A stretch of 64,000 bases of DNA, from the NCBI GenBank assembly GCA_022709385.1, contig JAKLIX010000006.1, forward strand, positions 1-64,000, in the 5' to 3' direction. The stretch comes from Bacteroidota bacterium (GTDB taxonomy: Bacteria; Bacteroidota; Bacteroidia; Bacteroidales; CAIXZF01). Shown one piece after another: positions 1 through 64,000 of this stretch (within the stretch, counting starts at the first letter, position 1; each line of letters starts with the position of its first letter). Position numbers and translations under genes: made by a program. Under the pieces are notes generated by a model that made no database searches, was not told the DNA's origin, and saw nothing but the letters and a program-made list of their open reading frames with translations.

Positions 1-2
1 AA

Positions 3-101
3 GGGGAAGAAATGGAATGGCTAATTCACGACAGGGATACATATGTATTGAGAAGAGTCAATAAAAGCCAAGCTGTGATCAGAAAGAAAAAACTATCTTA
101 A
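3..101 (+). CDS. 3' end of an unidentified gene (partial)
   Basis: One forward frame is open from the window edge to a TAA at 99-101. It encodes about 32 residues that are charged and end in a lysine-rich tail (RKKKLS). The composition resembles a real protein C-terminus, but too little is present to assign a family. It could also be a chance open frame, since nothing but its openness supports it. Confidence 0.3.
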   Translation, partial: GEEMEWLIHDRDTYVLRRVNKSQAVIRKKKLS

Positions 102-113
102 GTTGACGCGTAT

Positions 114-176
114 GCCCTTCGGGGTCATGAAATCAACCGGACATTCCCGCTATAAACATATGACCCCTTCGGGGTC
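114..176. repeat. TTCGGGG stem-loop pair
   Basis: Two imperfect copies of a short unit lie in tandem. Each is centred on CCCTTCGGGGTC and followed within about 25 bases by ACATTCCCGCT. The second copy (162-176) is a perfect hairpin with arms GACCCC/GGGGTC and loop TTC. Similar stem-loops occur at 60357-60396. They look like non-coding intergenic repeats, and the short ORFs across them have no protein-like features. Confidence 0.5.
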
Positions 177-494
177 AGAACATTCCCGCTCTCATTCTGC
201 TTCTGATTCTCACTCTTTTTTACGTAGTTCAATGTTTTCTGCTTTCATGAGAACACGGCAGGTCTGCGAAGAAAATCCGATTCCAGGATTGGCTTCTCCC
301 CGTTCGTACCTTCCTGTATTGGTACAGGCAACAAAACAACGGATCGGGGTTTATACTATTAAATGGTCTTGCAACTCTGGAAACACACATCGCATTCCTG
401 TGTTCTTTCGGTATAACCTGAGGAAGTACTTCGAGTCTCAATGAAACTGAATCATTCACTCCTGTACCCAAAACTCCTGAACCACCAAACACGC
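177..494. other. Intergenic stretch, no gene recognised
   Basis: About 300 bases separate the TTCGGGG hairpins from the end of the nitric oxide reductase gene. Open frames exist on both strands but lack family motifs, a signal peptide or a convincing start. I see no tRNA and no clear terminator here. Confidence 0.5.
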
Positions 495-2759
495 TTACGA
501 CACGTCAAACTTTTCCCTGTCCACCGACCAGCCTGTCTTCAGCCCGATCACAAACCAGGCAAGGGCGATGGTGCCGATGGCGAAGATGGTGTCGCCGATG
601 ACTCTCAGCCAGCGGATGACTTCCAGGTTGGGATCCTGCATGAATTCGGCAGAGCGGGCGTACCACATGCCGTGTTTCACGCTGGCCAGGGTTTGGGCAA
701 AGCCGATGGGCAGGACGCTCAGCAATACCATCAGCAATAAACCGATATTGATGGACCAGAATGCGAAGCTGATGACTTTGTCTTTCCATACATATTTGGA
801 TGTCAGTCCCTTAAGTACGAAGAGCATCAGACCGATACCCAGCATACCGTACACCCCGAAGAGGGCGGTGTGGCCATGGACGGGTGTGGTGTTGAGGCCC
901 TGCATATAATAGAGTGCGATGGGCGGGTTGATCAGGAAGCCGAAAATGCCGGCCCCGACCAGGTTCCAGAATGAAACGGAGATCAGGCAGTAAATGGGCC
1001 ATTTGTAGGCTTTCACCCAATTGGTGGAACGCGACAGCTTGAGGTTGTGGTAAGCTTCGAAGCCCATCAGCACGAGCGGTACGACTTCCAGTGCCGAGAA
1101 AGTGGCGCCCAGGGCGAGAATGGCGGTGGGGGTTCCGGTGAAATACAGGTGGTGAAAGGTGCCGATGATACCGCCGGCGAGGTAGATAATGGTGGCAAAG
1201 AGGACGGCTGAGGTGGCGAATTTGATTTTCAGCAGACCCATTCTTACAAAGAGGAAGGCGGCAACGACCGTGGCGAAGACCTCGAAAAAGCCTTCCACCC
1301 AGAGGTGTACCACCCACCAGCGCCAGTATTCGGCAATGGCAAGATGCGTCTGACGGCCCCACATCAGCCCGGCTCCGTAAAAGGCTGCAATCGCGATGGC
1401 GGAGATCAAAAACATGGTGAGCAATGCCCTGTTCTCAGAGGGCTGCCGAAGCGCGGGAAGCAGGGCGCGGGTCATTAACAAAAGCCAGAGTATCAGGCCG
1501 ATAAACAGGAATATCTGCCAGAACCTCCCGAGATCCACATATTCGTAACCCTGGTGACCGAACCAGAAATTGTTCACCAGTCCGAGTTTCTGCATCACAC
1601 CGTACCACTGGCCGAGCAGTGAACCGATCACGATCACCAGCAGGGCCAGGAAGAGAAAGTTCACACCCAGCCGCTGGAACCTTGGTTCGTAGCCTGACAC
1701 GGCCGGGGCAATGTAGAGTCCTGTGGCCAGCCAGGATGTTGCGATCCAGAAAATGGCAAGCTGGACATGCCAGGTGCGGCTGATGGAGTAGGGAAGCAGG
1801 CTGTCGAGTTTCAGGCCGTAGAATCCATTGCCTTCCACTCCGTAATGGGCGGTGATGATACCCATGATCACCTGTACCAGGATGAGGCCGGTTACCACCC
1901 AGAAGTATTTCAGTGTAGCCTTCATGGACGGCGTGGCCGATAAACCGGCCAGGGGATCTTGACCGGGCAGTTGTTCCGGTGTTTCTTCCTCTGAGCGTGT
2001 TCTGGCGTGATAATAGGCCAGCAGGCCGATGCCGATCAAAAGCATGATCACGCTGAATCCTGTCCAGAGGATCAGTGAACCGGCGGGCTTGTTGCCGACT
2101 ACTTCATCCGGAGGCCAGTTGTTGGAGTAGGTTACCGCTTTCCCGGGCCGCTCGGTGATGCAGGTCCACGAAGCCCAGAAAAAGAAGGCATTCATCAGCC
2201 GCATGCGCCCTGCTTCTTTGATGGTGTTTTCCGGAATGGCATAAGCCTCCCGGAGTCCTGCATAACGCGGGTCGTTCATAAACAGTCCCGCATAGGCATC
2301 AGAAACGGCCTGTATGGCCATGGCTCTTAATGGGCTGACGGTCAGAATACCACTGGTTTCGTCGTAGGTATTGGTGCGGAGCTCTTTTTGCAGCCTGACC
2401 TTCAGGCTAGCCTGTGTTTCGGCATCCAGCCCGTCGAAAGGCTGCCCGAAGCTGTCTGTGGCCCATTTACCCAAAATGTACTCCGATTCCCTGTGCAGCC
2501 AGTCGGCCGACCAGTCGGGCGCTACATAGGAACCATGTCCCCAGACGCTTCCAAGTTGCTGACCTCCGATTGATTGCCATACGTTCTGCCCGTCGCGGAT
2601 GTCCTGCCCCGTAAACAGCACTTCCTGCTCTGTGGTGAGCACCTTCACCGGAATGGGCGGCGCCTGCCGGTAGATTTCTCCGCCGAAAAACAACAGCACT
2701 CCGAAGGATATGACCAGGGTGCCGATGAAAATGATCCAAAGTTGTTTGTTTTTCATCAT
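495..2759 (-). CDS. norZ: Quinol-dependent nitric oxide reductase (qNOR)
   Basis: The protein reduces two NO to N2O in the cytoplasmic membrane with electrons from quinol, for denitrification or NO detoxification. It is about 754 aa, the length of single-subunit qNORs. An N-terminal membrane anchor and a large extracytoplasmic domain (roughly residues 30-220) precede a 12-helix haem-copper-oxidase-like core. Visible ligands, counted from the ATG chosen here, are H331 and H630 for low-spin haem b, H628 for haem b3, and H485, H536 and H537 for FeB, with glutamates in the WVEGFFE segment. A TTG at 2780 would add seven residues, but the ATG pair at 2759/2756 is the likelier start. No norC or regulator lies beside it, so it seems monocistronic. 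The region in front is A+T-rich and holds an AGGTA-N6-TACCT inverted repeat. Confidence 0.93.
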   Translation of the reverse strand: MMKNKQLWIIFIGTLVISFGVLLFFGGEIYRQAPPIPVKVLTTEQEVLFTGQDIRDGQNVWQSIGGQQLGSVWGHGSYVAPDWSADWLHRESEYILGKWATDSFGQPFDGLDAETQASLKVRLQKELRTNTYDETSGILTVSPLRAMAIQAVSDAYAGLFMNDPRYAGLREAYAIPENTIKEAGRMRLMNAFFFWASWTCITERPGKAVTYSNNWPPDEVVGNKPAGSLILWTGFSVIMLLIGIGLLAYYHARTRSEEETPEQLPGQDPLAGLSATPSMKATLKYFWVVTGLILVQVIMGIITAHYGVEGNGFYGLKLDSLLPYSISRTWHVQLAIFWIATSWLATGLYIAPAVSGYEPRFQRLGVNFLFLALLVIVIGSLLGQWYGVMQKLGLVNNFWFGHQGYEYVDLGRFWQIFLFIGLILWLLLMTRALLPALRQPSENRALLTMFLISAIAIAAFYGAGLMWGRQTHLAIAEYWRWWVVHLWVEGFFEVFATVVAAFLFVRMGLLKIKFATSAVLFATIIYLAGGIIGTFHHLYFTGTPTAILALGATFSALEVVPLVLMGFEAYHNLKLSRSTNWVKAYKWPIYCLISVSFWNLVGAGIFGFLINPPIALYYMQGLNTTPVHGHTALFGVYGMLGIGLMLFVLKGLTSKYVWKDKVISFAFWSINIGLLLMVLLSVLPIGFAQTLASVKHGMWYARSAEFMQDPNLEVIRWLRVIGDTIFAIGTIALAWFVIGLKTGWSVDREKFDVS

Positions 2760-2855
2760 GTTGGAATTTAAATTAGACAATCAGTACTATTCTGGCTATT
2801 TCTAATAATAACATTATCAATAAGATAATTAAAAAATCAACAAAACAAAGAATAA

Positions 2856-2871
2856 AGGTACTAAAATACCT
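2856..2871. promoter_or_regulatory. Inverted repeat upstream of norZ
   Basis: AGGTA-N6-TACCT lies about 100 bases upstream of the norZ start in an A+T-rich intergenic region. It could be an operator for an NO-responsive regulator, but no consensus is recognised and it may be chance. Confidence 0.25.
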
Positions 2872-2917
2872 AAATATATGATCAAAACAACGAAAAAAAG
2901 GTTTTGTTTAAAAAAAA

Positions 2918-5900
2918 TCAGGGGATGAATGGAATGTATGAGCCATTGACATCTCCGGTACACAGGGCAGGGACGATCACTGTGACCCCCTGGTTGTCCA
3001 CTGTGAAGCCGGCTTCCCCGGATATCCAGGGTCCTGCGGGGAAGGACTGCAGCTGTCCGGTGAAATATTTCTGTACGTACAGCGCATCCAGCGAATTGAT
3101 ATACTGGTTGTGATCAACATCTGCAGCCAGGGCGTAAAGTCCTTCGAGCGTACTCAGCCTGACAAAATGTCTCAGAATCTGCAGGGCATCGGTGGAGTTG
3201 ATGCCGCCCGCAGGCAGTTCGGGTCTGCAGTAAATCCTGTACTGACCAGAGGGGATATGCGGAAACTGGAAGCTTCCGCTACTGGAACTGAGGGTCGAAT
3301 CCAGTTTATTCCGGAGGGTATCGCAGAGGAAGACCCTGACAGCGGCGAGGGAGGTCTGCTGGGAATTGGCATAGACGATGTGGCCGTTTACGGTGTAGTC
3401 GTGGTAATAATCTGCGCTGTCGACCCAGAGGATGCTGTGGTTACCGGGCGGAATGCAGGCTTCGTATCCCTGATCAGCATGGGTAAGTGCTGCCTGAACT
3501 GAATCGATCAGCATGACCGGGGTCATGGCGGGAAAGTCAAAGCTAAGGGTATCCGCGGTGCTGCACCAGCTTTTACCGTCGAGGATGTTTCCGTTGCGGC
3601 TGACCAGGCAGTTGCCGTGACGGATTCCCAGGGTGCATTCAGGTGTGGTCCATATCCTGCCGTTTCCTGCCCAGAGCCTCCAATGCAGGCTGTCGTAGGC
3701 ATGAAGCAGGCAGATGCCTTTTGTGCCCGCCTGTTGCATGCTGTCGGCAGCAGCTTCAAAGAGGGCCGTCAGCATACCGGGGAAGCAGCCGCTTAATTTC
3801 AGGCAGCTGTCGTTGCTGCAGATCACATTCAGCTCGCAACTGTCGGTGGCTACCAGCAGGTTCCGGATGCGGCCATACCTGGCTGTGATCTGTTGTTTCA
3901 GCATGAACCCGTAATTGTAATAGCTGAAGTCGCTGTTATAACCTCCTTCAGGTTTTGTTTCCGGCACATAGCGGAAGGTGTCGAGGGTGGCCGTAAAAGC
4001 TGAATAGAGCGGGAATATTCCCAGTTGCATGCCGAGGGTGTTATGCCGCCAGCCTGCATTGATCGCGCTGAAAGTGTTTTCGTTTCGGATGGGGCGCAGG
4101 TACGACCAGGTTCCGGGGTACAGTTTCCATTGAACGCCGTGGAGCAGGCAGTCATATTGCAAGGTGTCACTTCCGGCCACTTCGTCCAGCAACAGGAAGA
4201 AAACCGTGTCCATCATGATCAGGTCCCGTTTGAAGGTCTGCAGTTCCGGTTCAATATAGGAGGCGGAGGCATTCCCGCTTGCATGCAGAAAGCCGCCGGC
4301 CTGCCTGACGCTTGTCAGTTTCCCGTCTCTGTAATATGGGGGGGCGCTGAGCCATTGGGTTCCTTCATTCACCTGGCCGGTTTGGGAAACCAGCAGGGTA
4401 TTATGTTCGGCGGTGTATTTTTTATAGCTGTAGCCGGGATCGATGGCCAGGGGGATCCCTTTTCTGGCCAGGATAAAAGAATTCAGATCCGGCTGGGCAT
4501 GGCCTCCCATCATGGCGCCGCATTTGAAAGCGAGGTAGTTGTTGTCGCCTGACCAGGATGAGCGGTGAAAGACCAGGCCGAGGGTGTCGAAGCGGGCAAA
4601 GCGGGGGAGGGAATCCGCGGAAATGGCCTCAATGCTGTCGTTATAAAAAATATAGGTCCATGGATTGGTGAAATTTTCATAATACTGTTTTGTGATCCAT
4701 TGGGCCAGCGGGTCCTGCAGGATATCTGCCGCGAGGGCCATATAATAGCGGGGCATGCTCCAGCCAAGCAGGGGGCAATCTGCAAAATTGGCCAGTAGGT
4801 ACCTGTCCTGGGGCAGTTTCGACCCATGGATCATGCTTCCCAGTTCATAGTCCGATGCTCTTTTCAGCCAGAGGCTTGTGTCTATTGGCGACCATCCGCA
4901 TGCTTTTCGCCTGGCAGCCATCCATTTAGCCAGGTTCTGGAAGCCGTAGGCATGGTAGCCCGGGCCTTCGTGGCTGCCGCCATCCGGCGGCAGCGCCCTG
5001 GCAACCTGCTGTAAGTTAAAAATGGTACAATCCAGCCAGCGGTTGCGTTCATCCGCCGGTACTTCGCCATCAAGCAACCTGGCTGCCATTTCAATGGCTG
5101 CATTGTTGATCCAGTAATGATTGTTGGTGAGGGTGCTTCGTGTCGACCAGTCGATGACCGGATACTTCCTCATATAGTAGCTGCCATACGAAGGATGTGT
5201 CCAGTCGTTGGCCTCTTTTCGGATGAATTCCCGCAACTGCCTTCGTTCCGACTGGTTCCACCTGGGGTAAAGCCAGTCGTAGGCGCAGGCCAGTCCCATC
5301 AGAAACTGGCTGTGGGTAAGGTCCAGGTTATTAAACGCCTGGTCGTATAAACCTTCCTCGTATCCCCATTCGGGGTAGTTCATGATGTTGAAGACGTATG
5401 CCCGCAGGATATTCCAGTCTGTTTCGTTCCATTCCAGCAGCAGCCGGAAGGCAAGCGCCTGCATCCTGTGTTCGTATCCCCTGATATCCATGGCATTGGC
5501 ACCGGTCTGTATGGGTGCGCTTCCGTTATTGTAATAATACCGTATGCTGTTGATTTCGTTCAGCAGGCCGTTCCAGAGGGTCTGGTGAAAGCCCGTGAAC
5601 CTGCTCCCCCGGTAATGTGTCACATCGGAAGTATCGAAAAAAAGGCAGGGATGCACAAAGTTTCTGACCACGAACTTTCTTTGGATCAACGATGTGTCAC
5701 ATTGCACCATCAATGTCCAGACTCCTGTGTCAGAGGGGTTTGGGAATGTGAGCACCGAACTTTGCCACAATTTGCTTCCTTGCAGGGGAACAGGTAAAAG
5801 GGTGTACAGCATGCTGTCGGGACTTACCAGCAGCATGCTCAGGACAGGAGGAAGCAGGCTGTCTGCGGCCGGAGTTGAGACCATTACCCGGAGTGAGTCA

Positions 5901-7207
5901 TCCCCGGGGATAATATCCATATTGTTGGGATACAATATGTTGCAGATCTTGTTTTCTGTCGAGAGCTGATTGACAGTCAGGCAGGCGGCATTGCACTGGC
6001 GGATCAGATCGTCGGTTTGTCCGGCTGCGTAACAGTTCCGCAGGCAAAGTCCGTCGGCATGATAGCCGTAAGAATCGAACATATCGAAACAGAGCGGTGA
6101 AGGTTTGTTGATGCGGATCACACCCTTGTTGTGCAGGAGGGAGCCCAGGGCCAGCTGGTGACTGCTGTCGCTGAGGATGAGATAACGCATATTTGTATTC
6201 CACTTTTGCCATAGGCTGTCCCAGCCATAGGCATTGGAGTACATTTTATGGTAGAAGGCTGCCGGAGTGTAAAAAGCGCGTTCCGCCCAGTACACCGGGC
6301 AATCGTTGGGTATAAAGTATTCAATATCAGAAGAATCCGGGATGGCTATGATACTTTGCTGGACAAAAGGCAGGCCTTTGGGTATAAGGTATCTGAGTTT
6401 CACCGTGAAGGGGATAGCGGGAGCCGGAGCGAAATCAAGTGTCACATCGGCGGCGGCGGCGGTTTTTTTGATGCAATGGCCGGTGATCGGCCGGTTGAAC
6501 TGTATGGAATAATCGGTGGAAGTGCCCTGTTTTCTGATGGTCATGCTTGTACCGCTGCTGAGCATGCCGGAACAGAGATTCGATGTGACACATGGTGGCT
6601 GCGATGTGTCACATTGCATTCTGAGGCTGTTTTTGCCGGCCTGTAAACCGGTAAAAAGTTTTTGCTGGCTTTCGTTGATCCTTCGTAAAAGCTCTGTTAT
6701 ACCGTTACTTAGCCTAATCCGGTCAGGCAATCCGTTTTGATTGGTGTCTTCCATCTGTACGCTGGCCCACAATGTGTCACATTGAAAATTCAATGTGTCA
6801 CATTGCGGCGCATCGCTCAGGTAGAGGCTGAGGGTATCCGCTTCGTTGTCCGGACAGGGGGGAAGTACGCTTAAAGCCTGGAAAGCTTTATTACCCAGGG
6901 AGCTGATATGCACCGGCAGAACTGAACCTGAACGATTGATGATGATACCCGACTGTGGTTGAAATGAATCAGGAAGATCATTCATCACATAACAAAACAA
7001 ACGGTCGGTGATGCTGTCACCGGAGGCAGCCAGGCTGAAAGTCAACCTCCAGTCTGCCGCGCTGCACTGCCAGGGGACAATCTGAGGATTCTGGGAATTT
7101 GCGGTCGTGCAAAGCAGAAGAACAAGCAGGCCGCTCATCAGGCAATGCCTTCCGGGCGCACGCAGCCTCGGTGGCGGCAGGCCGGAAAGGTAAATCAGGC
7201 TTCGCAT
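2918..7207 (-). CDS. Secreted heparinase II/III-like protein with C-terminal dockerin-like domain
   Basis: The 1429-aa product probably cleaves an acidic or uronate-containing polysaccharide by beta-elimination. A hydrophobic signal segment lies at about residues 24-38; an internal ATG at 7138 is an alternative start. Residues 40-500 are not recognised. An alpha-helical toroid follows (about 530-860) with NNH at 695-697 and EGPGYHAYG at 747-755, then a beta-sandwich containing GGHAQPD (H903, D907), the usual heparinase II/III active-site pattern. Residues 1270-1330 resemble a Cna/CarboxypepD-like fold. Residues 1334-1385 contain two dockerin-like repeats (GGINSTDAL and ADVDHNQYINSLDAL), and GDVNGSY lies near the end. 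There is no T9SS sorting domain, so the dockerin may provide attachment. It is the last gene of the operon, 18 bases after the caspase gene. Seven palindromic 11-mers lie inside the gene (5613-6805). The enzyme class is well supported; the substrate is unknown. Confidence 0.82.
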   Translation of the reverse strand: MRSLIYLSGLPPPRLRAPGRHCLMSGLLVLLLCTTANSQNPQIVPWQCSAADWRLTFSLAASGDSITDRLFCYVMNDLPDSFQPQSGIIINRSGSVLPVHISSLGNKAFQALSVLPPCPDNEADTLSLYLSDAPQCDTLNFQCDTLWASVQMEDTNQNGLPDRIRLSNGITELLRRINESQQKLFTGLQAGKNSLRMQCDTSQPPCVTSNLCSGMLSSGTSMTIRKQGTSTDYSIQFNRPITGHCIKKTAAAADVTLDFAPAPAIPFTVKLRYLIPKGLPFVQQSIIAIPDSSDIEYFIPNDCPVYWAERAFYTPAAFYHKMYSNAYGWDSLWQKWNTNMRYLILSDSSHQLALGSLLHNKGVIRINKPSPLCFDMFDSYGYHADGLCLRNCYAAGQTDDLIRQCNAACLTVNQLSTENKICNILYPNNMDIIPGDDSLRVMVSTPAADSLLPPVLSMLLVSPDSMLYTLLPVPLQGSKLWQSSVLTFPNPSDTGVWTLMVQCDTSLIQRKFVVRNFVHPCLFFDTSDVTHYRGSRFTGFHQTLWNGLLNEINSIRYYYNNGSAPIQTGANAMDIRGYEHRMQALAFRLLLEWNETDWNILRAYVFNIMNYPEWGYEEGLYDQAFNNLDLTHSQFLMGLACAYDWLYPRWNQSERRQLREFIRKEANDWTHPSYGSYYMRKYPVIDWSTRSTLTNNHYWINNAAIEMAARLLDGEVPADERNRWLDCTIFNLQQVARALPPDGGSHEGPGYHAYGFQNLAKWMAARRKACGWSPIDTSLWLKRASDYELGSMIHGSKLPQDRYLLANFADCPLLGWSMPRYYMALAADILQDPLAQWITKQYYENFTNPWTYIFYNDSIEAISADSLPRFARFDTLGLVFHRSSWSGDNNYLAFKCGAMMGGHAQPDLNSFILARKGIPLAIDPGYSYKKYTAEHNTLLVSQTGQVNEGTQWLSAPPYYRDGKLTSVRQAGGFLHASGNASASYIEPELQTFKRDLIMMDTVFFLLLDEVAGSDTLQYDCLLHGVQWKLYPGTWSYLRPIRNENTFSAINAGWRHNTLGMQLGIFPLYSAFTATLDTFRYVPETKPEGGYNSDFSYYNYGFMLKQQITARYGRIRNLLVATDSCELNVICSNDSCLKLSGCFPGMLTALFEAAADSMQQAGTKGICLLHAYDSLHWRLWAGNGRIWTTPECTLGIRHGNCLVSRNGNILDGKSWCSTADTLSFDFPAMTPVMLIDSVQAALTHADQGYEACIPPGNHSILWVDSADYYHDYTVNGHIVYANSQQTSLAAVRVFLCDTLRNKLDSTLSSSSGSFQFPHIPSGQYRIYCRPELPAGGINSTDALQILRHFVRLSTLEGLYALAADVDHNQYINSLDALYVQKYFTGQLQSFPAGPWISGEAGFTVDNQGVTVIVPALCTGDVNGSYIPFIP
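5613..6805. repeat. Cluster of palindromic ATGTGWCACAT motifs inside a gene
   Basis: The 11-mer ATGTG-T/A-CACAT occurs with cores at 5615-5625, 5692-5702, 6583-6593, 6604-6614, 6772-6782 and 6793-6803. A one-mismatch copy lies at 6437-6447. Several copies extend to the 15-mer CAATGTGACACATTG. They are read in different protein frames (Gln-Cys-Asp-Thr, Asp-Val-Thr-His, Cys-Val-Thr-Ser), so DNA rather than protein sequence seems conserved. A further copy is at 29843-29853. Confidence 0.7.
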
Positions 7208-7225
7208 TTGAGGCGAATGGGTTGG

Positions 7226-10200
7226 TTATTTCTTCAGGTGAAAATAGAATTGACCCTTGCTGTCCGGAAAGTCGGGCATATTCGAGAACTCCGGGTTCTG
7301 CTGCCCTCCGGTCTGATTGCTCACCCTTTCCTGCACAAACATCGCCACCCTATAAACAGAAACACTGGGTTCCTCATTGCCTTCGAGGCATTTAATGAGA
7401 TAATAGGCGAATGGGCTGTTGTTGGTACCCATGAACTGGTCCATAACCTGTTCGTCATGCATGCCGCTGGCCAGCACGAAACGGCTGGGCATGGACTCCG
7501 TACGGCTGATGTTTTCCTCTCCCGAGGCCCTGCTGGTGATCAGTCCGGCAAAACAGGCATCAGAGAATAAAACCGTATGCAGCGGATTAATGGATCTGAT
7601 CCAGGTTCTGAGGTCACTGTTGCTGATATAATCATATTGTGCATCCAGCTTACCGTCGTAAGGAACCCAGTAATAGTCCCTGATGGCCTGCGTAGTATCG
7701 CCATGCCCGGCATAGTAAATCACAAGCCTGTCTTTGCGCCCGATGATCTTGCTCAGTCTGGCAATGGTATTGTAGATATTTCCCTTCGTAACTTCTTCAT
7801 TAAAAAGCGAATACATATGCAGACTGTCGAATTCGTAGCGCTCGAGCAACACCCTGGCAAACGCGCGGGCATCACTGACGGCTGATTTCAGCTTAGGCCA
7901 GTGACGGTAATTGTCAACCGCAATCAGTAATAAGTAGTTATGATAGTCGGTGGCGGTTTTTATTTGCTTCCTTGCAGGACTGAGTGGTTCGGTTCCCCTG
8001 CTGGTTTGCTGCCCCTTCACTTCAGCCGGAATTTGAGTTCCGGCAGCAACGACATGATCGCTGCCGCTTTCCTGAACTACGAGTGTGTCATAGGAGTATG
8101 GCAGGAGTGCTTTGAGGCCGGAATGCTGCATGGACTTCAGATCATCCGACAAGCGCTGGGTCGCAAACAGGGTAACTTTGCGCCATTCTTTCTCGAGCAT
8201 GAGCCCCTTGGCTTGATCTATCCCATTGATAAAGAATGACTTATCTCCAAGCATAAACTGGTAGCGGCCGCCTGCCTGGTCGAATTGTCCAGAACGCGTG
8301 ATCATGAGTTTTGCAGGTTCACGCGACTTCTCAATTTCCTGTTTTGCCAGTTGTCTGAAAAGAATCTGGCAGTCCTCCATGATGCCGTTTACCATTCTTT
8401 GTGCCTGTACTTCGCGAATGCGGTAATCAGCAAGCGACTCTCCCACAGCCTGTAACGACAGATCGGGTTTTTGTGCGCTGAGCTTGTTGCAGATACAATC
8501 CGACAGTTTGGCCATCACCCTTTGGTAAGGTATATCCATATTCAATTTCAGGCTGTCGCCCAAACTGAAGGTGAAGGCGGGTTTTAGTGAAAAGATCTTC
8601 CTCACGTCTTCGAATACGCCCTGAAACTCCTTTTTTTCCAGACGATGCAATATCCTGATAAACCCTGCATTATCCGCAACCTCCGCTATGCCGGCGACAT
8701 CCCGGAAGTACTTCTCCAGCTGATCATCCATGCCTGAAGCCAGAAGGGCGAATCCCAGTCCGCTGATCAGTTCAGGGTCTTTGTTTTTACCGCTGGTCAA
8801 AGCCTGGAACATCGGGATGGCCTGTTCGTAGTTCTCAAGGGAAAAGGCCGTATACGCCCGGTATTTTAGAAGTGAAGGACTATCGGCAGCCCCTGCATTT
8901 TGCCTGAAGAAATCATCGGCTGCTTTCTGATATTCACCGAGAAAGTAATGGCATTGCCCTCGTTTCTGGAACCAGGCAGGCTTGGGATCGGTCCGGATAA
9001 GCATATCCAGTTCGCCGACTGCGTCCCGGTAACGTCGAAGATGCATGAGGGAGGTAATCCTGGGTTCGAGCAGGGCTGAGTGGTTTTTTATTCTGGGCAG
9101 CAGGTCTGTCAATATATCTCCGGCCTGCCTGTAATCTTCCAGTGAAGTCAGGTTCTGCACCTTCAGGGATAAGGCAATCGTGTCGCCGGGATTGAATGCC
9201 AGGTAGTTATCCACATCTGACAAGGCTTCCCGGAACTGATGCTGCCTGTACAGGATGGAAGCCCTGAGAAGAAAATTGTCGGGATGCTTGTGGTTCAGGC
9301 GTATCGCCTCATTCAGATCGTAAAGGGCTTCATCAGTCTGATCCAGTGAATAATATGCCTTTCCTCTGAGGCTGTATGCTTTGGCCGTAGGATGGTTTTT
9401 CACAACGGAACTGAGCATATCCACGGACTGCCGGTACTGTTTCAGCTGATATGCGGCAAGGGCCTGATCATACTGCCAGTCGGCAAGCATCGCCCGCAGG
9501 TTATATACCTGAAGCAATACATTGTTTTTATTCACGGCCACATATTTGCCGTCCTGACTCACTGCCAGCAGGGGGTTGATGGCACCTTCCAGTTGCACGG
9601 CAAACAGTTGTTTCCTTTCTGTCACCTGCGTCAGTTTGAAGGTTTGATCAAACGAGCGTGACAGCAGGAAGGCTCCCTGGGGGGCAAAGACCAATTCGGA
9701 TACCTGATGGGTGTGCAATGTCTCCTGCCAGAGATCCTGCTCCGTTTTGAGGTCTCTGAGAAAGACGTTGCCGCTGGTGTTGCCAATTGCCAGGTAACGG
9801 TCGTCAGCGCTGAGGGCAAGGGCTGAAATACTGCCGTAACGGGCCGGAAGGATAGCAAGCAGTTTTTTTGTCTGATGATGAATGATCTCCAGGCTGCCAT
9901 CACCGAATTGAACCAGCATGGCGGGTGTATTCACGAAGGGGAGTATTCTCCTGACAGGCCGCCTGGCATCATCTGCATACACTTCCGACCTGGCCTGTGT
10001 AATGGTGTTCCATGAATAAACCCGAGAGCCTCCGGAGTAAAAGAGCGAATTGCTGAAAGGAATAAATGAACAGCTGAGGCATTCTTCCCTGCAGTCAATG
10101 CTTCCGAATGCCAGCCCTGTGGTAAACTCCAGTGCAAACAAACGGTTTGCGCTTCTGAAAACCATGCTTCCCGAGGATGAGGTAAGAATCTGTCTGATGG

Positions 10201-10438
10201 CAGCATGTTCCCACTGGCCGGGCAGTTGCCGGTTGGTTCTCGCTTTGATACTGTAAAGGAAACTGCTGTTGTCGAGCCGGATATTGACAAGGGTGTCCGA
10301 ATATTTCCCGAATCCCAGGGCAGTGATAAATCCGCTCTGAAGGTTTTCTTCCACCACGAGATATTGCGCCGGCAACCTCAGGTTGCTGAGGAGGACCGTT
10401 GCAGAAAGCAGGAGGAACAGACGGAAGGCACCGGGCAT
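7226..10438 (-). CDS. Exported beta-propeller/TPR/caspase-like protease
   Basis: The 1070-aa protein has a signal peptide (about 1-24). A WD40-like propeller follows (about 25-320, with repeats such as LALSADDRYLAIGNTSGNVFLRDL), then tandem TPR units (about 325-560), an unassigned region (560-840) and a C-terminal caspase (peptidase C14) domain (about 845-1060). The catalytic dyad is intact: His912 in YYAGHGD and Cys962 in SDACFAG. Caspase-fold proteases of this family usually cut after Arg, Lys or Asp, and the propeller and TPR units probably bind partners or substrate. The start ATG lies 8 bases after the stop of the upstream gene, so the two are co-transcribed. Location outside the cytoplasm is inferred from the signal peptide. 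That is notable because defence-type bacterial caspases are cytoplasmic. Substrate unknown. Confidence 0.85.
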   Translation of the reverse strand: MPGAFRLFLLLSATVLLSNLRLPAQYLVVEENLQSGFITALGFGKYSDTLVNIRLDNSSFLYSIKARTNRQLPGQWEHAAIRQILTSSSGSMVFRSANRLFALEFTTGLAFGSIDCREECLSCSFIPFSNSLFYSGGSRVYSWNTITQARSEVYADDARRPVRRILPFVNTPAMLVQFGDGSLEIIHHQTKKLLAILPARYGSISALALSADDRYLAIGNTSGNVFLRDLKTEQDLWQETLHTHQVSELVFAPQGAFLLSRSFDQTFKLTQVTERKQLFAVQLEGAINPLLAVSQDGKYVAVNKNNVLLQVYNLRAMLADWQYDQALAAYQLKQYRQSVDMLSSVVKNHPTAKAYSLRGKAYYSLDQTDEALYDLNEAIRLNHKHPDNFLLRASILYRQHQFREALSDVDNYLAFNPGDTIALSLKVQNLTSLEDYRQAGDILTDLLPRIKNHSALLEPRITSLMHLRRYRDAVGELDMLIRTDPKPAWFQKRGQCHYFLGEYQKAADDFFRQNAGAADSPSLLKYRAYTAFSLENYEQAIPMFQALTSGKNKDPELISGLGFALLASGMDDQLEKYFRDVAGIAEVADNAGFIRILHRLEKKEFQGVFEDVRKIFSLKPAFTFSLGDSLKLNMDIPYQRVMAKLSDCICNKLSAQKPDLSLQAVGESLADYRIREVQAQRMVNGIMEDCQILFRQLAKQEIEKSREPAKLMITRSGQFDQAGGRYQFMLGDKSFFINGIDQAKGLMLEKEWRKVTLFATQRLSDDLKSMQHSGLKALLPYSYDTLVVQESGSDHVVAAGTQIPAEVKGQQTSRGTEPLSPARKQIKTATDYHNYLLLIAVDNYRHWPKLKSAVSDARAFARVLLERYEFDSLHMYSLFNEEVTKGNIYNTIARLSKIIGRKDRLVIYYAGHGDTTQAIRDYYWVPYDGKLDAQYDYISNSDLRTWIRSINPLHTVLFSDACFAGLITSRASGEENISRTESMPSRFVLASGMHDEQVMDQFMGTNNSPFAYYLIKCLEGNEEPSVSVYRVAMFVQERVSNQTGGQQNPEFSNMPDFPDSKGQFYFHLKK

Positions 10439-10446
10439 GGAAGGAG

Positions 10447-12819
10447 CTAAATTACAAATAATTTTCTGATTTCCTGAGGTTTATTTATGTTTTTCAATTG
10501 TTTGATCAGGTAAGAGCAATCATCCGCAGCATATGAGTTCACTTTTTTAAGGAAGAGTATGAGGTCTTTTCCCAGATCAAGGCTTTCCTCCGGTGTTTTT
10601 GCATCGCGGTATTGAGAGAAGTAAAACTTATATGCCGTTTCACCCCGTTTTGCCACTAGTTTTCGTTCTTTGTTTTTACGGTAAAGTTGACGGAAACGCT
10701 CATATTCAGCCAGTACCTCCTGATGCCTTTCACTGATTTCGGGCTGTCTGTGGTCGAGAATCCGTATCTTTTGCCTCAGGTCGCGGCATTGCTGAAGGAG
10801 TTTGTCGGCGGCCGGTACCTGCTTAAAGTCATTGTATTGTTGTCTGATTACGTCCACCTCTGACTCGTAAATACCCGGGTAATCCTCTTTGTAATGCTTT
10901 TTTACCAGCGGGAGCAACCCGGCCAACAGGCTGTCGATCGCCACGATGGTATCGTAACTGCTGTTGATATAGTCAAGATGTTCGACTATCATGCGGCCCT
11001 TGTTGATTCTCATCTCGAGAAATTCTGCCTTTTTATATTCACCGAATTCGCTTTTCAGACCGCTGATCTCCTGTTTATTGATCCCGCTGTATCTTTTCCT
11101 GTAAAGCTTTCCTGTCCTTTCCAGCATGGTATCGATCCTGATCATCTGGTCCTGCAATTCATTGAAGTCTGCATCCCTGTGGCGCAACCATGTCAGGATT
11201 TCCCTGCCTTTGCCCAGCTTGGCCGAAGTCTGGGCGATGTTTTTATATTGGTTGACATCTGCTTCCTTAGGTTCGATTTCTTTCAGGTAGATCTTTTTGT
11301 AGAACTTCTGGTAATTTGCCTTAATCCTTGGTAATTCCGACTGGATTTTACTGTCATAAAAACGAAGGCTGTCGATGCTGCTGCAGAGCGGAGTGGCTTC
11401 ACGGACAAGGACACTGCCCTGCCTGATCTTATCATCGAGCCTGTCAGTCTTGTCATAGGCGGCCAGCCTGATCAATATGGGATCAATCTCATGCTGGTAA
11501 ATGTTCGGCTGATTGTCCTTGTAAAAGCTTACCGCATCAGGGAAGACGGTCGTAAAGAACTGTTGCTGCCGGCTGAGGGTGTCGAATTTATCACTCAGCG
11601 AAGCCAGTTCCCTCAGCACCTCACGGCCAAAGCTGACTTTTTTTTCAATGAAGGACAGTGTGTCATAGTTGCCTGTGTAAGTCCGGATATGGTTCAGATC
11701 CTGCTGAAATGCATCCGGGAAATGTCTTTTGAATTTTTCAAACAAGGGATCCGACAAACGATCGATCAGGCTGTCCTGCTGCCTGAGTTCCTCATAATAC
11801 CTTTCAAAGGGTTCAGTTGACCTGAGCAGTCCGGAACCCATGCCCAGCTTCAGCTCCAGGGAGTCCTCACTGTCGTAGACCCTGGTGATGCTGTCAAGCA
11901 AGGGCAGGATGCTGTTGTTGTAAAGAACCAGCATGCTGATTTTATTCGCATAATGACTGGTAAGAAAGTCCTTGCGTCTGATCAGCAGGCTGTCTGTTTC
12001 GAGCAGTTGTTCACACAAGGGCTCAATTCTCCGGATCTGCCTTGCCAGGTGAAAACTCATTACAAACTTTTCCTCTATGGAGTCGTTCGCCTGGTATTTA
12101 CTGATATCCCCGATCAGGTACTTCAGTTTTCCGTTAAACAGCGAAGGAAGCCTGCTGCTGTAGTATTGGCCGGTGCGGGTCGCGAACTGGCTGATGATCC
12201 GCTCGTTCTCACTGAATTCCGTGATATTCTCCGACATACTGAAAAACTTGTGAATCAGGTACCTGCCAAGCTCATTCAGCACCTTTTCCCCATCCGCTCC
12301 GATATACAGGCGTTCTATTTTGAAATCGTGTTTCAGCAGGAAATCCCGGTAGGGTTTAATTTTTTCTACATTCCTGGATCTCAATATGTTATGCAGGGAA
12401 TCGACAATCTCCTTTGCACGGCCCGGGGGAAGGTGCTTATCGGTGATTCCATCTTGTTTTCTTTCATAATTCATGATCAACCGGCCCTGGATGTCTGTCA
12501 GGAAATGGAAGTACCAGTAATTTTCCGGATCCAGATAATATCCGATGTATTTCAACATCCCGCTGAATTCATCCCTCTCCATCTTCCTCCCGGTCTCCCT
12601 TCCGTCGTTATATTCGATTTCAGTCAGCAGCATGCCTGTCTCACTGTAAAAGGCGTAGGTTCCGTGCCGCACCGAAGGATCTCTTTCCAAAACCGTATAA
12701 GATTCTCTGACAGATTGCCTGGTTGCAGGATCGTAATATTCTGTGATCCTGGTCACTTGTGCAATCAGGGCCTGGACCGGGAGCAGCAGGCATAGCAGAA
12801 GTGGAAGGTGGTAGTACAT
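10447..12819 (-). CDS. Exported long-helical protein of unknown function
   Basis: I do not recognise the family of this 790-aa protein. It begins with a signal peptide (about 1-21). A short region (about 25-125) resembles MORN/YwqK-type repeats (YDPATRQSVRE, HGTYAFYSETGMLLTEIEYNDGRETGR). The rest is highly charged and almost certainly alpha-helical, with recurrent spacing of Leu, Tyr and Asp-Ser-Leu (for example RIEPLCEQLLETDSLL). Possibly these are repeated helical bundles or coiled coils. It sits between two caspase genes, 60 bases after the first and 8 before the second. It is therefore a candidate scaffold, substrate or regulator of those proteases. That role is inference from position only. 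Confidence 0.7.
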   Translation of the reverse strand: MYYHLPLLLCLLLPVQALIAQVTRITEYYDPATRQSVRESYTVLERDPSVRHGTYAFYSETGMLLTEIEYNDGRETGRKMERDEFSGMLKYIGYYLDPENYWYFHFLTDIQGRLIMNYERKQDGITDKHLPPGRAKEIVDSLHNILRSRNVEKIKPYRDFLLKHDFKIERLYIGADGEKVLNELGRYLIHKFFSMSENITEFSENERIISQFATRTGQYYSSRLPSLFNGKLKYLIGDISKYQANDSIEEKFVMSFHLARQIRRIEPLCEQLLETDSLLIRRKDFLTSHYANKISMLVLYNNSILPLLDSITRVYDSEDSLELKLGMGSGLLRSTEPFERYYEELRQQDSLIDRLSDPLFEKFKRHFPDAFQQDLNHIRTYTGNYDTLSFIEKKVSFGREVLRELASLSDKFDTLSRQQQFFTTVFPDAVSFYKDNQPNIYQHEIDPILIRLAAYDKTDRLDDKIRQGSVLVREATPLCSSIDSLRFYDSKIQSELPRIKANYQKFYKKIYLKEIEPKEADVNQYKNIAQTSAKLGKGREILTWLRHRDADFNELQDQMIRIDTMLERTGKLYRKRYSGINKQEISGLKSEFGEYKKAEFLEMRINKGRMIVEHLDYINSSYDTIVAIDSLLAGLLPLVKKHYKEDYPGIYESEVDVIRQQYNDFKQVPAADKLLQQCRDLRQKIRILDHRQPEISERHQEVLAEYERFRQLYRKNKERKLVAKRGETAYKFYFSQYRDAKTPEESLDLGKDLILFLKKVNSYAADDCSYLIKQLKNINKPQEIRKLFVI

Positions 12820-12879
12820 AACATGGAATTGGGATTCGAATATAAGAAAATTGGAGGCAGTTTGTATAATGCTTAGAAA

Positions 12880-14862
12880 TTATTGTTCGTTTACGATTTC
12901 GATCACGGTTTTTTCGAGGGATGAACGGTACTGCCCGGCCTGTCCGCGCCGGCCTGACCATGCTGACTGATCAGTCTGCAAAGGATTCCAGGCATTCAGT
13001 CCTTCGCCCCTGTATTGCCGTCCGTCCGTCATCATCTGCAGCTGTCTGCGGAGGTCTGAAGGCTGGTTCTGGCAATAAATCAGATAGACTTCCTTCCCGC
13101 AGGGTTCTGTGAGTCTGAACAGCTTGTTCAGCATCAGTTCCGAGTAGGCCGGAAGATAGTAATCCGCAGCCGCTTCCCCCTCCAGGGGTAACAACACATT
13201 CACCCTATGGTCGGCACTGACGTTCAGGATGGTGAAGAAGCAGGCCATCCGGCCCCGGTTGGAGATTCTGAAGCTTATGGTGTCACCAACCTGATACAGG
13301 GGTGAGTGACCGGATGCTTCCTTCTGACTACTCAGCCTGATGACTTCGATTCCGGGTTTGATCTCCCTGCTGTTCAGATTTGATTGGAGCAGGTTTCGCG
13401 CCATTGCATTTTGCCTGATCCTGGAGATGACCTGCCTGGCGAAGGTCTCAATGCCTGTGTGGTCGCCGGATCCTGAAATGCTTGACCTGTAAAGCAATGC
13501 ACCGTCAGGGCCGTGCAGCATCAGGTACTCGGCGGCCTGGTGGAGGCTGTCGCTGATGATAAAACCAGGGGTGTTTCCTTCGGGCTGAATGAAAGATTCA
13601 TGTTGCAGCAGGGAAAGTATCTGCCGCCGGATTCCCGTGTCGGTAAGGGTAATGGTACAAAGCCCGGAGGCTTCGTCCGGAGTGGCCTGCAGGTATGCAA
13701 CCCAGGCTTTCAGCAGCCTGTTTCTGTTTGTCTTATTGTCGAGTTGCAGACTGGCGGTAAACGGGTAGGACCGGACGACTTTCGCCCGGCAAAGCACTAC
13801 GGCGTTGCTGTCGCCGGGGAAGCCTTCCATTACGCTTGCCAGCGAGCCCGTCGTAAATCCGGCATAGCTGCCCCCGTCGATCAGGATCAGGCTGTCGCCG
13901 CTTACGGAAAGAATACTGTAAAACGCTAGTTGGGGCTGGTCGCTGTTCCCGAACACCCGGGCTGCCGCATCCCCTTCCATTCCGGGATCCTGCGACGGTA
14001 TTTCCAGCATGCGGATTCGGATCATTTCGAACAGGCGGCCGCAGGTGACGGCAGGTCCGGCTGCTGCCAGGGAGGTGGCCAGGGCATGGCTGAAAGCCCC
14101 GCTTTGCTGTTCCGGCAATTCGACAGCAAGCTGGTACGGCCTGCCGGCAGTCAGGACCGACAGCCTGGCCGAATGGCGGGATTCCTGTGTGTCACTGTCA
14201 AAGGCCAGCAATTCCTTTTTCCCTTGTTCCGGGACGAAGGCCGGTGCCGCCATCGGGATAGAGGTGCCGCGGACAAGGTGATGCAGGCCTGAACGGCTGA
14301 TACCGCCCGAAAAGCATGCATCCACGGTAAACAAAAGGCTGCCGTCAGGGCCCAGTTTAAGACGCAAGGTGTCAAACAACTGTGCCAGGGCATCATCGCT
14401 GAGATGTTTTTCCCCTTCGTAAACCCCTTTCTCGTAGGTTTTCCGGGCGTCAAAGGGAACGAGGGCTTCATCGAATCCGTCCGGCTCATCGCCATTCCGG
14501 TCCTGCATGCGTTGCCCGTGACCGGAGAAATGGATAAATATCCGGTCGCCCGGCCGGGATTCATCCGTCAGTTTCATCACAGCGGCCACAATGCCTGCCC
14601 TGGTTGCCTGCCGGTCCTCCAGCAGACGAATGTCAGCGGAATCAAAGCCCCGGGTCAGGAGAACTTCCCTGATCATTCCAAGGTCGTTGGACGAATGAAG
14701 CCGGTTCCAGCCGCTGAGGCTGTCATATTGCGAGATACCGATCAGCAGGGCTTTCTGACGCGATTGTCCTGATGCACCCAGACCCGGTAAAAGGATGGCA
14801 AACAGCAATATCAAAGGAAGAAAACGACTTAATCTGCAGGGAAACAGCAATGCACTATTCAT
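12880..14862 (-). CDS. Exported caspase-family protease with DUF4384-like C-terminus
   Basis: This is a 660-aa protein with a signal peptide (about 1-33). A metacaspase-like p20 domain follows directly (about 35-290) with an intact dyad, His115 in HFSGHGQ and Cys183 in DACFSGG, plus the acidic loop DRNGDEPDGFDEALVP typical of type I metacaspases. A poorly recognised middle region (300-490) precedes a DUF4384-like beta domain (about 495-600; ISNRGRMACFFTILN and VNVLLPLEGEA). DUF4384 is often found beside peptidase or kinase domains in envelope proteins. The ATG lies 3 bases after the lipoprotein gene stop, so translation is probably coupled. It is the second of two active-looking caspases in one operon and may process the other or a shared substrate, which is inference. 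Confidence 0.85.
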   Translation of the reverse strand: MNSALLFPCRLSRFLPLILLFAILLPGLGASGQSRQKALLIGISQYDSLSGWNRLHSSNDLGMIREVLLTRGFDSADIRLLEDRQATRAGIVAAVMKLTDESRPGDRIFIHFSGHGQRMQDRNGDEPDGFDEALVPFDARKTYEKGVYEGEKHLSDDALAQLFDTLRLKLGPDGSLLFTVDACFSGGISRSGLHHLVRGTSIPMAAPAFVPEQGKKELLAFDSDTQESRHSARLSVLTAGRPYQLAVELPEQQSGAFSHALATSLAAAGPAVTCGRLFEMIRIRMLEIPSQDPGMEGDAAARVFGNSDQPQLAFYSILSVSGDSLILIDGGSYAGFTTGSLASVMEGFPGDSNAVVLCRAKVVRSYPFTASLQLDNKTNRNRLLKAWVAYLQATPDEASGLCTITLTDTGIRRQILSLLQHESFIQPEGNTPGFIISDSLHQAAEYLMLHGPDGALLYRSSISGSGDHTGIETFARQVISRIRQNAMARNLLQSNLNSREIKPGIEVIRLSSQKEASGHSPLYQVGDTISFRISNRGRMACFFTILNVSADHRVNVLLPLEGEAAADYYLPAYSELMLNKLFRLTEPCGKEVYLIYCQNQPSDLRRQLQMMTDGRQYRGEGLNAWNPLQTDQSAWSGRRGQAGQYRSSLEKTVIEIVNEQ

Positions 14863-14865
14863 GAT

Positions 14866-15852
14866 CTACCTGATATTCATGCGGTTCAGCAGCTTTTCCA
14901 GCAGGTGTGATTCCAATTGGTCCACATAGGGATCATAATCGAACGGAATCTTCTTTTTCCTGCTCACGGCCCCGTTTTCCGTAATATTGACCGTCAGCTC
15001 GTACATGCCTTTTCCGTAACAGGGCTTGTAGATTTCGGGCCCCGTTTTCAGGTGGGCCACCGAGCGCGGTACGAGAAAGCAGGAACCCGGCAGGAGGCTG
15101 TCCTTTAATTTCTCAAAGTAATCACGGTAGTTCTTAGTGGAAGGATCCATGGGGATGTCATCGAGCCTGAGGCTGAAGCTTCCGAGTTTCACCTGGTCGA
15201 AGAGGGTGCTTTGTTCGTTCATCCAGGATGCCTGGATGCTGACACTCAGGTCGAGTCCGAATTTCGGCCGGCGGTAATAACCCCAGGACAGGGGTTTCAG
15301 TAATTGGCGTGATTTGATCTTTGCCCTGCTGTAACGGATAAACATGCTGTCGAGCCTCAGGCGGAAACGGCCGTTGTTCATGATTTCCAGCGGCTGGTCG
15401 CGGTCGATGGAGAAGGAAGCGAAAAAGGCCGTGTCCCTTTTGCCATCCCTGGCTTCCACGGTACGCACCACCTTCAGGCCGCGAAACTGTATGCCGTCCG
15501 GATCGGTCATGCTCCTGAGCGATACATCCCGGTAAAAAGACAATTGCGACTGGCCTCCGCCGTATGTGGCAGTGTATTTCGAAAGATCTTCGGTGAGCAG
15601 GGATTTCACCGATCCGAAAGCATAGGTAAACGTCTGGGTCACCATCGGCAGGAGAAGTGCCGCCCCCCTGCCGGCCAGGCCGGGTGCGGGTTCCTGCTGT
15701 ACCAGCACATCGAGACCGAGGTAATCAGGATCGTTCATTACTTCCACACGGATCTCTTCCCCTTTGGTGTGGCGGGTTAATTCGGGAGTGGCACAGGCTG
15801 TCAGCAGGAGCAGGGATGTGACAGTCAGGATCAGGACTTGCACTGGCTTCAT
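14866..15852 (-). CDS. Lipoprotein of unknown function, first gene of the caspase operon
   Basis: The 328-aa product has a type II signal peptide ending in the lipobox LLTAC (Cys at about residue 20). The mature protein is therefore lipid-anchored, most likely at the outer membrane. No named domain is recognised. It appears mainly beta-rich, with a middle region in two similar strand-rich halves and a helical C-terminus (VDQLESHLLEKLLNRMNIR). It heads an operon of five exported proteins and could anchor the complex. A TATATTTG box lies 30 bases upstream of the ATG. Confidence 0.75.
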   Translation of the reverse strand: MKPVQVLILTVTSLLLLTACATPELTRHTKGEEIRVEVMNDPDYLGLDVLVQQEPAPGLAGRGAALLLPMVTQTFTYAFGSVKSLLTEDLSKYTATYGGGQSQLSFYRDVSLRSMTDPDGIQFRGLKVVRTVEARDGKRDTAFFASFSIDRDQPLEIMNNGRFRLRLDSMFIRYSRAKIKSRQLLKPLSWGYYRRPKFGLDLSVSIQASWMNEQSTLFDQVKLGSFSLRLDDIPMDPSTKNYRDYFEKLKDSLLPGSCFLVPRSVAHLKTGPEIYKPCYGKGMYELTVNITENGAVSRKKKIPFDYDPYVDQLESHLLEKLLNRMNIR

Positions 15853-15881
15853 AGGGCATGGGAATGCTGCGGTTGAATGCT

Positions 15882-15889
15882 CAAATATA
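15882..15889 (-). promoter_or_regulatory. Putative -7 box of the caspase operon
   Basis: Read on the minus strand this is TATATTTG, matching the Bacteroidota -7 consensus TAnnTTTG and ending 29 bases before the lipoprotein start. No good TTTG partner is seen 19 bases further upstream, so the promoter is weak or regulated, or the match is by chance. Confidence 0.4.
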
Positions 15890-15965
15890 CGAATCCGGAC
15901 GGATTGTGGTGAGGGTGAGACACCATTCTTCGGCTTAGCCTAATCTTCGCCACAAGAAGCCATGC

Positions 15966-16124
15966 TTATGATGCACAGGGCTTCACAGAGTTTTCCAGTT
16001 TTTTCTTTTTGAAATACTCAATGATCTCTTCTTTGGTCATTTTAGACAATATCTCACTCAATCTTTGTCTTTGTTCACGCATAAATTTAACAGCGTCAAA
16101 GGTTTTATTAATCGTTGTCTCCAT
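15966..16124 (-). CDS. Small putative antitoxin paired with the PIN protein
   Basis: This 52-codon ORF starts at 16124, inside the end of the PIN gene (17-bp overlap), and stops at 15966. Its product begins METTINKTFDAVKFMREQR and continues as a charged helix with a lysine run. In Bacteroidota, short proteins with this METxxKTFDAVxxMRExR start commonly accompany PIN-domain genes, so an antitoxin role is likely. The order is unusual for type II modules because the toxin comes first. Translational coupling through the overlap would fix the ratio of the two proteins. Confidence 0.65.
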   Translation of the reverse strand: METTINKTFDAVKFMREQRQRLSEILSKMTKEEIIEYFKKKKLENSVKPCAS

Positions 16125-16575
16125 ATGTCATGAAATCTCTAGGTGAACGAATCTCTAAAAGTTTATAACCATGCTTGATGTTGACAGCATTATAGCCCCG
16201 AATTCTTTGAACATTAACGATATGTTTAAAATTCCAGCTAATTAAGAAATCAGCCCGATTTATTGTCGCAAGGGCTATGTGTAAACAATCCGGAAGACTT
16301 GTTTGTCCTACAACTTTTTCAATAATATACTGGGTTGCCAAATCTACAGCTTCTTCAGTTGTTTCAATGAATTCAGTATTCTCAATTTTAATGTTTTCAA
16401 CCAATTTCTTTATATTCCCGGGAGCCAAGGATAATTCTTCCTGCGTGACAGCGGAAAATAGCAATGTAAATTCCCCTTTGTCAAGTCTCTCAAAGAGAGG
16501 CTTCGTGAATTCTGAGAATTCATCATCGTAATAACCACCAAAAACGGATGTGTCAATATAAAATCTCTGTTTCAT
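16108..16575 (-). CDS. PIN-domain ribonuclease, putative VapC-like toxin
   Basis: The 155-aa protein has a complete PIN fold. The likely metal-binding acidic residues are D8 in FYIDTS, E46/E47 in TQEELS, D96 in LPDCLHIALA and D109 in ADFLISWN. PIN toxins cleave tRNA or rRNA when not bound by their antitoxin. The downstream 52-codon gene overlaps its end and is the likely antitoxin. The pair sits alone between the caspase operon and the PrsW-like gene. Confidence 0.8.
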   Translation of the reverse strand: MKQRFYIDTSVFGGYYDDEFSEFTKPLFERLDKGEFTLLFSAVTQEELSLAPGNIKKLVENIKIENTEFIETTEEAVDLATQYIIEKVVGQTSLPDCLHIALATINRADFLISWNFKHIVNVQRIRGYNAVNIKHGYKLLEIRSPRDFMTYGDND

Positions 16576-16835
16576 GGTCTAAAGTTAAAAAAAATATCCC
16601 ATTATGTGTACCTGATTTTTATCACTCTTTCCTTTAACCTGATGCATGACCACGCAACATACTAATAACCTTCAGGTAAGCGGCTTAGGCCTGATTCCGA
16701 TAATAGCGCTGTTATTTAAGCTGTTATAGTCATTTATGAGCAAAGATAATATATTATCAGTCTTCTTGTATGAAATATTTAAAAACTTTATATCGAGGCA
16801 GGTGATGGAGCTGTGTGGCATCGAAGCGAGGTGTA

Positions 16836-17537
16836 TTATGAAGGGCGTTGGTGTTTTTTCAGTATCCTGGTACCAGCCCAGATCAGCAGCAAGGCAAAAG
16901 CGCTCATCAGCAGGGTGATCACCAGGCCGTTAAGGATGAGTTGCGGCAGTAAATTATATATGGTATGCAGGATGGCAGGGACGATCAGGTAGGGCAGAAA
17001 GGCCCTGAGTCTGAGATTCCTCCGGAAATACAGCCTTGACAAGCCCAGACCCCAAAGCACGGATAAGCCGATATGCAGCGGAATGGCGTTGAACTGCCTG
17101 ATGAAGAAGACCGGGAGCCCGAACATCCGTCCGTAGCCGATATTCTCCAGTATCCCGAAGCCCAGGCCCACTGTCATGGCATAGATCATCCCGTCGATGG
17201 GTTCATTGAAATGCCGGCTTTTGCGGATAAGAAAAAAAGTCAGGATGCCTTTCCAGAATTCCTCGTTGAAGCCGACAAACAGGAAGAATGTAACAGCTGC
17301 CGCCGGCGATTGCTGCCCATCGGCATCAACCACCCTGAAACCCGTCATCAGGGCTGCCAGGGAATTCAAGAAACCCGCCGCCGTGGTACTGACCAGCCCG
17401 CCGAAAATCATGGTGAACAACACCATCCGCAAGGGCTCCTTTTCATATTTGTCGTATCGGATGATAAACCACAGCCAGAACACCACGCTCACAACAGAGG
17501 TGATCAGGATGACGAGGTGGGAGGTGGTGATATTCAT
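16836..17537 (-). CDS. PrsW-family intramembrane metalloprotease
   Basis: The protein is about 233 aa with seven to eight predicted transmembrane helices. The family motifs are present: NEEFWK (E92, E93, K96), ILEN (E131) and a later His in IPLHIG (H155), expected to bind zinc within the membrane. PrsW proteins cut membrane-bound anti-sigma factors or similar substrates. I chose the ATG at 17537; a TTG at 17549 would add four residues. It lies 64 bases downstream of the sensor kinase gene on the same strand, so the two are probably co-transcribed. That would link membrane proteolysis to the sensor. The substrate is unknown. Confidence 0.82.
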   Translation of the reverse strand: MNITTSHLVILITSVVSVVFWLWFIIRYDKYEKEPLRMVLFTMIFGGLVSTTAAGFLNSLAALMTGFRVVDADGQQSPAAAVTFFLFVGFNEEFWKGILTFFLIRKSRHFNEPIDGMIYAMTVGLGFGILENIGYGRMFGLPVFFIRQFNAIPLHIGLSVLWGLGLSRLYFRRNLRLRAFLPYLIVPAILHTIYNLLPQLILNGLVITLLMSAFALLLIWAGTRILKKHQRPS

Positions 17538-17601
17538 TGAGAAATCCAATATGGTGCAATTGGTGGAATTGGGGATTGGTTCACTGAGAATGAAAGCATC
17601 A

Positions 17602-19695
17602 TTAGAATGGTATTCTGATCTCGACTGATGTTCCGCTATGTGGATCAGGTTTATTCATTTTGTCATCGATCGTATATAAAATGTTCTTTTTTGTGAGTTC
17701 GTTATGCAGCCTGATCAGCTGGGAGATGATATCCAGTCCTTTTCCGCTACCGCCTGTTCCGGAGCTGCCGGCTTTCTTCCGCCCGATACCGTTGTCTTCG
17801 ATTGAAATCAGTGTTTCCCGGCTCTCGCTTTCGCGCCTGATCTGAATGATGAGTTCACCCTTGCGGTTCAATGGTCTCAGGCCGTGTTTCACGCTGTTTT
17901 CGGCGAAAGTCTGGATCAGCATCTTCGGGATCTCCATCCGGGGATCGATGTCTTTATGCACATCGATTTGATAATCAAACGGATATTCCATTCTGCCTCT
18001 TTCCACTTCGAGATAGGCTTTTACGAAATCCAGTTCTTCCTGCAGGCTTCTGTGGGTTTTACCTGCATCCATCAGGGAGGAACGGATGAGCCTGGAAAAG
18101 TGTCCCATTTTTTCGCCTGCTGCTTCGTGTTGGCCTAAACTCAGGGAAGCATGCACCGTATTCATGGCGTTCAGGATAAAGTGAGGGTCGAGCTGATTCT
18201 GCAGCACCAGGGTCTGCAGCTCGCTGATTTTATTCTTAATCCTGATCTGCCTTTGTATCTGCAGGCGGCCTAAATGCTGGATGAGCCAGATCAGCAGCAT
18301 CGACATCAGGTACACGGCTGCATAAAAAGGGATCCTGAGCCAGGCCAGCGGATTCATTACATAGGCGTATTCCAGCAGGTTATCGGCATTATGAAATGTG
18401 AAATGTTTCTTTTTGCCTGCTTCCGTTTTGTTTGAGAAGAAGGGCGTGTAGCTGCGCATGGGCAGACTGAAGGATGCGGTTTTCTTCATGTGCCGGTCAA
18501 AGACCTGTATGAGTCCTCCGTCCCCTGTACGGATCAGTAACTCCCTGCTGCCGTCACCATCAAGGTCATAAACCATGGTTACGCAGTCCTGGGAGGGCTC
18601 CCCGATATGCACCATCCCGATCGTGTCGAAATCACTGTTGATTTCAGTCATGCTCTTGTTCTGGTGTGCGATCATGAACAGGGAATGTCCGTGTTTCTTT
18701 TCGAATATTACAGGATTTAACACCTGGCTTTGTGTCTTGTCCAATTGATGAGATACAAGGATCCTGTCGTCGGGGGTGGCTTTGAAAAGCCGGTTTTCAC
18801 TTTTTTCTTTTGCAAACAGGCTGTATTTCCCGATGAGCAGGCTTTGACCGTTCTCCTCATAGGGGAATAGGGACAGCATGCCGGTGCGGCCGGGGAACTC
18901 CAGGGGTTCGAAGCGGTATTCCAGGCGGTGGTTGAACACCATCAGCCAGGCGCTGCTGTCGCAGAAGGGGAATTCTCCCGGGCTGCAGTTTCCCGGTGCA
19001 TAGCAGTCCACGATGATCTCGGCCCTGCCGTCGCGGTTCAGGTCGGCCATTTTCGGGTTCATGATCTGGGCAGCGCTCAGCGGGGAACGCAGGATGCTGT
19101 CTTTTCTGATATTCCATGCAAATATGCTTCTGGGTTGCTTGCAGAAGCCGGCACAAACCACAAAGACCAATTCTTTGTATCCGTCACCGTCGAGATCGCT
19201 GAGCCCGGCCGGTTGGAAAAGAAAGTCATACAGACTGAGTCCGGGCAGGGAAAGCGTAAGAAACCGGCTGTGAACCTCCGGATCGGTTTTGTTCAGGGGT
19301 TCACAGCGGCTGATAAACAGGCTGTCGTCCTTGTAGCTTGCCACGTAAGCTTCCCTGTAACCGTTGTTGTCATAATCGCCTGTCGCATAGGGGACGTCAT
19401 TGCTCAGAAGATGGCCCGGGAAGTTCCATTCATCGATAAAACGTTTCTCATGATCTTTCAGTAACAGAAAGCAGGTCTTATGTTTGAAATTGCCAGCTTG
19501 CAGCAGTTCGGAATTTCCGTCCCCGTCCATGTCATCGTACCCGATCACCACGCCTCCGGAGATGAACTCACTGCTGATCAGGCGGATATTGTATGATGAA
19601 AAGAGATCGGGGAGCAGCAGAATCACGACCGTGGCCGGAATCACGGCCAGTACCCAGCGGTTTGACAGGAAGGGGAGGAGGCGGGGCATCATCAT
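17602..19695 (-). CDS. FG-GAP propeller sensor fused to LytS-type histidine kinase
   Basis: The 697-aa protein has an N-terminal membrane helix (about 10-30). About 380 extracytoplasmic residues follow with at least five FG-GAP/EF-loop motifs (DDMDGDGNSEL, GDYDNNGYREA, SDLDGDGYKEL, ADLNRDGRAEI, YDLDGDGSREL), suggesting a calcium-binding beta-propeller. A second membrane helix (about 445-470) and a short coiled linker lead to a LytS/YehU-type kinase domain. His505 in LDPHFILNAMN is the probable phosphorylation site. The ATPase part has Asn600 in AENSVKHG and EDNGIG at 633-638. Such kinases pair with LytTR response regulators; the best candidate here is at 49487-50242, which has a closely similar promoter region. 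The ligand is unknown, with calcium or a surface polymer as possibilities. An FG-GAP propeller as sensor is uncommon. Confidence 0.85.
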   Translation of the reverse strand: MMMPRLLPFLSNRWVLAVIPATVVILLLPDLFSSYNIRLISSEFISGGVVIGYDDMDGDGNSELLQAGNFKHKTCFLLLKDHEKRFIDEWNFPGHLLSNDVPYATGDYDNNGYREAYVASYKDDSLFISRCEPLNKTDPEVHSRFLTLSLPGLSLYDFLFQPAGLSDLDGDGYKELVFVVCAGFCKQPRSIFAWNIRKDSILRSPLSAAQIMNPKMADLNRDGRAEIIVDCYAPGNCSPGEFPFCDSSAWLMVFNHRLEYRFEPLEFPGRTGMLSLFPYEENGQSLLIGKYSLFAKEKSENRLFKATPDDRILVSHQLDKTQSQVLNPVIFEKKHGHSLFMIAHQNKSMTEINSDFDTIGMVHIGEPSQDCVTMVYDLDGDGSRELLIRTGDGGLIQVFDRHMKKTASFSLPMRSYTPFFSNKTEAGKKKHFTFHNADNLLEYAYVMNPLAWLRIPFYAAVYLMSMLLIWLIQHLGRLQIQRQIRIKNKISELQTLVLQNQLDPHFILNAMNTVHASLSLGQHEAAGEKMGHFSRLIRSSLMDAGKTHRSLQEELDFVKAYLEVERGRMEYPFDYQIDVHKDIDPRMEIPKMLIQTFAENSVKHGLRPLNRKGELIIQIRRESESRETLISIEDNGIGRKKAGSSGTGGSGKGLDIISQLIRLHNELTKKNILYTIDDKMNKPDPHSGTSVEIRIPF

Positions 19696-19718
19696 GGCAA
19701 CCGGAAAAGCTATCCTGA

Positions 19719-19726
19719 CAAAGATA
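19719..19726 (-). promoter_or_regulatory. Putative -7 box of the sensor kinase gene
   Basis: On the minus strand this reads TATCTTTG, an exact TAnnTTTG match, ending 23 bases before the ATG. The surrounding bases (CAAAGATAGCG-N-TAAT on the plus strand) recur in front of the LytTR response regulator at 50263. No TTTG -33 box is seen. Confidence 0.5.
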
Positions 19727-19900
19727 GCGATAATCCATTTCTGTCATGATATCCGGGGCATCATGGTACAGGACCGGGTTCCTTTTCAAGGTGTCTGCTA
19801 CAGGAAGTGTTGTCAACTCCCGTGATGGGGTGGGTACATGCAATAGACATTACTGCTGAGCGGACTGAAAAAAGAAATAGCGTGTACAGTTGGGTGTTTT

Positions 19901-20323
19901 TCAATCCACCGTCAAATACAGGATTCTGGTTTCACGGATTTGTCCGTCCGGTTGCTCGATAATGATTTTTTCAAAAAAGATTTTCGTTCCCTTTGGCGCT
20001 TTGGAGATAAATGTCTTCACTTCCTCCGAAAAACGCTTGCCCTGGTTGGATTTCTGGTAAATGTCGCCGGCATATGTAGCCACAAAATCGAAAGACATGA
20101 CACGAATGTCGGTGATCACTTCACCGGCTTCATTCAGCAGGGTGATGGAATCTGCCTCGGCGAGCAATTTTTTGCTGATGGGGCCGCTGGTAAATCCCTG
20201 GATAGAAGGCCTGATAATTGAATCTGCAGGAAATGATTGTTTCCGGGCAGTCAAGACTGATGATTGAAGCATTATCATTATGAGCAGGCAGAGGTTAAAG
20301 CCAAAAATTGTGTATTGTTTCAT
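19901..20323 (-). CDS. Small exported protein with GldM C-terminal-like domain
   Basis: The 140-aa protein has a signal peptide (about 1-27) and one domain that resembles the last periplasmic domain of GldM/PorM, the T9SS motor protein. Matching features are the series ITDIRVMSFDFVATYAGD, GKRFSEEVKTFISKAPKGTKIFFEKI and a closing strand after a Pro-Asp-Gly turn. GldM itself is about 500 aa with a transmembrane anchor, so this is a stand-alone version. It lies just downstream of the 2572-aa T9SS substrate gene, on the same strand after a 65-base gap. It might bind the secretion motor or dock cargo in the periplasm. The domain match is from reading only. Confidence 0.6.
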   Translation of the reverse strand: MKQYTIFGFNLCLLIMIMLQSSVLTARKQSFPADSIIRPSIQGFTSGPISKKLLAEADSITLLNEAGEVITDIRVMSFDFVATYAGDIYQKSNQGKRFSEEVKTFISKAPKGTKIFFEKIIIEQPDGQIRETRILYLTVD

Positions 20324-20388
20324 AGTAAGTGATATTATTGGTATGATTCCGAATTTGCAGTGGTAGCTGGTGACAGTATTTTTAACAA

Positions 20389-23300
20389 TTACCTGATTTG
20401 GATTATTTTACCATCTGTGATCGATGATTTATTTCTTGAGTTAACAATATATTCAAAAAAGTAAATTCCCGGGCCTGCTTCCAAAGAATTCACGATAATC
20501 TTATTATTTCCACGTGTTTGCCTGTCGTAGAAGTATGTCCTTAATAATTGACCGGTGACTGAGAATAAATTAAGAGTGACAGAAGCGTCTTCATCTAAAA
20601 AATAATGTAGTTCTGTCTCGTTTGAGAATGGATTTGGGAAAACACAAACCTCATTATTTTCATTTCCGGTGAATAGAATCTTAGAGTGAAATAAGCAGAA
20701 AGTCTCATATGATTTGGCCTCTGAATCTGTAATATTGCTTTCAGGCCCGGTCGCAAACAATGGAGATGTGAAATCATGCAACAAACTGAAATGCAAGCTA
20801 AGCAAGACATCTCCGGGTTGTACAAGGGCAGGAGCAATATTATACCAGGCAATCCTGATCTGATCGTTCGACTGGTGAAAATCCAATACTCCTCCTAATT
20901 CCGTTGTAACATCATGGCACAACAGCAATTCTGAAGAAACATTAATAACAAGCGAGACAGACCCGATTTCAGCTTCCTGACCTGATAAGAGTGGGAGGAT
21001 TATATTTTCCCTTCCCCGGACAACAATTGTTGAGTTTTCCTCAATATTTACCATGGGTGTTATCTTAGCAGCGGGAGCATATGAACCATTTACGTCTCCA
21101 TAGCAAAGAGTCATAATATTCTGAACAATATTGTTACCATTCAACACCACAACTGGCGATTCAAAAGCCCAGTCGCCCGCAGGGAATGAACTGAGTTGCT
21201 GTGTAAAGCGTTTTGCGATCATTAGAGCATCGACTGAATTTACCGTGCCTGATATGTTTACATCGGCTGCCTTCAACCTGATTCCGGTGAGGAGTGATAA
21301 ACCTGTGAAGTGCTTCATTACAATTAAAGCATCAGCAGAGTTTGCTCCTCCCCATGGCTTTAGACACTGTCCATCGAGAGCATATGTTCCATCCGGCATA
21401 TTCTGAAATTGATAAGAACCTCCGGCATCAGTAAGTGTTTGGCTTATGACAGTATTATTTTGTTCAAGAAGGATCATTGCGTTTCCGATTGGTGTATTCG
21501 TTGTGTTATTATATGTAAGCTGACCGTTAATGTTATTGCAATATTCAACTGTAACCGTCTGGTTCTGAAATATTGATGGAATGATTTGATCGTCAATGTC
21601 CACATACTGACATGCTTCGGGAGTGAGGAGATCCCAGGTTAATGAAGAATAACCTGCTGAAGCTGTAAAGTTTAGTTGGATAAGGGTGTCGTTACTGATG
21701 CTGAATGGCAACAATGAAAACCATGCAAGGATGATATTATTGCTGTCCTGATTCACCTCAAGAATCCCATTGCTCAAAGATGGATGCACTTGCTGGTAAC
21801 CCTGGTATGTGAGTATGTCCGGACTAAAAAGTATAGTCAATGAAATGGCTGCTACATCAATTGCATTTTGAATTACGATCGGTACATTCAAATTTCCCTC
21901 ACAGGCTTGTGATAGCGAAAAATAGGTGATAATGCTTTCGGGAGAGGGATCAGTTCCTGTTCCTTCCAGCAATGTAAAGACATTATTGCCAGTGCCCTGT
22001 AATGTTCCTGATAAGATTACTGATTTGATTCCTGAGGTATTTGGACAGAACTGCACACTGATGCTTTGTTGATCACCCGGATTCAGTATGAAGTTACCGC
22101 CGCCTGATACAATCTGAAATGCTGTAGTATCAGGGCCTGACAATTCGACACTTCCGGAAGCGGGAAGTGTTCCGGTGTTGGACAGGATGAATTCCTGTAT
22201 GGCAGAACAAGTACCAACGGGAATGTCTCCAAAATTGAGGTAGGACGGGCTTAACGCCACCACCGGATAAGTTACCGTGTTGAAGCTCCAGCTGTAATTG
22301 CTGTCCAGTGTATTGTTATTCAAATCCCTGACTCCCGAATTGCCTGCCAATATCAGCATTTCATATAAAGTGCCGGGTTCAAGCATTCCCGGATCAAAAA
22401 CCAGGCGTTGGCTTGCCGGATAATATGTCAGCGACAATGGCATCACAACTGTGATTCCATTTTTAAGCAGAAGAACTGAGTTTGAATTTATGGAGGAAGC
22501 ATTTATGGGGATATCAAACGCAGCGACAATCGTGTCTCCAGTTGAAATGTTTGTCGCATTATCTGCTGGATAAACTGAAATAACATGCGGTGCATGCTGG
22601 ATGACCAAAACGGTATCAAATTTTTCAATGCTCTGGGGAGAATTGTCGTTGTCAGTAGCATGGATTTCATAAGGAAAGAATCCCGTAGGTCTTGGTGACA
22701 GGATACAGTAATAGTGTCCTTCCGATTCCTGTATGCCTTCAATCACCGAATCATTGTCAAACATGAGGTAGGTGTTTCCAATGCCGGAATCGTCAGTCAC
22801 CTGCCAGTCGAATCGAATCGCTTCATTGTCCTCTATAAGGCCGTCATTATCTCCGGTGAATTCTTCATGCGTATTCGACAGGATAATTGGAGGTTGCTCA
22901 TCATTGTCAGTAATGATGATGGGCTTAAAGCAAATATTATTTGTTTCATCGGATTCTTCAATTGAATCATTGCGGTCAACGATCACATAAAGATTATACT
23001 GTCCGGTCTGGGAGAAAACCAGGTTAAGGGTAATTAAGCTGTCTGCACCTTCTTCAATGACCGGTATCGTAAGGGAATCGATGAGGTTTCCCTCTGAAGG
23101 ATCTGAGAGGTAAAACTCAACAGCAATTTCCCCTGCCGTTGCGTTACCCATATTTCTGACCAGCATGGAAATATTTACGACATCATTATCTGTAGGATTC
23201 TCAGGTGTAAATGACAGGTTATTTGCAGCAACCTCCAAATCCGGCAATACGGGAGGGACCTCATATTTCCATATCTGGAAATGGTCATCCTGGCTGATAA

Positions 23301-26300
23301 TTAATTCAGATACGCCGTCATTATTAAGATCAACAGCTTCGATATTGTAAATATGATCAATAAAGGGTTCTGAGGCAAAGACCTCAAAATATGAACCGTT
23401 TGAATACTCATAAACGATCATTCTTGAACCCTGATAATCTTCCCCGAGAAATACCTCCATAAAGCCGTTGCTATTCAGATCAGCCACTGCGGGAGAGGAG
23501 AACTCACCGTATAAGCCCGGACTGTTATGAAATTCAAAACTCCAGGTTGATGGATTAAATACGGAGAATTCAAATCCGTTTTCCTCTCCACTGAAGATGA
23601 TTTCTTTAATATTATCATTATCGATATCTATTATAATAGGAAATACCTTTTCCAGTTCTGGATCGGGTGAGTAACTAATAAAGGGATCATGTATTAGAGA
23701 GTAGGAGCTGCCACTTGTATTTTCCCAAATGAAGACCCATTCATCTGCGCCTGCAACAATAATTTCTTTCTTTCCGTCTTGATCTGAATCGCCAATTCCG
23801 ACGTAACCCATATTGGTACCTCCGGCCCCGTAATCCTGGATAGTTGTTCCTGAATTCCAAACTGATGTATAGCTGTTATTTGCCGATCTTTTGTAAATTG
23901 TTACCTTGGAGTCGTTAAAAAGCACAATTTCATCATTCGTATCATTATTGCAATTCCCAACTTCTAATTTGTCATAACCTGGTGCATTTGACAGTTGCCA
24001 CACCTGCGCATATTGATCATTCCCGGTATTTTCAAAAACAAAAAGTTTTGATGAAAAGTTATCCTGGACATAAACACCAATTGCTATATCCATATATATA
24101 TCGCCGTCGCAGTTTCCGACTTTACATGATTCAATATATACCTGGTTGCCAATTTGGAAAGTATAGCTAAACTTGAGGGTGAATTGGAAAGAGCCTGTTG
24201 TGGTTTGTTCCCATATGTAAAGAATATTGTCATAAAAGGTCACAATATCGACAAGTCCGTCATTATCAAGGTCAGCCGGTTCCACCCAATCACCGCCCTG
24301 GTTCAGGGCAGGATCACTGGTCCAGACTTGAATGTAGCTTTCTGTTGATTGATTGAAGAAAGTACCACTGACCTGGATGTCATGGGTGCCTCTGTTATGG
24401 TTATTGGAATGAATTCTGAAGGTTTCATTTACATTCATGGGGGTGTCACGGGTGATACTGATGCTGATGTTGACAGTGCAGGCAGGGCAGATGGTCAGCG
24501 GGAAATTAACTCCCGAAATGATATTTCCCGGATTGCCGGAGATATTTTCAATTTGTGAGATGATCAGATCCGATGAGCCGTAATTCCAGATTGTAATTGG
24601 AATAACTGCTGTATCTCCCGGTTCTTCGATACCAAAGTCTGTTCCTTCTGGAGAATAGTTGAGTCTTGGTGCCGGAAATACCTGTAACTGGAAAGGCACT
24701 GCCTGGTTAAAATCCTGACTTGCCCAGTAAACCGTAAGTTGTCCCTGGATATTCCCCACAAAATCGTATGGGATTTGTTGAATGTTAAAATCCTCTCCGG
24801 GCAGCGGCCATTCAGAATCGCCAACGTCAATGTCAGGATAATCTGCCCAATAGGTTGTTGTACCATTGAACATTGCCGGAAGGAAACATAATGCTTCGAC
24901 ATCGATGGCATCTCCACTGCCCGTATTCATCAGGCTCAGCAGAAAATCAATGCTGTTCTCCCCACTTTGCAGGATGCCGTCATTGTTGCATTTGCTGCCG
25001 TCGTCGGTGATCACCGGGTTCCCGACCACCTCAAATGCCGGTGAAACATTATCTGAGATATGGATATTTGGTATGTTCAATACCTGATAAAACATGTATC
25101 CATTCTCATCTACGAATGTCAGATTCAGCTGAAAAGCCACGTATCCGCTGAATCCGTTTGCAACCTGAATGCCGAAGTCATCGTTCCCTTTTTTATTCTG
25201 AAGTGGTTGAAAAATGCCATAATAACTGTCGTTGTCGGTAATGGTGACATTCGGATTTGTTGTGGTGAGGATGGATTCAACATCGTGCATTTCAAGACTG
25301 GAGCTCTGGTTTTTTATCCAAACATCCAGCTCAAAACTCTCACCAGATTCTATAATCATGTCGCCATCACCCTCATCCTCCTCTGCCTGCTTGGACATAT
25401 ATTGAAAATTAGCGCTGAGATCGGGATGATTGATCTCGACATATCCCGGGGAGTAATCGTAATTTATAGTCGTTCCGTCATCTATGGTCGCATAAATCCA
25501 GTATTGTCCTTCAGGCATGTTAACTGTATTCCAGCTGTATCCATCCGAATTGTCTTCAAAAACAGGGTTTCCGGGGTTCATGCAGGTACCGTTCTGGCCT
25601 GAATTGTTGTTATCATAGTAAAGATAAATGATTGCATTGTTGTCCGGATCATTATCATTCCACCAGATATAGCATATATCATGGACCACTTCATTGTTTG
25701 GATTGGTAATTTCGATGGTGGGAGGGTAAGCAGAGATACCGCCCGGATTTACCGGCAAGTACAATTCACCGGAAAAGGGATACCTTAGTGCAGTGCCGGT
25801 TGCAGAGATTGCTTCGAAATGGAACTGCCTGGTTCCGTTTGTACTGAATGTTAATACTTTGGTGTATGGAACACCTGATTGGTAATTTGTCCCACTCCCT
25901 GTCATGCTGTACTGTGTTCCGTCGCAGATCAGTTTCACGTTCTGAGGCGGATTGTTCGTGAGGTCCGAAAAAGTTACTGTAAAGGTGAATGGTGTACTTG
26001 TATTTCCTGATACCGGACTCACAGTACCATTACTAAGACTTGCCGGCTGAACATCGATAAGGACGCTTGCCGGTACCGGCGGTTCATTACCACCATTGTC
26101 CATTGCGGAGAAAAATACAGTTTCAGGTGCAGAAAGATTTAGATTAATATTTATCGTGTAATAGTCCTGTAGCGGATGTTGGGGCTGTATCGGTGAAAAC
26201 TGCCAATTACCTGTCTGACCTATTTTGTACTTAATATAGTGAATACCAGATTTGTCAGTTGCTTTGATATACAGATTTTGCGATAATCCATTATATGAGA

Positions 26301-28107
26301 TATACGTTTCATAAGATGGATAGTCTATTATTGAGGCGGTATTTAAAAATGTGCAGGTATTCTCTCCGCAACCATCGTTGCCTCCGCACTGAACAATAGG
26401 AGCAACGTTATTACAGGGATCACCCCACAAGCAATTGGTGAAAAGGCCATCATGATAATCCGCGTAATTTGGATTACTGATATCATAATTTTGTCCAAAT
26501 TGACCCCAGACATTGATTCCGTTGAACTCATAACAATATTCAACGAGTCCGTCACATCGAAGTTCCCATACCTCACTGGGATCAATTTTTATTCCGCAAG
26601 CAGGGTTATGACTCAATTGAGTCCAACCTATATAAGGGAATAATGGGTATGTTATTCCAATCATGAATGATAGTTCCCGTGCAGTAAATATTACATCCGA
26701 CCTGTCACCGAACGACATCAAGCGGTAAGTTGGATCAATAGTATACGATCCCCAATAGTCATCATTAAACATCCCTGAAAACTCGTCATCACCTACCAGT
26801 GGGATGTCACTTCTGACCTGAATAATGCGTTTCTGACCCTGTTCGGTTAAACCGGCAAACAATCCGGCATGACCAAGATAGGCAAATCCCACTCCTGCCA
26901 ATTGAAAAAAATTGTCGTTGTAAACAGCATCTCCGTATTCCTGTTCAATAGGGTTACCAAAGAGTTGTGCTTCCTGACTTAATGCATCTCTTTTTGTTGT
27001 TGAACCTTCATTGAAAGGAATAGGGCTCGCATTCGCGTAGCCTGCAATCCAATCCAGTTCATCCTTCAACAGGTTGTCAGCTCCCAACAATGCTGATATC
27101 TGTATGGCTTCTTTATGACTTAATTTGCTCCTCAATACATTTAATATTTCCTTTTTTATCGGAGTATCAACTTCTTTTGTAAGGGCTTCAATAAAGATCT
27201 TTTTAATCTTGCTATTATCCTCATTTTTATAAAGATAGCGTGTTAAGGCAATTATGGATACCTGGAGATCCTTGGCTTTTGAAGTGTTTATCTCCTGTAG
27301 TATTCTTTCCCTCATCTTGTTTACAAAAAAGGAGATGTATTTGTCTCCGAAACGATGGCCATGATTATTCAGGATATTTATGATATCATTGCAATTGTAT
27401 AAACAAAGTGCGTATCCGCTCGCCTGAAAAATGAACTCGTTCTCGGTTGTTTTAAATACTTCTTTTATTGTGTTCTCACTTTCTGCATCCCCTAACATTG
27501 CAAGGTTGACAATCAGAGCAGCTGAAAGCACGCTGTCCGTTTTGATGCTTTCGGCAAGTAGGTTTCTAAGCAAGCTATTATAACTATTGTTATGAAATGT
27601 GGAAAATGTTTGTACAATTGCAATCGTTGCTTCTCTGTCTAATGTGTTATAAATTAGGTGTTTGCTCAGTGTCTCCAGATACTGGATAACTAGAATACTG
27701 TCCTGAACCTTGTCATAGTTCTTGAGAATGAGTGTGTTGATTGTAAGGATATTTTCTTTTAAAAATGCTGGATCAATCAAATATCTTTGGATGATGTTTG
27801 CTGCATACTTTCTTGCAGTTTCGGGAGACATATTCTTTTTTTCTGTAATAATCCTTAAAAGATATTTTTGGTAAGAACTATCATGGAATTGTGGTGTTTG
27901 ACAATGCATGTTGAAAGGCATTGCAAACATCTTCAAGTTAACGTTGGCGTTCCAATTATATGGATTTACTATTTTTTGATTAAATCTATTAATCCAACTC
28001 ATCGATCTCTCAGTCAATTGATTAATTTCTGGTGCACACTTAATGTCATTTACATTTAGTATGCCTAATATTGTTAGGCATGCTAAACAGATTTGAATCC
28101 TTTTCAT
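20389..28107 (-). CDS. Giant multidomain T9SS-exported protein with cohesin- and dockerin-like modules
   Basis: The 2572-aa protein carries a signal peptide (about 1-25). In order follow: a HEAT-like helical region (about 30-350); a possible permuted papain/NlpC-P60-like fold with H413 in YLGHAGLF and C518 in RCDGLVEYC; Ig-like regions; FG-GAP repeats (about 1260-1650, with DLDNDG and DQDGKK motifs); a CARDB domain; an SbsA-type Ig domain; a choice-of-anchor/ASPM-like domain; a cohesin-like domain (about 2058-2187); a Cna-like domain; a dockerin-like module (about 2245-2353); a second cohesin-like domain (about 2354-2482); and a type A T9SS sorting domain (2483-2572, beginning near VFPNPFSNETEL). 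It is expected at the surface or secreted. Its dockerin module resembles that of the heparinase-like protein at 2918. The coding sequence is richer in A+T than its neighbours. Function is unknown; a scaffold or adhesin is likely. Confidence 0.85.
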   Translation of the reverse strand: MKRIQICLACLTILGILNVNDIKCAPEINQLTERSMSWINRFNQKIVNPYNWNANVNLKMFAMPFNMHCQTPQFHDSSYQKYLLRIITEKKNMSPETARKYAANIIQRYLIDPAFLKENILTINTLILKNYDKVQDSILVIQYLETLSKHLIYNTLDREATIAIVQTFSTFHNNSYNSLLRNLLAESIKTDSVLSAALIVNLAMLGDAESENTIKEVFKTTENEFIFQASGYALCLYNCNDIINILNNHGHRFGDKYISFFVNKMRERILQEINTSKAKDLQVSIIALTRYLYKNEDNSKIKKIFIEALTKEVDTPIKKEILNVLRSKLSHKEAIQISALLGADNLLKDELDWIAGYANASPIPFNEGSTTKRDALSQEAQLFGNPIEQEYGDAVYNDNFFQLAGVGFAYLGHAGLFAGLTEQGQKRIIQVRSDIPLVGDDEFSGMFNDDYWGSYTIDPTYRLMSFGDRSDVIFTARELSFMIGITYPLFPYIGWTQLSHNPACGIKIDPSEVWELRCDGLVEYCYEFNGINVWGQFGQNYDISNPNYADYHDGLFTNCLWGDPCNNVAPIVQCGGNDGCGENTCTFLNTASIIDYPSYETYISYNGLSQNLYIKATDKSGIHYIKYKIGQTGNWQFSPIQPQHPLQDYYTININLNLSAPETVFFSAMDNGGNEPPVPASVLIDVQPASLSNGTVSPVSGNTSTPFTFTVTFSDLTNNPPQNVKLICDGTQYSMTGSGTNYQSGVPYTKVLTFSTNGTRQFHFEAISATGTALRYPFSGELYLPVNPGGISAYPPTIEITNPNNEVVHDICYIWWNDNDPDNNAIIYLYYDNNNSGQNGTCMNPGNPVFEDNSDGYSWNTVNMPEGQYWIYATIDDGTTINYDYSPGYVEINHPDLSANFQYMSKQAEEDEGDGDMIIESGESFELDVWIKNQSSSLEMHDVESILTTTNPNVTITDNDSYYGIFQPLQNKKGNDDFGIQVANGFSGYVAFQLNLTFVDENGYMFYQVLNIPNIHISDNVSPAFEVVGNPVITDDGSKCNNDGILQSGENSIDFLLSLMNTGSGDAIDVEALCFLPAMFNGTTTYWADYPDIDVGDSEWPLPGEDFNIQQIPYDFVGNIQGQLTVYWASQDFNQAVPFQLQVFPAPRLNYSPEGTDFGIEEPGDTAVIPITIWNYGSSDLIISQIENISGNPGNIISGVNFPLTICPACTVNISISITRDTPMNVNETFRIHSNNHNRGTHDIQVSGTFFNQSTESYIQVWTSDPALNQGGDWVEPADLDNDGLVDIVTFYDNILYIWEQTTTGSFQFTLKFSYTFQIGNQVYIESCKVGNCDGDIYMDIAIGVYVQDNFSSKLFVFENTGNDQYAQVWQLSNAPGYDKLEVGNCNNDTNDEIVLFNDSKVTIYKRSANNSYTSVWNSGTTIQDYGAGGTNMGYVGIGDSDQDGKKEIIVAGADEWVFIWENTSGSSYSLIHDPFISYSPDPELEKVFPIIIDIDNDNIKEIIFSGEENGFEFSVFNPSTWSFEFHNSPGLYGEFSSPAVADLNSNGFMEVFLGEDYQGSRMIVYEYSNGSYFEVFASEPFIDHIYNIEAVDLNNDGVSELIISQDDHFQIWKYEVPPVLPDLEVAANNLSFTPENPTDNDVVNISMLVRNMGNATAGEIAVEFYLSDPSEGNLIDSLTIPVIEEGADSLITLNLVFSQTGQYNLYVIVDRNDSIEESDETNNICFKPIIITDNDEQPPIILSNTHEEFTGDNDGLIEDNEAIRFDWQVTDDSGIGNTYLMFDNDSVIEGIQESEGHYYCILSPRPTGFFPYEIHATDNDNSPQSIEKFDTVLVIQHAPHVISVYPADNATNISTGDTIVAAFDIPINASSINSNSVLLLKNGITVVMPLSLTYYPASQRLVFDPGMLEPGTLYEMLILAGNSGVRDLNNNTLDSNYSWSFNTVTYPVVALSPSYLNFGDIPVGTCSAIQEFILSNTGTLPASGSVELSGPDTTAFQIVSGGGNFILNPGDQQSISVQFCPNTSGIKSVILSGTLQGTGNNVFTLLEGTGTDPSPESIITYFSLSQACEGNLNVPIVIQNAIDVAAISLTILFSPDILTYQGYQQVHPSLSNGILEVNQDSNNIILAWFSLLPFSISNDTLIQLNFTASAGYSSLTWDLLTPEACQYVDIDDQIIPSIFQNQTVTVEYCNNINGQLTYNNTTNTPIGNAMILLEQNNTVISQTLTDAGGSYQFQNMPDGTYALDGQCLKPWGGANSADALIVMKHFTGLSLLTGIRLKAADVNISGTVNSVDALMIAKRFTQQLSSFPAGDWAFESPVVVLNGNNIVQNIMTLCYGDVNGSYAPAAKITPMVNIEENSTIVVRGRENIILPLLSGQEAEIGSVSLVINVSSELLLCHDVTTELGGVLDFHQSNDQIRIAWYNIAPALVQPGDVLLSLHFSLLHDFTSPLFATGPESNITDSEAKSYETFCLFHSKILFTGNENNEVCVFPNPFSNETELHYFLDEDASVTLNLFSVTGQLLRTYFYDRQTRGNNKIIVNSLEAGPGIYFFEYIVNSRNKSSITDGKIIQIR

Positions 28108-28154
28108 AAAGCGCAGAATTTTTTGTGTTTTCTATTGTAATTCCTAATAATTAT

Positions 28155-28526
28155 CTACAGACCTTTATTAACATCAAATTCCCGGGTGGAGGCATTGCAT
28201 GCAATGATGCATTTTTTTCTTGGTTTATCGTACCTCTTCAAATACCTCCCATTCACCACCGTCGACCGGTTGATGCGGATAAAGTGTTGTTGCGGAAGGG
28301 CTTTATGCACCTTTCCGAGGTTTTGGGCAGTGATTTCCGTACCTCCGTCGGTGGTGTGTATATGGGTGTAGTTGTTATCGGCTGTGAGGTAGAGAATTTC
28401 TGAAGGGTGGAGGAAGAGGATCCCGTTCCGGGTGGGGAAGCGCAGTTTCAGGAAACCTGCCTGTTCCTCTACAAAGTTTTTGACCAGCTGCAGGATTTCA
28501 TCCGTCTGTTCATTTGATGTGGGCAT
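28155..28526 (-). CDS. Stand-alone LytTR DNA-binding protein
   Basis: The 123-aa protein consists of a short helical N-terminus and a LytTR DNA-binding domain (about 25-120). Motifs include ILFLHPSEILYLTADNNYTHI, the characteristic FIRINRSTVVNGRYLKRY and a terminal strand. It lacks a receiver domain, so it is probably not controlled by phosphorylation. It ends 47 bases before the start of the 2572-aa protein on the same strand and could regulate that gene or be co-transcribed with it. A degraded copy of its first 13 codons is found at 32351, in front of the second copy of a 669-bp repeat. Confidence 0.8.
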   Translation of the reverse strand: MPTSNEQTDEILQLVKNFVEEQAGFLKLRFPTRNGILFLHPSEILYLTADNNYTHIHTTDGGTEITAQNLGKVHKALPQQHFIRINRSTVVNGRYLKRYDKPRKKCIIACNASTREFDVNKGL

Positions 28527-28567
28527 GGCTTAAGATTAGGGTGGTGAAAAGGAGTACCTATGTGGAC

Positions 28568-29236
28568 AGTAATATTATAACGAAAATCCGCCATTCCGAC
28601 AACAGGTCGGTTTGGGTGAGGGAGCGGCAGTTACTGTTGAGGGAAGCCTCCCCTGATTTGAGGGAAGGGCTTGCGTGGCATGATTAATCCGGGCTCTGAA
28701 CGCCCGGGGAAATATACTCAAGCTTGACAGCTTTGCGAATGCATAGCTGTTTAGCATGCGTAATGCCGTACACCGCTCTATTGAGGATTTTTCGCAAAGC
28801 CGCTCCGTGTCGGCATTTTACAGCCTGATGACCTGGGTCGAGGGATCGGCCGACTCATAGGCAATAAGTCTCAGGGGGATATCGGGATAATGCTCATGGA
28901 ATGTCTTGTATTTCGATGTTTTGACTTCCGTGATGCTGAATTTGCATTCAAATGCGCTTTCCTGACCGATGGCAGGCTGTACGATAAAGTCAATTTCTCT
29001 CTGGTCAGCCGTTCTCCAATGAAGGATCTGATCCCCCCCGTAAAGCTGTCGCAGTCTTATAAACAGATAGTTCTCAATAAGTTGTCCCTTGTCGATCCGG
29101 GCCTGCGGTTTATCAAAATAATTCAGCAGGCTGTTCCGGAGTCCGATATCATGAAAATAGACCTTCGGCATTTTCGTAAGCTCATTCCTGATGTTCCTTA
29201 AGAAGGGCCTGACCAGCCTGATATAATATGATTTCT
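28568..29236. repeat. 669-bp direct repeat, copy 1
   Basis: This stretch is nearly identical to 32394-33062 (offset 3826), with only scattered mismatches. It contains a non-coding spacer with a 105-bp palindromic element and the 3' part of a DUF4143 ATPase gene. The identity stops abruptly at 29236/33062. Confidence 0.92.
28713..28816 (+). repeat. 105-bp dispersed palindromic element, copy 1
   Basis: One of five copies in the window. It starts TATACTCA, holds an imperfect 21-bp inverted repeat (ACTCA...CTTGACAG facing CTGTTTAG...), then GCCGTACACC, TTTTTCGCAAA and an ending CCGTGTCGG. It abuts the stop codon of the truncated DUF4143 ATPase. Copies 1 and 2 are more diverged from the other three. 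Confidence 0.8.
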
Positions 29237-29249
29237 TCAGAAAATACAC
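28818..29249 (-). pseudogene. Truncated DUF4143 ATPase (3' fragment)
   Basis: About 140 codons match the C-terminal third of the intact ATPase at 32644-33879 almost residue for residue (KMPKVYFHDIGLRNSLLNYF, then HWRTADQREIDFIV). The whole AAA+ part with the Walker motifs is missing. The homology breaks at 29236, and the GTG at 29249 lies in unrelated sequence, so this is a duplication remnant rather than a functional gene. Confidence 0.85.
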
Positions 29250-29385
29250 ATAATTTGGACCGGTGTACGGAAATACTGGTTATTAACACCACTGTTTCAA
29301 TATACTCTCAAGAGTCAGATAAGAACGAGCAATGTACTGCACCACTGGCACATAAATCATTTGTAAAACCATTTCGAGTCGGTGT

Positions 29386-29424
29386 AAAAATAAGGGCATG
29401 TTGAGGTCGGAAAACATGCCCTTA
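29386..29424 (-). terminator. Rho-independent terminator of the LamG protein gene
   Basis: A perfect 12-bp stem (TAAGGGCATGTT with AACATGCCCTTA, 29391-29424) lies about 25 bases beyond the stop codon. On the minus strand it runs into TTATTTTT. Confidence 0.75.
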
Positions 29425-29449
29425 CTGTTTCTTCACCGGTAGGTTTACG

Positions 29450-32218
29450 TTACAGACCCGTTTTTATCATTTTCCGTCGTGTTTTCAACGATGCACTTTC
29501 TATCGAAAAAATATAGCTTCCTGCTGGAAGATCAGAACCTATGGTTAATTTGAACATCTCTTCAGAAGAAAGTTGCCAGCTTTTTAATAATTTCCCGCAA
29601 GCATGGTAAATGTTTAGTTTAAATATTTCACCCTCTGGGGCTTTATCAACTACAACAATGGCAGATTCCTGAAATGGATTTGGTTGGATCTGCATTTGGT
29701 AACTTTGTTCGGAATTTGTAAAATGGTCGTCGTAAATGGCCGATTTATCATTATCACAACTGATACCGCAATACCCAAGGTAATCACCCTGAAGCAAATG
29801 AGGCATAACGGCGGGATGCGGAACAGCAATGGTATGTGGGTTATGTGACACATTATGACAGATAAGGTACTTGTTTCCTGGTATCCCGTTAACGTATTGT
29901 CGCGGGTCGAGGACACAGATGTCCACTGAGGCCGAGTCAGTGCATCCTGATTCATTGATTGCAAGCAGTGTGTATGTGGAAGAAATCACCGGGCTGACTG
30001 TTGTGCTTTCACAGGTGTCGCAACTAACCGACCCGGCAGGTGACCAGATGTTAATACCCGCACTGCCCGAAGTAAGATCCAGGGATTGTGCTGCGTAACC
30101 AAGATAAATTGTGTTTTGAACTCCATTTGGAATAGTTTGCCCCGGGGTTACAATAATCTCTGCTTCAGGGACTGAGCCTTCAATTTCAATTACTATTCCA
30201 TATTGAGAAACATTACCATGGGCATCTTCTATTGTTACCGTGACAGGGTTGTATCCGATGTCCTGACAGTCAAAGACTGATTTGCTTATTGAAATGCCGT
30301 TTACCTGGCAGTTATCATAGGTCCAGTCGGTTATCTCGGATGTTGTAACATTGGCACTGCCTCCTTGGAGTGTTTTGGTGAGATTATTGAAATGACCGAT
30401 TGGTTTCATTGTATCCATAACCAAAACATCAAATTCACATGTCACCAGGGAGCAGTTGTAATTGTAAGTTGCAATTACTTTGTTAATACCCGCAAACATT
30501 GGGAAATTTACAATGCTACTGAGGTTGGATGCTCCTGTTGCCCCTATTACAGAAAAACCAGGATCAAACTGGGTGATTTCGTCCTCAAAAGGGAGCACTG
30601 ACAATATGCCGTAACAATTATCAGTTCCGGTATAAATAACAGTGTCACCCGGACAGCTGATCTGAATGGTATCCGGGAGTAGTGGTTCTTCATTGAAGAA
30701 ATTGATTATTTGTTGGTTACTCAGAGCAATATCAAATATCCTGACATCGTCAATGCCTCCCTTGAAATAGCTGCTCTCCGCCCAGTTAAAGCCTGCAGTG
30801 GCACCAATCATAAACGGTGTCTGGGTATCTTCGCACGGTTGATCTGAACTTATGGCGGAAGCTGAAAGGGTTCCGTTAACATACAGCTTGAGTTCTCCGG
30901 TATTTGATCTGGTGTAAACCAGGAAGGACCATTGATTTAAAGGGATTGCATTTGAAAAGATGAGATGGTCGTACTCGCTCGTGCATTTCTCGAAGCCTCC
31001 ACTGATTCTGAATAATGGGTCGATTTGGAGGGTGTAGTTGTATTTATTGTTATTGTTTTCATTCTTACCCATGATCACATTATATCCGTTTGGTGTTCCG
31101 GTTGGCTTCACCCAGCAACTGATTGTCCATTCTGAAAGGTCAAGAGATGGAGCAGGATCCACATCAATCTTGTCATTTACTCCGTCAAACAACATTGCGC
31201 TGTTGCACCTGTCGAACCTGTCATTTATGAATGATGCTCCGGTTATCATTCCGTGATTGTTATTGCCGCTCAGATCATCTGCATTTCCTGTGAATGGCAT
31301 GAACAGGACAGGAGCGGGACCCGGTTGTTCGACTATATAATGTGGTGCACAGGTATCGCATAACAGATGGATGATCCGTTCTGGCCCGATAATGTACTCA
31401 ACGTTGTTTACTTTAATATGATATTGCCCATCGTACGGATGCGCCTGGTCTGTGCAGGTGTCATGTAGCGGAAAAACCGATAGTTCAAATGTGTTGGAAT
31501 TTGAGGTAAATGAAAACTGGTCAGGTTGCTGTTTCCATGGATGAGTACCCTCAAAAACCCTTGCAAAGCCATCTGATCCGTCCTGTCCGTTTGATATCCC
31601 GTACACAACCAGACCAGGCAGAGGATCCCAGTGAAGGGAGTCGGTATCTGTAGTGTGGATGTTACCCCAAACTTCAATATTAACCTGACTCCCGGTATAT
31701 GGAATTTTTAATGCCCGTTTGATGTTTCCTTTGACAAATTGACGGATTGTAGTTGAATCAATGATCATAGCCTGATCGTTAATGTTCACAGTGTAATGCC
31801 CCCGTGCCCCGTAAAAACTCAGGTTGGGATAGAGGCTGTCCATGGCTATGGTTGTCAAGTAAAGGTAATTCTGCTCAGGGTTGCAGGAATAATTAATTGT
31901 CTGGGGGTTTGGATTGTAAACATGGGTTCCATTGGCGATGGATGCTCTTGAAGCGCTTCCGTCCTGTTCGTTTGTGTAGTAGTAAATCAATGCTCCGGGC
32001 AGTGGGTCAATGTAATTCGGACCTGCCGGATCATTGGTGTAAATACAGTCACTGACTGTAATACCAATGTTGCTTCCCGGACAGTTGGCCTTCATGACTT
32101 GAGCATTAATGGCTTCAGGCAGAATCAATAAGCCTGCAAGGATAAACAGGTTCCATAACCTGTTGTAACATACTGTGCATGTTTGCATAAGCTCTTGTTT
32201 TTGTAATTTTCTTTTCAT
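29450..32218 (-). CDS. LamG-domain T9SS-exported protein
   Basis: The 922-aa protein has a long N-terminal signal region ending near residue 40; a second ATG at codon 11 would give a normal signal peptide. Two similar units of about 100 residues follow, each starting near DPLPG, with a Gln-Asp-Gly-Ser turn, and ending in a Gly-x-Tyr-x-x-x-x-Asn strand. I do not recognise their family. A laminin-G/concanavalin-like domain (about 305-515; LDLSEWTISCWVKP, GGIDDVRIFDIALSNQQI) comes next, then HYR-like Ig domains (about 520-700), and a type A T9SS sorting domain at the C-terminus (IQPNPFQESAIVV to the end). It is expected at the surface and may bind glycans. It lies alone between two copies of a 669-bp repeat, as if inserted there. 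Confidence 0.82.
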   Translation of the reverse strand: MKRKLQKQELMQTCTVCYNRLWNLFILAGLLILPEAINAQVMKANCPGSNIGITVSDCIYTNDPAGPNYIDPLPGALIYYYTNEQDGSASRASIANGTHVYNPNPQTINYSCNPEQNYLYLTTIAMDSLYPNLSFYGARGHYTVNINDQAMIIDSTTIRQFVKGNIKRALKIPYTGSQVNIEVWGNIHTTDTDSLHWDPLPGLVVYGISNGQDGSDGFARVFEGTHPWKQQPDQFSFTSNSNTFELSVFPLHDTCTDQAHPYDGQYHIKVNNVEYIIGPERIIHLLCDTCAPHYIVEQPGPAPVLFMPFTGNADDLSGNNNHGMITGASFINDRFDRCNSAMLFDGVNDKIDVDPAPSLDLSEWTISCWVKPTGTPNGYNVIMGKNENNNNKYNYTLQIDPLFRISGGFEKCTSEYDHLIFSNAIPLNQWSFLVYTRSNTGELKLYVNGTLSASAISSDQPCEDTQTPFMIGATAGFNWAESSYFKGGIDDVRIFDIALSNQQIINFFNEEPLLPDTIQISCPGDTVIYTGTDNCYGILSVLPFEDEITQFDPGFSVIGATGASNLSSIVNFPMFAGINKVIATYNYNCSLVTCEFDVLVMDTMKPIGHFNNLTKTLQGGSANVTTSEITDWTYDNCQVNGISISKSVFDCQDIGYNPVTVTIEDAHGNVSQYGIVIEIEGSVPEAEIIVTPGQTIPNGVQNTIYLGYAAQSLDLTSGSAGINIWSPAGSVSCDTCESTTVSPVISSTYTLLAINESGCTDSASVDICVLDPRQYVNGIPGNKYLICHNVSHNPHTIAVPHPAVMPHLLQGDYLGYCGISCDNDKSAIYDDHFTNSEQSYQMQIQPNPFQESAIVVVDKAPEGEIFKLNIYHACGKLLKSWQLSSEEMFKLTIGSDLPAGSYIFSIESASLKTRRKMIKTGL

Positions 32219-32282
32219 AAACGTAAGATTAGGATTGAATCGACTGATCTATTTTGATCAAAGGGTTTTATTTCATATTATA

Positions 32283-32351
32283 TCAGTACGGATGTACATC
32301 AACCCAAACATGCTGAAGGATTTTATCCGTCTGTTCTTCTGATGCGGGCAT
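32283..32351 (-). pseudogene. 5' remnant of a LytTR gene
   Basis: From an ATG at 32351 the frame reads MPASEEQTDKILQ. It matches the first 13 residues of the LytTR protein at 28526 (MPTSNEQTDEILQ) with three differences, then diverges and stops at 32283. It lies 43 bases from repeat copy 2, the same spacing as the intact gene has from copy 1. Confidence 0.6.
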
Positions 32352-32393
32352 GGCATAAGGTTGTGAGTGGTCATTCGGAGTTTCTTAACGCGT

Positions 32394-33062
32394 AGTAATA
32401 TTATAATGAAAATCCGCCATTCCGACAACAGGTCGGTTTGGGTGAGGGAGCGGCAGTTACTGTTGAGGGAAGCCTCCCCTGATTTGAGGGAAGGGCTTGC
32501 GTGGCATGATTAATCCGGGCTCTGAACGCCCGGGGAAATATACTCAAGCTTGACAGCTTTGCGAATGCATAGCTGTTTAGCATGCGTAATGCCGTACACC
32601 GCTCTATTGAGGATTTTTCGCAAAGCCGCTCCGTGTCGGCATTTTACAGCCTGATGACCTGGGTCGAGGGATCGGCCGACTCATAGGCAATAAGTCTCAG
32701 GGGGATATCGGGATAATGCTCATGGAATGTCTTGTATTTCGATGTTTTGACTTCCGTGATGCTGAATTTGCATTCAAATGCGCTTTCCTGACCGATGGCA
32801 GGCTGTACGATAAAGTCAATTTCTCTCTGGTCAGCCGTTCTCCAATGAAGGATCTGATCCCCCCCGTAAAGCTGTCGCAGTCTTATAAACAGATAGTTCT
32901 CAATAAGTTGTCCCTTGTCGATCCGGGCCTGCGGTTTATCAAAATAATTCAGCAGGCTGTTCCGGAGTCCGATATCATGAAAATAGACCTTCGGCATTTT
33001 CGTAAGCTCATTCCTGATGTTCCTGAAGAAGGGCCTGACCAGACTGATATAGTATGATTTCT
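32394..33062. repeat. 669-bp direct repeat, copy 2
   Basis: This is the partner of 28568-29236. Here the repeat holds the 3' end of the intact DUF4143 ATPase gene and the non-coding spacer beyond it, including palindromic element copy 2. It marks a duplication of the junction between a LytTR gene and the ATPase gene. Confidence 0.92.
32539..32642 (+). repeat. 105-bp dispersed palindromic element, copy 2
   Basis: It is identical or nearly so to copy 1 because it lies within the 669-bp repeat. It abuts the stop codon of the intact DUF4143 ATPase, which suggests a transcript-end or insertion-site role. Confidence 0.8.
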
Positions 33063-33879
33063 GGAGTATATATAAATATTGGTCGATAGTCCTGGCATTG
33101 TAACTGAGAGTTCTTGCCAGTTCATTGGTATTGATCAGCTTGCCCGTCTGATGGGCAAGCAAAACGGCAAGCCTGTATACTTTCAGATAGTTGCTGTTTT
33201 CCGATTCGAATACATCCTTTTTCAGATAGGTTTTTACCAGTTCACCCAGCATGCTTTGCTTTTCCCGGGGATCTTTTTCCGAAACCACTGCGGGATACCC
33301 GCCGAACACGAGGTATTCATCAAAGGCTGCCCGGAGTTCCCTGGAACGAAGGGAGCGGTAAGCTGGCTTTTCCCTGAGCAGCTTGGTTTCTTCAATGAGT
33401 GCCGTTCTTTCACTTAGCTCCAGAAACTCTTCAAAATCAAGTGGAAACAGTTCGTATATCCGCATTCTGCCTGCAAGGCTGTCTTTGAACCTTGTGTCGA
33501 GATAGAAGGCACTGCTTCCCGTTGCGATGATTTTCAAGCCTGCGCCATGTAGGTCGTAGAGGTATTTAAGAAGGTTGGAAGGATTGGCGCTTAGCTGGAT
33601 TTCATCGAGTAACAGATATAATTTCGATCCGGAAGCGATGTCGGCATTCTGGGGCATATCCCTGAGATATCGCAGCACGTTTCCGGGATGTTCATCGACT
33701 GCAGCCAGTACCTCCGGATCCTCCAGGGTCAGAAACTGCGTGCTTTCCTTCCTTTCCCTGAGTTCCTGTTGAATCTGTTTCAGTAAAGTTGTCTTACCTA
33801 CCTGCCGGGCTCCGGTTATCAGGATATACTCCTTACGTAACAGACTATCAAGAATGGTGGTTAAGAGTTTCCTTTTCAT
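32644..33879 (-). CDS. DUF4143-family AAA ATPase
   Basis: The complete 411-aa ATP-binding protein has a Walker A motif GARQVGKT (23-30), a Walker B motif LYLLLDEIQ with D92 and E93, a sensor-like IIATGSSAF, a winged-helix-like middle and a C-terminal DUF4143 domain with a nuclease-like HWRTADQREIDFIV (E-I-D plus later E-C-K). Such proteins are common in Bacteroidota, often in multiple near-identical copies, and their function is not established. The C-terminal motif resembles restriction-type nuclease folds. A TATATTTG box lies 15 bases upstream. Its 3' third is duplicated at 28818, and another, more distant remnant lies at 34110. Confidence 0.9.
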   Translation of the reverse strand: MKRKLLTTILDSLLRKEYILITGARQVGKTTLLKQIQQELRERKESTQFLTLEDPEVLAAVDEHPGNVLRYLRDMPQNADIASGSKLYLLLDEIQLSANPSNLLKYLYDLHGAGLKIIATGSSAFYLDTRFKDSLAGRMRIYELFPLDFEEFLELSERTALIEETKLLREKPAYRSLRSRELRAAFDEYLVFGGYPAVVSEKDPREKQSMLGELVKTYLKKDVFESENSNYLKVYRLAVLLAHQTGKLINTNELARTLSYNARTIDQYLYILQKSYYISLVRPFFRNIRNELTKMPKVYFHDIGLRNSLLNYFDKPQARIDKGQLIENYLFIRLRQLYGGDQILHWRTADQREIDFIVQPAIGQESAFECKFSITEVKTSKYKTFHEHYPDIPLRLIAYESADPSTQVIRL

Positions 33880-33894
33880 CTTGTGCAGTTTTTA

Positions 33895-33902
33895 CAAATA
33901 TA
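33895..33902 (-). promoter_or_regulatory. Putative -7 box of the DUF4143 ATPase
   Basis: TATATTTG on the minus strand matches TAnnTTTG and ends 15 bases before the ATG, in A+T-rich sequence. No TTTG is found at the expected -33 position. Confidence 0.4.
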
Positions 33903-33992
33903 CAATAAAAAAATCAGTAAATGCATAAAATATTAAATAAAAAATGCAGTAGATGATAAGAATGTCTGATTTTTAAGTAATGGTCCGGAAGT

Positions 33993-34097
33993 ATACCGAC
34001 ACGGAATGAGTTTGCGAAAAAAATGCGATCAAGGGGTGTACGGCATTACTCATACTAAACAGCTTTACATTCGCAAACCTGTCAAGTATGAGTATAA
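33993..34097 (-). repeat. 105-bp dispersed palindromic element, copy 3
   Basis: On the plus strand it starts ATACCGACACGG and ends AGTATGAGTATAA, the reverse orientation of copies 1, 2 and 5. It is a direct repeat of copy 4, 286 bases away. The pair flanks a DUF4143 remnant. Confidence 0.85.
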
Positions 34098-34109
34098 ACT
34101 GAATGAAGC

Positions 34110-34277
34110 AGTCCCCGAAAATATACCGAAAGACTACAGGAATGCGAATAAAGTGTATCCAGATTCAGGTAACTTCCAATAAGAAAGTCAATTTCCATTC
34201 CTGATTTTGTTCTGTAGAAGTACAATCTCGCATCTGAGCCACTGGTTTTAATCCATTTCACTAATTCCGCAGCAATA
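34110..34277 (-). pseudogene. DUF4143 ATPase remnant
   Basis: The minus frame reads AAELVKWIKTSGSDARLYFY and goes on RTKSGMEIDFLIG. This matches the conserved C-terminal part of DUF4143 ATPases (strand, Arg-x-x-x-Gly-x-Glu-Ile-Asp-Phe). It is not the same sequence as the intact copy, so it comes from a different paralogue. It is enclosed by copies 3 and 4 of the palindromic element. The open frame of 85 codons runs into the element and is not a functional gene. Confidence 0.6.
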
Positions 34278-34278
34278 T

Positions 34279-34383
34279 ATACCGACACGGAATGAGTTTG
34301 CGAGAAAATTACGACACAACGGTGTACGGCATTACTCATACTAAACAGCTTTGCATTCGCAAACCTGTCAAGTATGAGTATAA
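34279..34383 (-). repeat. 105-bp dispersed palindromic element, copy 4
   Basis: It is a direct repeat of copy 3 with few mismatches. Its left end abuts the DUF4143 remnant. The inverted-repeat arms and the GTGTACGGCATTACTCATAC segment are well conserved. Confidence 0.85.
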
Positions 34384-34475
34384 TTTTCGTAAAGTTGTCC
34401 TGAGTTCAGTGAGAATCCGATTCCGCTCACATTTCCGAAGAAGAACCCTGGTTGGATAATGAGCGAATTACCTGC

Positions 34476-34502
34476 ATATTTTCTCATTGAATGAGAAAAT
34501 AT
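34476..34502. terminator. Perfect palindrome downstream of the giant adhesin gene
   Basis: Arms ATATTTTCTCATT and AATGAGAAAATAT pair over 13 bp around a single G, about 40 bases past the adhesin stop codon. It would form a strong hairpin but has no clean T-tract. A terminator or mRNA-end protector is likely; an operator is possible. Confidence 0.5.
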
Positions 34503-34542
34503 ACTGGTAAATTATCTTATGCCAGGTCTTTTTCAGACTTTG

Positions 34543-37500
34543 TCAGTCCTTTTTCAGCAGCAGCACTGTCCCTTTGCGTTCGTGGCGTTCGCCGTTCACG
34601 TCTTTCAGGCGGATAAAGTAGTTGTAAACGCCAATCGGGCAGAATTCCCCGTCCTTTTTACCGTCCCAGGGTTCAAAGAAGTTGCTGGTGGAGAAAATCT
34701 CTTCGCCCCAGCGGTTGAAGATCACCATCAGGAAGTCATCGGGATCGACATATACGCCCTGGGGGCCGAAATGATCGTTCCGGCCATTGCCGTCGGGGGT
34801 GAAGGCATTGGGGATATAGAAGGCAGATTCGGGGTAGATGATGATCAGCTCACTCACGGAGTCTTCGCAGTTGTTGTCGTCTATCACATGGAGGGTGACC
34901 ACGTAAGTGCCGGTATCGCTGTATTGGTAGAGCGGGTTTTGCGTGCTGAGCTGGGTTCCGTCGCCCATATTCCAGAACCATTGGTATGGGATCAGGGAGT
35001 AGGTCTGGTCGGTGAACCTCACAAAGCCATCGAGGGCACTGGCTTGTGGCGGGTTAAAGGAGAAGGCGGCCTGGGGTGCCCGGTAAAGGGTGTAGTAGTC
35101 CTCCCTGAACAGGGAATCGCTGCAGCCATGGTTGGAGGTGACCGTAAGCAGGATGCTGTAGTGTCCTTGCTGGTTGTATGTGTGGGTGACATTACCCGAT
35201 GCGAAATCTTCCGTCCATCCGTCCCCGAAATCATAGGTATAGTTGGCGAGGTAACCCGAATCGATGGTACTGAGGTCTGTAAAAGTGACCAGGCCGGGCA
35301 AGCCGCAGTCGAAGAGGGGATCTGCCGTGAAATGCACTTCAGGAAGGGGATACAGGCACACGGTCATGCTGGCGGAGTCCCTGCATCCTTTATCCGAGAC
35401 AGCCAGCAGGCTTGCCTGGTACAGCTGGTATTGCTGGTAAACCGTGGGTGGAGGTTCTGTCGCGTTGAGCGGGGGACTGCCGTTGCCCAGTTCCCAGGTA
35501 AAGCTCATACTGCCGCCGCTGATGAAGGAGGTGTTCTGGAAGGTGGTGGCTTCGCCGAAGCAGACACATTCGCTCAGGAAAGCCGCCCTGGGATTGGGAT
35601 GTACGGTGATGGTATCCCAGGCGGTATCCTGCAGGATATTGCCGAAGAGCTGGGCTGTGGCAATCAGCATCACGATGTACTGGCCGGGCTGGGAATACAA
35701 ATGGTAGACCGTATCCGGGGCCGGTGCCAGAACAAGGAGCGGGCTTCCGTCACCGAAATCCCAGCTGAGGCTGCTGATCACGCTGTTGCCTCCGGCAGTC
35801 GACAGATTGGCAAAGGCGGCAGGAACGCTGTCACAAAGCGGGTTCAGGGGATCAAAGGCAGCCTGGAGGCAGGGACAGCGGTAAACGATTTGTGTCACCG
35901 TATCGCTGCAACCGAGGGAGTTGGTGACGATCAGGGTGACCAGGTATACGCTGTCGGTCTGGGGGTAGAAATGCCAGACGGGCGTTCCGGGGACACTGAC
36001 ATGCAGGGTGTCGGCTGCACCTGATCCCGGATCTCCGAAGTACCAGGTCCACGAAACGATACTGCCGTTTACGGGCAGACTCAGGTCGGTAAAGACCGTG
36101 GAGTCATTGCAACAGGCGAAACTCGCAGCAAACTGGGCCAGCGGAGGCGGATAAATATCCAGGTACCTGACAGCGCTGTCCACGCAGTTGTCTGCATTGG
36201 CGGCGGTAAGTGTCACAATATAACTGCCGGGTGCCTGGTAGAGGTGTTGCGTGGCAGTGGTAGTGACCGTGCCCTGGTTGTTATCCCCGAAGTCCCAGCT
36301 CCACTGGTTGACCAGGGTTCCGGGCGGAGAGGCGGATGCGTTGAAAAGCACGGGACTGTATAGACAGGTATCGGTATAACTGAAGCCGATGTTGAACTCG
36401 GGTTTCACTGAGATGATCTGGGTAAGGGAATCGGAACAACCCCTGTCGTTGGTAACGGTAAGGCTGACGGGATAGCTTTGTCCTGCCGGGATGAAGACAT
36501 GGTAGGGATGGACGGAATCCGAATAATAGAACTGGTTGAAATGCCAGTGATATTGGGTAATGGTGCTTCCGTGTCCCTGGGAAAGGTTGTGGAAGTAAAT
36601 CATCCCCGGCTGGTTGCCGCTGAAGCAGGTATCCGTATATGTGAATGCAGGTATGGGCAGGGAATCCACCAACACAGTCCGCTCGATGGTATTCACACAG
36701 CTGTTAGCATCGGTTACGGTCAGTTGTACGGGGAAATGGCCCCAGTGGGGGAAGAGGTAGGAGATGGTGTCGGATCCGCTCTGGTTTCCGGTATTGTTGA
36801 AGTTCCACATCCAGTTGCTGATGGAGGAGGAGGGTGAGACTGACAGGCTGCTGAAGTGTGTCGGATTGCCGAAGCAGGCGGTGTCGAAGCTAAAGGCCGG
36901 TTGCGGCAGGGGATGGATAACGACGGCCTGCACCAGGGTATCGAAGCACGCATCTGTATTGCCGATGATCAGCTGCACATTGAAGCTGCCCGGCTGGGTG
37001 TAGGTATGCTGGGGATTGGTCTGGTAAGAAGTGTCGAACTGCAGGGCCAGTCCGGGATCGTTGAATTTCCAGTACCACTGACTGATGTTTCCGCCATTGG
37101 GCAGGGAGTTTCCGGAGTTGAAAGCGGCTGCCTGGTTGAAACAGACCGGGTCGTTGACCGTGAAGGCGGCTTCCGGTTTGGGTTTGACCGTCACCAGCCG
37201 GGAGGCGGAATCCATACAGCCGGGTGTATTCTGAAGGATGAGCCAGGCGGTGTAGGTTCCGGGATCGGCATACTGATGATACGCGATGGTGAAAGGGCTG
37301 ATCATGCTGCTGTCATCCCCGAATTTCCACAGTCGCTGGGTGATATTTCCCGTTCCTGCGGAAGAGGTGGAGGTGAAGGCCGTGGCCAGGCCGAAGCAGA
37401 CGGTATCGCAGTGGAAACTGACCTGGGGCAGGGCATGCACTTCCACGTTTTTCACGGTCTGGTCGTGGCATCCGAAAATGTCGGTTACCTGCAGGCCGAC

Positions 37501-40500
37501 CTGGTAAACACCCGGGTTGGCGAAGGTATGGACGGGATCGGGAACCAGGTCGAAGAAGCCGCCGTCGATGGTCCAGTACCAGTCCGCAAGGGTGGCCGTA
37601 CTTATGGACTGGTCGGTAAAGCTTACCTGGTTTTGCTGGCAGGGCAGGTTATAGGAGAAGCCGGGTTGTGGCAGGGCCCTCACCAGGACACTGTGCTGGA
37701 TGGTATCGCCGCAGCCCTGGAGGTAGTGGGCGATGAGGGTGACGGTATAGATGCCGGGGTGTTGGTAAATGTAAAGAACTGAATCATCGGTAGTTGCCTG
37801 CAGGGGACTGCCATCTCCGAAGTCCCATGTCCAGAATGATACCGTTGTACCTTCCGGTGACAGGACGAAGCTGTTCATTTGGGTGGGAGCGCCAAAGCAG
37901 ACCGTATCGGCAAAGAAGTCGAAGTTCAGGGGATGTTTCACGCAAACGGTGTCATGGATGGAATCGCGGCAGCCGCGGGCGTTGGTGACGGTGAGGCTGA
38001 CGGGGTAGCAATCATCATAAGGATAGAAGAAATGCAGGGGATCGCTCTGGGATGATCCGTACTGGTTATTGAAACGCCATTCCCAGTTGCTGAGGCTGCT
38101 GCCGTTGCCTGAAGAAAGGTCGGTGAACTGCACCAGTCCGGCGCTGAGTCCGGGAACGCAGGTATCGCTCCAGCTGAAAGCCGGAATGGGAAGGGAATCA
38201 ACGAATACCTGGTAAATCAGGTCGTTCACACAGCTGTTTTCATCGGTCACGGTCAGTTGTACGGGGAAATGGCCCCAGTGGGGGAAGAGGTAGGAGATGG
38301 TGTCAGTCCCGTTCTGGTTTCCGGTATTGTTGAAGTTCCACATCCAGTTGCTGATGGATGAGGAGGGTGAGACTGACAGGCTGCTGAAGTGTGTCGGATT
38401 GCCGAAGCAGGCGGTGTCGAAGCTAAAGGCCGGCTGCGGCAGGGGATGGATAACGACGGCCTGCACCAGGGTATCGAAGCACGCATCCGTATTGCCGATG
38501 ATCAGCTGCACATTGAAGCTGCCCGGCTGGGTATAGGTATGCTGGGGATTGGCCTGGTAAGAAGTGTCGAACTGCAGGGCCAGGCCGGGGTCGTTGAATT
38601 TCCAGTACCATTGGCTGATGTTTCCGCCATTGGGCAGGGAGTTTCCGGAGTTGAAGGCGGCTGCCTGGTTGAAACAGACCGGGTCATTGACCGTGAAGGC
38701 GGCTTCCGGTTTGGGCCTGACCGTCACCAGCCGGGAAGCGGAATCCACGCAGCCGGGGGTGTTCTGAAGGATGAGCCAGGCGTTGTAGGTTCCGGGATTG
38801 GCATACTGATGATAGGTGGTGGTAAAAGGACTGATCATGCTGATATCGTCCCCGAATTTCCAAAGGCGCTGGGTGATGTTTCCCGTTCCGGCGGAAGAGG
38901 TTGAGGTGAAGGCCGTGGCCAGGCCGAAGCAGACGGTATCGCTGTGGAAACTGACCTGGGGCAGGGCATGCACTTCCACGTTTTTCACGGTCTGGTCGTG
39001 GCATCCGAAAATGTCGGTTACCTGCAGGGCAACCTCGTAAACACCCGGATCGGTGAAGGTATGGACGGGATCGGGAACCAGGTCGAAGAAGCCGCCGTCG
39101 ATGGTCCAGTACCAGTCCGCAAGGGTGGCCGTGCTTGTGGATTGGTCGGTAAAGCTTACCTGGTTTTGCTGGCAGGGCAGGTTATAGGAGAAGCCGGGTT
39201 GTGGCAGGGCCCTCACCAGGACACTGTGCTGGATGGTATCGCCGCATCCCTGGAGGTAGTGGGCGATGAGGGTGACGGTATAGATGCCGGGGTGTTGAAA
39301 AGTATAAAGGACTGAATCAGCTGTAGTTGCCTGCAGCGGACTGCCATCTCCGAAGTCCCATGTCCAGGATGACACCGTGGTACCTTCCGGTGACAGGACG
39401 AAGCTGTTCATTTGGGTGGGAGCGCCAAAGCAGACCGTATCGGCAAAGAAGTCGAAGTTCAGGGGGTGTTTCACGCAAACGGTGTCATGGATGGAATCGC
39501 GGCAGCCGCGGGCGTTGATGACGGTGAGGCTGACGGGGTAGCAATCATCATAAGGATAGAAGAAATGCAGGGGATCGCTCTGGGATGAGCCGTACTGGTT
39601 GTTGAAACGCCATTCCCAGCTGCTGAGGCTGCTGCCGTTGCCTGAAGACAGGTCGGTGAACTGCACCAGTCCGGCGCTGAGTCCGGGAACGCAGGTATCG
39701 CTCCAGCTGAAAGCGGGAACGGGCAGGGAATCAACCGGGACGATATGATTGACGGCATGGGTGCATCCGAACTGGTTGGTGACCAATAGTGAGGCCGGGT
39801 GCAGGCCGGGAGCGGCAAAGATTAAATCCAGGGATGGCAGCGTGTCCCATTGTTGTCCAGCCATTGTCCACAGCCAGCTTGTGATGTTTCCTTCCGCACT
39901 TGTGGAAGTACTGCTGAGGAGGGTTGGGTTCCCGAAGCATGCGGTGTCATAAATAAAAGATGCTGCAGGCAGGGGGTAGACATGCAGGTTTTTAACCAGT
40001 GAACGGCTGCAGTTATTGGCGTTGCCGACGGCAAGTGTCACATTGAAATCGCCCGGGTGCGAGAAGCTGAAGTCCGGCGTCAGGCTGTTGTTGTTGATGT
40101 TGAAGGGTCCGCCGTCGCCGAAGTTCCATTCAAACCAGCTGATTGGACTGCCATTTCCCCCGGAGGCCGTCCCGTCGAAATGGGTGACATCCCCGAAACA
40201 GATGGTGTCATTGAACGTGAAAGCGGGCAGGGGAGCCGCATGTACCAGAACCAGGGCAGAATCTTTACCGGTACAGAGGTCTGAGTTTCCGATGATGAGT
40301 CTGACCATATAGGATCCTGCTTCGCTGTAGAGGTGATTCACCTGTGTTGCCAGGGTGTTCAGGGTGTCACCATCCCCGAATATCCAGGTTCTTTGTATGA
40401 TTCCGCCTATGCCGGGTGTCGAATTGTCGGTAAAGCTTGTGGCTGTCCCTTCACAGACCTGGGTAGCCGTAAAGTTCACCGAAGGAAGGTTGTGGACATG

Positions 40501-43500
40501 GATTTGCTGCAGCAGTGCGGATGAACATCCGGCGGCATCAGTCACCTCCAGTTGTACGGGGAATGTGCCGCTTCCGGGAAATACATATGTGGTTACCGGC
40601 AGGGAAGCCTGGCTTCCGTCGGGGAATGTCCAGAGCAGGGAAGTGACGGGTCCGTTGGCGGAGGTTGACTGGCTGGTAAACTGTATCGTATCGTTCAGGC
40701 ACAGATTCGTATGGGTGAAGGACGGAAGCGGCAGACTCCGCACGAATACATTTTGTTTCAGCGTATCTCTGCAGGAGAGGGAATCGATAATGATCAGGCT
40801 TACCTCAAAGATCCCCGCGGCAGTGAACTGATGGACGGGTTCGGCGGAGAAGGATATATTCTGTCCCATGGAGACCGGATCACCGAAATTCCATTGAAAA
40901 TATGTAATACCTGCTCCATTGCCGTCTGAAAGGTTTACGAAATGTGTGGTGTCGCCAAGGCAGACAGTATCGTATGAGAAACCGGCGAGGGGTTCGGGTT
41001 TGTTGAGGACAGGAAGGGATACGGTATCGGAGCACAGGTTTTGATCGACAATGATCAGGCTGACATCGACCCAGCCCGGTGCCATAAACGCATGACAGGG
41101 TGTGGAATCGTTGGAAAAATTGGACGCACCGGACAGGGGATCTCCGAAGTTCCACTTCCTGAAGAGAACCGGCAGGGTGAAGGTGTTGGATACATCGGAG
41201 AAACAAACCGGTGTTCCCTGGCAGTAGTTCTGGGTATGGACAAAATTGGCCACAGGATTTTGATGAACCACCACAGGATATATGTATGTATCCGTGCAGC
41301 CTTTTGAGTCTGTTACAGTCAACGAAACGTAATATGTTCCCGCTATCTGGAAGACATGCTGGGGATTTTGGGTATTGTCCCATGTTCCGTCGGCAAAATT
41401 CCACAGCCAGTTTGTTACGGGCAGGTTCATGCCGCTGGCAAAGCCATTGAACTGCACCACCCTGCCCTCACAGGCCGGGAAGTGTTCAAAAGAGGCCACA
41501 GGCGGGGGATACACCACCACTTCGCTGGTCAGCTTGCTTACACAGCCACCCTGGGTTTCCACGGTGAGCTGCACATAATAGGTCCCGCTGGCAGTGAAAT
41601 AGTGAATGGGGTTTTGTGCGGAGGAGGTCTGTCCGTCGCCGAAATTCCAGTGCCAGGATTGAATGTTGTTGGCGGGTGAATAGGAGATATCGGTGAAATG
41701 GACCGCTTCGTTCGTACATTGGTTTGTATCGAAGAGAAAGCCTGCAACCGGGCTTTCTTCAATGACGATCGTCTGGCTGGTCTGGTTAACGCAACCCCGG
41801 CTGTTGGTGATGCTGAGCAGTACATCGTAGGTACCGGGCAGGGTGTATGTGTATTCGGGATGTTCCAGGTGGCTGGTGTCATCGAGTGTGAATAAATCCC
41901 CGAAGTTCCAGGAATAGTTGGTAACAGGTGCCCCGGCGCCATTGGAGTAATTGGTGAAATAGGCCGGCTGTCCGGTACAAAGCGGGGATACCTGAAAACT
42001 GGGGTTGGGCAGGGGATATACGATGATTTCCTTTGTTTTGCTCCGCTGACATCCGTTGACATCAGTGACAAGGAGGCTGACATAATAGGTGCCGGCATTG
42101 GCATAGGTATGTGACGGGTTTTGCTGGTAAACGCCTGCGGAACCGTCTCCGAAATTCCATTGCCACTGGCTTAGTCCGCCTGCCGGAGCCGACGTTGAAT
42201 CGGAGAATTCGGTGGGCATGCCCCGGCATACTTTGGTGTATCCGAAATCCACCCCGGGAGGGGCGGCAACAGTCAAAGTATTGATAACCGTATCGCTGCA
42301 CTGGTTGGAGTTGGTCACAACCAGCCTGACAGGATAATTACCTGGTCCCCCGTACAGGTGGGTCGGGTGCTGGTTGGCAGAAAAATTTCCGAATCCTGAA
42401 GCGGGATCACCGAAATTCCAAACCCAGGAAGTCAGGAAGAGGGCATTGGGATTGCTGTTGTCCTGGAACTGCGTCTGCCCCTCCACACAGGGATAATTAA
42501 AGCTGAATGCGGCATCAGGACGCGGGAACACCTGCACCGTTTTGCTCACCGTATCGGAACAGCCCTGGTTGTTGGCCACTACCAGGCTGACCTGGAAGCT
42601 GCCCGGGATGGGGTAAAGGTGGAGCGGGTGTTGCAGGGAGGATGAGGTCATATCCGCGAAATCCCATTGCCATGAAACAAGATTGCCGTAAACGGGTACC
42701 GACAGATCGGTGAATTGGGTGGAAAGTCCGTGGCAGACGTCAAGCGGATTGAAATTGGCCAGGGGATGCGGATATATCGTGATGTTTTTTATCATGGTAT
42801 CTCTGCATCCGTTGTCATCGGCCACGATCAGCCGGACGGAATAGAAACCTGCCTGGTAATACTGATGTACAGGATTTTGATCGAATGAAACATTGTTAAA
42901 TCCCGACAGAGGTTCACCAAAATTCCAGGCCCAGTCAGTGATCAGGGTGACTGGGGAGGTGCTGAGGTCGTTAAACTGGATGGCTTCATTCTGGCAGATG
43001 TTGATATTCAGGAAGTTGGCTGTTGGTTTTGGTTGGATGGTGACCTGCTTCCAGGTTGTGTCCTTACATCCGTTGTTGTTTTCCACGATCAGTCTGACGG
43101 TGTAGGTACCGGCACTGGCGTAGACAAATTCGGGATGTTGCAGTGAAGATACGTCAAGGCTTGTGTTTTCCACTCCGAAATCCCAGTTCCAGGCGATGAT
43201 ACTGCTTTGCGACAGGTCGGTGAAATGGACGGCTTCTCCCTGGCAGGCTGCGTCAGTGATGAAGGCAGCTTCCGGGAGAGCCAGCACGCTGATCACCCTG
43301 CTGTGGGTATGCTGGCATCCTTTTTCGTCTGTTACCGTCAGACTTACGGTGTATTGTCCGGGACCCGGATACTGGTAGCCCGGGTTTTGTTCCAGGGAGT
43401 AGGAGAGTGGATTTCCCGGGTCGCCGAAACTCCAGGCCCATGTGATGATGCCTGATCCGTGTGGTATGGAAAGGTCTGTAAAGAAGACGGAATCCTGATC

Positions 43501-46500
43501 GCAGGGCAGGCTGTATTCAAATGCGGCTTCCGGAATGGAATCGACCACAACTTTATGCATGATTAGCTGTTCGCATTGGTGCTGGTCGGTGGCCAGCAGG
43601 AAAACGGTGTAAATCCCGGGATACAGATAGGTGTGGGAGGGATCGGGATCGAAGGAAGAACTTCCGTCACCAAAGTCCCATATCCAGGAAATGATATTGT
43701 CGCCTGAGGGTGTCAGCACGCTGTCGGTAAACCAGGTCGGACTGCCCCAGCAGGCGGTGTCGGCTGTGAAGTCTGCCTGGAAGGGCGGGCTTACGTAAAC
43801 GGGCAGGGTCACAGTGTCGCTGCAGCCTCTGGCTGAAGTGGCTGTAAGGCTGACCAGATAAGTGGTATCTGTGCTGCCGAACTCAAACAAAGGATGCTGG
43901 GCGCTGGAGGAATAATCATTTCCGAACTCCCAGAACCAGGATGCCAGGGGAGCACCGTTTGGCAGGGAAGTATTGGTGAATTGTACCTGACCTTCAGTAC
44001 AGTAGAGGTTTTGATAGCTAAAAGAAGGATAGGGCAGGGAGTCGGTCTGAACGGCATGGCTGACCGAATCCGAACAGCCGATGGTGTTGCGGATGATGAG
44101 TTTCACGCTGTCTTCTCCCCAGGCGGGAAAGATATAGGAGGGGTAAAGCTGGTTAAAGACCGTGTCATAGTTTCCGAATATCCATATCCTTTCTGTGATG
44201 AGTCCCATGGTATTGGTGGATCCGTCGTAGAAATGTGCCGGCTGCCCGAAGCATGCGGATTCAGTCTCAAAGGCGGCGTCGGGAATGGGATAAACCAGGA
44301 CATTCCTGCTGACCGGAGCCGAGAGGCAGCCATTGGTGTCCTTTACATAAAGCTGGGTGGTGTAGGTACCCGGATTGGCATAGATGTGGCCTGTATTCAT
44401 GTCCGGGAATGCAGTAAAACTCAGGTTTCCGTCTCCGAAACTCCAGAAGGAGGTGTCGATCTGATAAGGAGTACCGTAAGAAAAGTTGCTGAAACCGTTG
44501 GGATTGCCGAGGCAGGCGGTATCAATACCGAATGAGGCCACCGGCAGCGACCAGTAGGTGATGCTGACACTTCCCTGGGTGCTGCAGTTCCTGCTGTCTC
44601 TGACAGTTACAGTGTAAGTGCCGGCGGTCAGGTTATAGACAGAGTCGGTGGTTGAACCGGCGGCGGCATTCCATTGGTAGGTATAGGGTGGGGTGTTGCC
44701 GCTCACGGTAACGGTGGCATAGCCGTTGCTGCTCAGGTCGCAGATATTCGGAGTGTGGTTAAATACAAGCTGATAGGGAGGCGGCTGGGTGATGATGACA
44801 CTTCCTGTCCTCAACACGCCGCTGTTGTCGGTGACAGTGAGCGCATAAGTGCCGGGGCTGAGGTTAGTCCGGTTGTGGACACCGCTGCTGTTGGTCACGG
44901 TGGGACCGGGATTCCAGGCAAACTGGTAGGGAGGAACTCCCCCGCTCACCGTGGCCGTGGCAGTACCGTCGGCGGCTCCGTTGCAACTGATATTGGCGGA
45001 AACCAGGTTGAGCACCATCTGGTCAGGCTGGTACAGGGTCATGCTTTTAATGACAAAGCAGCCGTGGTCATCGGTCAGGGTCAGGGTATAGGTTCCGGCC
45101 GGCAATCCGCTCAGGTTGGGTGCGGTGGCACCTGTATTCCAGAGATAACCGTACGGGCTGGTCCCTCCTGTGGCAGTCGAATTGATAAAACCGTTGCTGC
45201 CTCCGTTGATGGTGGGACCTTGTCCGCTCAGGTTCAATGTGAGCACCGGGGGCGGGGTGATACTGACATTCTGTGTGGCGGAATAACAGGTCGGAAGATT
45301 GGCATCTCTTACTATCGCCGTATAAGATCCGGCACCCAGGCCGGTGAATTGGTTGGAGGCCTGAAATGGACCGGATAATCCGTGAATGGAGTATTCAAGT
45401 ACGCCGCTTCCACCCTGGGCAGTAATGGTGATGCTGCCGAAAAAGCCCGCTTCATTGCAGAGGGGGTCTTCCTTTTGTACGGCAGTGATCAGAAGCTGGG
45501 GCGGTTGCAGTAGACTTACGGAATTGACGGCCAGGCAGTTGTTCGCGTCCGTCACGGAAACGGTATAGGCACCTGCACAAAGGTTGTTGAGGCTCCATCC
45601 GCTAAAAGTATTGCTTCCGTTCGACCAGACAGGGATGCCATAGGGTGATGTGCCGAAGTTGGGAATGACCCCTGCCGTTCCGTTACAGGTGCCGTAACAG
45701 TTCAGATCGGTGTGGGTGACGCTGAGCTGTAAGGCTCCCGCGGGCTGTCCGACTGTGATGGTATCGCTGATCCAGCAAAGGCTGGAGTCGGTCACGATCA
45801 CCACATAAACACCGGTATCGAGGCCGGTCACGGTTTGTGTCAGCCCGATGATATTCTCTGCCGGAAGGGCTTTCCACTGCCAGGTGTAAGGGGCGGTACC
45901 CCCTGAAGGATAGGACACAGCCCAGCCGGTATTGCCTCCGTAACAGTCCACGTCATGCACATCCACATCCGTGGCAAGGGGGGCGATGACCACGGTGCCG
46001 TAATAATTACAGCCGTTATGATCGGTTACGGATACACTGTAAGTTCCTGCCATCAGCCCGTAAACCGAGTCCAGGGCTGAAGTGACGGGGCTCCAGGTGT
46101 ATGTGAAGGGAGCCGTGCCTCCCTGCACATAGGCTTTGATCCAGTAACCCGCCGTATCGCAGTCGATATTACCCGTGGCAAAGGTGACGATACCGGGAAG
46201 GGGTTCATAGATGGTGACCTGTCCGGATTTGATGCAGTGATTGCTGTCTGTCACTGTGACAAAATAAGTTCCCGCATTCAGGTTAAGGATATGGTCGGTG
46301 GTTTCACCTGTCGACCACTGGATCTGGTATGGAGGCGTTCCGCCGTAGGGATGAACCACGGCCCAGCCGCCGCCCATGCCGTTACACAGGGTGCTGTCGC
46401 TGGTGAATTGAAGATATACCGAAGTGTCCGGCTGGTCGATAAAGACAGAATCCGCCAGTTCACAGCCATCCCCGTCGGTTACGGTTACGAAATACCAGCC

Positions 46501-49347
46501 GGTGGTCAGGTTGAAGATGGTAGGGGCTGTGGAGCCGGTGGACCAGAGGTAGGTGTATGGGTTGGCCACGGTATTGGTTCCCCCGGCGGCCACGACGGTG
46601 GCCACGCCTGTATTGCCTCCATAACAAAAGACATCCTGGGCAATGATGGTGTCGTCGAGTTGTTTGATGCTTACGGTATCCACCATGGTGCAGAAATAGC
46701 CGTCGGTGACGGTGACCGTATAATCGCCGGGCACCAGGTTGCTGATGGTCTGGGTTGTGGCACCGTTGCTCCAGAGGAAGGTGTAGGGTGGCGGAGTGAA
46801 GGCGGGAGATCCCCCGCTCACGTTGGCCGTGGCCCAGAAGCCGGTATTTGAAAAGCAGTCGGCAGCCCCGGTGGCAAATTCGATGTCTATGGCCGTCGGT
46901 TCGTTGCGCTGGATGAGGCCCGACACTTTTTCACAGCCGTTCGCATCGATGACCTTTACCCTGTAGGTACCGGCATGCACAAGGATGGAATCTTCTGTGG
47001 TGATGATGGTGTCGTTCGGATAAGGCCATCCCAGGTTGATGGGGCCCATGAATACGTATGTATAGGGAGGTGTCCCTCCCGTTGCGTTGGCCACCAGCAG
47101 CGCGGTGCTGTCGCCGTGGCATTCGATGCTGACATCACCTCCCCCTACATTAAGGATCAACGGGGGTGGCTGGGTGATGACATAATTGCCGAAACTCCGC
47201 ACACATCCCACGCTATCTTTCACATAGACAACATAATAGCCATTCACCGGCGAAGGCGCCAGTGAATCGAAAAAGTTCGAATGCTGGTAGATGACGTTGT
47301 TGAGGCTGTACTGCAGCGGCCCCGTTCCCCCCTGGGCATAAATGGTGATGGTGCCGTTGTTGGCTCCGAAGCAACTCACATGGGTGATTACCGTATTCTG
47401 GTAAAGGGTGATGATGGGCGGGCCCGGCGTGACGAAGCTGCTGTCGAAACGGCAGCCATAGCTGTCCTTGATGTAAAAGGCATGACTGCCTGTGCCAAAG
47501 CCGTTGAACGTATTGTTAGCGTACCATTGCGGTTCGCACCAGAGGTAAGGCCAGTAGGTGCTGTACTGGTAAGGCCCCACCCCCCCGCTTATGATGAACT
47601 GGACACTGCCGTTGACCGAGTTGTAGCAGGGCGATACGCTGTCGATGATGATCGTATCCGGATGCAGCGCGATGTAAGGATCAAAGAACCAGTTCTGATT
47701 GCCTCCCAGATCTTCGGAGCGGAGGGCAGAGTCGGGAAGGGCGGGCGGATTCTGTGCAATGATATCCCGTATCGCCATGTAATCCAGGGTGAGTACACTG
47801 TCTGAAAGGAGAAAGGCCTGCACTGTCGTGTCTGAAGATCTGAGATAGGAGCGCATGCAATGGTAATCTCCCCAGTAAGTCAGGTCATCGAGAATATGCT
47901 GGGTTTTGTTTGATTGTATGGTAAGGGTATTGGCATAGTAGGAAAGGCAGGTGCAACCACAGGCATGGATTCTCCTGATATTCAGATCATAAAACGTATT
48001 GCTGCCCTCCAGTATCCATCCGTTGTACCAGAAATAGGTGGAATCGAAGTAGTTTTGTCCGCCGTAGACATAGCCGTCGCGGTTAAATTCCATTTTCTGG
48101 TGGACGGTATTGAAATTGGCGTGCAGTTCGCCGGTTTCCAGGTGGCCGCAACAGCCGCAGCCGCATCCGTGGGGATGGGTCGAAAACAACAATTGGTTAA
48201 ACGAATTATAATCTCCGTACACCCTACCCTGGTGGTAAATATCCACGATGTTGAAGGTGTTGTCGTTCACATTCCTGCCGACCAGCGAGAGGTTGCCGAT
48301 CCATCCGTTGCCCTGCATGGTCACCAGGTTGTAGGTGCTGTGGTTCCCGTTGATATACCCGTCGCTCCGGAACATGGAGTTGTGGAAGTTGTTCACGTTG
48401 CCGTCGATATAGCCTGTGCCGTGAAAGAGGGAATTGTAGATGTCGCTGGAATCACCGATGATGAAGCCGACGCCGTCGAAGGTCACATCGTAGTTGGAGG
48501 AATCCGCATCCACCACAATGTTATCGGCGATCAGCAGTTTACCCGGGGAGATATGGAAATGCACCAGGTCGTATTTCAGGTGGGATCCGGCATGCATGGT
48601 GGACCCGAAGGTATTGCTGGCGGCACCGTAGAAATGGATCTGGGAGTGATTTCCCGTAACCAGGGTAATGGTGGACGTGTTCCTGACGTCCCAGGCATAG
48701 TTCTCCCCGGTGTTTCCCGTGTTACCGGCCGTAATGGTCACAAAGGAATCACCGAGGTCGAGATAGCGCTGGTAGGTTGAGGTGGAGGTAAAGCGGGAAC
48801 AGGTGACATCCCAGCTGTTGGTGATGAGGCTTCCCTTGTCGAGGTTGATGGAGTAAGTAACGATGAAATCGTCAAGCAGGTTCCAGGTACCATTTCCGAA
48901 AAAGAAACAACTGGCCGGGATCCAGTTCCCGTTTGTGGTGATGGTTTCGGTGTTGTTCGACAGAAAGCGGGTATCGCCCTGGTATTTCACCCTCATTCTG
49001 GCACAGAATTGCAGGGAGCCGTGGATAAACAAACCCCCGGGACCAAAGAAAGTGACGGTATCCGAATAATCTTCCCAGTACATATCATGAAACTCGACCG
49101 TACTGTAGAGAGTGACCGTATCGGTGGGGGAATTGAAGGATGCGGCGTTGAAAAACACATTGTCGGACTGGCCGGGCAGTGTCGTGAAGACGGAAGAAGG
49201 ATACGCACCCCCCGATACATCCGACCAGTGGGTCAGATCGTCCCAGTTACCTGTGCCGCCCACCCAGTAGTAATCCTGCTGCGAATAAGCTTGCAGGCAT
49301 ACAAAGGCTAAGACGAATAAAAATATAAAACGGAGCCGGATATTCAT
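34543..49347 (-). CDS. Giant SprB/PKD-repeat surface adhesin with type B T9SS sorting domain
   Basis: The 4934-aa protein has a signal peptide (1-23). A domain begins DYYWVGGTGNWDDLTHWS, followed by a beta-helix-like region (about 290-450) with GYIDGN-type turns and two cysteine-rich knots (CGCGCCGH at 395-402 and HACGCTC at 461-467). About 13 SprB-like repeats (about 565-1597; GGTPPYTYLWS, AGTYTVTVTD) and 38 PKD-like domains (about 1600-4780; WDFGDG, PGTYTV) follow. Each PKD unit usually carries one Cys near its start and one in a Gly-Cys near its end, probably a disulfide. The last 95 residues (FYIPNAFTPDGNGRNDHFGP onward) are a gliding-motility-type CHU_C domain, the type B T9SS signal. 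SprB of Flavobacterium is the moving gliding adhesin; this protein is a related architecture, probably a surface fibre for attachment or motility. PKD units 20-25 are duplicated as 26-31. Long open frames on the opposite strand are shadows. Confidence 0.9.
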   Translation of the reverse strand: MNIRLRFIFLFVLAFVCLQAYSQQDYYWVGGTGNWDDLTHWSDVSGGAYPSSVFTTLPGQSDNVFFNAASFNSPTDTVTLYSTVEFHDMYWEDYSDTVTFFGPGGLFIHGSLQFCARMRVKYQGDTRFLSNNTETITTNGNWIPASCFFFGNGTWNLLDDFIVTYSINLDKGSLITNSWDVTCSRFTSTSTYQRYLDLGDSFVTITAGNTGNTGENYAWDVRNTSTITLVTGNHSQIHFYGAASNTFGSTMHAGSHLKYDLVHFHISPGKLLIADNIVVDADSSNYDVTFDGVGFIIGDSSDIYNSLFHGTGYIDGNVNNFHNSMFRSDGYINGNHSTYNLVTMQGNGWIGNLSLVGRNVNDNTFNIVDIYHQGRVYGDYNSFNQLLFSTHPHGCGCGCCGHLETGELHANFNTVHQKMEFNRDGYVYGGQNYFDSTYFWYNGWILEGSNTFYDLNIRRIHACGCTCLSYYANTLTIQSNKTQHILDDLTYWGDYHCMRSYLRSSDTTVQAFLLSDSVLTLDYMAIRDIIAQNPPALPDSALRSEDLGGNQNWFFDPYIALHPDTIIIDSVSPCYNSVNGSVQFIISGGVGPYQYSTYWPYLWCEPQWYANNTFNGFGTGSHAFYIKDSYGCRFDSSFVTPGPPIITLYQNTVITHVSCFGANNGTITIYAQGGTGPLQYSLNNVIYQHSNFFDSLAPSPVNGYYVVYVKDSVGCVRSFGNYVITQPPPLILNVGGGDVSIECHGDSTALLVANATGGTPPYTYVFMGPINLGWPYPNDTIITTEDSILVHAGTYRVKVIDANGCEKVSGLIQRNEPTAIDIEFATGAADCFSNTGFWATANVSGGSPAFTPPPYTFLWSNGATTQTISNLVPGDYTVTVTDGYFCTMVDTVSIKQLDDTIIAQDVFCYGGNTGVATVVAAGGTNTVANPYTYLWSTGSTAPTIFNLTTGWYFVTVTDGDGCELADSVFIDQPDTSVYLQFTSDSTLCNGMGGGWAVVHPYGGTPPYQIQWSTGETTDHILNLNAGTYFVTVTDSNHCIKSGQVTIYEPLPGIVTFATGNIDCDTAGYWIKAYVQGGTAPFTYTWSPVTSALDSVYGLMAGTYSVSVTDHNGCNYYGTVVIAPLATDVDVHDVDCYGGNTGWAVSYPSGGTAPYTWQWKALPAENIIGLTQTVTGLDTGVYVVIVTDSSLCWISDTITVGQPAGALQLSVTHTDLNCYGTCNGTAGVIPNFGTSPYGIPVWSNGSNTFSGWSLNNLCAGAYTVSVTDANNCLAVNSVSLLQPPQLLITAVQKEDPLCNEAGFFGSITITAQGGSGVLEYSIHGLSGPFQASNQFTGLGAGSYTAIVRDANLPTCYSATQNVSITPPPVLTLNLSGQGPTINGGSNGFINSTATGGTSPYGYLWNTGATAPNLSGLPAGTYTLTLTDDHGCFVIKSMTLYQPDQMVLNLVSANISCNGAADGTATATVSGGVPPYQFAWNPGPTVTNSSGVHNRTNLSPGTYALTVTDNSGVLRTGSVIITQPPPYQLVFNHTPNICDLSSNGYATVTVSGNTPPYTYQWNAAAGSTTDSVYNLTAGTYTVTVRDSRNCSTQGSVSITYWSLPVASFGIDTACLGNPNGFSNFSYGTPYQIDTSFWSFGDGNLSFTAFPDMNTGHIYANPGTYTTQLYVKDTNGCLSAPVSRNVLVYPIPDAAFETESACFGQPAHFYDGSTNTMGLITERIWIFGNYDTVFNQLYPSYIFPAWGEDSVKLIIRNTIGCSDSVSHAVQTDSLPYPSFSYQNLYCTEGQVQFTNTSLPNGAPLASWFWEFGNDYSSSAQHPLFEFGSTDTTYLVSLTATSARGCSDTVTLPVYVSPPFQADFTADTACWGSPTWFTDSVLTPSGDNIISWIWDFGDGSSSFDPDPSHTYLYPGIYTVFLLATDQHQCEQLIMHKVVVDSIPEAAFEYSLPCDQDSVFFTDLSIPHGSGIITWAWSFGDPGNPLSYSLEQNPGYQYPGPGQYTVSLTVTDEKGCQHTHSRVISVLALPEAAFITDAACQGEAVHFTDLSQSSIIAWNWDFGVENTSLDVSSLQHPEFVYASAGTYTVRLIVENNNGCKDTTWKQVTIQPKPTANFLNINICQNEAIQFNDLSTSPVTLITDWAWNFGEPLSGFNNVSFDQNPVHQYYQAGFYSVRLIVADDNGCRDTMIKNITIYPHPLANFNPLDVCHGLSTQFTDLSVPVYGNLVSWQWDFADMTSSSLQHPLHLYPIPGSFQVSLVVANNQGCSDTVSKTVQVFPRPDAAFSFNYPCVEGQTQFQDNSNPNALFLTSWVWNFGDPASGFGNFSANQHPTHLYGGPGNYPVRLVVTNSNQCSDTVINTLTVAAPPGVDFGYTKVCRGMPTEFSDSTSAPAGGLSQWQWNFGDGSAGVYQQNPSHTYANAGTYYVSLLVTDVNGCQRSKTKEIIVYPLPNPSFQVSPLCTGQPAYFTNYSNGAGAPVTNYSWNFGDLFTLDDTSHLEHPEYTYTLPGTYDVLLSITNSRGCVNQTSQTIVIEESPVAGFLFDTNQCTNEAVHFTDISYSPANNIQSWHWNFGDGQTSSAQNPIHYFTASGTYYVQLTVETQGGCVSKLTSEVVVYPPPVASFEHFPACEGRVVQFNGFASGMNLPVTNWLWNFADGTWDNTQNPQHVFQIAGTYYVSLTVTDSKGCTDTYIYPVVVHQNPVANFVHTQNYCQGTPVCFSDVSNTFTLPVLFRKWNFGDPLSGASNFSNDSTPCHAFMAPGWVDVSLIIVDQNLCSDTVSLPVLNKPEPLAGFSYDTVCLGDTTHFVNLSDGNGAGITYFQWNFGDPVSMGQNISFSAEPVHQFTAAGIFEVSLIIIDSLSCRDTLKQNVFVRSLPLPSFTHTNLCLNDTIQFTSQSTSANGPVTSLLWTFPDGSQASLPVTTYVFPGSGTFPVQLEVTDAAGCSSALLQQIHVHNLPSVNFTATQVCEGTATSFTDNSTPGIGGIIQRTWIFGDGDTLNTLATQVNHLYSEAGSYMVRLIIGNSDLCTGKDSALVLVHAAPLPAFTFNDTICFGDVTHFDGTASGGNGSPISWFEWNFGDGGPFNINNNSLTPDFSFSHPGDFNVTLAVGNANNCSRSLVKNLHVYPLPAASFIYDTACFGNPTLLSSTSTSAEGNITSWLWTMAGQQWDTLPSLDLIFAAPGLHPASLLVTNQFGCTHAVNHIVPVDSLPVPAFSWSDTCVPGLSAGLVQFTDLSSGNGSSLSSWEWRFNNQYGSSQSDPLHFFYPYDDCYPVSLTVINARGCRDSIHDTVCVKHPLNFDFFADTVCFGAPTQMNSFVLSPEGTTVSSWTWDFGDGSPLQATTADSVLYTFQHPGIYTVTLIAHYLQGCGDTIQHSVLVRALPQPGFSYNLPCQQNQVSFTDQSTSTATLADWYWTIDGGFFDLVPDPVHTFTDPGVYEVALQVTDIFGCHDQTVKNVEVHALPQVSFHSDTVCFGLATAFTSTSSAGTGNITQRLWKFGDDISMISPFTTTYHQYANPGTYNAWLILQNTPGCVDSASRLVTVRPKPEAAFTVNDPVCFNQAAAFNSGNSLPNGGNISQWYWKFNDPGLALQFDTSYQANPQHTYTQPGSFNVQLIIGNTDACFDTLVQAVVIHPLPQPAFSFDTACFGNPTHFSSLSVSPSSSISNWMWNFNNTGNQNGTDTISYLFPHWGHFPVQLTVTDENSCVNDLIYQVFVDSLPIPAFSWSDTCVPGLSAGLVQFTDLSSGNGSSLSNWEWRFNNQYGSSQSDPLHFFYPYDDCYPVSLTVTNARGCRDSIHDTVCVKHPLNFDFFADTVCFGAPTQMNSFVLSPEGTTVSFWTWDFGDGSPLQATTDDSVLYIYQHPGIYTVTLIAHYLQGCGDTIQHSVLVRALPQPGFSYNLPCQQNQVSFTDQSISTATLADWYWTIDGGFFDLVPDPVHTFANPGVYQVGLQVTDIFGCHDQTVKNVEVHALPQVSFHCDTVCFGLATAFTSTSSAGTGNITQRLWKFGDDSSMISPFTIAYHQYADPGTYTAWLILQNTPGCMDSASRLVTVKPKPEAAFTVNDPVCFNQAAAFNSGNSLPNGGNISQWYWKFNDPGLALQFDTSYQTNPQHTYTQPGSFNVQLIIGNTDACFDTLVQAVVIHPLPQPAFSFDTACFGNPTHFSSLSVSPSSSISNWMWNFNNTGNQSGSDTISYLFPHWGHFPVQLTVTDANSCVNTIERTVLVDSLPIPAFTYTDTCFSGNQPGMIYFHNLSQGHGSTITQYHWHFNQFYYSDSVHPYHVFIPAGQSYPVSLTVTNDRGCSDSLTQIISVKPEFNIGFSYTDTCLYSPVLFNASASPPGTLVNQWSWDFGDNNQGTVTTTATQHLYQAPGSYIVTLTAANADNCVDSAVRYLDIYPPPLAQFAASFACCNDSTVFTDLSLPVNGSIVSWTWYFGDPGSGAADTLHVSVPGTPVWHFYPQTDSVYLVTLIVTNSLGCSDTVTQIVYRCPCLQAAFDPLNPLCDSVPAAFANLSTAGGNSVISSLSWDFGDGSPLLVLAPAPDTVYHLYSQPGQYIVMLIATAQLFGNILQDTAWDTITVHPNPRAAFLSECVCFGEATTFQNTSFISGGSMSFTWELGNGSPPLNATEPPPTVYQQYQLYQASLLAVSDKGCRDSASMTVCLYPLPEVHFTADPLFDCGLPGLVTFTDLSTIDSGYLANYTYDFGDGWTEDFASGNVTHTYNQQGHYSILLTVTSNHGCSDSLFREDYYTLYRAPQAAFSFNPPQASALDGFVRFTDQTYSLIPYQWFWNMGDGTQLSTQNPLYQYSDTGTYVVTLHVIDDNNCEDSVSELIIIYPESAFYIPNAFTPDGNGRNDHFGPQGVYVDPDDFLMVIFNRWGEEIFSTSNFFEPWDGKKDGEFCPIGVYNYFIRLKDVNGERHERKGTVLLLKKD
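36659..38191 (-). repeat. 1533-bp tandem duplication, downstream copy
   Basis: This matches 38192-39724 base for base with scattered differences at an offset of exactly 1533 (511 codons). It encodes PKD units 26-31. The reading frame is kept across the junction. High similarity at the DNA level points to recent duplication or gene conversion. Confidence 0.92.
38192..39724 (-). repeat. 1533-bp tandem duplication, upstream copy
   Basis: This is the N-terminal-side copy, encoding PKD units 20-25, from FSWSDTCVPG to the matching start of the next copy. Similarity fades beyond the junctions, leaving only general PKD-level resemblance. Confidence 0.92.
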
Positions 49348-49357
49348 GAATGCTTGC

Positions 49358-49379
49358 TTGTTGGGTTTGAACCCAACAA
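49358..49379. promoter_or_regulatory. Perfect inverted repeat just before the adhesin start codon
   Basis: Arms TTGTTGGGTT and AACCCAACAA, 10 bp each, face each other across 2 bases. The repeat ends 10 bases before the ATG of the giant adhesin. A degenerate -7-like TTACTTTG overlaps its outer edge. It could be an operator or an mRNA hairpin near the ribosome site controlling a very costly gene. Confidence 0.5.
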
Positions 49380-49486
49380 AGTAAAGAAAAATTTGATCAC
49401 CTGTTTGTTAAGTGAAAGCTAATTGAGGGAATGAATGTTTTTCCGGGATGAGAAGCGGGGACTGTTGAGGGAAGTGCTGAAGGAGC

Positions 49487-50242
49487 TCAGTATAATTTCT
49501 TCAGCTGCATGATCTGTTTCAGGCTGCAGGGAAGCTGGATAGATTTTCCGTCTTTGAGCAGGGTACAACTGCAGGTCATGGTGTTTACCCGTTTCAGGTA
49601 TTTCAGGTTGACGATCACCGAGCGGCTGATCCGGAAGAATCTTCCGGGTGGCAGAATTTCTTCCATCTTTCCCAGATGGGTGGTTACCAGTTCGGACTGT
49701 CCGGGAGAGAAGAAAATCTCGCTGTAATTGCTGTCGGCGAGTAAGTAAAGGATGTCGTCGGGATCCACCATGATGAACCCGCTGCGGACATTGAACCTGA
49801 TTTTTCCGGGGGGGCTGATTTGTTGCAGCAGCATGACCAATTGCTCCCTGTTGCTTTCTTTTTGTTTTTCCGCGAGCATCCTGTCAATGCAATCATTCAG
49901 TTCGCTTTGTTGCATCGGTTTCAGCAGATAATCGAATGCGGCATATTTGAAGGCACGGATTGCGTAATGGTCATGCACTGTGGTGAAGATAATGCGGGGA
50001 AGCGCATCCTGTGGGGAAATGCGGTCCAACAGCTCAAAGGCCGTACCGTCGCTCAGTTCGATGTCAAGGAAAGCTATATCTGGTTTTAACTTTAAGAGCA
50101 GCAGCAGTCCCTCTTCCACGGATCCGGCAGAACCCACCGGCCGGATTTGTTTCAGGCCGGAGAGCAGGTGGATCAGGGCATCACGCGCCTGTTTGTCGTC
50201 TTCGATGACAACGGCGTTCAGAAAAGGCAGTTTTGGGGTCAT
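49487..50242 (-). CDS. LytTR-family response regulator
   Basis: The 251-aa protein has a receiver domain (about 8-125) with D15/D16, phospho-acceptor D60 in FLDIELSDG, T87/T88 and K108 in LLKPM, and a C-terminal LytTR DNA-binding domain (about 150-250; RFFRISRSVIVNLKYLKRV). It would be phosphorylated by a LytS-type kinase. None is adjacent, and the only one in the window is at 17602-19695. The two genes have a closely similar promoter segment. It lies upstream of the giant adhesin on the same strand with a gap of about 140 bases, so it may regulate the adhesin. Confidence 0.9.
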   Translation of the reverse strand: MTPKLPFLNAVVIEDDKQARDALIHLLSGLKQIRPVGSAGSVEEGLLLLLKLKPDIAFLDIELSDGTAFELLDRISPQDALPRIIFTTVHDHYAIRAFKYAAFDYLLKPMQQSELNDCIDRMLAEKQKESNREQLVMLLQQISPPGKIRFNVRSGFIMVDPDDILYLLADSNYSEIFFSPGQSELVTTHLGKMEEILPPGRFFRISRSVIVNLKYLKRVNTMTCSCTLLKDGKSIQLPCSLKQIMQLKKLY

Positions 50243-50262
50243 GGCAATTGTCAGCTACCCTG

Positions 50263-50270
50263 CAAAGATA
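50263..50270 (-). promoter_or_regulatory. Putative -7 box of the LytTR response regulator
   Basis: TATCTTTG on the minus strand, ending 20 bases before the ATG. The plus-strand context CAAAGATAGCGTTAAT differs from that at the kinase gene (19719) by one base over 16. Confidence 0.5.
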
Positions 50271-50485
50271 GCGTTAATGGATTAATCCGGAGGACTCAGA
50301 AAGCAGGCAGCAGGTATCATGCATACATGATTGCCAAGAATCCTGATCTGATTGTCCTGACTAAGAATGAATCCATACAACAGGGGTTTGTCGAGGATAT
50401 CCTGAAGTGAGTTGAAATGGCGGGCATCTTGTTCAGATATGCGGTGTGACTTTTTAAAGATAAAACAATCCGCTGCCAGCGTGCA

Positions 50486-51640
50486 TCAGCTCAGGAAGCT
50501 CAGCAGCACGCCGGCGGCCACGGCGCTGCCGATCACCCCGGCCACATTGGGTCCCATGGCATGCATCAGCAGGTGGTTTTTCGGGTCGTATTCCAGGCCG
50601 ACAACCTGGGATACCCTGGCACTGTCGGGAACGGCTGAGACGCCTGCATTGCCGATCAGCGGATTGATCTTGTTGCCATCCCTGAGGAAGAGGTTGATGA
50701 GTTTGACGAATAGGACGCCACCCATGGTAGCGATGACAAAGGAGACGGCTCCCAGGGCGAAGATCCCGATGGATTTGGCGGTGAGGAAGGTGGTGGCCTG
50801 GGTGCTGGCTCCCACGGTGAGGCCGATCAGGATGGTCACAATGTCGATCAGGGGACCTTTGGCGGTGTCTGCAAGCCGTTTGGTGACGCCGCTTTCTTTC
50901 AGCAGGTTGCCGAAGAAGAGCATTCCCAGCAGGGGCATGCCCGATGGGACCACAAAGGTGGTGAGCAGCAGGCCCACGATGGGGAAGAGTACCTTTTCCG
51001 TTTTAGATACCTGGCGGGGTGCTTTCATCCGGATCAGTCTTTCCCTGCGGCTGGTGAGCAGGCGCATGACCGGAGGCTGGATCACGGGAACCAGCGCCAT
51101 GTATGAATATGCAGAGATGGCGATGGCTCCCATTAAATCCGGAGCGAGCTTGGAGGAAAGGAAAATGGCAGTGGGCCCGTCGGCACCTCCGATGATGCCG
51201 ATAGCACCGGCTTCGGAGGCGTTAAAACCAAGCTGAAGCGCGATCATGTAAGCGCCGAAGATACCGAGCTGGGCTGCCGCCCCGATCAGTACCAGCCTGG
51301 GATTGGAGATCAAAGCCGAAAAATCCGTCATGGCCCCGATACCGAGAAAGATCAGCGGGGGATACACCCCCTGCAGCACACCGAAATGCAGGTAATTCAT
51401 CACACTGCCGGTTTCATAGATACCGATCTTCAGTCCGGGGTAAAAGGGAACATTCCCGATGAGGATACCAAAACCGATGGGGATCAGCAGGAGGGGTTCG
51501 TATTCTTTACGGATCGCCAGGTAGATGAAAAACAGTCCGACCAGGATCATGATCACATGGCCGATGGTGAAATTGGCAAAGGCAGTATAAGTAAGGAACT
51601 GCTGCAGGTGGTGGGAGAGGAAGTCGAAGATGCCTTTCAT
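50486..51640 (-). CDS. oadB: Sodium-pumping decarboxylase beta subunit (OadB/MmdB type)
   Basis: The 384-aa integral membrane protein is the Na+-translocating subunit of oxaloacetate or methylmalonyl-CoA decarboxylase. It couples decarboxylation of the carboxybiotin carrier to sodium export. It has about nine to eleven hydrophobic helices and the family signature [16 protein letters not shown] with the key Asp at residue 154, plus [18 protein letters not shown]. Its length is somewhat short of the enterobacterial protein (about 430) but usual for Bacteroidota. It follows the gamma-like subunit gene by 20 bases in one operon. The carboxyltransferase and biotin carrier genes are not in this window. 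In Bacteroidota the substrate is more often methylmalonyl-CoA, so the exact substrate stays open. Confidence 0.9.
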
Positions 51641-51660
51641 TGCAGGGATTGTTAACGGGT

Positions 51661-52524
51661 TCAGTGCCTGGGCCAGCCTCCGATGCCGTATATTTTTGAA
51701 CTCCAGGGAGAGTAGGTCCGTGAAACTTTTTTAATGGTGAGGATAAAGTCCTCATGTTCCTGTATTTCCTTGGCATACAAATGAATAGCCAGTCCGACGG
51801 CTACAAGGTTTTCATCCGGTGGAAACCCGGCGCCGCGCAGTGAACGCAGTTTCTTTTGTTCTTTGCGCTTCTCCATGAAAATAAAGGCATTGGAGAAGTT
51901 TTTAAAGATGATGAACAGCATCAGCAATACCAGGAAGACCACCGACATAGCGATGGCGGCCATTCCTATCCCGACGGGGTCTATTTGCTGGAACTGTTGC
52001 GCGGCGGAAGTTCTGGGAGTGGTGTTGTTGTTGGCGTTTGGTGTGTTTTTTGGCAGAAAGATCCACGGAAGGCTGCCGTCTTCTGCTCTTCCGTAAGCGA
52101 TGCCTGCTTGCTGCGGGCCCCACGACAGGCTGTCGATCAGTGTCCGGCCGTCCGCATCGTACAGGGCGAGGAAGCGGCTTTCCCTCAGGTCGAAGTTCAG
52201 ATGCCTGATCCCATGGGTGGGTTGGTTGGCAGCCCAGAAGACAATATAGTTGCGTGGTGCGATCCTGGTGATGGGATCGCCTTTGGGGATGGGGTATTTT
52301 TTGGGGTCGGAAGGGTCATTGGTCAGGTAACAGCCTCCGATATCCACGTAATTGAAGGCAGTATTGAATATTTCTATCCAGGGACTGTGCTGCCCGAAAT
52401 CATCGATGTATCCGGAGTCATTATGTACGAGTATCTCATTGAATTTCAGGTCTGTCGTACTTTGGGCCTGCAGACCGGGCAGGTAGATACACCATAATAG
52501 GATGATAAATCCGGCTTTCTTCAT
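51661..52524 (-). CDS. OadG-like gamma subunit fused to a lamin-tail domain
   Basis: The 287-aa protein has a signal peptide (about 1-20), an extracytoplasmic lamin-tail (LTD) domain (about 25-155; [40 protein letters not shown]), one transmembrane helix (about 190-210, [19 protein letters not shown]) and a cytoplasmic OadG-like tail. OadG anchors the decarboxylase complex and is normally about 80-100 aa, so the LTD is an addition known from Bacteroidota. The LTD may contact the cell wall or periplasmic partners. Immediately upstream of oadB in the same operon. Gene assignment is by architecture and neighbour. Confidence 0.8.
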
Positions 52525-52627
52525 TCCAAAAGTAAGAATCAGTTAATCAGGTAGTTATACTAGCACTTTGTTCAACTGCAAAAGTACCTAAAAAGCCGAC
52601 AGCTAAAAATTAATTTTTGTTAAATAG

Positions 52628-52658
52628 TTAGGATTGTATTGTTATTGTTTTACATTTG
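52628..52658 (+). promoter_or_regulatory. Putative promoter of the RRM protein gene
   Basis: TACATTTG at 52651-52658 matches TAnnTTTG. The -33 position 19 bases upstream reads TTAG, one base off TTTG. Transcription would begin about 65 bases before the ATG, leaving a leader that contains the palindrome at 52674. Confidence 0.5.
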
Positions 52659-52673
52659 CTGCGTGGAGGTTTG

Positions 52674-52690
52674 GACAGCCCAGGGCTGTC
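52674..52690 (+). promoter_or_regulatory. Leader palindrome of the RRM protein gene
   Basis: GACAGCCCAGGGCTGTC is a perfect inverted repeat (8-bp arms, one central base) in the 5' leader, followed by a U-rich stretch up to the ATG. It could be an operator or an RNA hairpin for autoregulation by the encoded RNA-binding protein. Confidence 0.45.
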
Positions 52691-52726
52691 AGCGCCACAA
52701 CAAGTTTTATTTAATTTATTTTTTTA

Positions 52727-53029
52727 ATGAACATTTATGTAGCAAGCCTTCCGTTTAAGGCATCAGACGATGAGCTGAAAGAGTTATTTGAGGAGTTTGG
52801 AGAGGTCACTTCTGCGAAAGTTATCAAGGATAAGTTTACACAGAGGAGCAGGGGGTTCGGATTTGTTGAGATGAGCGATGAATCTGATGGTCGTCGGGCA
52901 ATTGACACTTTGAACGGTTCCGATTTCATGGGCAAGACCCTGATCGTGAATGAGGCCCGGCCCCGTACCGAAGGTACGTTCAACAGGAACAACCGCGAGG
53001 GTGGTTTCAACCGTCGCGAGAGGTATTAA
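52727..53029 (+). CDS. Small RRM-domain RNA-binding protein
   Basis: The 100-aa protein is almost entirely one RNA recognition motif. RNP2 is IYVASL at residues 3-8, RNP1 is RGFGFVEM at about 42-49, and a short Arg/Gly/Asn-rich tail (NRNNREGGFNRRERY) follows. Proteins of this type occur in Bacteroidota and cyanobacteria, where some are cold- or stress-induced RNA chaperones. It has its own promoter, a hairpin-bearing leader and a strong terminator, so it is a single-gene unit. Confidence 0.93.
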   Translation: MNIYVASLPFKASDDELKELFEEFGEVTSAKVIKDKFTQRSRGFGFVEMSDESDGRRAIDTLNGSDFMGKTLIVNEARPRTEGTFNRNNREGGFNRRERY

Positions 53030-53049
53030 ACCTTTTGTTTCTGAAAAGA

Positions 53050-53079
53050 AAAGCTGTCCGGGAGGGCAGCTTTTTTTTT
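53050..53079 (+). terminator. Terminator between the RRM and DUF58 genes
   Basis: A stem AAGCTGTCC/GGGCAGCTT with loop GGGA is followed by nine T. The opposite strand also ends in T-rich sequence, so it can serve the converging DUF58 gene as well. Confidence 0.9.
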
Positions 53080-54013
53080 AATACAGCTTTTCTCTTTTTA
53101 GCAGGTAAGGCATCAGCACCTGCCGGAATCCCCGGTTGATGTCGGCTTCCACCAGGTCGATACGGTATTGTCCGCAACGCAGATAAAGTTCCTGGCGGAA
53201 TGCGCTCACCGCCCTGGTATAATGTTCTTTGACTTCGGAAGGATGGACCTTGAGTTCCTGTCCGGTTTCCAGGTCAAGGAATCGGTATGGCCGGTTATCG
53301 AATTCAAAATCAATCTCTTTGTTCTTGTCAACCACATGGAAGAGGATGACTTCATGTTTGTTGTGGCGCAGGTGCTGCAAGGCTGAAAACAGTTCTTCGG
53401 CCTGTCCGTGGGTTTCCATCATATCGGAAAAGATGACCACCAGCGAACGTTTGTGAATGTTGTCGGCAATCTCATGGAGTACCGGTGCTGCCGAGGTTTT
53501 TCTCTGTTCGCTGACAGGTATGGGTTTCAGCAGTTGTTCCAGTTGCTGGTAGAGGTATTTGTGATGAATGGCATTGGATTTTGAGCGTGTGGCAAGGCTG
53601 ATGGTATCAGTGAATACGGTCAGGCCCACAGCATCCCTCTGGGTCTTCAGCAGTGCCATGATGGCGGCGGCTGCATAAACGGCAAAAGTGATCTTGTTCG
53701 GATTATCAAGTGAGGGCGATTCCTTCACAGGGTAGTACATGGAGGATGAAGCATCCATCACGATCTGGCAGCGCAGGTTGGTTTCTTCCTCATAACGTTT
53801 CACATACAGGCGGTCGGTACGGCCGTATAGTTTCCAGTCGATATTACGGGTCGATTCGCCGGTGTTGTATAACCGGTGTTCGGCGAATTCAACGGAAAAA
53901 CCGTGAAAGGGACTCTTGTGCAGTCCCGTGATAAAGCCTTCCACCACCTGCCTGGCTATGAACTCTAGCTGGCTGAAGGGCTGAAGTTTGGTCTGGTCTA
54001 ATGTAAAATCCAA
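53078..54013 (-). CDS. DUF58 (VWA-like) protein
   Basis: The 311-aa protein has the DUF58 N-terminal signature (HGFSVEFAEHRLYNTGESTR, IDWKLYGRTDRLYVKRYEEE) and a von Willebrand A-like fold with MIDAS-type DASSSM and a later SDMMET. Such proteins usually pair with a MoxR AAA ATPase and BatA/BatB in Bacteroidota; none is adjacent here. The start shown is a TTG at 54013, because no ATG precedes the conserved region in this frame. The true start could be another non-ATG codon. Its role is uncertain, perhaps chaperone-like with MoxR. Confidence 0.88.
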   Translation of the reverse strand: MDFTLDQTKLQPFSQLEFIARQVVEGFITGLHKSPFHGFSVEFAEHRLYNTGESTRNIDWKLYGRTDRLYVKRYEEETNLRCQIVMDASSSMYYPVKESPSLDNPNKITFAVYAAAAIMALLKTQRDAVGLTVFTDTISLATRSKSNAIHHKYLYQQLEQLLKPIPVSEQRKTSAAPVLHEIADNIHKRSLVVIFSDMMETHGQAEELFSALQHLRHNKHEVILFHVVDKNKEIDFEFDNRPYRFLDLETGQELKVHPSEVKEHYTRAVSAFRQELYLRCGQYRIDLVEADINRGFRQVLMPYLLKREKLY

Positions 54014-54222
54014 GGTTCGGTCAATAAAACATCAATATTGAATAACGTAAGCAACAATTCCTGTGTTCAGGAAGTGCATACAAAGATATCATCCTTCTGA
54101 ACGGCACAGCAGGGAAATTGTTTTAAACCGGCCTTACAGATGATGAAAAAGATTCATTGGCCGAAGCGGTAATAACCGCCGCGGGTGGCCGGACATGCCG
54201 GGTGGATTTGCTCCCTTTTCTT

Positions 54223-54540
54223 CTATAGTAAGGCGCTCAGCTTGTTTAGAAGGACGTTTTTCGGTACTGCTCCCACTTGTTTGTCGGCAACCTCGCCGTT
54301 CTTGAAGAACAGCAGGGTGGGGATGTTCCTGATCCCGTATTTCATGGTGATCCCGGGGTTCTCATCCACATTGACCTTGCCGATCACGGCTTGACCGTCG
54401 TATTCACGGGCAAGTTCTTCCACGATAGGCCCGACCATGCGGCAAGGACCGCACCATTCGGCCCAGAAATCGATCAGTACGGGTTTGTCAGACTTTAAAA
54501 CCAGTTCTTCAAAATTGGCGTCGGTTAGGGTAATGGCCAT
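54223..54540 (-). CDS. trxA: Thioredoxin
   Basis: The 105-aa cytoplasmic disulfide reductase has the active site WCGPC (Cys30, Cys33), the cis-proline segment RNIPTLLFF and full thioredoxin length with no signal peptide. It reduces protein disulfides and supplies ribonucleotide reductase and peroxidases. It is preceded by a very good Bacteroidota promoter and seems monocistronic between dnaE and the DUF58 gene. Confidence 0.97.
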   Translation of the reverse strand: MAITLTDANFEELVLKSDKPVLIDFWAEWCGPCRMVGPIVEELAREYDGQAVIGKVNVDENPGITMKYGIRNIPTLLFFKNGEVADKQVGAVPKNVLLNKLSALL

Positions 54541-54577
54541 GTTCCTATATTTTAAGATTTAAATATGTTTTCAGGTG

Positions 54578-54608
54578 CAAACTTAATGCATGCACACGTA
54601 TCTGCAAA
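54578..54608 (-). promoter_or_regulatory. trxA promoter
   Basis: On the minus strand TTTG (54608-54605), a 19-base spacer and TAAGTTTG (54585-54578) exactly match the Bacteroidota consensus TTTG-N19-TAnnTTTG. The predicted leader is about 30 bases. Confidence 0.85.
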
Positions 54609-54642
54609 GAAAATTGAAAAGATTTGTGAAAGAAATAACAAC

Positions 54643-57600
54643 TCAGTTGAACTTATACTGTAACGCTTTCATTTTCTCCAGTTTACGTGACAGCTCGGCA
54701 CTGTTGACCTTGATCCTGCTGGTAAAAGAAACGCTCAGGTCATCCATGCTGTCTGTCACCTGAATTTTCAGCCTGGCGGTTCCCGGATGCCCGAGCAGGA
54801 TTTGTTTCAGCTCATCCACGAAGGCTTCGTTCACTTCCTGGCTGTCAATGATGATGGTGGTTTCCCTCACCATCTTATCCAGTGTTTCGGCCAGCAGGTG
54901 CATGGCGACGATACGGGGCTCGTACTGGTCGGGATTATTGAATCTTGGTTCTATCCGGGCACGGACAAACACATAATTGCCTTCCTGCAGCAGGTGTTTC
55001 ACCTTAAGGTAATCTTCCGAGAACATGGTCATGGAGAAGGAATCATGGATGTCTTCGAAGGTGATATTTCCGTAAGGTTTACCGTTTTTGGCAGTTTTAT
55101 GGCTGGCCAGGGTGATGATGCCTGCGAAACGGACTTCTTTGTTCCTGTAGTGCTGGAGGTTCGATTTTAACTGGTCGAGGGTCAGGTTGCAGAAGTGTTT
55201 CATCTCGATAGCGAAAGCTTCCAGGGGGTGTCCGGTCATATAAAAGCCGGTGACTTCCTTCTCGAATTTCAGTTTTTCCAGGTAGGACCAGGCTTCGCAT
55301 TTGGGCAGGGCCAGTTCGAAGGTTTGCCGGATCGTCGTTTCTTCGAACAGTTGCTGCTGTGCTGCCTGGGTATTGGCGGCCTGGGCATTGGCGAAGCGGA
55401 TCAGCTTATCGAGAAAGGTGGTTTCTTCATGGCCTTCCCTGTGGAAGAACATGGCCCCGTGGATCCCCGGGAAATTGTCGAAAACGCCGGCCATTGCCAT
55501 GGCTTCGAGGGATTTTTTATTGACAGTACGCAGGTTGATCCTGCGGATGAAGTCGAAGAGTCCGTCGTACGGGCCGTTGGCTTTTCTTTCCTCAATGATG
55601 TTTTCCACGGCTCCTTCACCGAGGCCTTTGATGGCTGCCAGTCCGAAACGGATTTCCCCTTTCCGGTTGACGGAGAACTCCAGCATGGATTCGTTCACAT
55701 CGGGTCCGAGTACGGCGATTCCCTGGCGTTTGCATTCATCGGCAAAGAAGGTAAGCTCTGTGATGTCGCTGAGGTTGTGGGTGAGGATGGCTGCCATGAA
55801 CTCGGCCGGGTAATGGGTTTTCAGGTATGCGGTGCGAAAGGCCAGGATGGCGTAGGCAGCACTGTGCGAACGGTTGAATCCGTACTTGGCGAACTCCTCC
55901 ATAAATCCGAAGATCTTCAGCGCCTTTTCCCTTTCAATACCTTTCACCAACGCCCCTTCCAGAAACTCACCCTTCTTCTCCTCCATCTTGCTTGCAATCT
56001 TTTTTCCCATGGCCTTTCGCAGATCATCAGCCTTGCCGGGAGTAAAACCTGCCAGTATCTGGGCCGCCTGCATGATTTGTTCCTGGTACACCATGATGCC
56101 GTAAGTGGGCTTCAGAATGTCTTCGAGCAGGGGGTGGGGGTATTCCACTTTCTCTCTTCCCTGTTTGCGGTTGATGAACTGGGGGATCATGTCGAGAGGG
56201 CCCGGCCTGTACAGGGCGTTCATGGCGATCAGATCTTCAATGCTACTGGGTTTCAGTCGTTTGAGGTAGGCTCTCATGCCGTCTGACTCAAACTGAAAAA
56301 TACCTACCGTATCCCCTTTCTGAAACATTTCAAGGGTCAGGGGATCATCCAGGGGGATGGTCTCTGTGTCAATCATGATGTCGTGCCTGATCCTGATGTT
56401 TTCGATTGCTGATTTGATGATGGACAGGGTTTTCAATCCGAGGAAATCCATCTTCAGCATGCCGGCATCCTCCATGAGTTTGCCTTCGAACTGGGTGATG
56501 ACCTGCCCGGTATCTTTTGATATGGTAAGCGGGATGTGGTTGATGAGGTCGTCGGGACCGATGATCACACCACAGGCATGGGTTCCCATTTGCCGGACGG
56601 AACCTTCCAGCACCTGGGCGAGTTCCAGGGTTTTTTTCATGGTTTGGGAACCTCTCTCAAAGACTTCGATCAATTCCCTGTTTTTCTTCAAAGCGGTTTT
56701 CAGATCCTGTCCGGTATCTATCATTTTAGCCAGCTTATCTGCCTCAGGAAGAGGTAGTTGAAGGATGCGTGCCACGTCCCGTATCGACATCCTGGCTGCC
56801 ATGGTTCCGAAAGTGATGATCTGTGAAACCCTTGATTCGCCGTATTTCTGAGTGACATATCTGAGTACTTTTTCCCGGCCTGCATCGTCGAAATCCACGT
56901 CGATATCGGGCATGGATTCCCTGTCGGGGTTCAGGAAACGTTCAAACAGCAGTTTATAGTGGATGGGATCGATGGTAGTGATGCCGGTGCAGTAAGCGAT
57001 CACGGAGCCGGCGGCCGATCCGCGGCCCGGCCCCACCAGCACACCCATGTTCCGGGCTTCCCTGATGAAATCCGCCACGATCAGGAAATAACCTTCGAAG
57101 TGTTTGCTTGAAATAACATCCAGTTCGAACTCAATCCTTTGTTCTATTTCCGGGGTGATTTCCGCATAAAGCTGCCGGGCTCCTTCATAGGTAAGGTGTC
57201 TGAGGTAGTCTATCCCGGAATTAAAGCCATCCGGTACCGGAAAATCCGGCAGCATCACCTTATGTTGAATATTGAAATCTTCTATTTTTCCGGTGATCTC
57301 CTGTGTATTGGCGATGGCCTGTGGCAGATCGGAGAACAGTTCCGCCATCTGTTCGGGTGATTTAAGGTACTCCTGCCCGCTGTAGACCAGTCCGCCGTCT
57401 TCTTCATCCCTGTTGGTGTTGAGCCTGATCAGGATATCGTGTGCTTCTCTGTTCTCCGCTGTGATGAAGTGAACGTCGTTGGTGGCGATGATCTTCACAC
57501 CGTATTTCTCTGACAGTTCAAGCAGGCCGGCATTGACGGCCTGCTGTTCCTGCAGGCCATGCCGCTGGAGTTCCAGGTAAAAGTCGTCGCCGAAAATGTC

Positions 57601-58131
57601 AAGATATTCTTTCAGTGCTTCTTCGGCAGCGTTCATTCCGTGGTTTGCAAGGGTCTTTGGAATTTCTCCTCCCAGGCAGGCCGAGCAGGCGATCAGTCCT
57701 TCATGGTGCAGCCGCAGCAATTCCTTGTCAATGCGGGGAGTGTAATAGAATCCTTCCAGGAAGGCCAGGGAACTTAAACGGCAAAGGTTACGGTATCCCT
57801 GCAGGTTTTTGGCAAGCAGGATCAGGTGATAGCCACTGCGGTCGGGCTTGCCCTGTTTACTGAACCTGCCGTTGCGTGCCACATAGGTTTCTATTCCGAG
57901 GATAGGCTTCAGCCCGGCGGCCCTGGCTTCCTGAAAAAATTCCAGCACCCCGTACATGGCACCATGATCGGTGATGGCAAGGGCCTGCATACCAAGCGCA
58001 AGCGCCCTGTCGATCAATCCGGGAATGCTCGCAGCCCCGTCGAGGAAAGAATACTGGGTATGCACATGTAAATGGGTAAATGCCGGGGGTTGAATGACTT
58101 CGGCCGGTTCTGCTGTGATGATTTCTTCCAT
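54643..58131 (-). CDS. dnaE: DNA polymerase III alpha subunit
   Basis: This is the replicative polymerase, 1162 aa from the ATG chosen here, close to E. coli DnaE (1160). An N-terminal PHP domain starts with THLHVHTQYSFLDG. All metal-ligand positions look intact, including both His, ITDHG, GIETYVA, the Cys in SACLGGE, and NDVHF. The catalytic palm motif PDIDVDFDD, GVLVGPGRGSAAGS, a helix-hairpin-helix region and an OB fold (VRFAGIITLASHKT) follow. The frame stays open to 58260, but that region overlaps the rpsP promoter and homologues start near the PHP motif, so 58131 is preferred. It is divergent from rpsP. Confidence 0.95.
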   Translation of the reverse strand: MEEIITAEPAEVIQPPAFTHLHVHTQYSFLDGAASIPGLIDRALALGMQALAITDHGAMYGVLEFFQEARAAGLKPILGIETYVARNGRFSKQGKPDRSGYHLILLAKNLQGYRNLCRLSSLAFLEGFYYTPRIDKELLRLHHEGLIACSACLGGEIPKTLANHGMNAAEEALKEYLDIFGDDFYLELQRHGLQEQQAVNAGLLELSEKYGVKIIATNDVHFITAENREAHDILIRLNTNRDEEDGGLVYSGQEYLKSPEQMAELFSDLPQAIANTQEITGKIEDFNIQHKVMLPDFPVPDGFNSGIDYLRHLTYEGARQLYAEITPEIEQRIEFELDVISSKHFEGYFLIVADFIREARNMGVLVGPGRGSAAGSVIAYCTGITTIDPIHYKLLFERFLNPDRESMPDIDVDFDDAGREKVLRYVTQKYGESRVSQIITFGTMAARMSIRDVARILQLPLPEADKLAKMIDTGQDLKTALKKNRELIEVFERGSQTMKKTLELAQVLEGSVRQMGTHACGVIIGPDDLINHIPLTISKDTGQVITQFEGKLMEDAGMLKMDFLGLKTLSIIKSAIENIRIRHDIMIDTETIPLDDPLTLEMFQKGDTVGIFQFESDGMRAYLKRLKPSSIEDLIAMNALYRPGPLDMIPQFINRKQGREKVEYPHPLLEDILKPTYGIMVYQEQIMQAAQILAGFTPGKADDLRKAMGKKIASKMEEKKGEFLEGALVKGIEREKALKIFGFMEEFAKYGFNRSHSAAYAILAFRTAYLKTHYPAEFMAAILTHNLSDITELTFFADECKRQGIAVLGPDVNESMLEFSVNRKGEIRFGLAAIKGLGEGAVENIIEERKANGPYDGLFDFIRRINLRTVNKKSLEAMAMAGVFDNFPGIHGAMFFHREGHEETTFLDKLIRFANAQAANTQAAQQQLFEETTIRQTFELALPKCEAWSYLEKLKFEKEVTGFYMTGHPLEAFAIEMKHFCNLTLDQLKSNLQHYRNKEVRFAGIITLASHKTAKNGKPYGNITFEDIHDSFSMTMFSEDYLKVKHLLQEGNYVFVRARIEPRFNNPDQYEPRIVAMHLLAETLDKMVRETTIIIDSQEVNEAFVDELKQILLGHPGTARLKIQVTDSMDDLSVSFTSRIKVNSAELSRKLEKMKALQYKFN

Positions 58132-58219
58132 GTCAGGGCAAGCTTTCTGCGGGATAAAAGTACCCATAATTGCCGGAATGGCCGGCTGCGTGTTGATAAC
58201 TTGGGAAAAGGCCGGGAGA

Positions 58220-58250
58220 TTTGGAAATAAGGGATTTGTTTGTATCTTTG
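58220..58250 (+). promoter_or_regulatory. rpsP promoter
   Basis: TTTG (58220-58223), a 19-base spacer and TATCTTTG (58243-58250) match the Bacteroidota consensus exactly. The leader to the ATG is about 45 bases. Confidence 0.88.
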
Positions 58251-58302
58251 CACCCCCCAATCGACGAAGGTCTGGAATGGGGATTTATTTAAACATCAAT
58301 TT

Positions 58303-58869
58303 ATGCCAACGAAGATCAGATTACAGAGAATGGGTAAGAAGGGCAGGCCCTTTTACCACATTGTCATTGCGGATGGTCGTGCACCACGTGACGGACGCTT
58401 TATTGAAAAGCTGGGCACTTATAATCCATTGACCAGACCCGCCGACATTCAGATTGATTTCGACAGAGCCCTCTACTGGCTGCAGTGCGGGGCACAGCCT
58501 TCCGAAACGGTGAAGGCCATCCTGTCATACAAGGGCGTGCTGTACAAGCACCACCTGGTGAAAGGGGTTGCCAAGGGCGCTCTCAGCATGGATCAGGTCG
58601 AATCCAAATTCACCGAATGGCTTGAAAGCAAAGAAGCCCGGATACGTTCCAAAAAGAACGAGTTTGACCTCGGCTTGAAAACCGAACAAAAGAAGAAACT
58701 GGAACAGGAAAGCAAGGTGAACCAGGCCAGGAACGAGGCCCTTGCAAAGAAATATGCAAAGGAGGCGGCTGCTGAAGCCGCTGCTGCCGAAGAGGAGGCA
58801 CTGACGGAAGAAGCCCCGCAGGGCGAAACGGCTGCTGAAGAACCCGCCGCCGAAGCTTCGGAAGCTTAA
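58303..58869 (+). CDS. rpsP: 30S ribosomal protein S16 with extended acidic tail
   Basis: The 188-aa product starts [20 protein letters not shown], the S16 signature, and the conserved S16 fold covers about residues 1-85. The rest is a charged helical extension ending in an Ala/Glu-rich tail, typical of Bacteroidota S16 (E. coli S16 is only 82 aa). The frame is open upstream to 58240, but the ATG at 58303 fits the family start. It is the first gene of the rpsP-rimM-trmN6 group. Confidence 0.96.
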
Positions 58870-58997
58870 GCCATTCCACCTGCAACCCCTTTCGTCAGAA
58901 CAGGTCTGCCTGTCTTGTCAACCTGTAACATAGTTTGCCGGATGTAATCATCGGTCCGGGCGGCAGTCCTGCCTGTCAAATACCAATACAGCCCGCC

Positions 58998-59525
58998 ATG
59001 CTGGATCATTCAGACTGTTCAAGGATAGGGAAGGTGCGGAAAACTACCGGCTTTAGCGGAGAACTGCTGGTTTCCCTCGAATCACCCCTGCCTTTCCCGA
59101 CAGAAAAACTGCAATTTCTGCTGGTGGAACTTGAAGACGGGATCATCCCCTTTCATATTCGTGAACTGGAGCAGTTAGCAAGCGGTATGATCAGTGTCAG
59201 CCTGACGGATGTCCGCACGGTGGAGCAGGCTAAAAAGCTGAACGGATGCCCGGTATACCTCGAAAAGAAATACCTCGAATCAGGGGAAACTGCTTTACGG
59301 CATTTGGAAGATCTATCCGGTTACCAGGTAATGGATCTCAATGACGGCCTGCTTGGGGTGATCACGGAGGTGCTACGCTGGCCGGGTCAGGACCTGCTGA
59401 AGATCGTAAGCGGGGAACGGGAGATTCTGGTCCCCCTTACCGAAGAATACATCACCGGCCTGCAGGAAGAGAAAAAGATCCTGCATGTTTCACTGCCGGA
59501 GGGATTGCTGGATCTGAATCAATAA
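58998..59525 (+). CDS. rimM: 16S rRNA processing protein RimM
   Basis: The 175-aa ribosome assembly factor acts on the 30S head. The N-terminal motif RIGKVRKTTGFSGELLV, a RimM barrel and a C-terminal PRC-barrel (DLSGYQVMDLNDGLLG) are visible. A TTG start at 58935 is possible, but the ATG at 58998 gives the normal N-terminus. It follows rpsP after about 128 bases on the same strand, the conserved neighbourhood. Confidence 0.93.
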   Translation: MLDHSDCSRIGKVRKTTGFSGELLVSLESPLPFPTEKLQFLLVELEDGIIPFHIRELEQLASGMISVSLTDVRTVEQAKKLNGCPVYLEKKYLESGETALRHLEDLSGYQVMDLNDGLLGVITEVLRWPGQDLLKIVSGEREILVPLTEEYITGLQEEKKILHVSLPEGLLDLNQ

Positions 59526-59550
59526 TCAGCCCGGCCAGGGCACGGACCCG

Positions 59551-60258
59551 ATGCGGAAGCCATTCAATTTTAAGATGTTCAGCCTCAGTGATGATGGCTG
59601 TGCCATGCCTCTCAGCAGCGATGCGGTGATCCTGGGGGCGTGGACGAATCCGGCCGGCTGTTCCCGCATCCTTGATGTGGGTACGGGTTGCGGCATCCTG
59701 GCCCTGATGATGGCACAAAAGAGCCTTGCAGTGATTGATGCCATTGATATACACCTTCCATCGGCGACAAGGGCGGAGGAAAATTTCAGGGCGAGTCCGT
59801 GGCCGGACAGGCTGAAGGCCTTTCATGCATCTTTGCAGGCCTGGCTTCCTCCTCAGGGAGCGTCCTATGATTTGATTATCAGCAATCCGCCATTTTTCAG
59901 GAATGCCTTGCTACCGCAATCAGAAAAGAAGCGTCTTTCCAAACACGGGCAGGCCCTGACCATGGACGGGCTTCTCTCTCAGGTTTCCGGATTGCTGGGA
60001 TCCGGGGGCTTTTTTTCGGTGCTTTTACAGGCTTCCGATGAAAATATATGCTGTGCCGCTGCAGCGCGTTACGGATTGTTCCCTTCAGGGATTTTACGGA
60101 TCAGACCTGCGCCGGACAAAGCCCTTCACAGGGTCTGTATGCGTTTCGGACGTGCCTCCGGTGGTTTGGTAGTGGAGGAATTACAGCTCAGGCAAAGCGA
60201 TGGCATTTATAGTGATGCTTACCGGAAGTTGACCGTGGATTTTTACCCGGCTTTTTAG
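59551..60258 (+). CDS. trmN6: tRNA1(Val) adenine-37 N6-methyltransferase
   Basis: The 235-aa SAM-dependent methyltransferase has motif I (ILDVGTGCGILALMMAQ), the substrate-adenine motif IV (SNPPFF) and the YfiC-type N-terminus (FNFKMFSLSDDGCAMPLSSD). YfiC/TrmN6 methylates A37 of tRNA-Val in E. coli. It begins 25 bases after rimM, so it is probably in the same transcript, where trmD stands in many other bacteria. Specificity is inferred from the family. Confidence 0.88.
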   Translation: MRKPFNFKMFSLSDDGCAMPLSSDAVILGAWTNPAGCSRILDVGTGCGILALMMAQKSLAVIDAIDIHLPSATRAEENFRASPWPDRLKAFHASLQAWLPPQGASYDLIISNPPFFRNALLPQSEKKRLSKHGQALTMDGLLSQVSGLLGSGGFFSVLLQASDENICCAAAARYGLFPSGILRIRPAPDKALHRVCMRFGRASGGLVVEELQLRQSDGIYSDAYRKLTVDFYPAF

Positions 60259-60285
60259 TGTTTCCTGCTGACAGAGAAATAAAAT

Positions 60286-60396
60286 TCAAGCCCTTCAGGC
60301 TTGAGATGTTTTGGGGTCGCATATACCCTGGGTTATACCCGGAGCTATTCATTTTCAACCCCTTCGGGGTTTTTGTGGAGCAAGCCCGAAGGGCTT
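60286..60396. repeat. CCCTTCGGGG stem-loop module
   Basis: Three small hairpins lie close together: TCAAGCC/GGCTTGA (60286-60304), AACCCC-TTC-GGGGTT followed by TTT (60357-60374) and AAGCCC-GAA-GGGCTT (60382-60396). The outer two share the AAGCCC/GGGCTT core. The middle one could terminate transcription. The module is like that at 114-176 and is probably a dispersed intergenic repeat of this genome. Confidence 0.55.
60357..60374 (+). terminator. Possible terminator after trmN6
   Basis: A GC-rich stem AACCCC/GGGGTT with loop TTC runs into TTT on the plus strand, about 100 bases after trmN6. The distance and the short T-tract make it uncertain. Confidence 0.4.
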
Positions 60397-60400
60397 TAAT

Positions 60401-60505
60401 TTATACTCATACTTGACAGGTTTGCGCATGCAAAGCTGTTTAGTATGAGTAATGCCGTACACCCCTGGATCGTAATTTTCCCGAAAACTCACGCCGTGTC
60501 GGTAC
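60401..60505 (+). repeat. 105-bp dispersed palindromic element, copy 5
   Basis: This solitary copy is 26 kb from the others and is close in sequence to copies 3 and 4. It starts TTATACTCATACTTGACAGG and ends CCGTGTCGGTAC. It is not beside a DUF4143 gene, which shows the element is dispersed independently. From here to about 60700 I see no gene. Confidence 0.85.
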
Positions 60506-60729
60506 GGATAGCTCCGGACCGTGTCCGGGGAAAGAACGGCAGTATTCAGTCACAACCCGGAACGGGTTGAAGGTGGGAAAGACAATGATTTACACAAATA
60601 CGATTCATCGAAACAAATATTATATAGTGTAAGTCAATATGAAAACGGCCGGCTGAGTCAAGGTCCCCTCTAATTATTTTTTATTGGTATGCTCGACCTC
60701 CCTTCAGGCAGAGACGCCTGCCAAATCAT

Positions 60730-60737
60730 TATTTTTG
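60730..60737 (+). promoter_or_regulatory. Putative -7 box of the amidotransferase gene
   Basis: TATTTTTG matches TAnnTTTG and ends 19 bases before the ATG. No TTTG is present 19 bases upstream. Confidence 0.4.
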
Positions 60738-60756
60738 CAGTGAAATTGAAACAAAG

Positions 60757-61542
60757 ATGAAGTACTGGTCAATATTCATGATAATGCTGTCTATTAACAA
60801 TCTGACAATGGCGCAACAGCAGGGTGGTTTAAGAATAGCCTTTTCCAAGATCGGCATGGAGGAGAAATACCGTTTGTATGCGGATTGGATTTTATCGGTG
60901 GCGCCGGAGGCAGAGATCGTAGACATGGCAGGGATGAAGCCCGCCGATGCGGCCAGGGAGTTGAAAAGCTGTCACGGCCTGGTACTGACGGGCGGATCGG
61001 ATGTTTACCCCGGGCTGTACGGGAAAGAGAAGGACCTGGATCGTTGCGGCAAAGTGGACAGGGTACGCGACAGCCAGGAGATCGTACTGCTGAAGACGGC
61101 CCTGGCGGCGAAAATGCCTGTCCTGGCCATCTGCAGGGGCGCCCAGCTTGTCAATGTCTTTCATGGCGGCAGCCTTGTTATCGATATTCCAACCGATATC
61201 GGATCCGTCATTCCTCATAAACTGGAAACTTCTGAAGGTGCATGGCATGAGATCCTCATCGAACCCAAATCCCGGCTGTTCAGTATCGTCCAGGTAAAAA
61301 CCGGCCGGGTAAACAGCTTTCATCACCAGGCTGTGGACCAACTGGCAAGTGTGTTTGTTGCTGAAGCAAAGAGCAGGGACGGGATCATAGAGGCATACGG
61401 ATGGAAGCAGCCTGCCGGAAAGTCTTTCCTGCTGGCCGTTCAGTGGCATCCGGAAAGGATGCAAGAGGACCCGCTTTTCTCACGGGCCCTTGCCGTGCAG
61501 TTTCTGGATGAGGCCGGAAAATTCAGGAGTAAACGACGCTAA
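60757..61542 (+). CDS. Class I glutamine amidotransferase-like hydrolase (PuuD family), apparently exported
   Basis: The 261-aa protein belongs to the gamma-glutamyl-GABA hydrolase/PuuD family. The triad is Cys126 in AICRGAQ, His231 and Glu233 in QWHPERM, with the family motif LTGGSDVYPGLYG and FHHQAVDQL. Family enzymes hydrolyse gamma-glutamyl amide bonds. The N-terminus (MKYWSIFMIMLSINNLTMAQ) looks like a signal peptide, which would put it outside the cytoplasm and suggests a substrate such as a gamma-glutamyl peptide or murein fragment. Its end overlaps the converging DUF985 gene by 4 bases. Confidence 0.85.
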   Translation: MKYWSIFMIMLSINNLTMAQQQGGLRIAFSKIGMEEKYRLYADWILSVAPEAEIVDMAGMKPADAARELKSCHGLVLTGGSDVYPGLYGKEKDLDRCGKVDRVRDSQEIVLLKTALAAKMPVLAICRGAQLVNVFHGGSLVIDIPTDIGSVIPHKLETSEGAWHEILIEPKSRLFSIVQVKTGRVNSFHHQAVDQLASVFVAEAKSRDGIIEAYGWKQPAGKSFLLAVQWHPERMQEDPLFSRALAVQFLDEAGKFRSKRR

Positions 61543-62051
61543 CGGGCCGGCAGGGTGTATTTACAAATCAGCGATTCGTGTTGCGGATTGGCCGCGACTA
61601 AACTTTCCCTGTCAGCAAGTTCAAAATCCTGAAAATCGAAGCCCGGGGCCACGGTACATCCGATCAGAGCCCACTTCCCCCCGGGGACAAGCGCAGCCGT
61701 AAACCAGCAGCCGGCAGGGATCATCACCTGCAGTCGTTCTCCCCTGCCAAACTGATGTCCCATCCTGATTTCCGTTAGTGACCCGTCCGGATTGATCCAT
61801 TTCACTTCCAATGGATCACCCAGGTAATAGTGCCAGATCTCATCGGACCGGAGCCGGTGAAAGGCAGAAAAGGAATGCGCATCGAGCAGGAAGAAAATCG
61901 CCGTGGAAATGCTCCTCTCAGCCGTATAACGTTCCGGGAGTCCTTGAACATCAATGCTCTCACCCGAACGGTAGGTCTCCCGGAAATAACCGCCCTCGGG
62001 ATGAGGCTCCAGTTGCAGAAGCCGGATCACTTCATCTGCCTCAGATATCAT
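61539..62051 (-). CDS. DUF985 cupin protein
   Basis: The 170-aa small cupin shows the DUF985 hallmark EPHPEGGYFRETYRS near the N-terminus, later SAFHRLRSDEIWHYYLG and a second cupin motif. Cupins bind a metal in a beta-barrel; the activity of this family is unknown. The ATG at 62051 overlaps the stop of the upstream barrel gene by 11 bases, so it is probably translated from the same mRNA. The frame open to 62144 lacks homology there. Confidence 0.88.
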   Translation of the reverse strand: MISEADEVIRLLQLEPHPEGGYFRETYRSGESIDVQGLPERYTAERSISTAIFFLLDAHSFSAFHRLRSDEIWHYYLGDPLEVKWINPDGSLTEIRMGHQFGRGERLQVMIPAGCWFTAALVPGGKWALIGCTVAPGFDFQDFELADRESLVAANPQHESLICKYTLPAR

Positions 62052-62724
62052 CTGTTTTTTTACGTTTCTTCGACGGCTTTTCGTTGAAGTAATATAAAAG
62101 CCTGAATGATAATACGTTATTGTATTGTTTGCGGTCCCATGCACCCTGGTGAAAGTTATAGTAGTGCCTTTCCCGGATTTTCACGATGGAATAAGCATAA
62201 CGGAAATTGAACTTCAGTTGCTGGTATATCCTGAATCTTACATCGACCAGGATATTCCAGTCGCTCCGATGATACGGACCGCTGAGGGTGGTGCTGTCCA
62301 CACGGAAACCATGTTCATACTCCTTCACGTTGAACAGCCGGCCCCATGATACGCCTGTACCGAAAGTCATGGTCTCCTTATCCTCGTATAGCAGCAGCAG
62401 GGGCACCTCCACGTAGTTGAGCAGGAGGCGGTAGGCTCCGTTTTTAGCCGAATCGGCATATTGTGCCCTCTGAATGGCCCCTTTCTGGTTGTAAATATTC
62501 TCCAGGCCGATCATCCATCGCTTATTGATGGGAATGATGGCTGAGGCACCCAGGTTCAGTCCGAATTTATGATAACCGAAGACCTCGTCTCCGTCGACCT
62601 GGGTGGCGTTGAATCCAGCGATGGCCACCCCCTTGATGGCTTGAGCGTGGAGGCGGACTGACATGCCGGTACACAGGAGTGAAATAACGCTAAGTAAGGT
62701 GATTGTGTGGTGGCGGTACTTCAT
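62041..62724 (-). CDS. Outer-membrane beta-barrel protein (PorT-like)
   Basis: The 227-aa protein has a signal peptide (about 1-28, ending near LHAQA) and alternating strands of an eight- to ten-stranded barrel (GVAIAGFNATQVDG, FGLNLGASAIIPINKRWMIG, YVEVPLLLLYE and others). The C-terminus is not the classic aromatic end but a basic tail (KPSKKRKKTDDI), perhaps periplasmic. It resembles the Bacteroidota OMP_b-brl_2 group including PorT; no specific role can be given. The ATG shares one base with the tex stop (TGATG). Confidence 0.75.
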   Translation of the reverse strand: MKYRHHTITLLSVISLLCTGMSVRLHAQAIKGVAIAGFNATQVDGDEVFGYHKFGLNLGASAIIPINKRWMIGLENIYNQKGAIQRAQYADSAKNGAYRLLLNYVEVPLLLLYEDKETMTFGTGVSWGRLFNVKEYEHGFRVDSTTLSGPYHRSDWNILVDVRFRIYQQLKFNFRYAYSIVKIRERHYYNFHQGAWDRKQYNNVLSFRLLYYFNEKPSKKRKKTDDI

Positions 62725-64000
62725 CAATTGGATTCTTGCACATCTTTTAACGACAGCTGGATGCGTTTTCTTGTATGGTCTACATCCAGCACCTTCACCA
62801 TGAGCTTTTGGTTGATTTTCAACACATCGTTCGGATCTCTAACAAAAGTATTGGAAATCTGACTGATATGGATAAGTCCGTCCTGATGGACACCGATATC
62901 GACAAAGGCACCGAAAGCCGTGATATTGGTAACGATACCGGGAAGGATCATCCCGGGTTTAAGGTCATGGATACTGTTGACATTCTTGTCGAACTCAAAA
63001 AAATCGAACTTTTTCCTGGGATCCCGTCCGGGTTTGGCCAGCTCGGAGAGGATATCGCGGATGGTAGGCAGGCCGAATGTTTCATCGGTAAATTCTTCCG
63101 GACGGATGCTGTTACGGAGGTTGTCGTCTGCGATCAGGTCAGGGATACCGCAGTTCAGCCGGTCTGCCATTTTTCTGACGATATAATACGATTCGGGGTG
63201 TACGGCGCTGGCATCCAGTGGGTTATCGCTTTCTCTGATCCTCAGGAAGCCTGCGGATTGTTCAAATGCCTTATCCCCGTATCGTTTGATGTCTTTCAGG
63301 GCTTCCCGCGACCTGAAAGGGCCGTATTGCTGGCGGTGTTCGATGATGTTTTTCGCAAGGGCAGGACCGATACCTGACACATAGGCCAGCAGTTGGGCGC
63401 TGGCTGTGTTCACCTCCACACCCACATGGTTCACGCAGCTGATCACCGTGTCTTCGAGAGAGGTTTGCAGCAGTTTCTGATCCACATCATGCTGGTATTG
63501 TCCCACCCCGATGGATTTCGGATCGATTTTCACCAGCTCTGCCAGGGGATCCTGCAGCCTTCTGCCGATGGAAACCGCACCCCTGACGGTGACGTCATAG
63601 TCGGGAAACTCTTCCCGGGCGACAGGAGATGCTGAATAAACGGAGGCACCGCTTTCGTTCACCATGACCGCCGTAATATCCCGGTCGAAGGGAATTTTCC
63701 GGATGAAATCTTCGGTCTCCCTTCCGGCCGTTCCGTTGCCGATGGCGATCACTTCTGTTTTATATGCACTGACCAGTTGCAGGATCTTTTTGATGGCTGC
63801 ATGGATTTCTCTCTGTGGCGGGTGGGGGAAGATGGTTTCGTTATGCAGCAGCTTCCCCTGGCGGTCGAGGCAGATGAGTTTGCAACCCGACTTGAAGCCG
63901 GGGTCAAGGGCCAGCACGTTCTTTTGTCCGAGAGGTGGCGCCATCAGCAATTGTCTCAGGTTTTCGGTGAAAACCCGGATGGCTTCCCTGTCGGCTTTTT
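62724..64000 (-). CDS. tex: Tex-family RNA-binding transcription accessory protein (3' part)
   Basis: About 425 C-terminal residues are in the window and the frame runs off the right edge, so the start is missing. It shows the YqgF/RNase H-like domain (NVLALDPGFKSGCKLICLD), helix-hairpin-helix motifs (LAYVSGIGPALAKNIIEHR), the Tex central helices and a C-terminal S1 domain (GMILPGIVTNITAFGAFVDIGVHQDGLIHISQ). Tex/Spt6-like proteins bind nucleic acid and affect transcription. Full-length proteins are about 750 aa. It is first of a tightly overlapping series with the barrel and DUF985 genes. Confidence 0.95.
   Translation of the reverse strand, partial: KADREAIRVFTENLRQLLMAPPLGQKNVLALDPGFKSGCKLICLDRQGKLLHNETIFPHPPQREIHAAIKKILQLVSAYKTEVIAIGNGTAGRETEDFIRKIPFDRDITAVMVNESGASVYSASPVAREEFPDYDVTVRGAVSIGRRLQDPLAELVKIDPKSIGVGQYQHDVDQKLLQTSLEDTVISCVNHVGVEVNTASAQLLAYVSGIGPALAKNIIEHRQQYGPFRSREALKDIKRYGDKAFEQSAGFLRIRESDNPLDASAVHPESYYIVRKMADRLNCGIPDLIADDNLRNSIRPEEFTDETFGLPTIRDILSELAKPGRDPRKKFDFFEFDKNVNSIHDLKPGMILPGIVTNITAFGAFVDIGVHQDGLIHISQISNTFVRDPNDVLKINQKLMVKVLDVDHTRKRIQLSLKDVQESN

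Follow-up and report, generated by a model that had tools for sequence, protein, structure and literature searches.

Five open reading frames (ORFs) lie in a row on the minus strand of the window, the 64,000-nucleotide stretch of Bacteroidota DNA analyzed here. In order of transcription, they encode a 328 amino acid lipoprotein (g1; 14866–15852), a 660 amino acid caspase with a DUF4384-like C-terminal region (g2; 12880–14862), a 790 amino acid helical repeat protein (g3; 10447–12819), a 1070 amino acid WD40/TPR/caspase protein (g4; 7226–10438), and a 1429 amino acid heparinase II/III-like lyase with a dockerin-like tail (g5; 2918–7207). A preliminary description of this locus had proposed a single operon of five exported proteins, and the ORF list reproduced its intergenic gaps of 3, 60, 8, and 18 bases exactly. 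An alternative start for g5 at its second methionine, M24, which is closer to the hydrophobic segment, would widen the g4–g5 gap to ~87 bases. A scan for the Bacteroidota promoter pattern was uninformative. The surroundings of the operon include a nitric-oxide-reductase-like gene (recognized by eye) as well as PrsW-like and histidine-kinase-like genes.

The proposal that all five products carry export signals held up: each has an N-terminal hydrophobic segment in a hydropathy scan, and g1 has a lipobox (LLTAC). The signal peptides are putative, being called from hydropathy and conservation. Beyond the N-terminal segment, the hydropathy scan found no second transmembrane-grade segment in any of g1–g5. 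The orthologous or linked caspases and trypsin-like proteases that we checked in other genomes likewise have a single N-terminal hydrophobic segment.

Both g2 and g4 match Peptidase_C14 (PF00656) above the Pfam cut-off of 21.4 bits (g2, 2.3e-16 and 60.6 bits; g4, 2.4e-21 and 76.9 bits). As first reported, the His-Cys dyads are intact (His115/Cys183 in g2 and His912/Cys962 in g4); they lie in an SGHG/DAC context and are invariant in orthologues. The S1 aspartate of g2, Asp60, is also invariant in orthologues and has its equivalent in Asp856 of g4; the S1 role of the acidic residues Asp60/Asp181 (g2) and Asp856/Asp960 (g4) is one that we presume from knowledge of metacaspases. The PDB sequences closest to g2 are metacaspases (2.4e-13), and g2, a metacaspase-like enzyme, is predicted to cleave after Arg or Lys. 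Its DUF4384 region reaches 16.4 bits against a Pfam cut-off of 27 and is thus weaker than had been implied; in a related g2-type caspase at locus L089, DUF4384 scores 33.4 bits, over the same cut-off. Besides its C-terminal caspase domain, g4 has matches to a WD40-type propeller (THOC3-type; 1.2e-14) and TPR_1 (1.4e-13) in Pfam.

In a tree of caspase domains, the metacaspase-like g2 type separates from the g4 type, which is linked to WD40 or TPR domains. The g2 proteins of this genome (G000) and of G001, which represents another genus and was the sole further member of the family that we compared, are sisters with support of 0.96; the g4 proteins of the two genomes likewise pair as sisters, with support of 0.74. 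Both caspase types occur in several genomes that carry g1 (G000, G001, G378, G681, G559, and G585). The S1-region Asp, His, and Cys are all retained in nearly every complete caspase domain at g1-linked loci; the exceptions are pieces cut by the end of a locus and the second domain of G546, which appears degenerate.

The gene at the head of the operon has no relatives in Pfam, NCBIfam, or the PDB sequences. Its AlphaFold2 model is beta-rich (pLDDT 71 overall and about 85–95 in the beta core), and this moderate-confidence model matched no PDB fold at E ≤ 0.001. Homologues share 27–36% identity, and 16 full-length members could be aligned over an invariant core that includes a PRS motif. Judged by its sequence, g1 is an outer-membrane lipoprotein of a new family. 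Within the order, profile searches found relatives in 7 of 393 genomes, five of them full-length, and within the class in 14 of 395; in a sample of the phylum, strong matches were limited to this class. A collection-wide scan with g1 returned the G001 contig alone because the conserved stretches are short. An apparent g1 match near a G559 caspase (locus L096) was dropped, as it is a beta-lactamase-family lipoprotein. Separately, a 503 amino acid protein of another Bacteroidales genome (G244; L026:9289–10800) contains the g1 domain core at 65 bits, and its neighbors resemble, by eye, TPR lipoprotein, FHA-type, and TIR-type proteins; a non-caspase use of the domain is possible there.

The preliminary description had suggested looking for the five-gene neighborhood in other Bacteroidota genomes. 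All of g1–g4 recur in G001, with identities of 38%, 43% (over 295 amino acids), 30%, and 27%, respectively, and g5 does not. The order differs: in G001, the genes form convergent pairs, g1–g2 on one strand and g3–g4 on the other. That all four were rearranged and yet kept argues for a functional linkage beyond one operon. Of the caspases in these two genomes, the two of G000 are both in the operon and the three of G001 each lie beside g1-family lipoproteins.

The linkage between g1 and exported caspases extends across the class Bacteroidia. By neighborhood reading and a caspase profile, a caspase gene lies within ~5 kb of g1 in 10 of 13 genomes and 8 of 11 families (G000, G001, G378, G202, G027, G681, G559, G428, G585, and G546); no caspase was found near g1 in G468 or in the f172 family (G489 and congeners, G676). 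Chance would give such adjacency in 0.17 of the 13 genomes, for a P of about 1e-17 by genome or 1e-13 when each family is represented by a single genome, under a rough model that counts caspases per genome and places them uniformly; observation and expectation are nonetheless far apart. Every one of the 14 well-supported g1 genomes has a caspase, compared with 86 of 217 genomes of the class (40%), most of the genomes surveyed being draft assemblies. Three genomes of the same genera that lack g1 have zero (G103 and G237) or one caspase (G816). The exported two-caspase set is thus co-inherited, conserved in a second genus and, via its lipoprotein, across the class.

The third gene is distributed more narrowly. 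Following a weak N-terminal MORN_2 match, beyond which the family is absent from Pfam and NCBIfam, g3 consists of about eight 70-residue helical repeats, with autocorrelation peaks at lags of 70, 140, 210, and 280. Its AF2 model places a long-plus-short helix pair every 70 residues, with pLDDT of about 80–93 over most of residues 410–620, and this moderate-confidence model had no significant match in the PDB. On the strength of the model, g3 is probably an extended rod or scaffold. A full-length orthologue was found in G001 only, which also has a g3 paralogue elsewhere, within a few kb of a gene related to the nitric-oxide-reductase-like neighbor of the G000 operon. We rejected g3 as a class-wide marker, the matches being short N-terminal ones in the MORN-type region. 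The protein is essentially confined to this family and is therefore not a general component.

Where in the envelope might these proteins act? Surface lipoproteins of Capnocytophaga, Bacteroides, and Flavobacterium carry an acidic export signal after the lipobox cysteine (consensus K-(D/E)2, SDDDD, or SDDFE; PMC5080379). The residues that begin at this cysteine in g1 are CATPELTRH, and relatives have CASYKYSNK-like sequences; neither g1 nor its relatives show the acidic signal of that consensus. These residues being non-acidic, g1 is likely to sit in the outer membrane on the leaflet that faces the periplasm. A search with NCBIfam found no T9SS C-terminal sorting domain in any of the five proteins, and we rejected the idea that the caspases reach the surface or leave through the T9SS. 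Of the periplasmic or surface location first suggested, surface exposure is unlikely; with neither type of surface signal found, we assign the system to the periplasm, with a tether in the outer membrane.

The four-gene set and the class-wide g1–caspase linkage together suggest a protease system in the cell envelope. The reading that we favor, with slightly less than even confidence, is that g1–g4 form a regulated, periplasmic, outer-membrane-tethered two-caspase proteolysis module that works without NTPases. In such a module, the products would form a complex: g1 would anchor or regulate the other proteins at the outer membrane, on its periplasmic side, g3 would serve as an elongated scaffold, and the propeller and TPR repeats of g4 would bind an envelope signal or substrate, with g4 recruited to active assemblies. 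The partner or downstream protease would be g2, with its presumed preference for a basic P1 residue, and a cascade between the two caspases is possible. The most likely role would be signal-gated cleavage of envelope proteins, in a stress response or regulated proteolysis. Among the observations that sit awkwardly with this reading are the f172 genomes and G468, where g1 stands alone, and the near restriction of g3 to one family.

The periplasm contains no ATP. With no NTPase in the set either, the switch cannot be of the STAND or MoxR type known from described conflict systems (PMC7159879, PMC8195603). Activation would instead be nucleotide-independent, through assembly, Ca2+, or trans-cleavage. 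A bolder version, which we regard as quite unlikely, is an apoptosome-like cascade in the periplasm, also nucleotide-independent, in which g4, mounted on a helical scaffold that the lipoprotein anchors, would detect an envelope signal and switch on g2, which would then carry out envelope remodeling or programmed lysis. The animal apoptosome likewise combines a propeller with two caspase types (the WD40 domain of Apaf-1 with initiator and effector caspases), but the analogy is functional only: the operon has no NTPase and no CARD, and its propeller and caspase are joined in one exported chain, g4.

Further partners of an envelope type recur at related loci and favor the module reading. An exported trypsin-like (Trypsin_2) protease gene directly precedes a g2-type caspase gene in G585, G489, and G559 (L055:6113–9644, L089:2484–5980, and L096:5618–9173), which suggests that this putative pair is conserved in its own right. 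In both G378 and G468, genes for a CHASE2 membrane protein and for an exported, unnamed protein of ~300 amino acids come after a caspase gene (L023:5173–9214 and L090:4538–12043), possibly as an inner-membrane sensor arm. Sigma factors are encoded near g1 in G027 and G202.

The alternative that survives best, although we consider it rather unlikely, is a housekeeping maturation protease that constitutively processes exported or outer-membrane proteins after Arg or Lys, with g1 as its anchor and with neither gating nor cascade. The intact active sites, with a predicted basic-P1 type of pocket, would suit such an enzyme, as would the pairing of exported trypsin-like proteases with caspases and the apparent housekeeping genes that adjoin the solitary g1 in f172. 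A patchy distribution, with g1 in 14 of 395 genomes of the class, fits this explanation poorly, and so do the sensor-like WD40, TPR, and CHASE2 domains and the sigma factors at these loci.

We hold it distinctly unlikely that the locus is a conflict or anti-phage module, or one for programmed lysis, with the caspases as envelope death effectors. Caspases are common effectors of NTP-dependent conflict systems (EACC1, STAND, and MoxR-vWA), which share propellers and trypsin-like proteases with the loci described here, and CHASE2 also occurs in EACC2-type proteins (PMC7159879, PMC8195603). Scores of g2 and g4 with the PADLOC caspase model are weak (49 and 41 bits), whereas no PADLOC defense model matches g1, g3, or g5; a defense system was rejected on the basis of these weak, single-protein caspase matches. 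In contrast to the conflict systems, all products of the operon are exported, and the five genes include no NTPase, cyclase, EACC1-type, or nuclease partner; the NCBIfam model caspase_w_EACC1 scores 61.5 and 33.2 bits on the two caspases, far under its cut-off of 140. The genes that surround the operon, described above, likewise speak against a conflict module.

The last gene of the operon stands apart. The heparinase II/III-like domain of g5 is confirmed (Hepar_II_III_C, PF07940; 45.9 bits against a Pfam cut-off of 24), and its Dockerin_1 tail, at 21.7 bits against a cut-off of 22.9, is weaker than had been implied. Its C-terminal 161 amino acids have 97 matches across the genome of 4.08 Mb, with identities of roughly 31–48%. 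The module, which occurs on the minus strand at 2921–3403 within g5 and again at 21073–21534, combines a CarboxypepD_reg/SdrD-like part with a dockerin-like repeat and ends in GDVNGSYxP; it is probably a sorting or anchoring tail used genome-wide. With so many copies, the dockerin-like tail is part of a module spread over the whole genome and is not particular to this operon. We found no g5 match in G001 or at any other g1 neighborhood examined, so the five-gene system with a polysaccharide lyase that was initially envisaged did not survive, and g5 is probably co-transcribed yet outside the conserved module. A five-gene operon for polysaccharide degradation, with the lyase matured or regulated by the caspases, is therefore largely refuted and very improbable, despite the 18-base gap between g4 and g5 on the same strand and the lack of a terminator-like site between them on the operon strand (in a terminator scan that was uninformative overall), given the absence of g5 from every other g1 or caspase locus and its genome-wide tail.

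Work on bacterial caspases has mostly concerned cytoplasmic effectors of signaling or death that are controlled by NTPases. An exported module of two caspases that recurs together with a dedicated lipoprotein family would put caspase proteolysis in an ATP-free compartment. The closest known proteins are the prokaryotic metacaspases, or orthocaspases, which share with g2 and g4 the C14 fold family, the His-Cys dyad, and WD40 and TPR partners; the consulted part of a 2012 survey notes N-terminal helices that are in some cases likely signal peptides, and operons with multiple metacaspases in Bacteroidetes, and does not describe a recurrent lipoprotein-linked exported module such as g1–g4 (PMC3501461). 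The open-licence literature that we searched held no description of the g1 family or of an exported two-caspase module, an absence that is not proof of novelty. The g1 family provides a handle to sort many unannotated Bacteroidota caspases, and the gene sets defined here allow direct tests of substrate, trigger, and caspase–caspase activation.

Elsewhere in the window, a 143 amino acid ORF at 28818–29249 shares its C-terminal sequence with a 411 amino acid ORF at 32644–33879, an apparent ATPase with a KTTLL motif, and thus looks like a truncated duplicate of it.

Follow-up and report, generated by a model that had tools for sequence, protein, structure and literature searches.

A long repeat inside the gene for a giant surface protein raises the question of whether the protein forms a fibre whose length is still varying, or whether the repeat is one step in the ordinary growth of such a fibre. 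The repeat lies in a 64,000-nucleotide stretch of DNA, hereafter the window, that opens contig C29 of a Bacteroidota draft genome (4.08 Mb in 32 contigs). The original prediction held that six PKD units are repeated in tandem, in frame and almost identically over 1,533 bp, that the other 26 units are much more diverged, and that this recent expansion suggests variation in fibre length, perhaps of an antigenic or adhesive kind. The genomes with which we compared the locus all lie outside its species and genus, and one of them, G001, belongs to its family.

The gene occupies positions 34543..49347 on the minus strand, as do all of the features within it described below, and forms an open frame encoding 4,934 amino acids in which Pfam PKD_4, SprB and CHU_C all score above their cut-offs. 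From its start, the protein consists of a secretion-signal-like N-terminus (called by eye), an N-terminal domain, SprB repeats, 38 PKD units and a CHU_C type IX sorting domain. The SprB-repeat region (44545..47676) contains five stretches matching Pfam SprB, and is collinear with the ortholog in G001 at 39%. The PKD array (34819..44544) is identified by a PKD_4 score of 1,192.6 bits, against a cut-off of 27. Its count of 38 is based on boundaries set partly by hand; a local HMM, trained on these units and on those of G001, also finds 38, and Pfam PKD_4 by itself marks 31 stretches. The C-terminal CHU_C domain (34564..34815) scores 50.1 bits (Pfam cut-off 27), and the corresponding score for TIGR04131 is 33.5 bits, slightly below its cut-off of 35.

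We looked for the partners expected of a type IX type B cargo protein, and found both SprA (SprA_N, 547.8 bits) and the PorP/SprF family (TIGR03519, five matches over the cut-off and one under it) in the genome. The PorP-family matches are all on contigs other than C29. Because the genome has SprA and PorP-family genes, secretion of the giant protein to the surface is likely; its display there, and any adhesive role, are suggested by its domains. In its CHU_C domain, its SprB repeats, its giant size and the presence of SprA and PorP-family genes, the system is like SprB and other type B type IX cargo adhesins of Bacteroidota, as the relevant portion of PMC11205867 describes them, where the likeness is one of domains and genome genes and the window's own contig carries no PorP-family gene.

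A structural model of units 20-22 (mean pLDDT 91.1, pTM 0.69) is PKD-like, and unit 22 superposes on the PKD domain of ColG with a Z of 14.2 and an rmsd of 1.1 Å over 83 residues, i.e., it is predicted to have the PKD fold. The three-unit model also superposes, across all three domains, on chains of GhpA from Aureispira (PDB fragments 9flw, 9flp and others; Z 10.0-12.7, rmsd 4.3-5.5 Å), which is likewise a giant type IX cargo protein, going by the passages of PMC13319060 on its size. However, the third unit alone fits ordinary PKD domains better, at the Z of 14.2 given above. No GhpA fragments are among the 14 PDB matches listed for the single protein or the 31 listed for a profile, from a PDB copy that may or may not contain GhpA, and we therefore read the superposition as pointing to a comparable rod-like arrangement rather than as evidence of shared ancestry. 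A grappling-hook function was considered and rejected: the likeness is at the level of the fold only, GhpA is not among the listed sequence matches, and the genome has no match to VipB of the type VI system.

Within the array, units 20-25 (codons 3209-3719) match the next run, units 26-31 (codons 3720-4230), in order and at a single lag, and this lag of exactly 511 codons keeps the reading frame. The core of copy 1 (38227..39729) differs from that of copy 2 (36694..38196) at 71 of 1,503 bp (95.3% identity), with no indels and with 24 of 501 residues changed. At the coordinates first proposed (36659-38191 against 38192-39724), 88 of 1,533 positions differ (94.3%). Protein identity within the six copy pairs is 89-99%, whereas the remaining 697 unit pairs average 33% and never exceed 48%, and chance is excluded as the source of the likeness. 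Thus, the in-frame 1,533-bp tandem duplication of six PKD units is confirmed, as is the far greater divergence of the 26 units outside the 12 that make up the copies. The copies differ at about 5% of their bases, with third codon positions accounting for two thirds of these differences, and so the description of the DNA as almost identical was a mild overstatement. The 1,533-bp repeat escaped Tandem Repeats Finder because the longest period that the program considers is 500. Searching the genome with the whole gene as a DNA query returned the gene itself and one 51-bp match, and so revealed no donor elsewhere.

Identity drops abruptly at the edges of the block. On the far side of copy 1 it falls to background at once, and past copy 2 it remains intermediate for about one unit, since units 20 and 26 have an older relative in unit 32. 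Our comparison of the outer edges found the 12-mer GATTCCCTGCCC, exactly matched, at both: where unit 19 meets unit 20, at copy 1's 5' edge (39721..39732), and where unit 31 meets unit 32, at copy 2's 3' edge (36655..36666). These identical 12-mers at the outer edges suggest unequal recombination. The junction between the copies (38188..38224) contains the 12-mer with one mismatch, together with about 25 diverged bases at the end of unit 25. The right side of this junction resembles the start of copy 1, and its left side the end of copy 2, which is the arrangement expected from unequal recombination. The exception is the patch of about 25 bases (38200-38224), which matches neither and differs strongly from the end of unit 31, so that a single clean crossover would not suffice to explain the junction without later change. 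No source for the patch was found in the gene, where its best match (16 of 24 bases) is uninformative.

The original prediction had proposed a measurement of synonymous divergence as a check. The dS between the copies is 0.150 (95% bootstrap interval 0.103-0.205) and dN/dS is 0.142 (0.080-0.235), with third codon positions carrying 47 of the 71 differences. The copies have therefore drifted with purifying selection acting on both, and they show no sign of diversifying selection, as might be expected under antigenic variation. Conversion of this dS to years requires a calibrated relative. The six-unit duplication is by far the youngest in the array, yet it is neither fresh nor identical. Accordingly, the idea of a recent expansion stands in the sense that the event is the youngest in the array, is in frame and lengthens the stalk, but not in the sense of ongoing variation, given two copies separated by this divergence under this constraint.

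There is also evidence of older events. Units 17-21 (39205..40485) match units 23, 24, 25, 32 and 33 at 38-45% amino acid identity, as partners in an older six-unit duplication. The lag-6 signal persists when units 26-31 are removed (permutation P 0.0006 for lag 6, and 0.015 for any lag from 1 to 15). The ortholog in G001 is broken over two contigs (loci L123 and L124, on C44 and C85) that share an exact overlap of 141 bp. When joined, it has about 4,968 residues, with the start codon picked by eye, and 38 units, by hand-aided counting. It is collinear with the window gene (38% over 2,970 columns) and lacks the window's duplication. Instead, it has its own in-frame duplication of 12 units, with units 6-17 copied as 18-29. 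The copies in this block are 51-80% identical per unit in amino acids and 65% over the block, with dS saturated, while adjacent units in this ortholog are at most 43% identical. A third, more distant ortholog, recognized by its N- and C-terminal matches (G230:C74), has a frame of 5,855 codons with 45 PKD matches, and no long block of high identity.

A FastTree analysis of all 76 units recovered the copy pairs of both genes: 12 of 12 in G001 (support at least 0.96) and six of six in the window gene (at least 0.94). Units 20, 26 and 32 join unit 32 of G001, and unit 3 joins unit 3 of G001 (supports 0.76-0.87), a pattern that would place the window's expansions after the split of the two lineages. 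Tree support for the older events is moderate, at these values of 0.76-0.87, and one placement conflicts with the simple picture, in that unit 33 pairs with unit 33 of G001, not with units 21 and 27. The common ancestor appears to have had about 26 units, since 38 minus 12 in G001, or minus 6 and 6 in the window gene, gives 26; both genes now have 38.

With a probability of roughly 0.78, the best explanation as a whole is a six-unit segmental duplication by unequal recombination, followed by purifying selection, that is the latest of several block expansions. In this mechanism, unequal recombination between two similar unit boundaries would have placed an in-frame copy of six PKD units in the stalk, and the copies would afterwards have been kept under purifying selection as they gathered about 0.15 synonymous changes per site. 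The event would be the latest of a set of multi-unit expansions that includes the older six-unit one in the same gene and the independent 12-unit one in the sister-genus ortholog. Copying a block of unlike units would leave neighbours dissimilar (identity of 47% or less) even as the stalk lengthens. The longer stalk would, in turn, carry the N-terminal part further from the cell.

The evidence must also be considered in light of other explanations. A sharp block, with differences that are evenly spread and mostly synonymous, would likewise be produced if the duplication were recent and arose by unequal recombination between diverged alleles of different strains, such that the 5% difference predates the duplication. 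We regard this as unlikely, while giving it some weight: it requires an extra assumption, and no second allele of the species is present among the compared genomes.

The idea of ongoing length variation has a well-described precedent in Periscope Proteins, surface proteins with stalks made variable in length by highly similar tandem repeats, according to the portion of Whelan et al. 2021 (PMC8201768) that deals with them. In this scenario, the copy number of the block would shift rapidly between strains, and would thereby tune the reach or antigenicity of the fibre. The giant protein resembles that class in having a long surface stalk, tandem folded domains and a long DNA repeat within the gene; moreover, a long in-frame repeat of high DNA identity could recombine, and the expanded blocks differ between genera. 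However, in Periscope Proteins, as characterized in the same portion of that source, adjacent domains are highly similar and repeat number varies between strains, whereas neighbours in the window gene have a mean identity of 32.5% and a maximum of 47%, and its similar units are six apart. There are, in addition, only two copies, about 5% apart, with a dS of 0.15 and a dN/dS of 0.14. Rapid variation of this kind is accordingly improbable in our view. A related bacterium separately lengthened the same protein by copying a different block, and so the expansion of the stalk is an ordinary route of growth for such fibres and not proof of rapid surface variation.

It is more doubtful still that the duplication is old and was partly homogenised by gene conversion between the copies. 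The differences are spread nearly evenly along the block, with mild clustering in a squared-gap test (P 0.02); this clustering, the range of dS among sub-windows (0.07 to 0.27) and the anomalous end of unit 25 would fit conversion, but a longest identical run of 104 bp is unremarkable (longest-run test, P 0.33) and there is no clear identity tract. Thus, some gene conversion is possible and is not needed. Finally, tandem repeats are often misassembled and the genome is a draft in many contigs, but an assembly artefact, or two strain haplotypes placed end to end, is unlikely to the point of meriting almost no weight, because a doubled contig or looped repeat is not expected to give 71 differences distributed along the block, a frame intact over 4,934 codons and a junction whose 18-mer occurs once in the 4.08 Mb genome, and the longest exact match between the copies is short enough for common k-mer sizes to resolve.

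Given the segmental duplication that we favour, the equal number of units in the two genes deserves comment. Their agreement at 38 may be a coincidence. A speculative alternative, to which we give little credence, is a preferred stalk length: from an ancestor with about 26 units, one gene would have added six plus six and the other twelve, and both would have stopped at 38 (4,934 and about 4,968 residues). If this were true, selection would act on how far the fibre physically extends, and not on its sequence. As a general rule, length conservation was rejected, as the G230 ortholog, with about 45 units, counts against it. If further orthologs reach one unit number by different routes, fibre length would become a selected, testable trait.

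To place the duplication among related arrays, we surveyed 104 frames with PKD matches, 84 of which have at least eight units. These 84 take in the window gene, the joined G001 gene, the G230 ortholog and at least one further frame of this genome, and near-duplicates such as L041 and L042 were kept. At an amino acid identity of at least 55%, a multi-unit block (at least two consecutive units at one lag) was found in 20 of the 84 frames, a single pair in 15 and neither in 49. Any unit pair at 85% or more is present in six frames, and the window gene has the highest mean identity among the blocks listed. Short-read assemblies tend to lose identical repeats, and young duplications are therefore probably undercounted. 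A search for close relatives found 78 loci in genome contigs (best identity about 35%) and two distant loci in viral contigs, the latter being left aside. At the DNA level, an internal repeat of at least 240 bp at 75% identity or more occurs in four of the 78 loci, none above 80%; this count used the longest plus-strand frame of each locus, not necessarily the PKD frame, and the protein-level survey repeats it on PKD frames.

Multi-domain expansion of repeats is a known process, of which this duplication is a clean new instance. Domain repeats expand by several domains at once, often in the middle of the array, as reported in the part of Bjorklund et al. 2006 (PMC1553488) on this process, and here, too, several domains were copied together, mid-array and next to their origin, with a fixed lag between similar domains. 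The expansions described there are mainly in eukaryotic proteins, and the term "PKD" is absent from that text. Neighbouring domains in large proteins are usually less than 50% identical, as noted in the passages of PMC8201768 on this point. Block copying of unlike domains lengthens the stalk while neighbours stay dissimilar, a property believed to avoid misfolding. In this locus, the growth of giant type IX-secreted fibres can be seen in a well-bounded case whose divergence has been measured.

Several neighbouring genes in the window are also of note. The giant gene has a LytTR-type response regulator (49487-50242) immediately upstream, 139 bases away and in the same orientation; another LytTR gene, a shorter one, occupies 28155-28526. 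FG-GAP repeats occur in a histidine kinase (17602-19695). A 2,572-residue protein (20389-28107) matches FG-GAP, CARDB, Ig-like and dockerin-type domains, and its secretion-tail match falls below the cut-off. A 660-residue protein (12880-14862) has a caspase-type peptidase domain. A gene for a Laminin_G_3 protein is flanked by a full AAA_14/DUF4143 ATPase (32644-33879) and by a short DUF4143 frame (28818-29249) that looks like a remnant. At 51661-52524, a Lamin Tail Domain is joined to a region that weakly matches the oxaloacetate decarboxylase gamma chain, and this gene adjoins that of the beta subunit (50486-51640).
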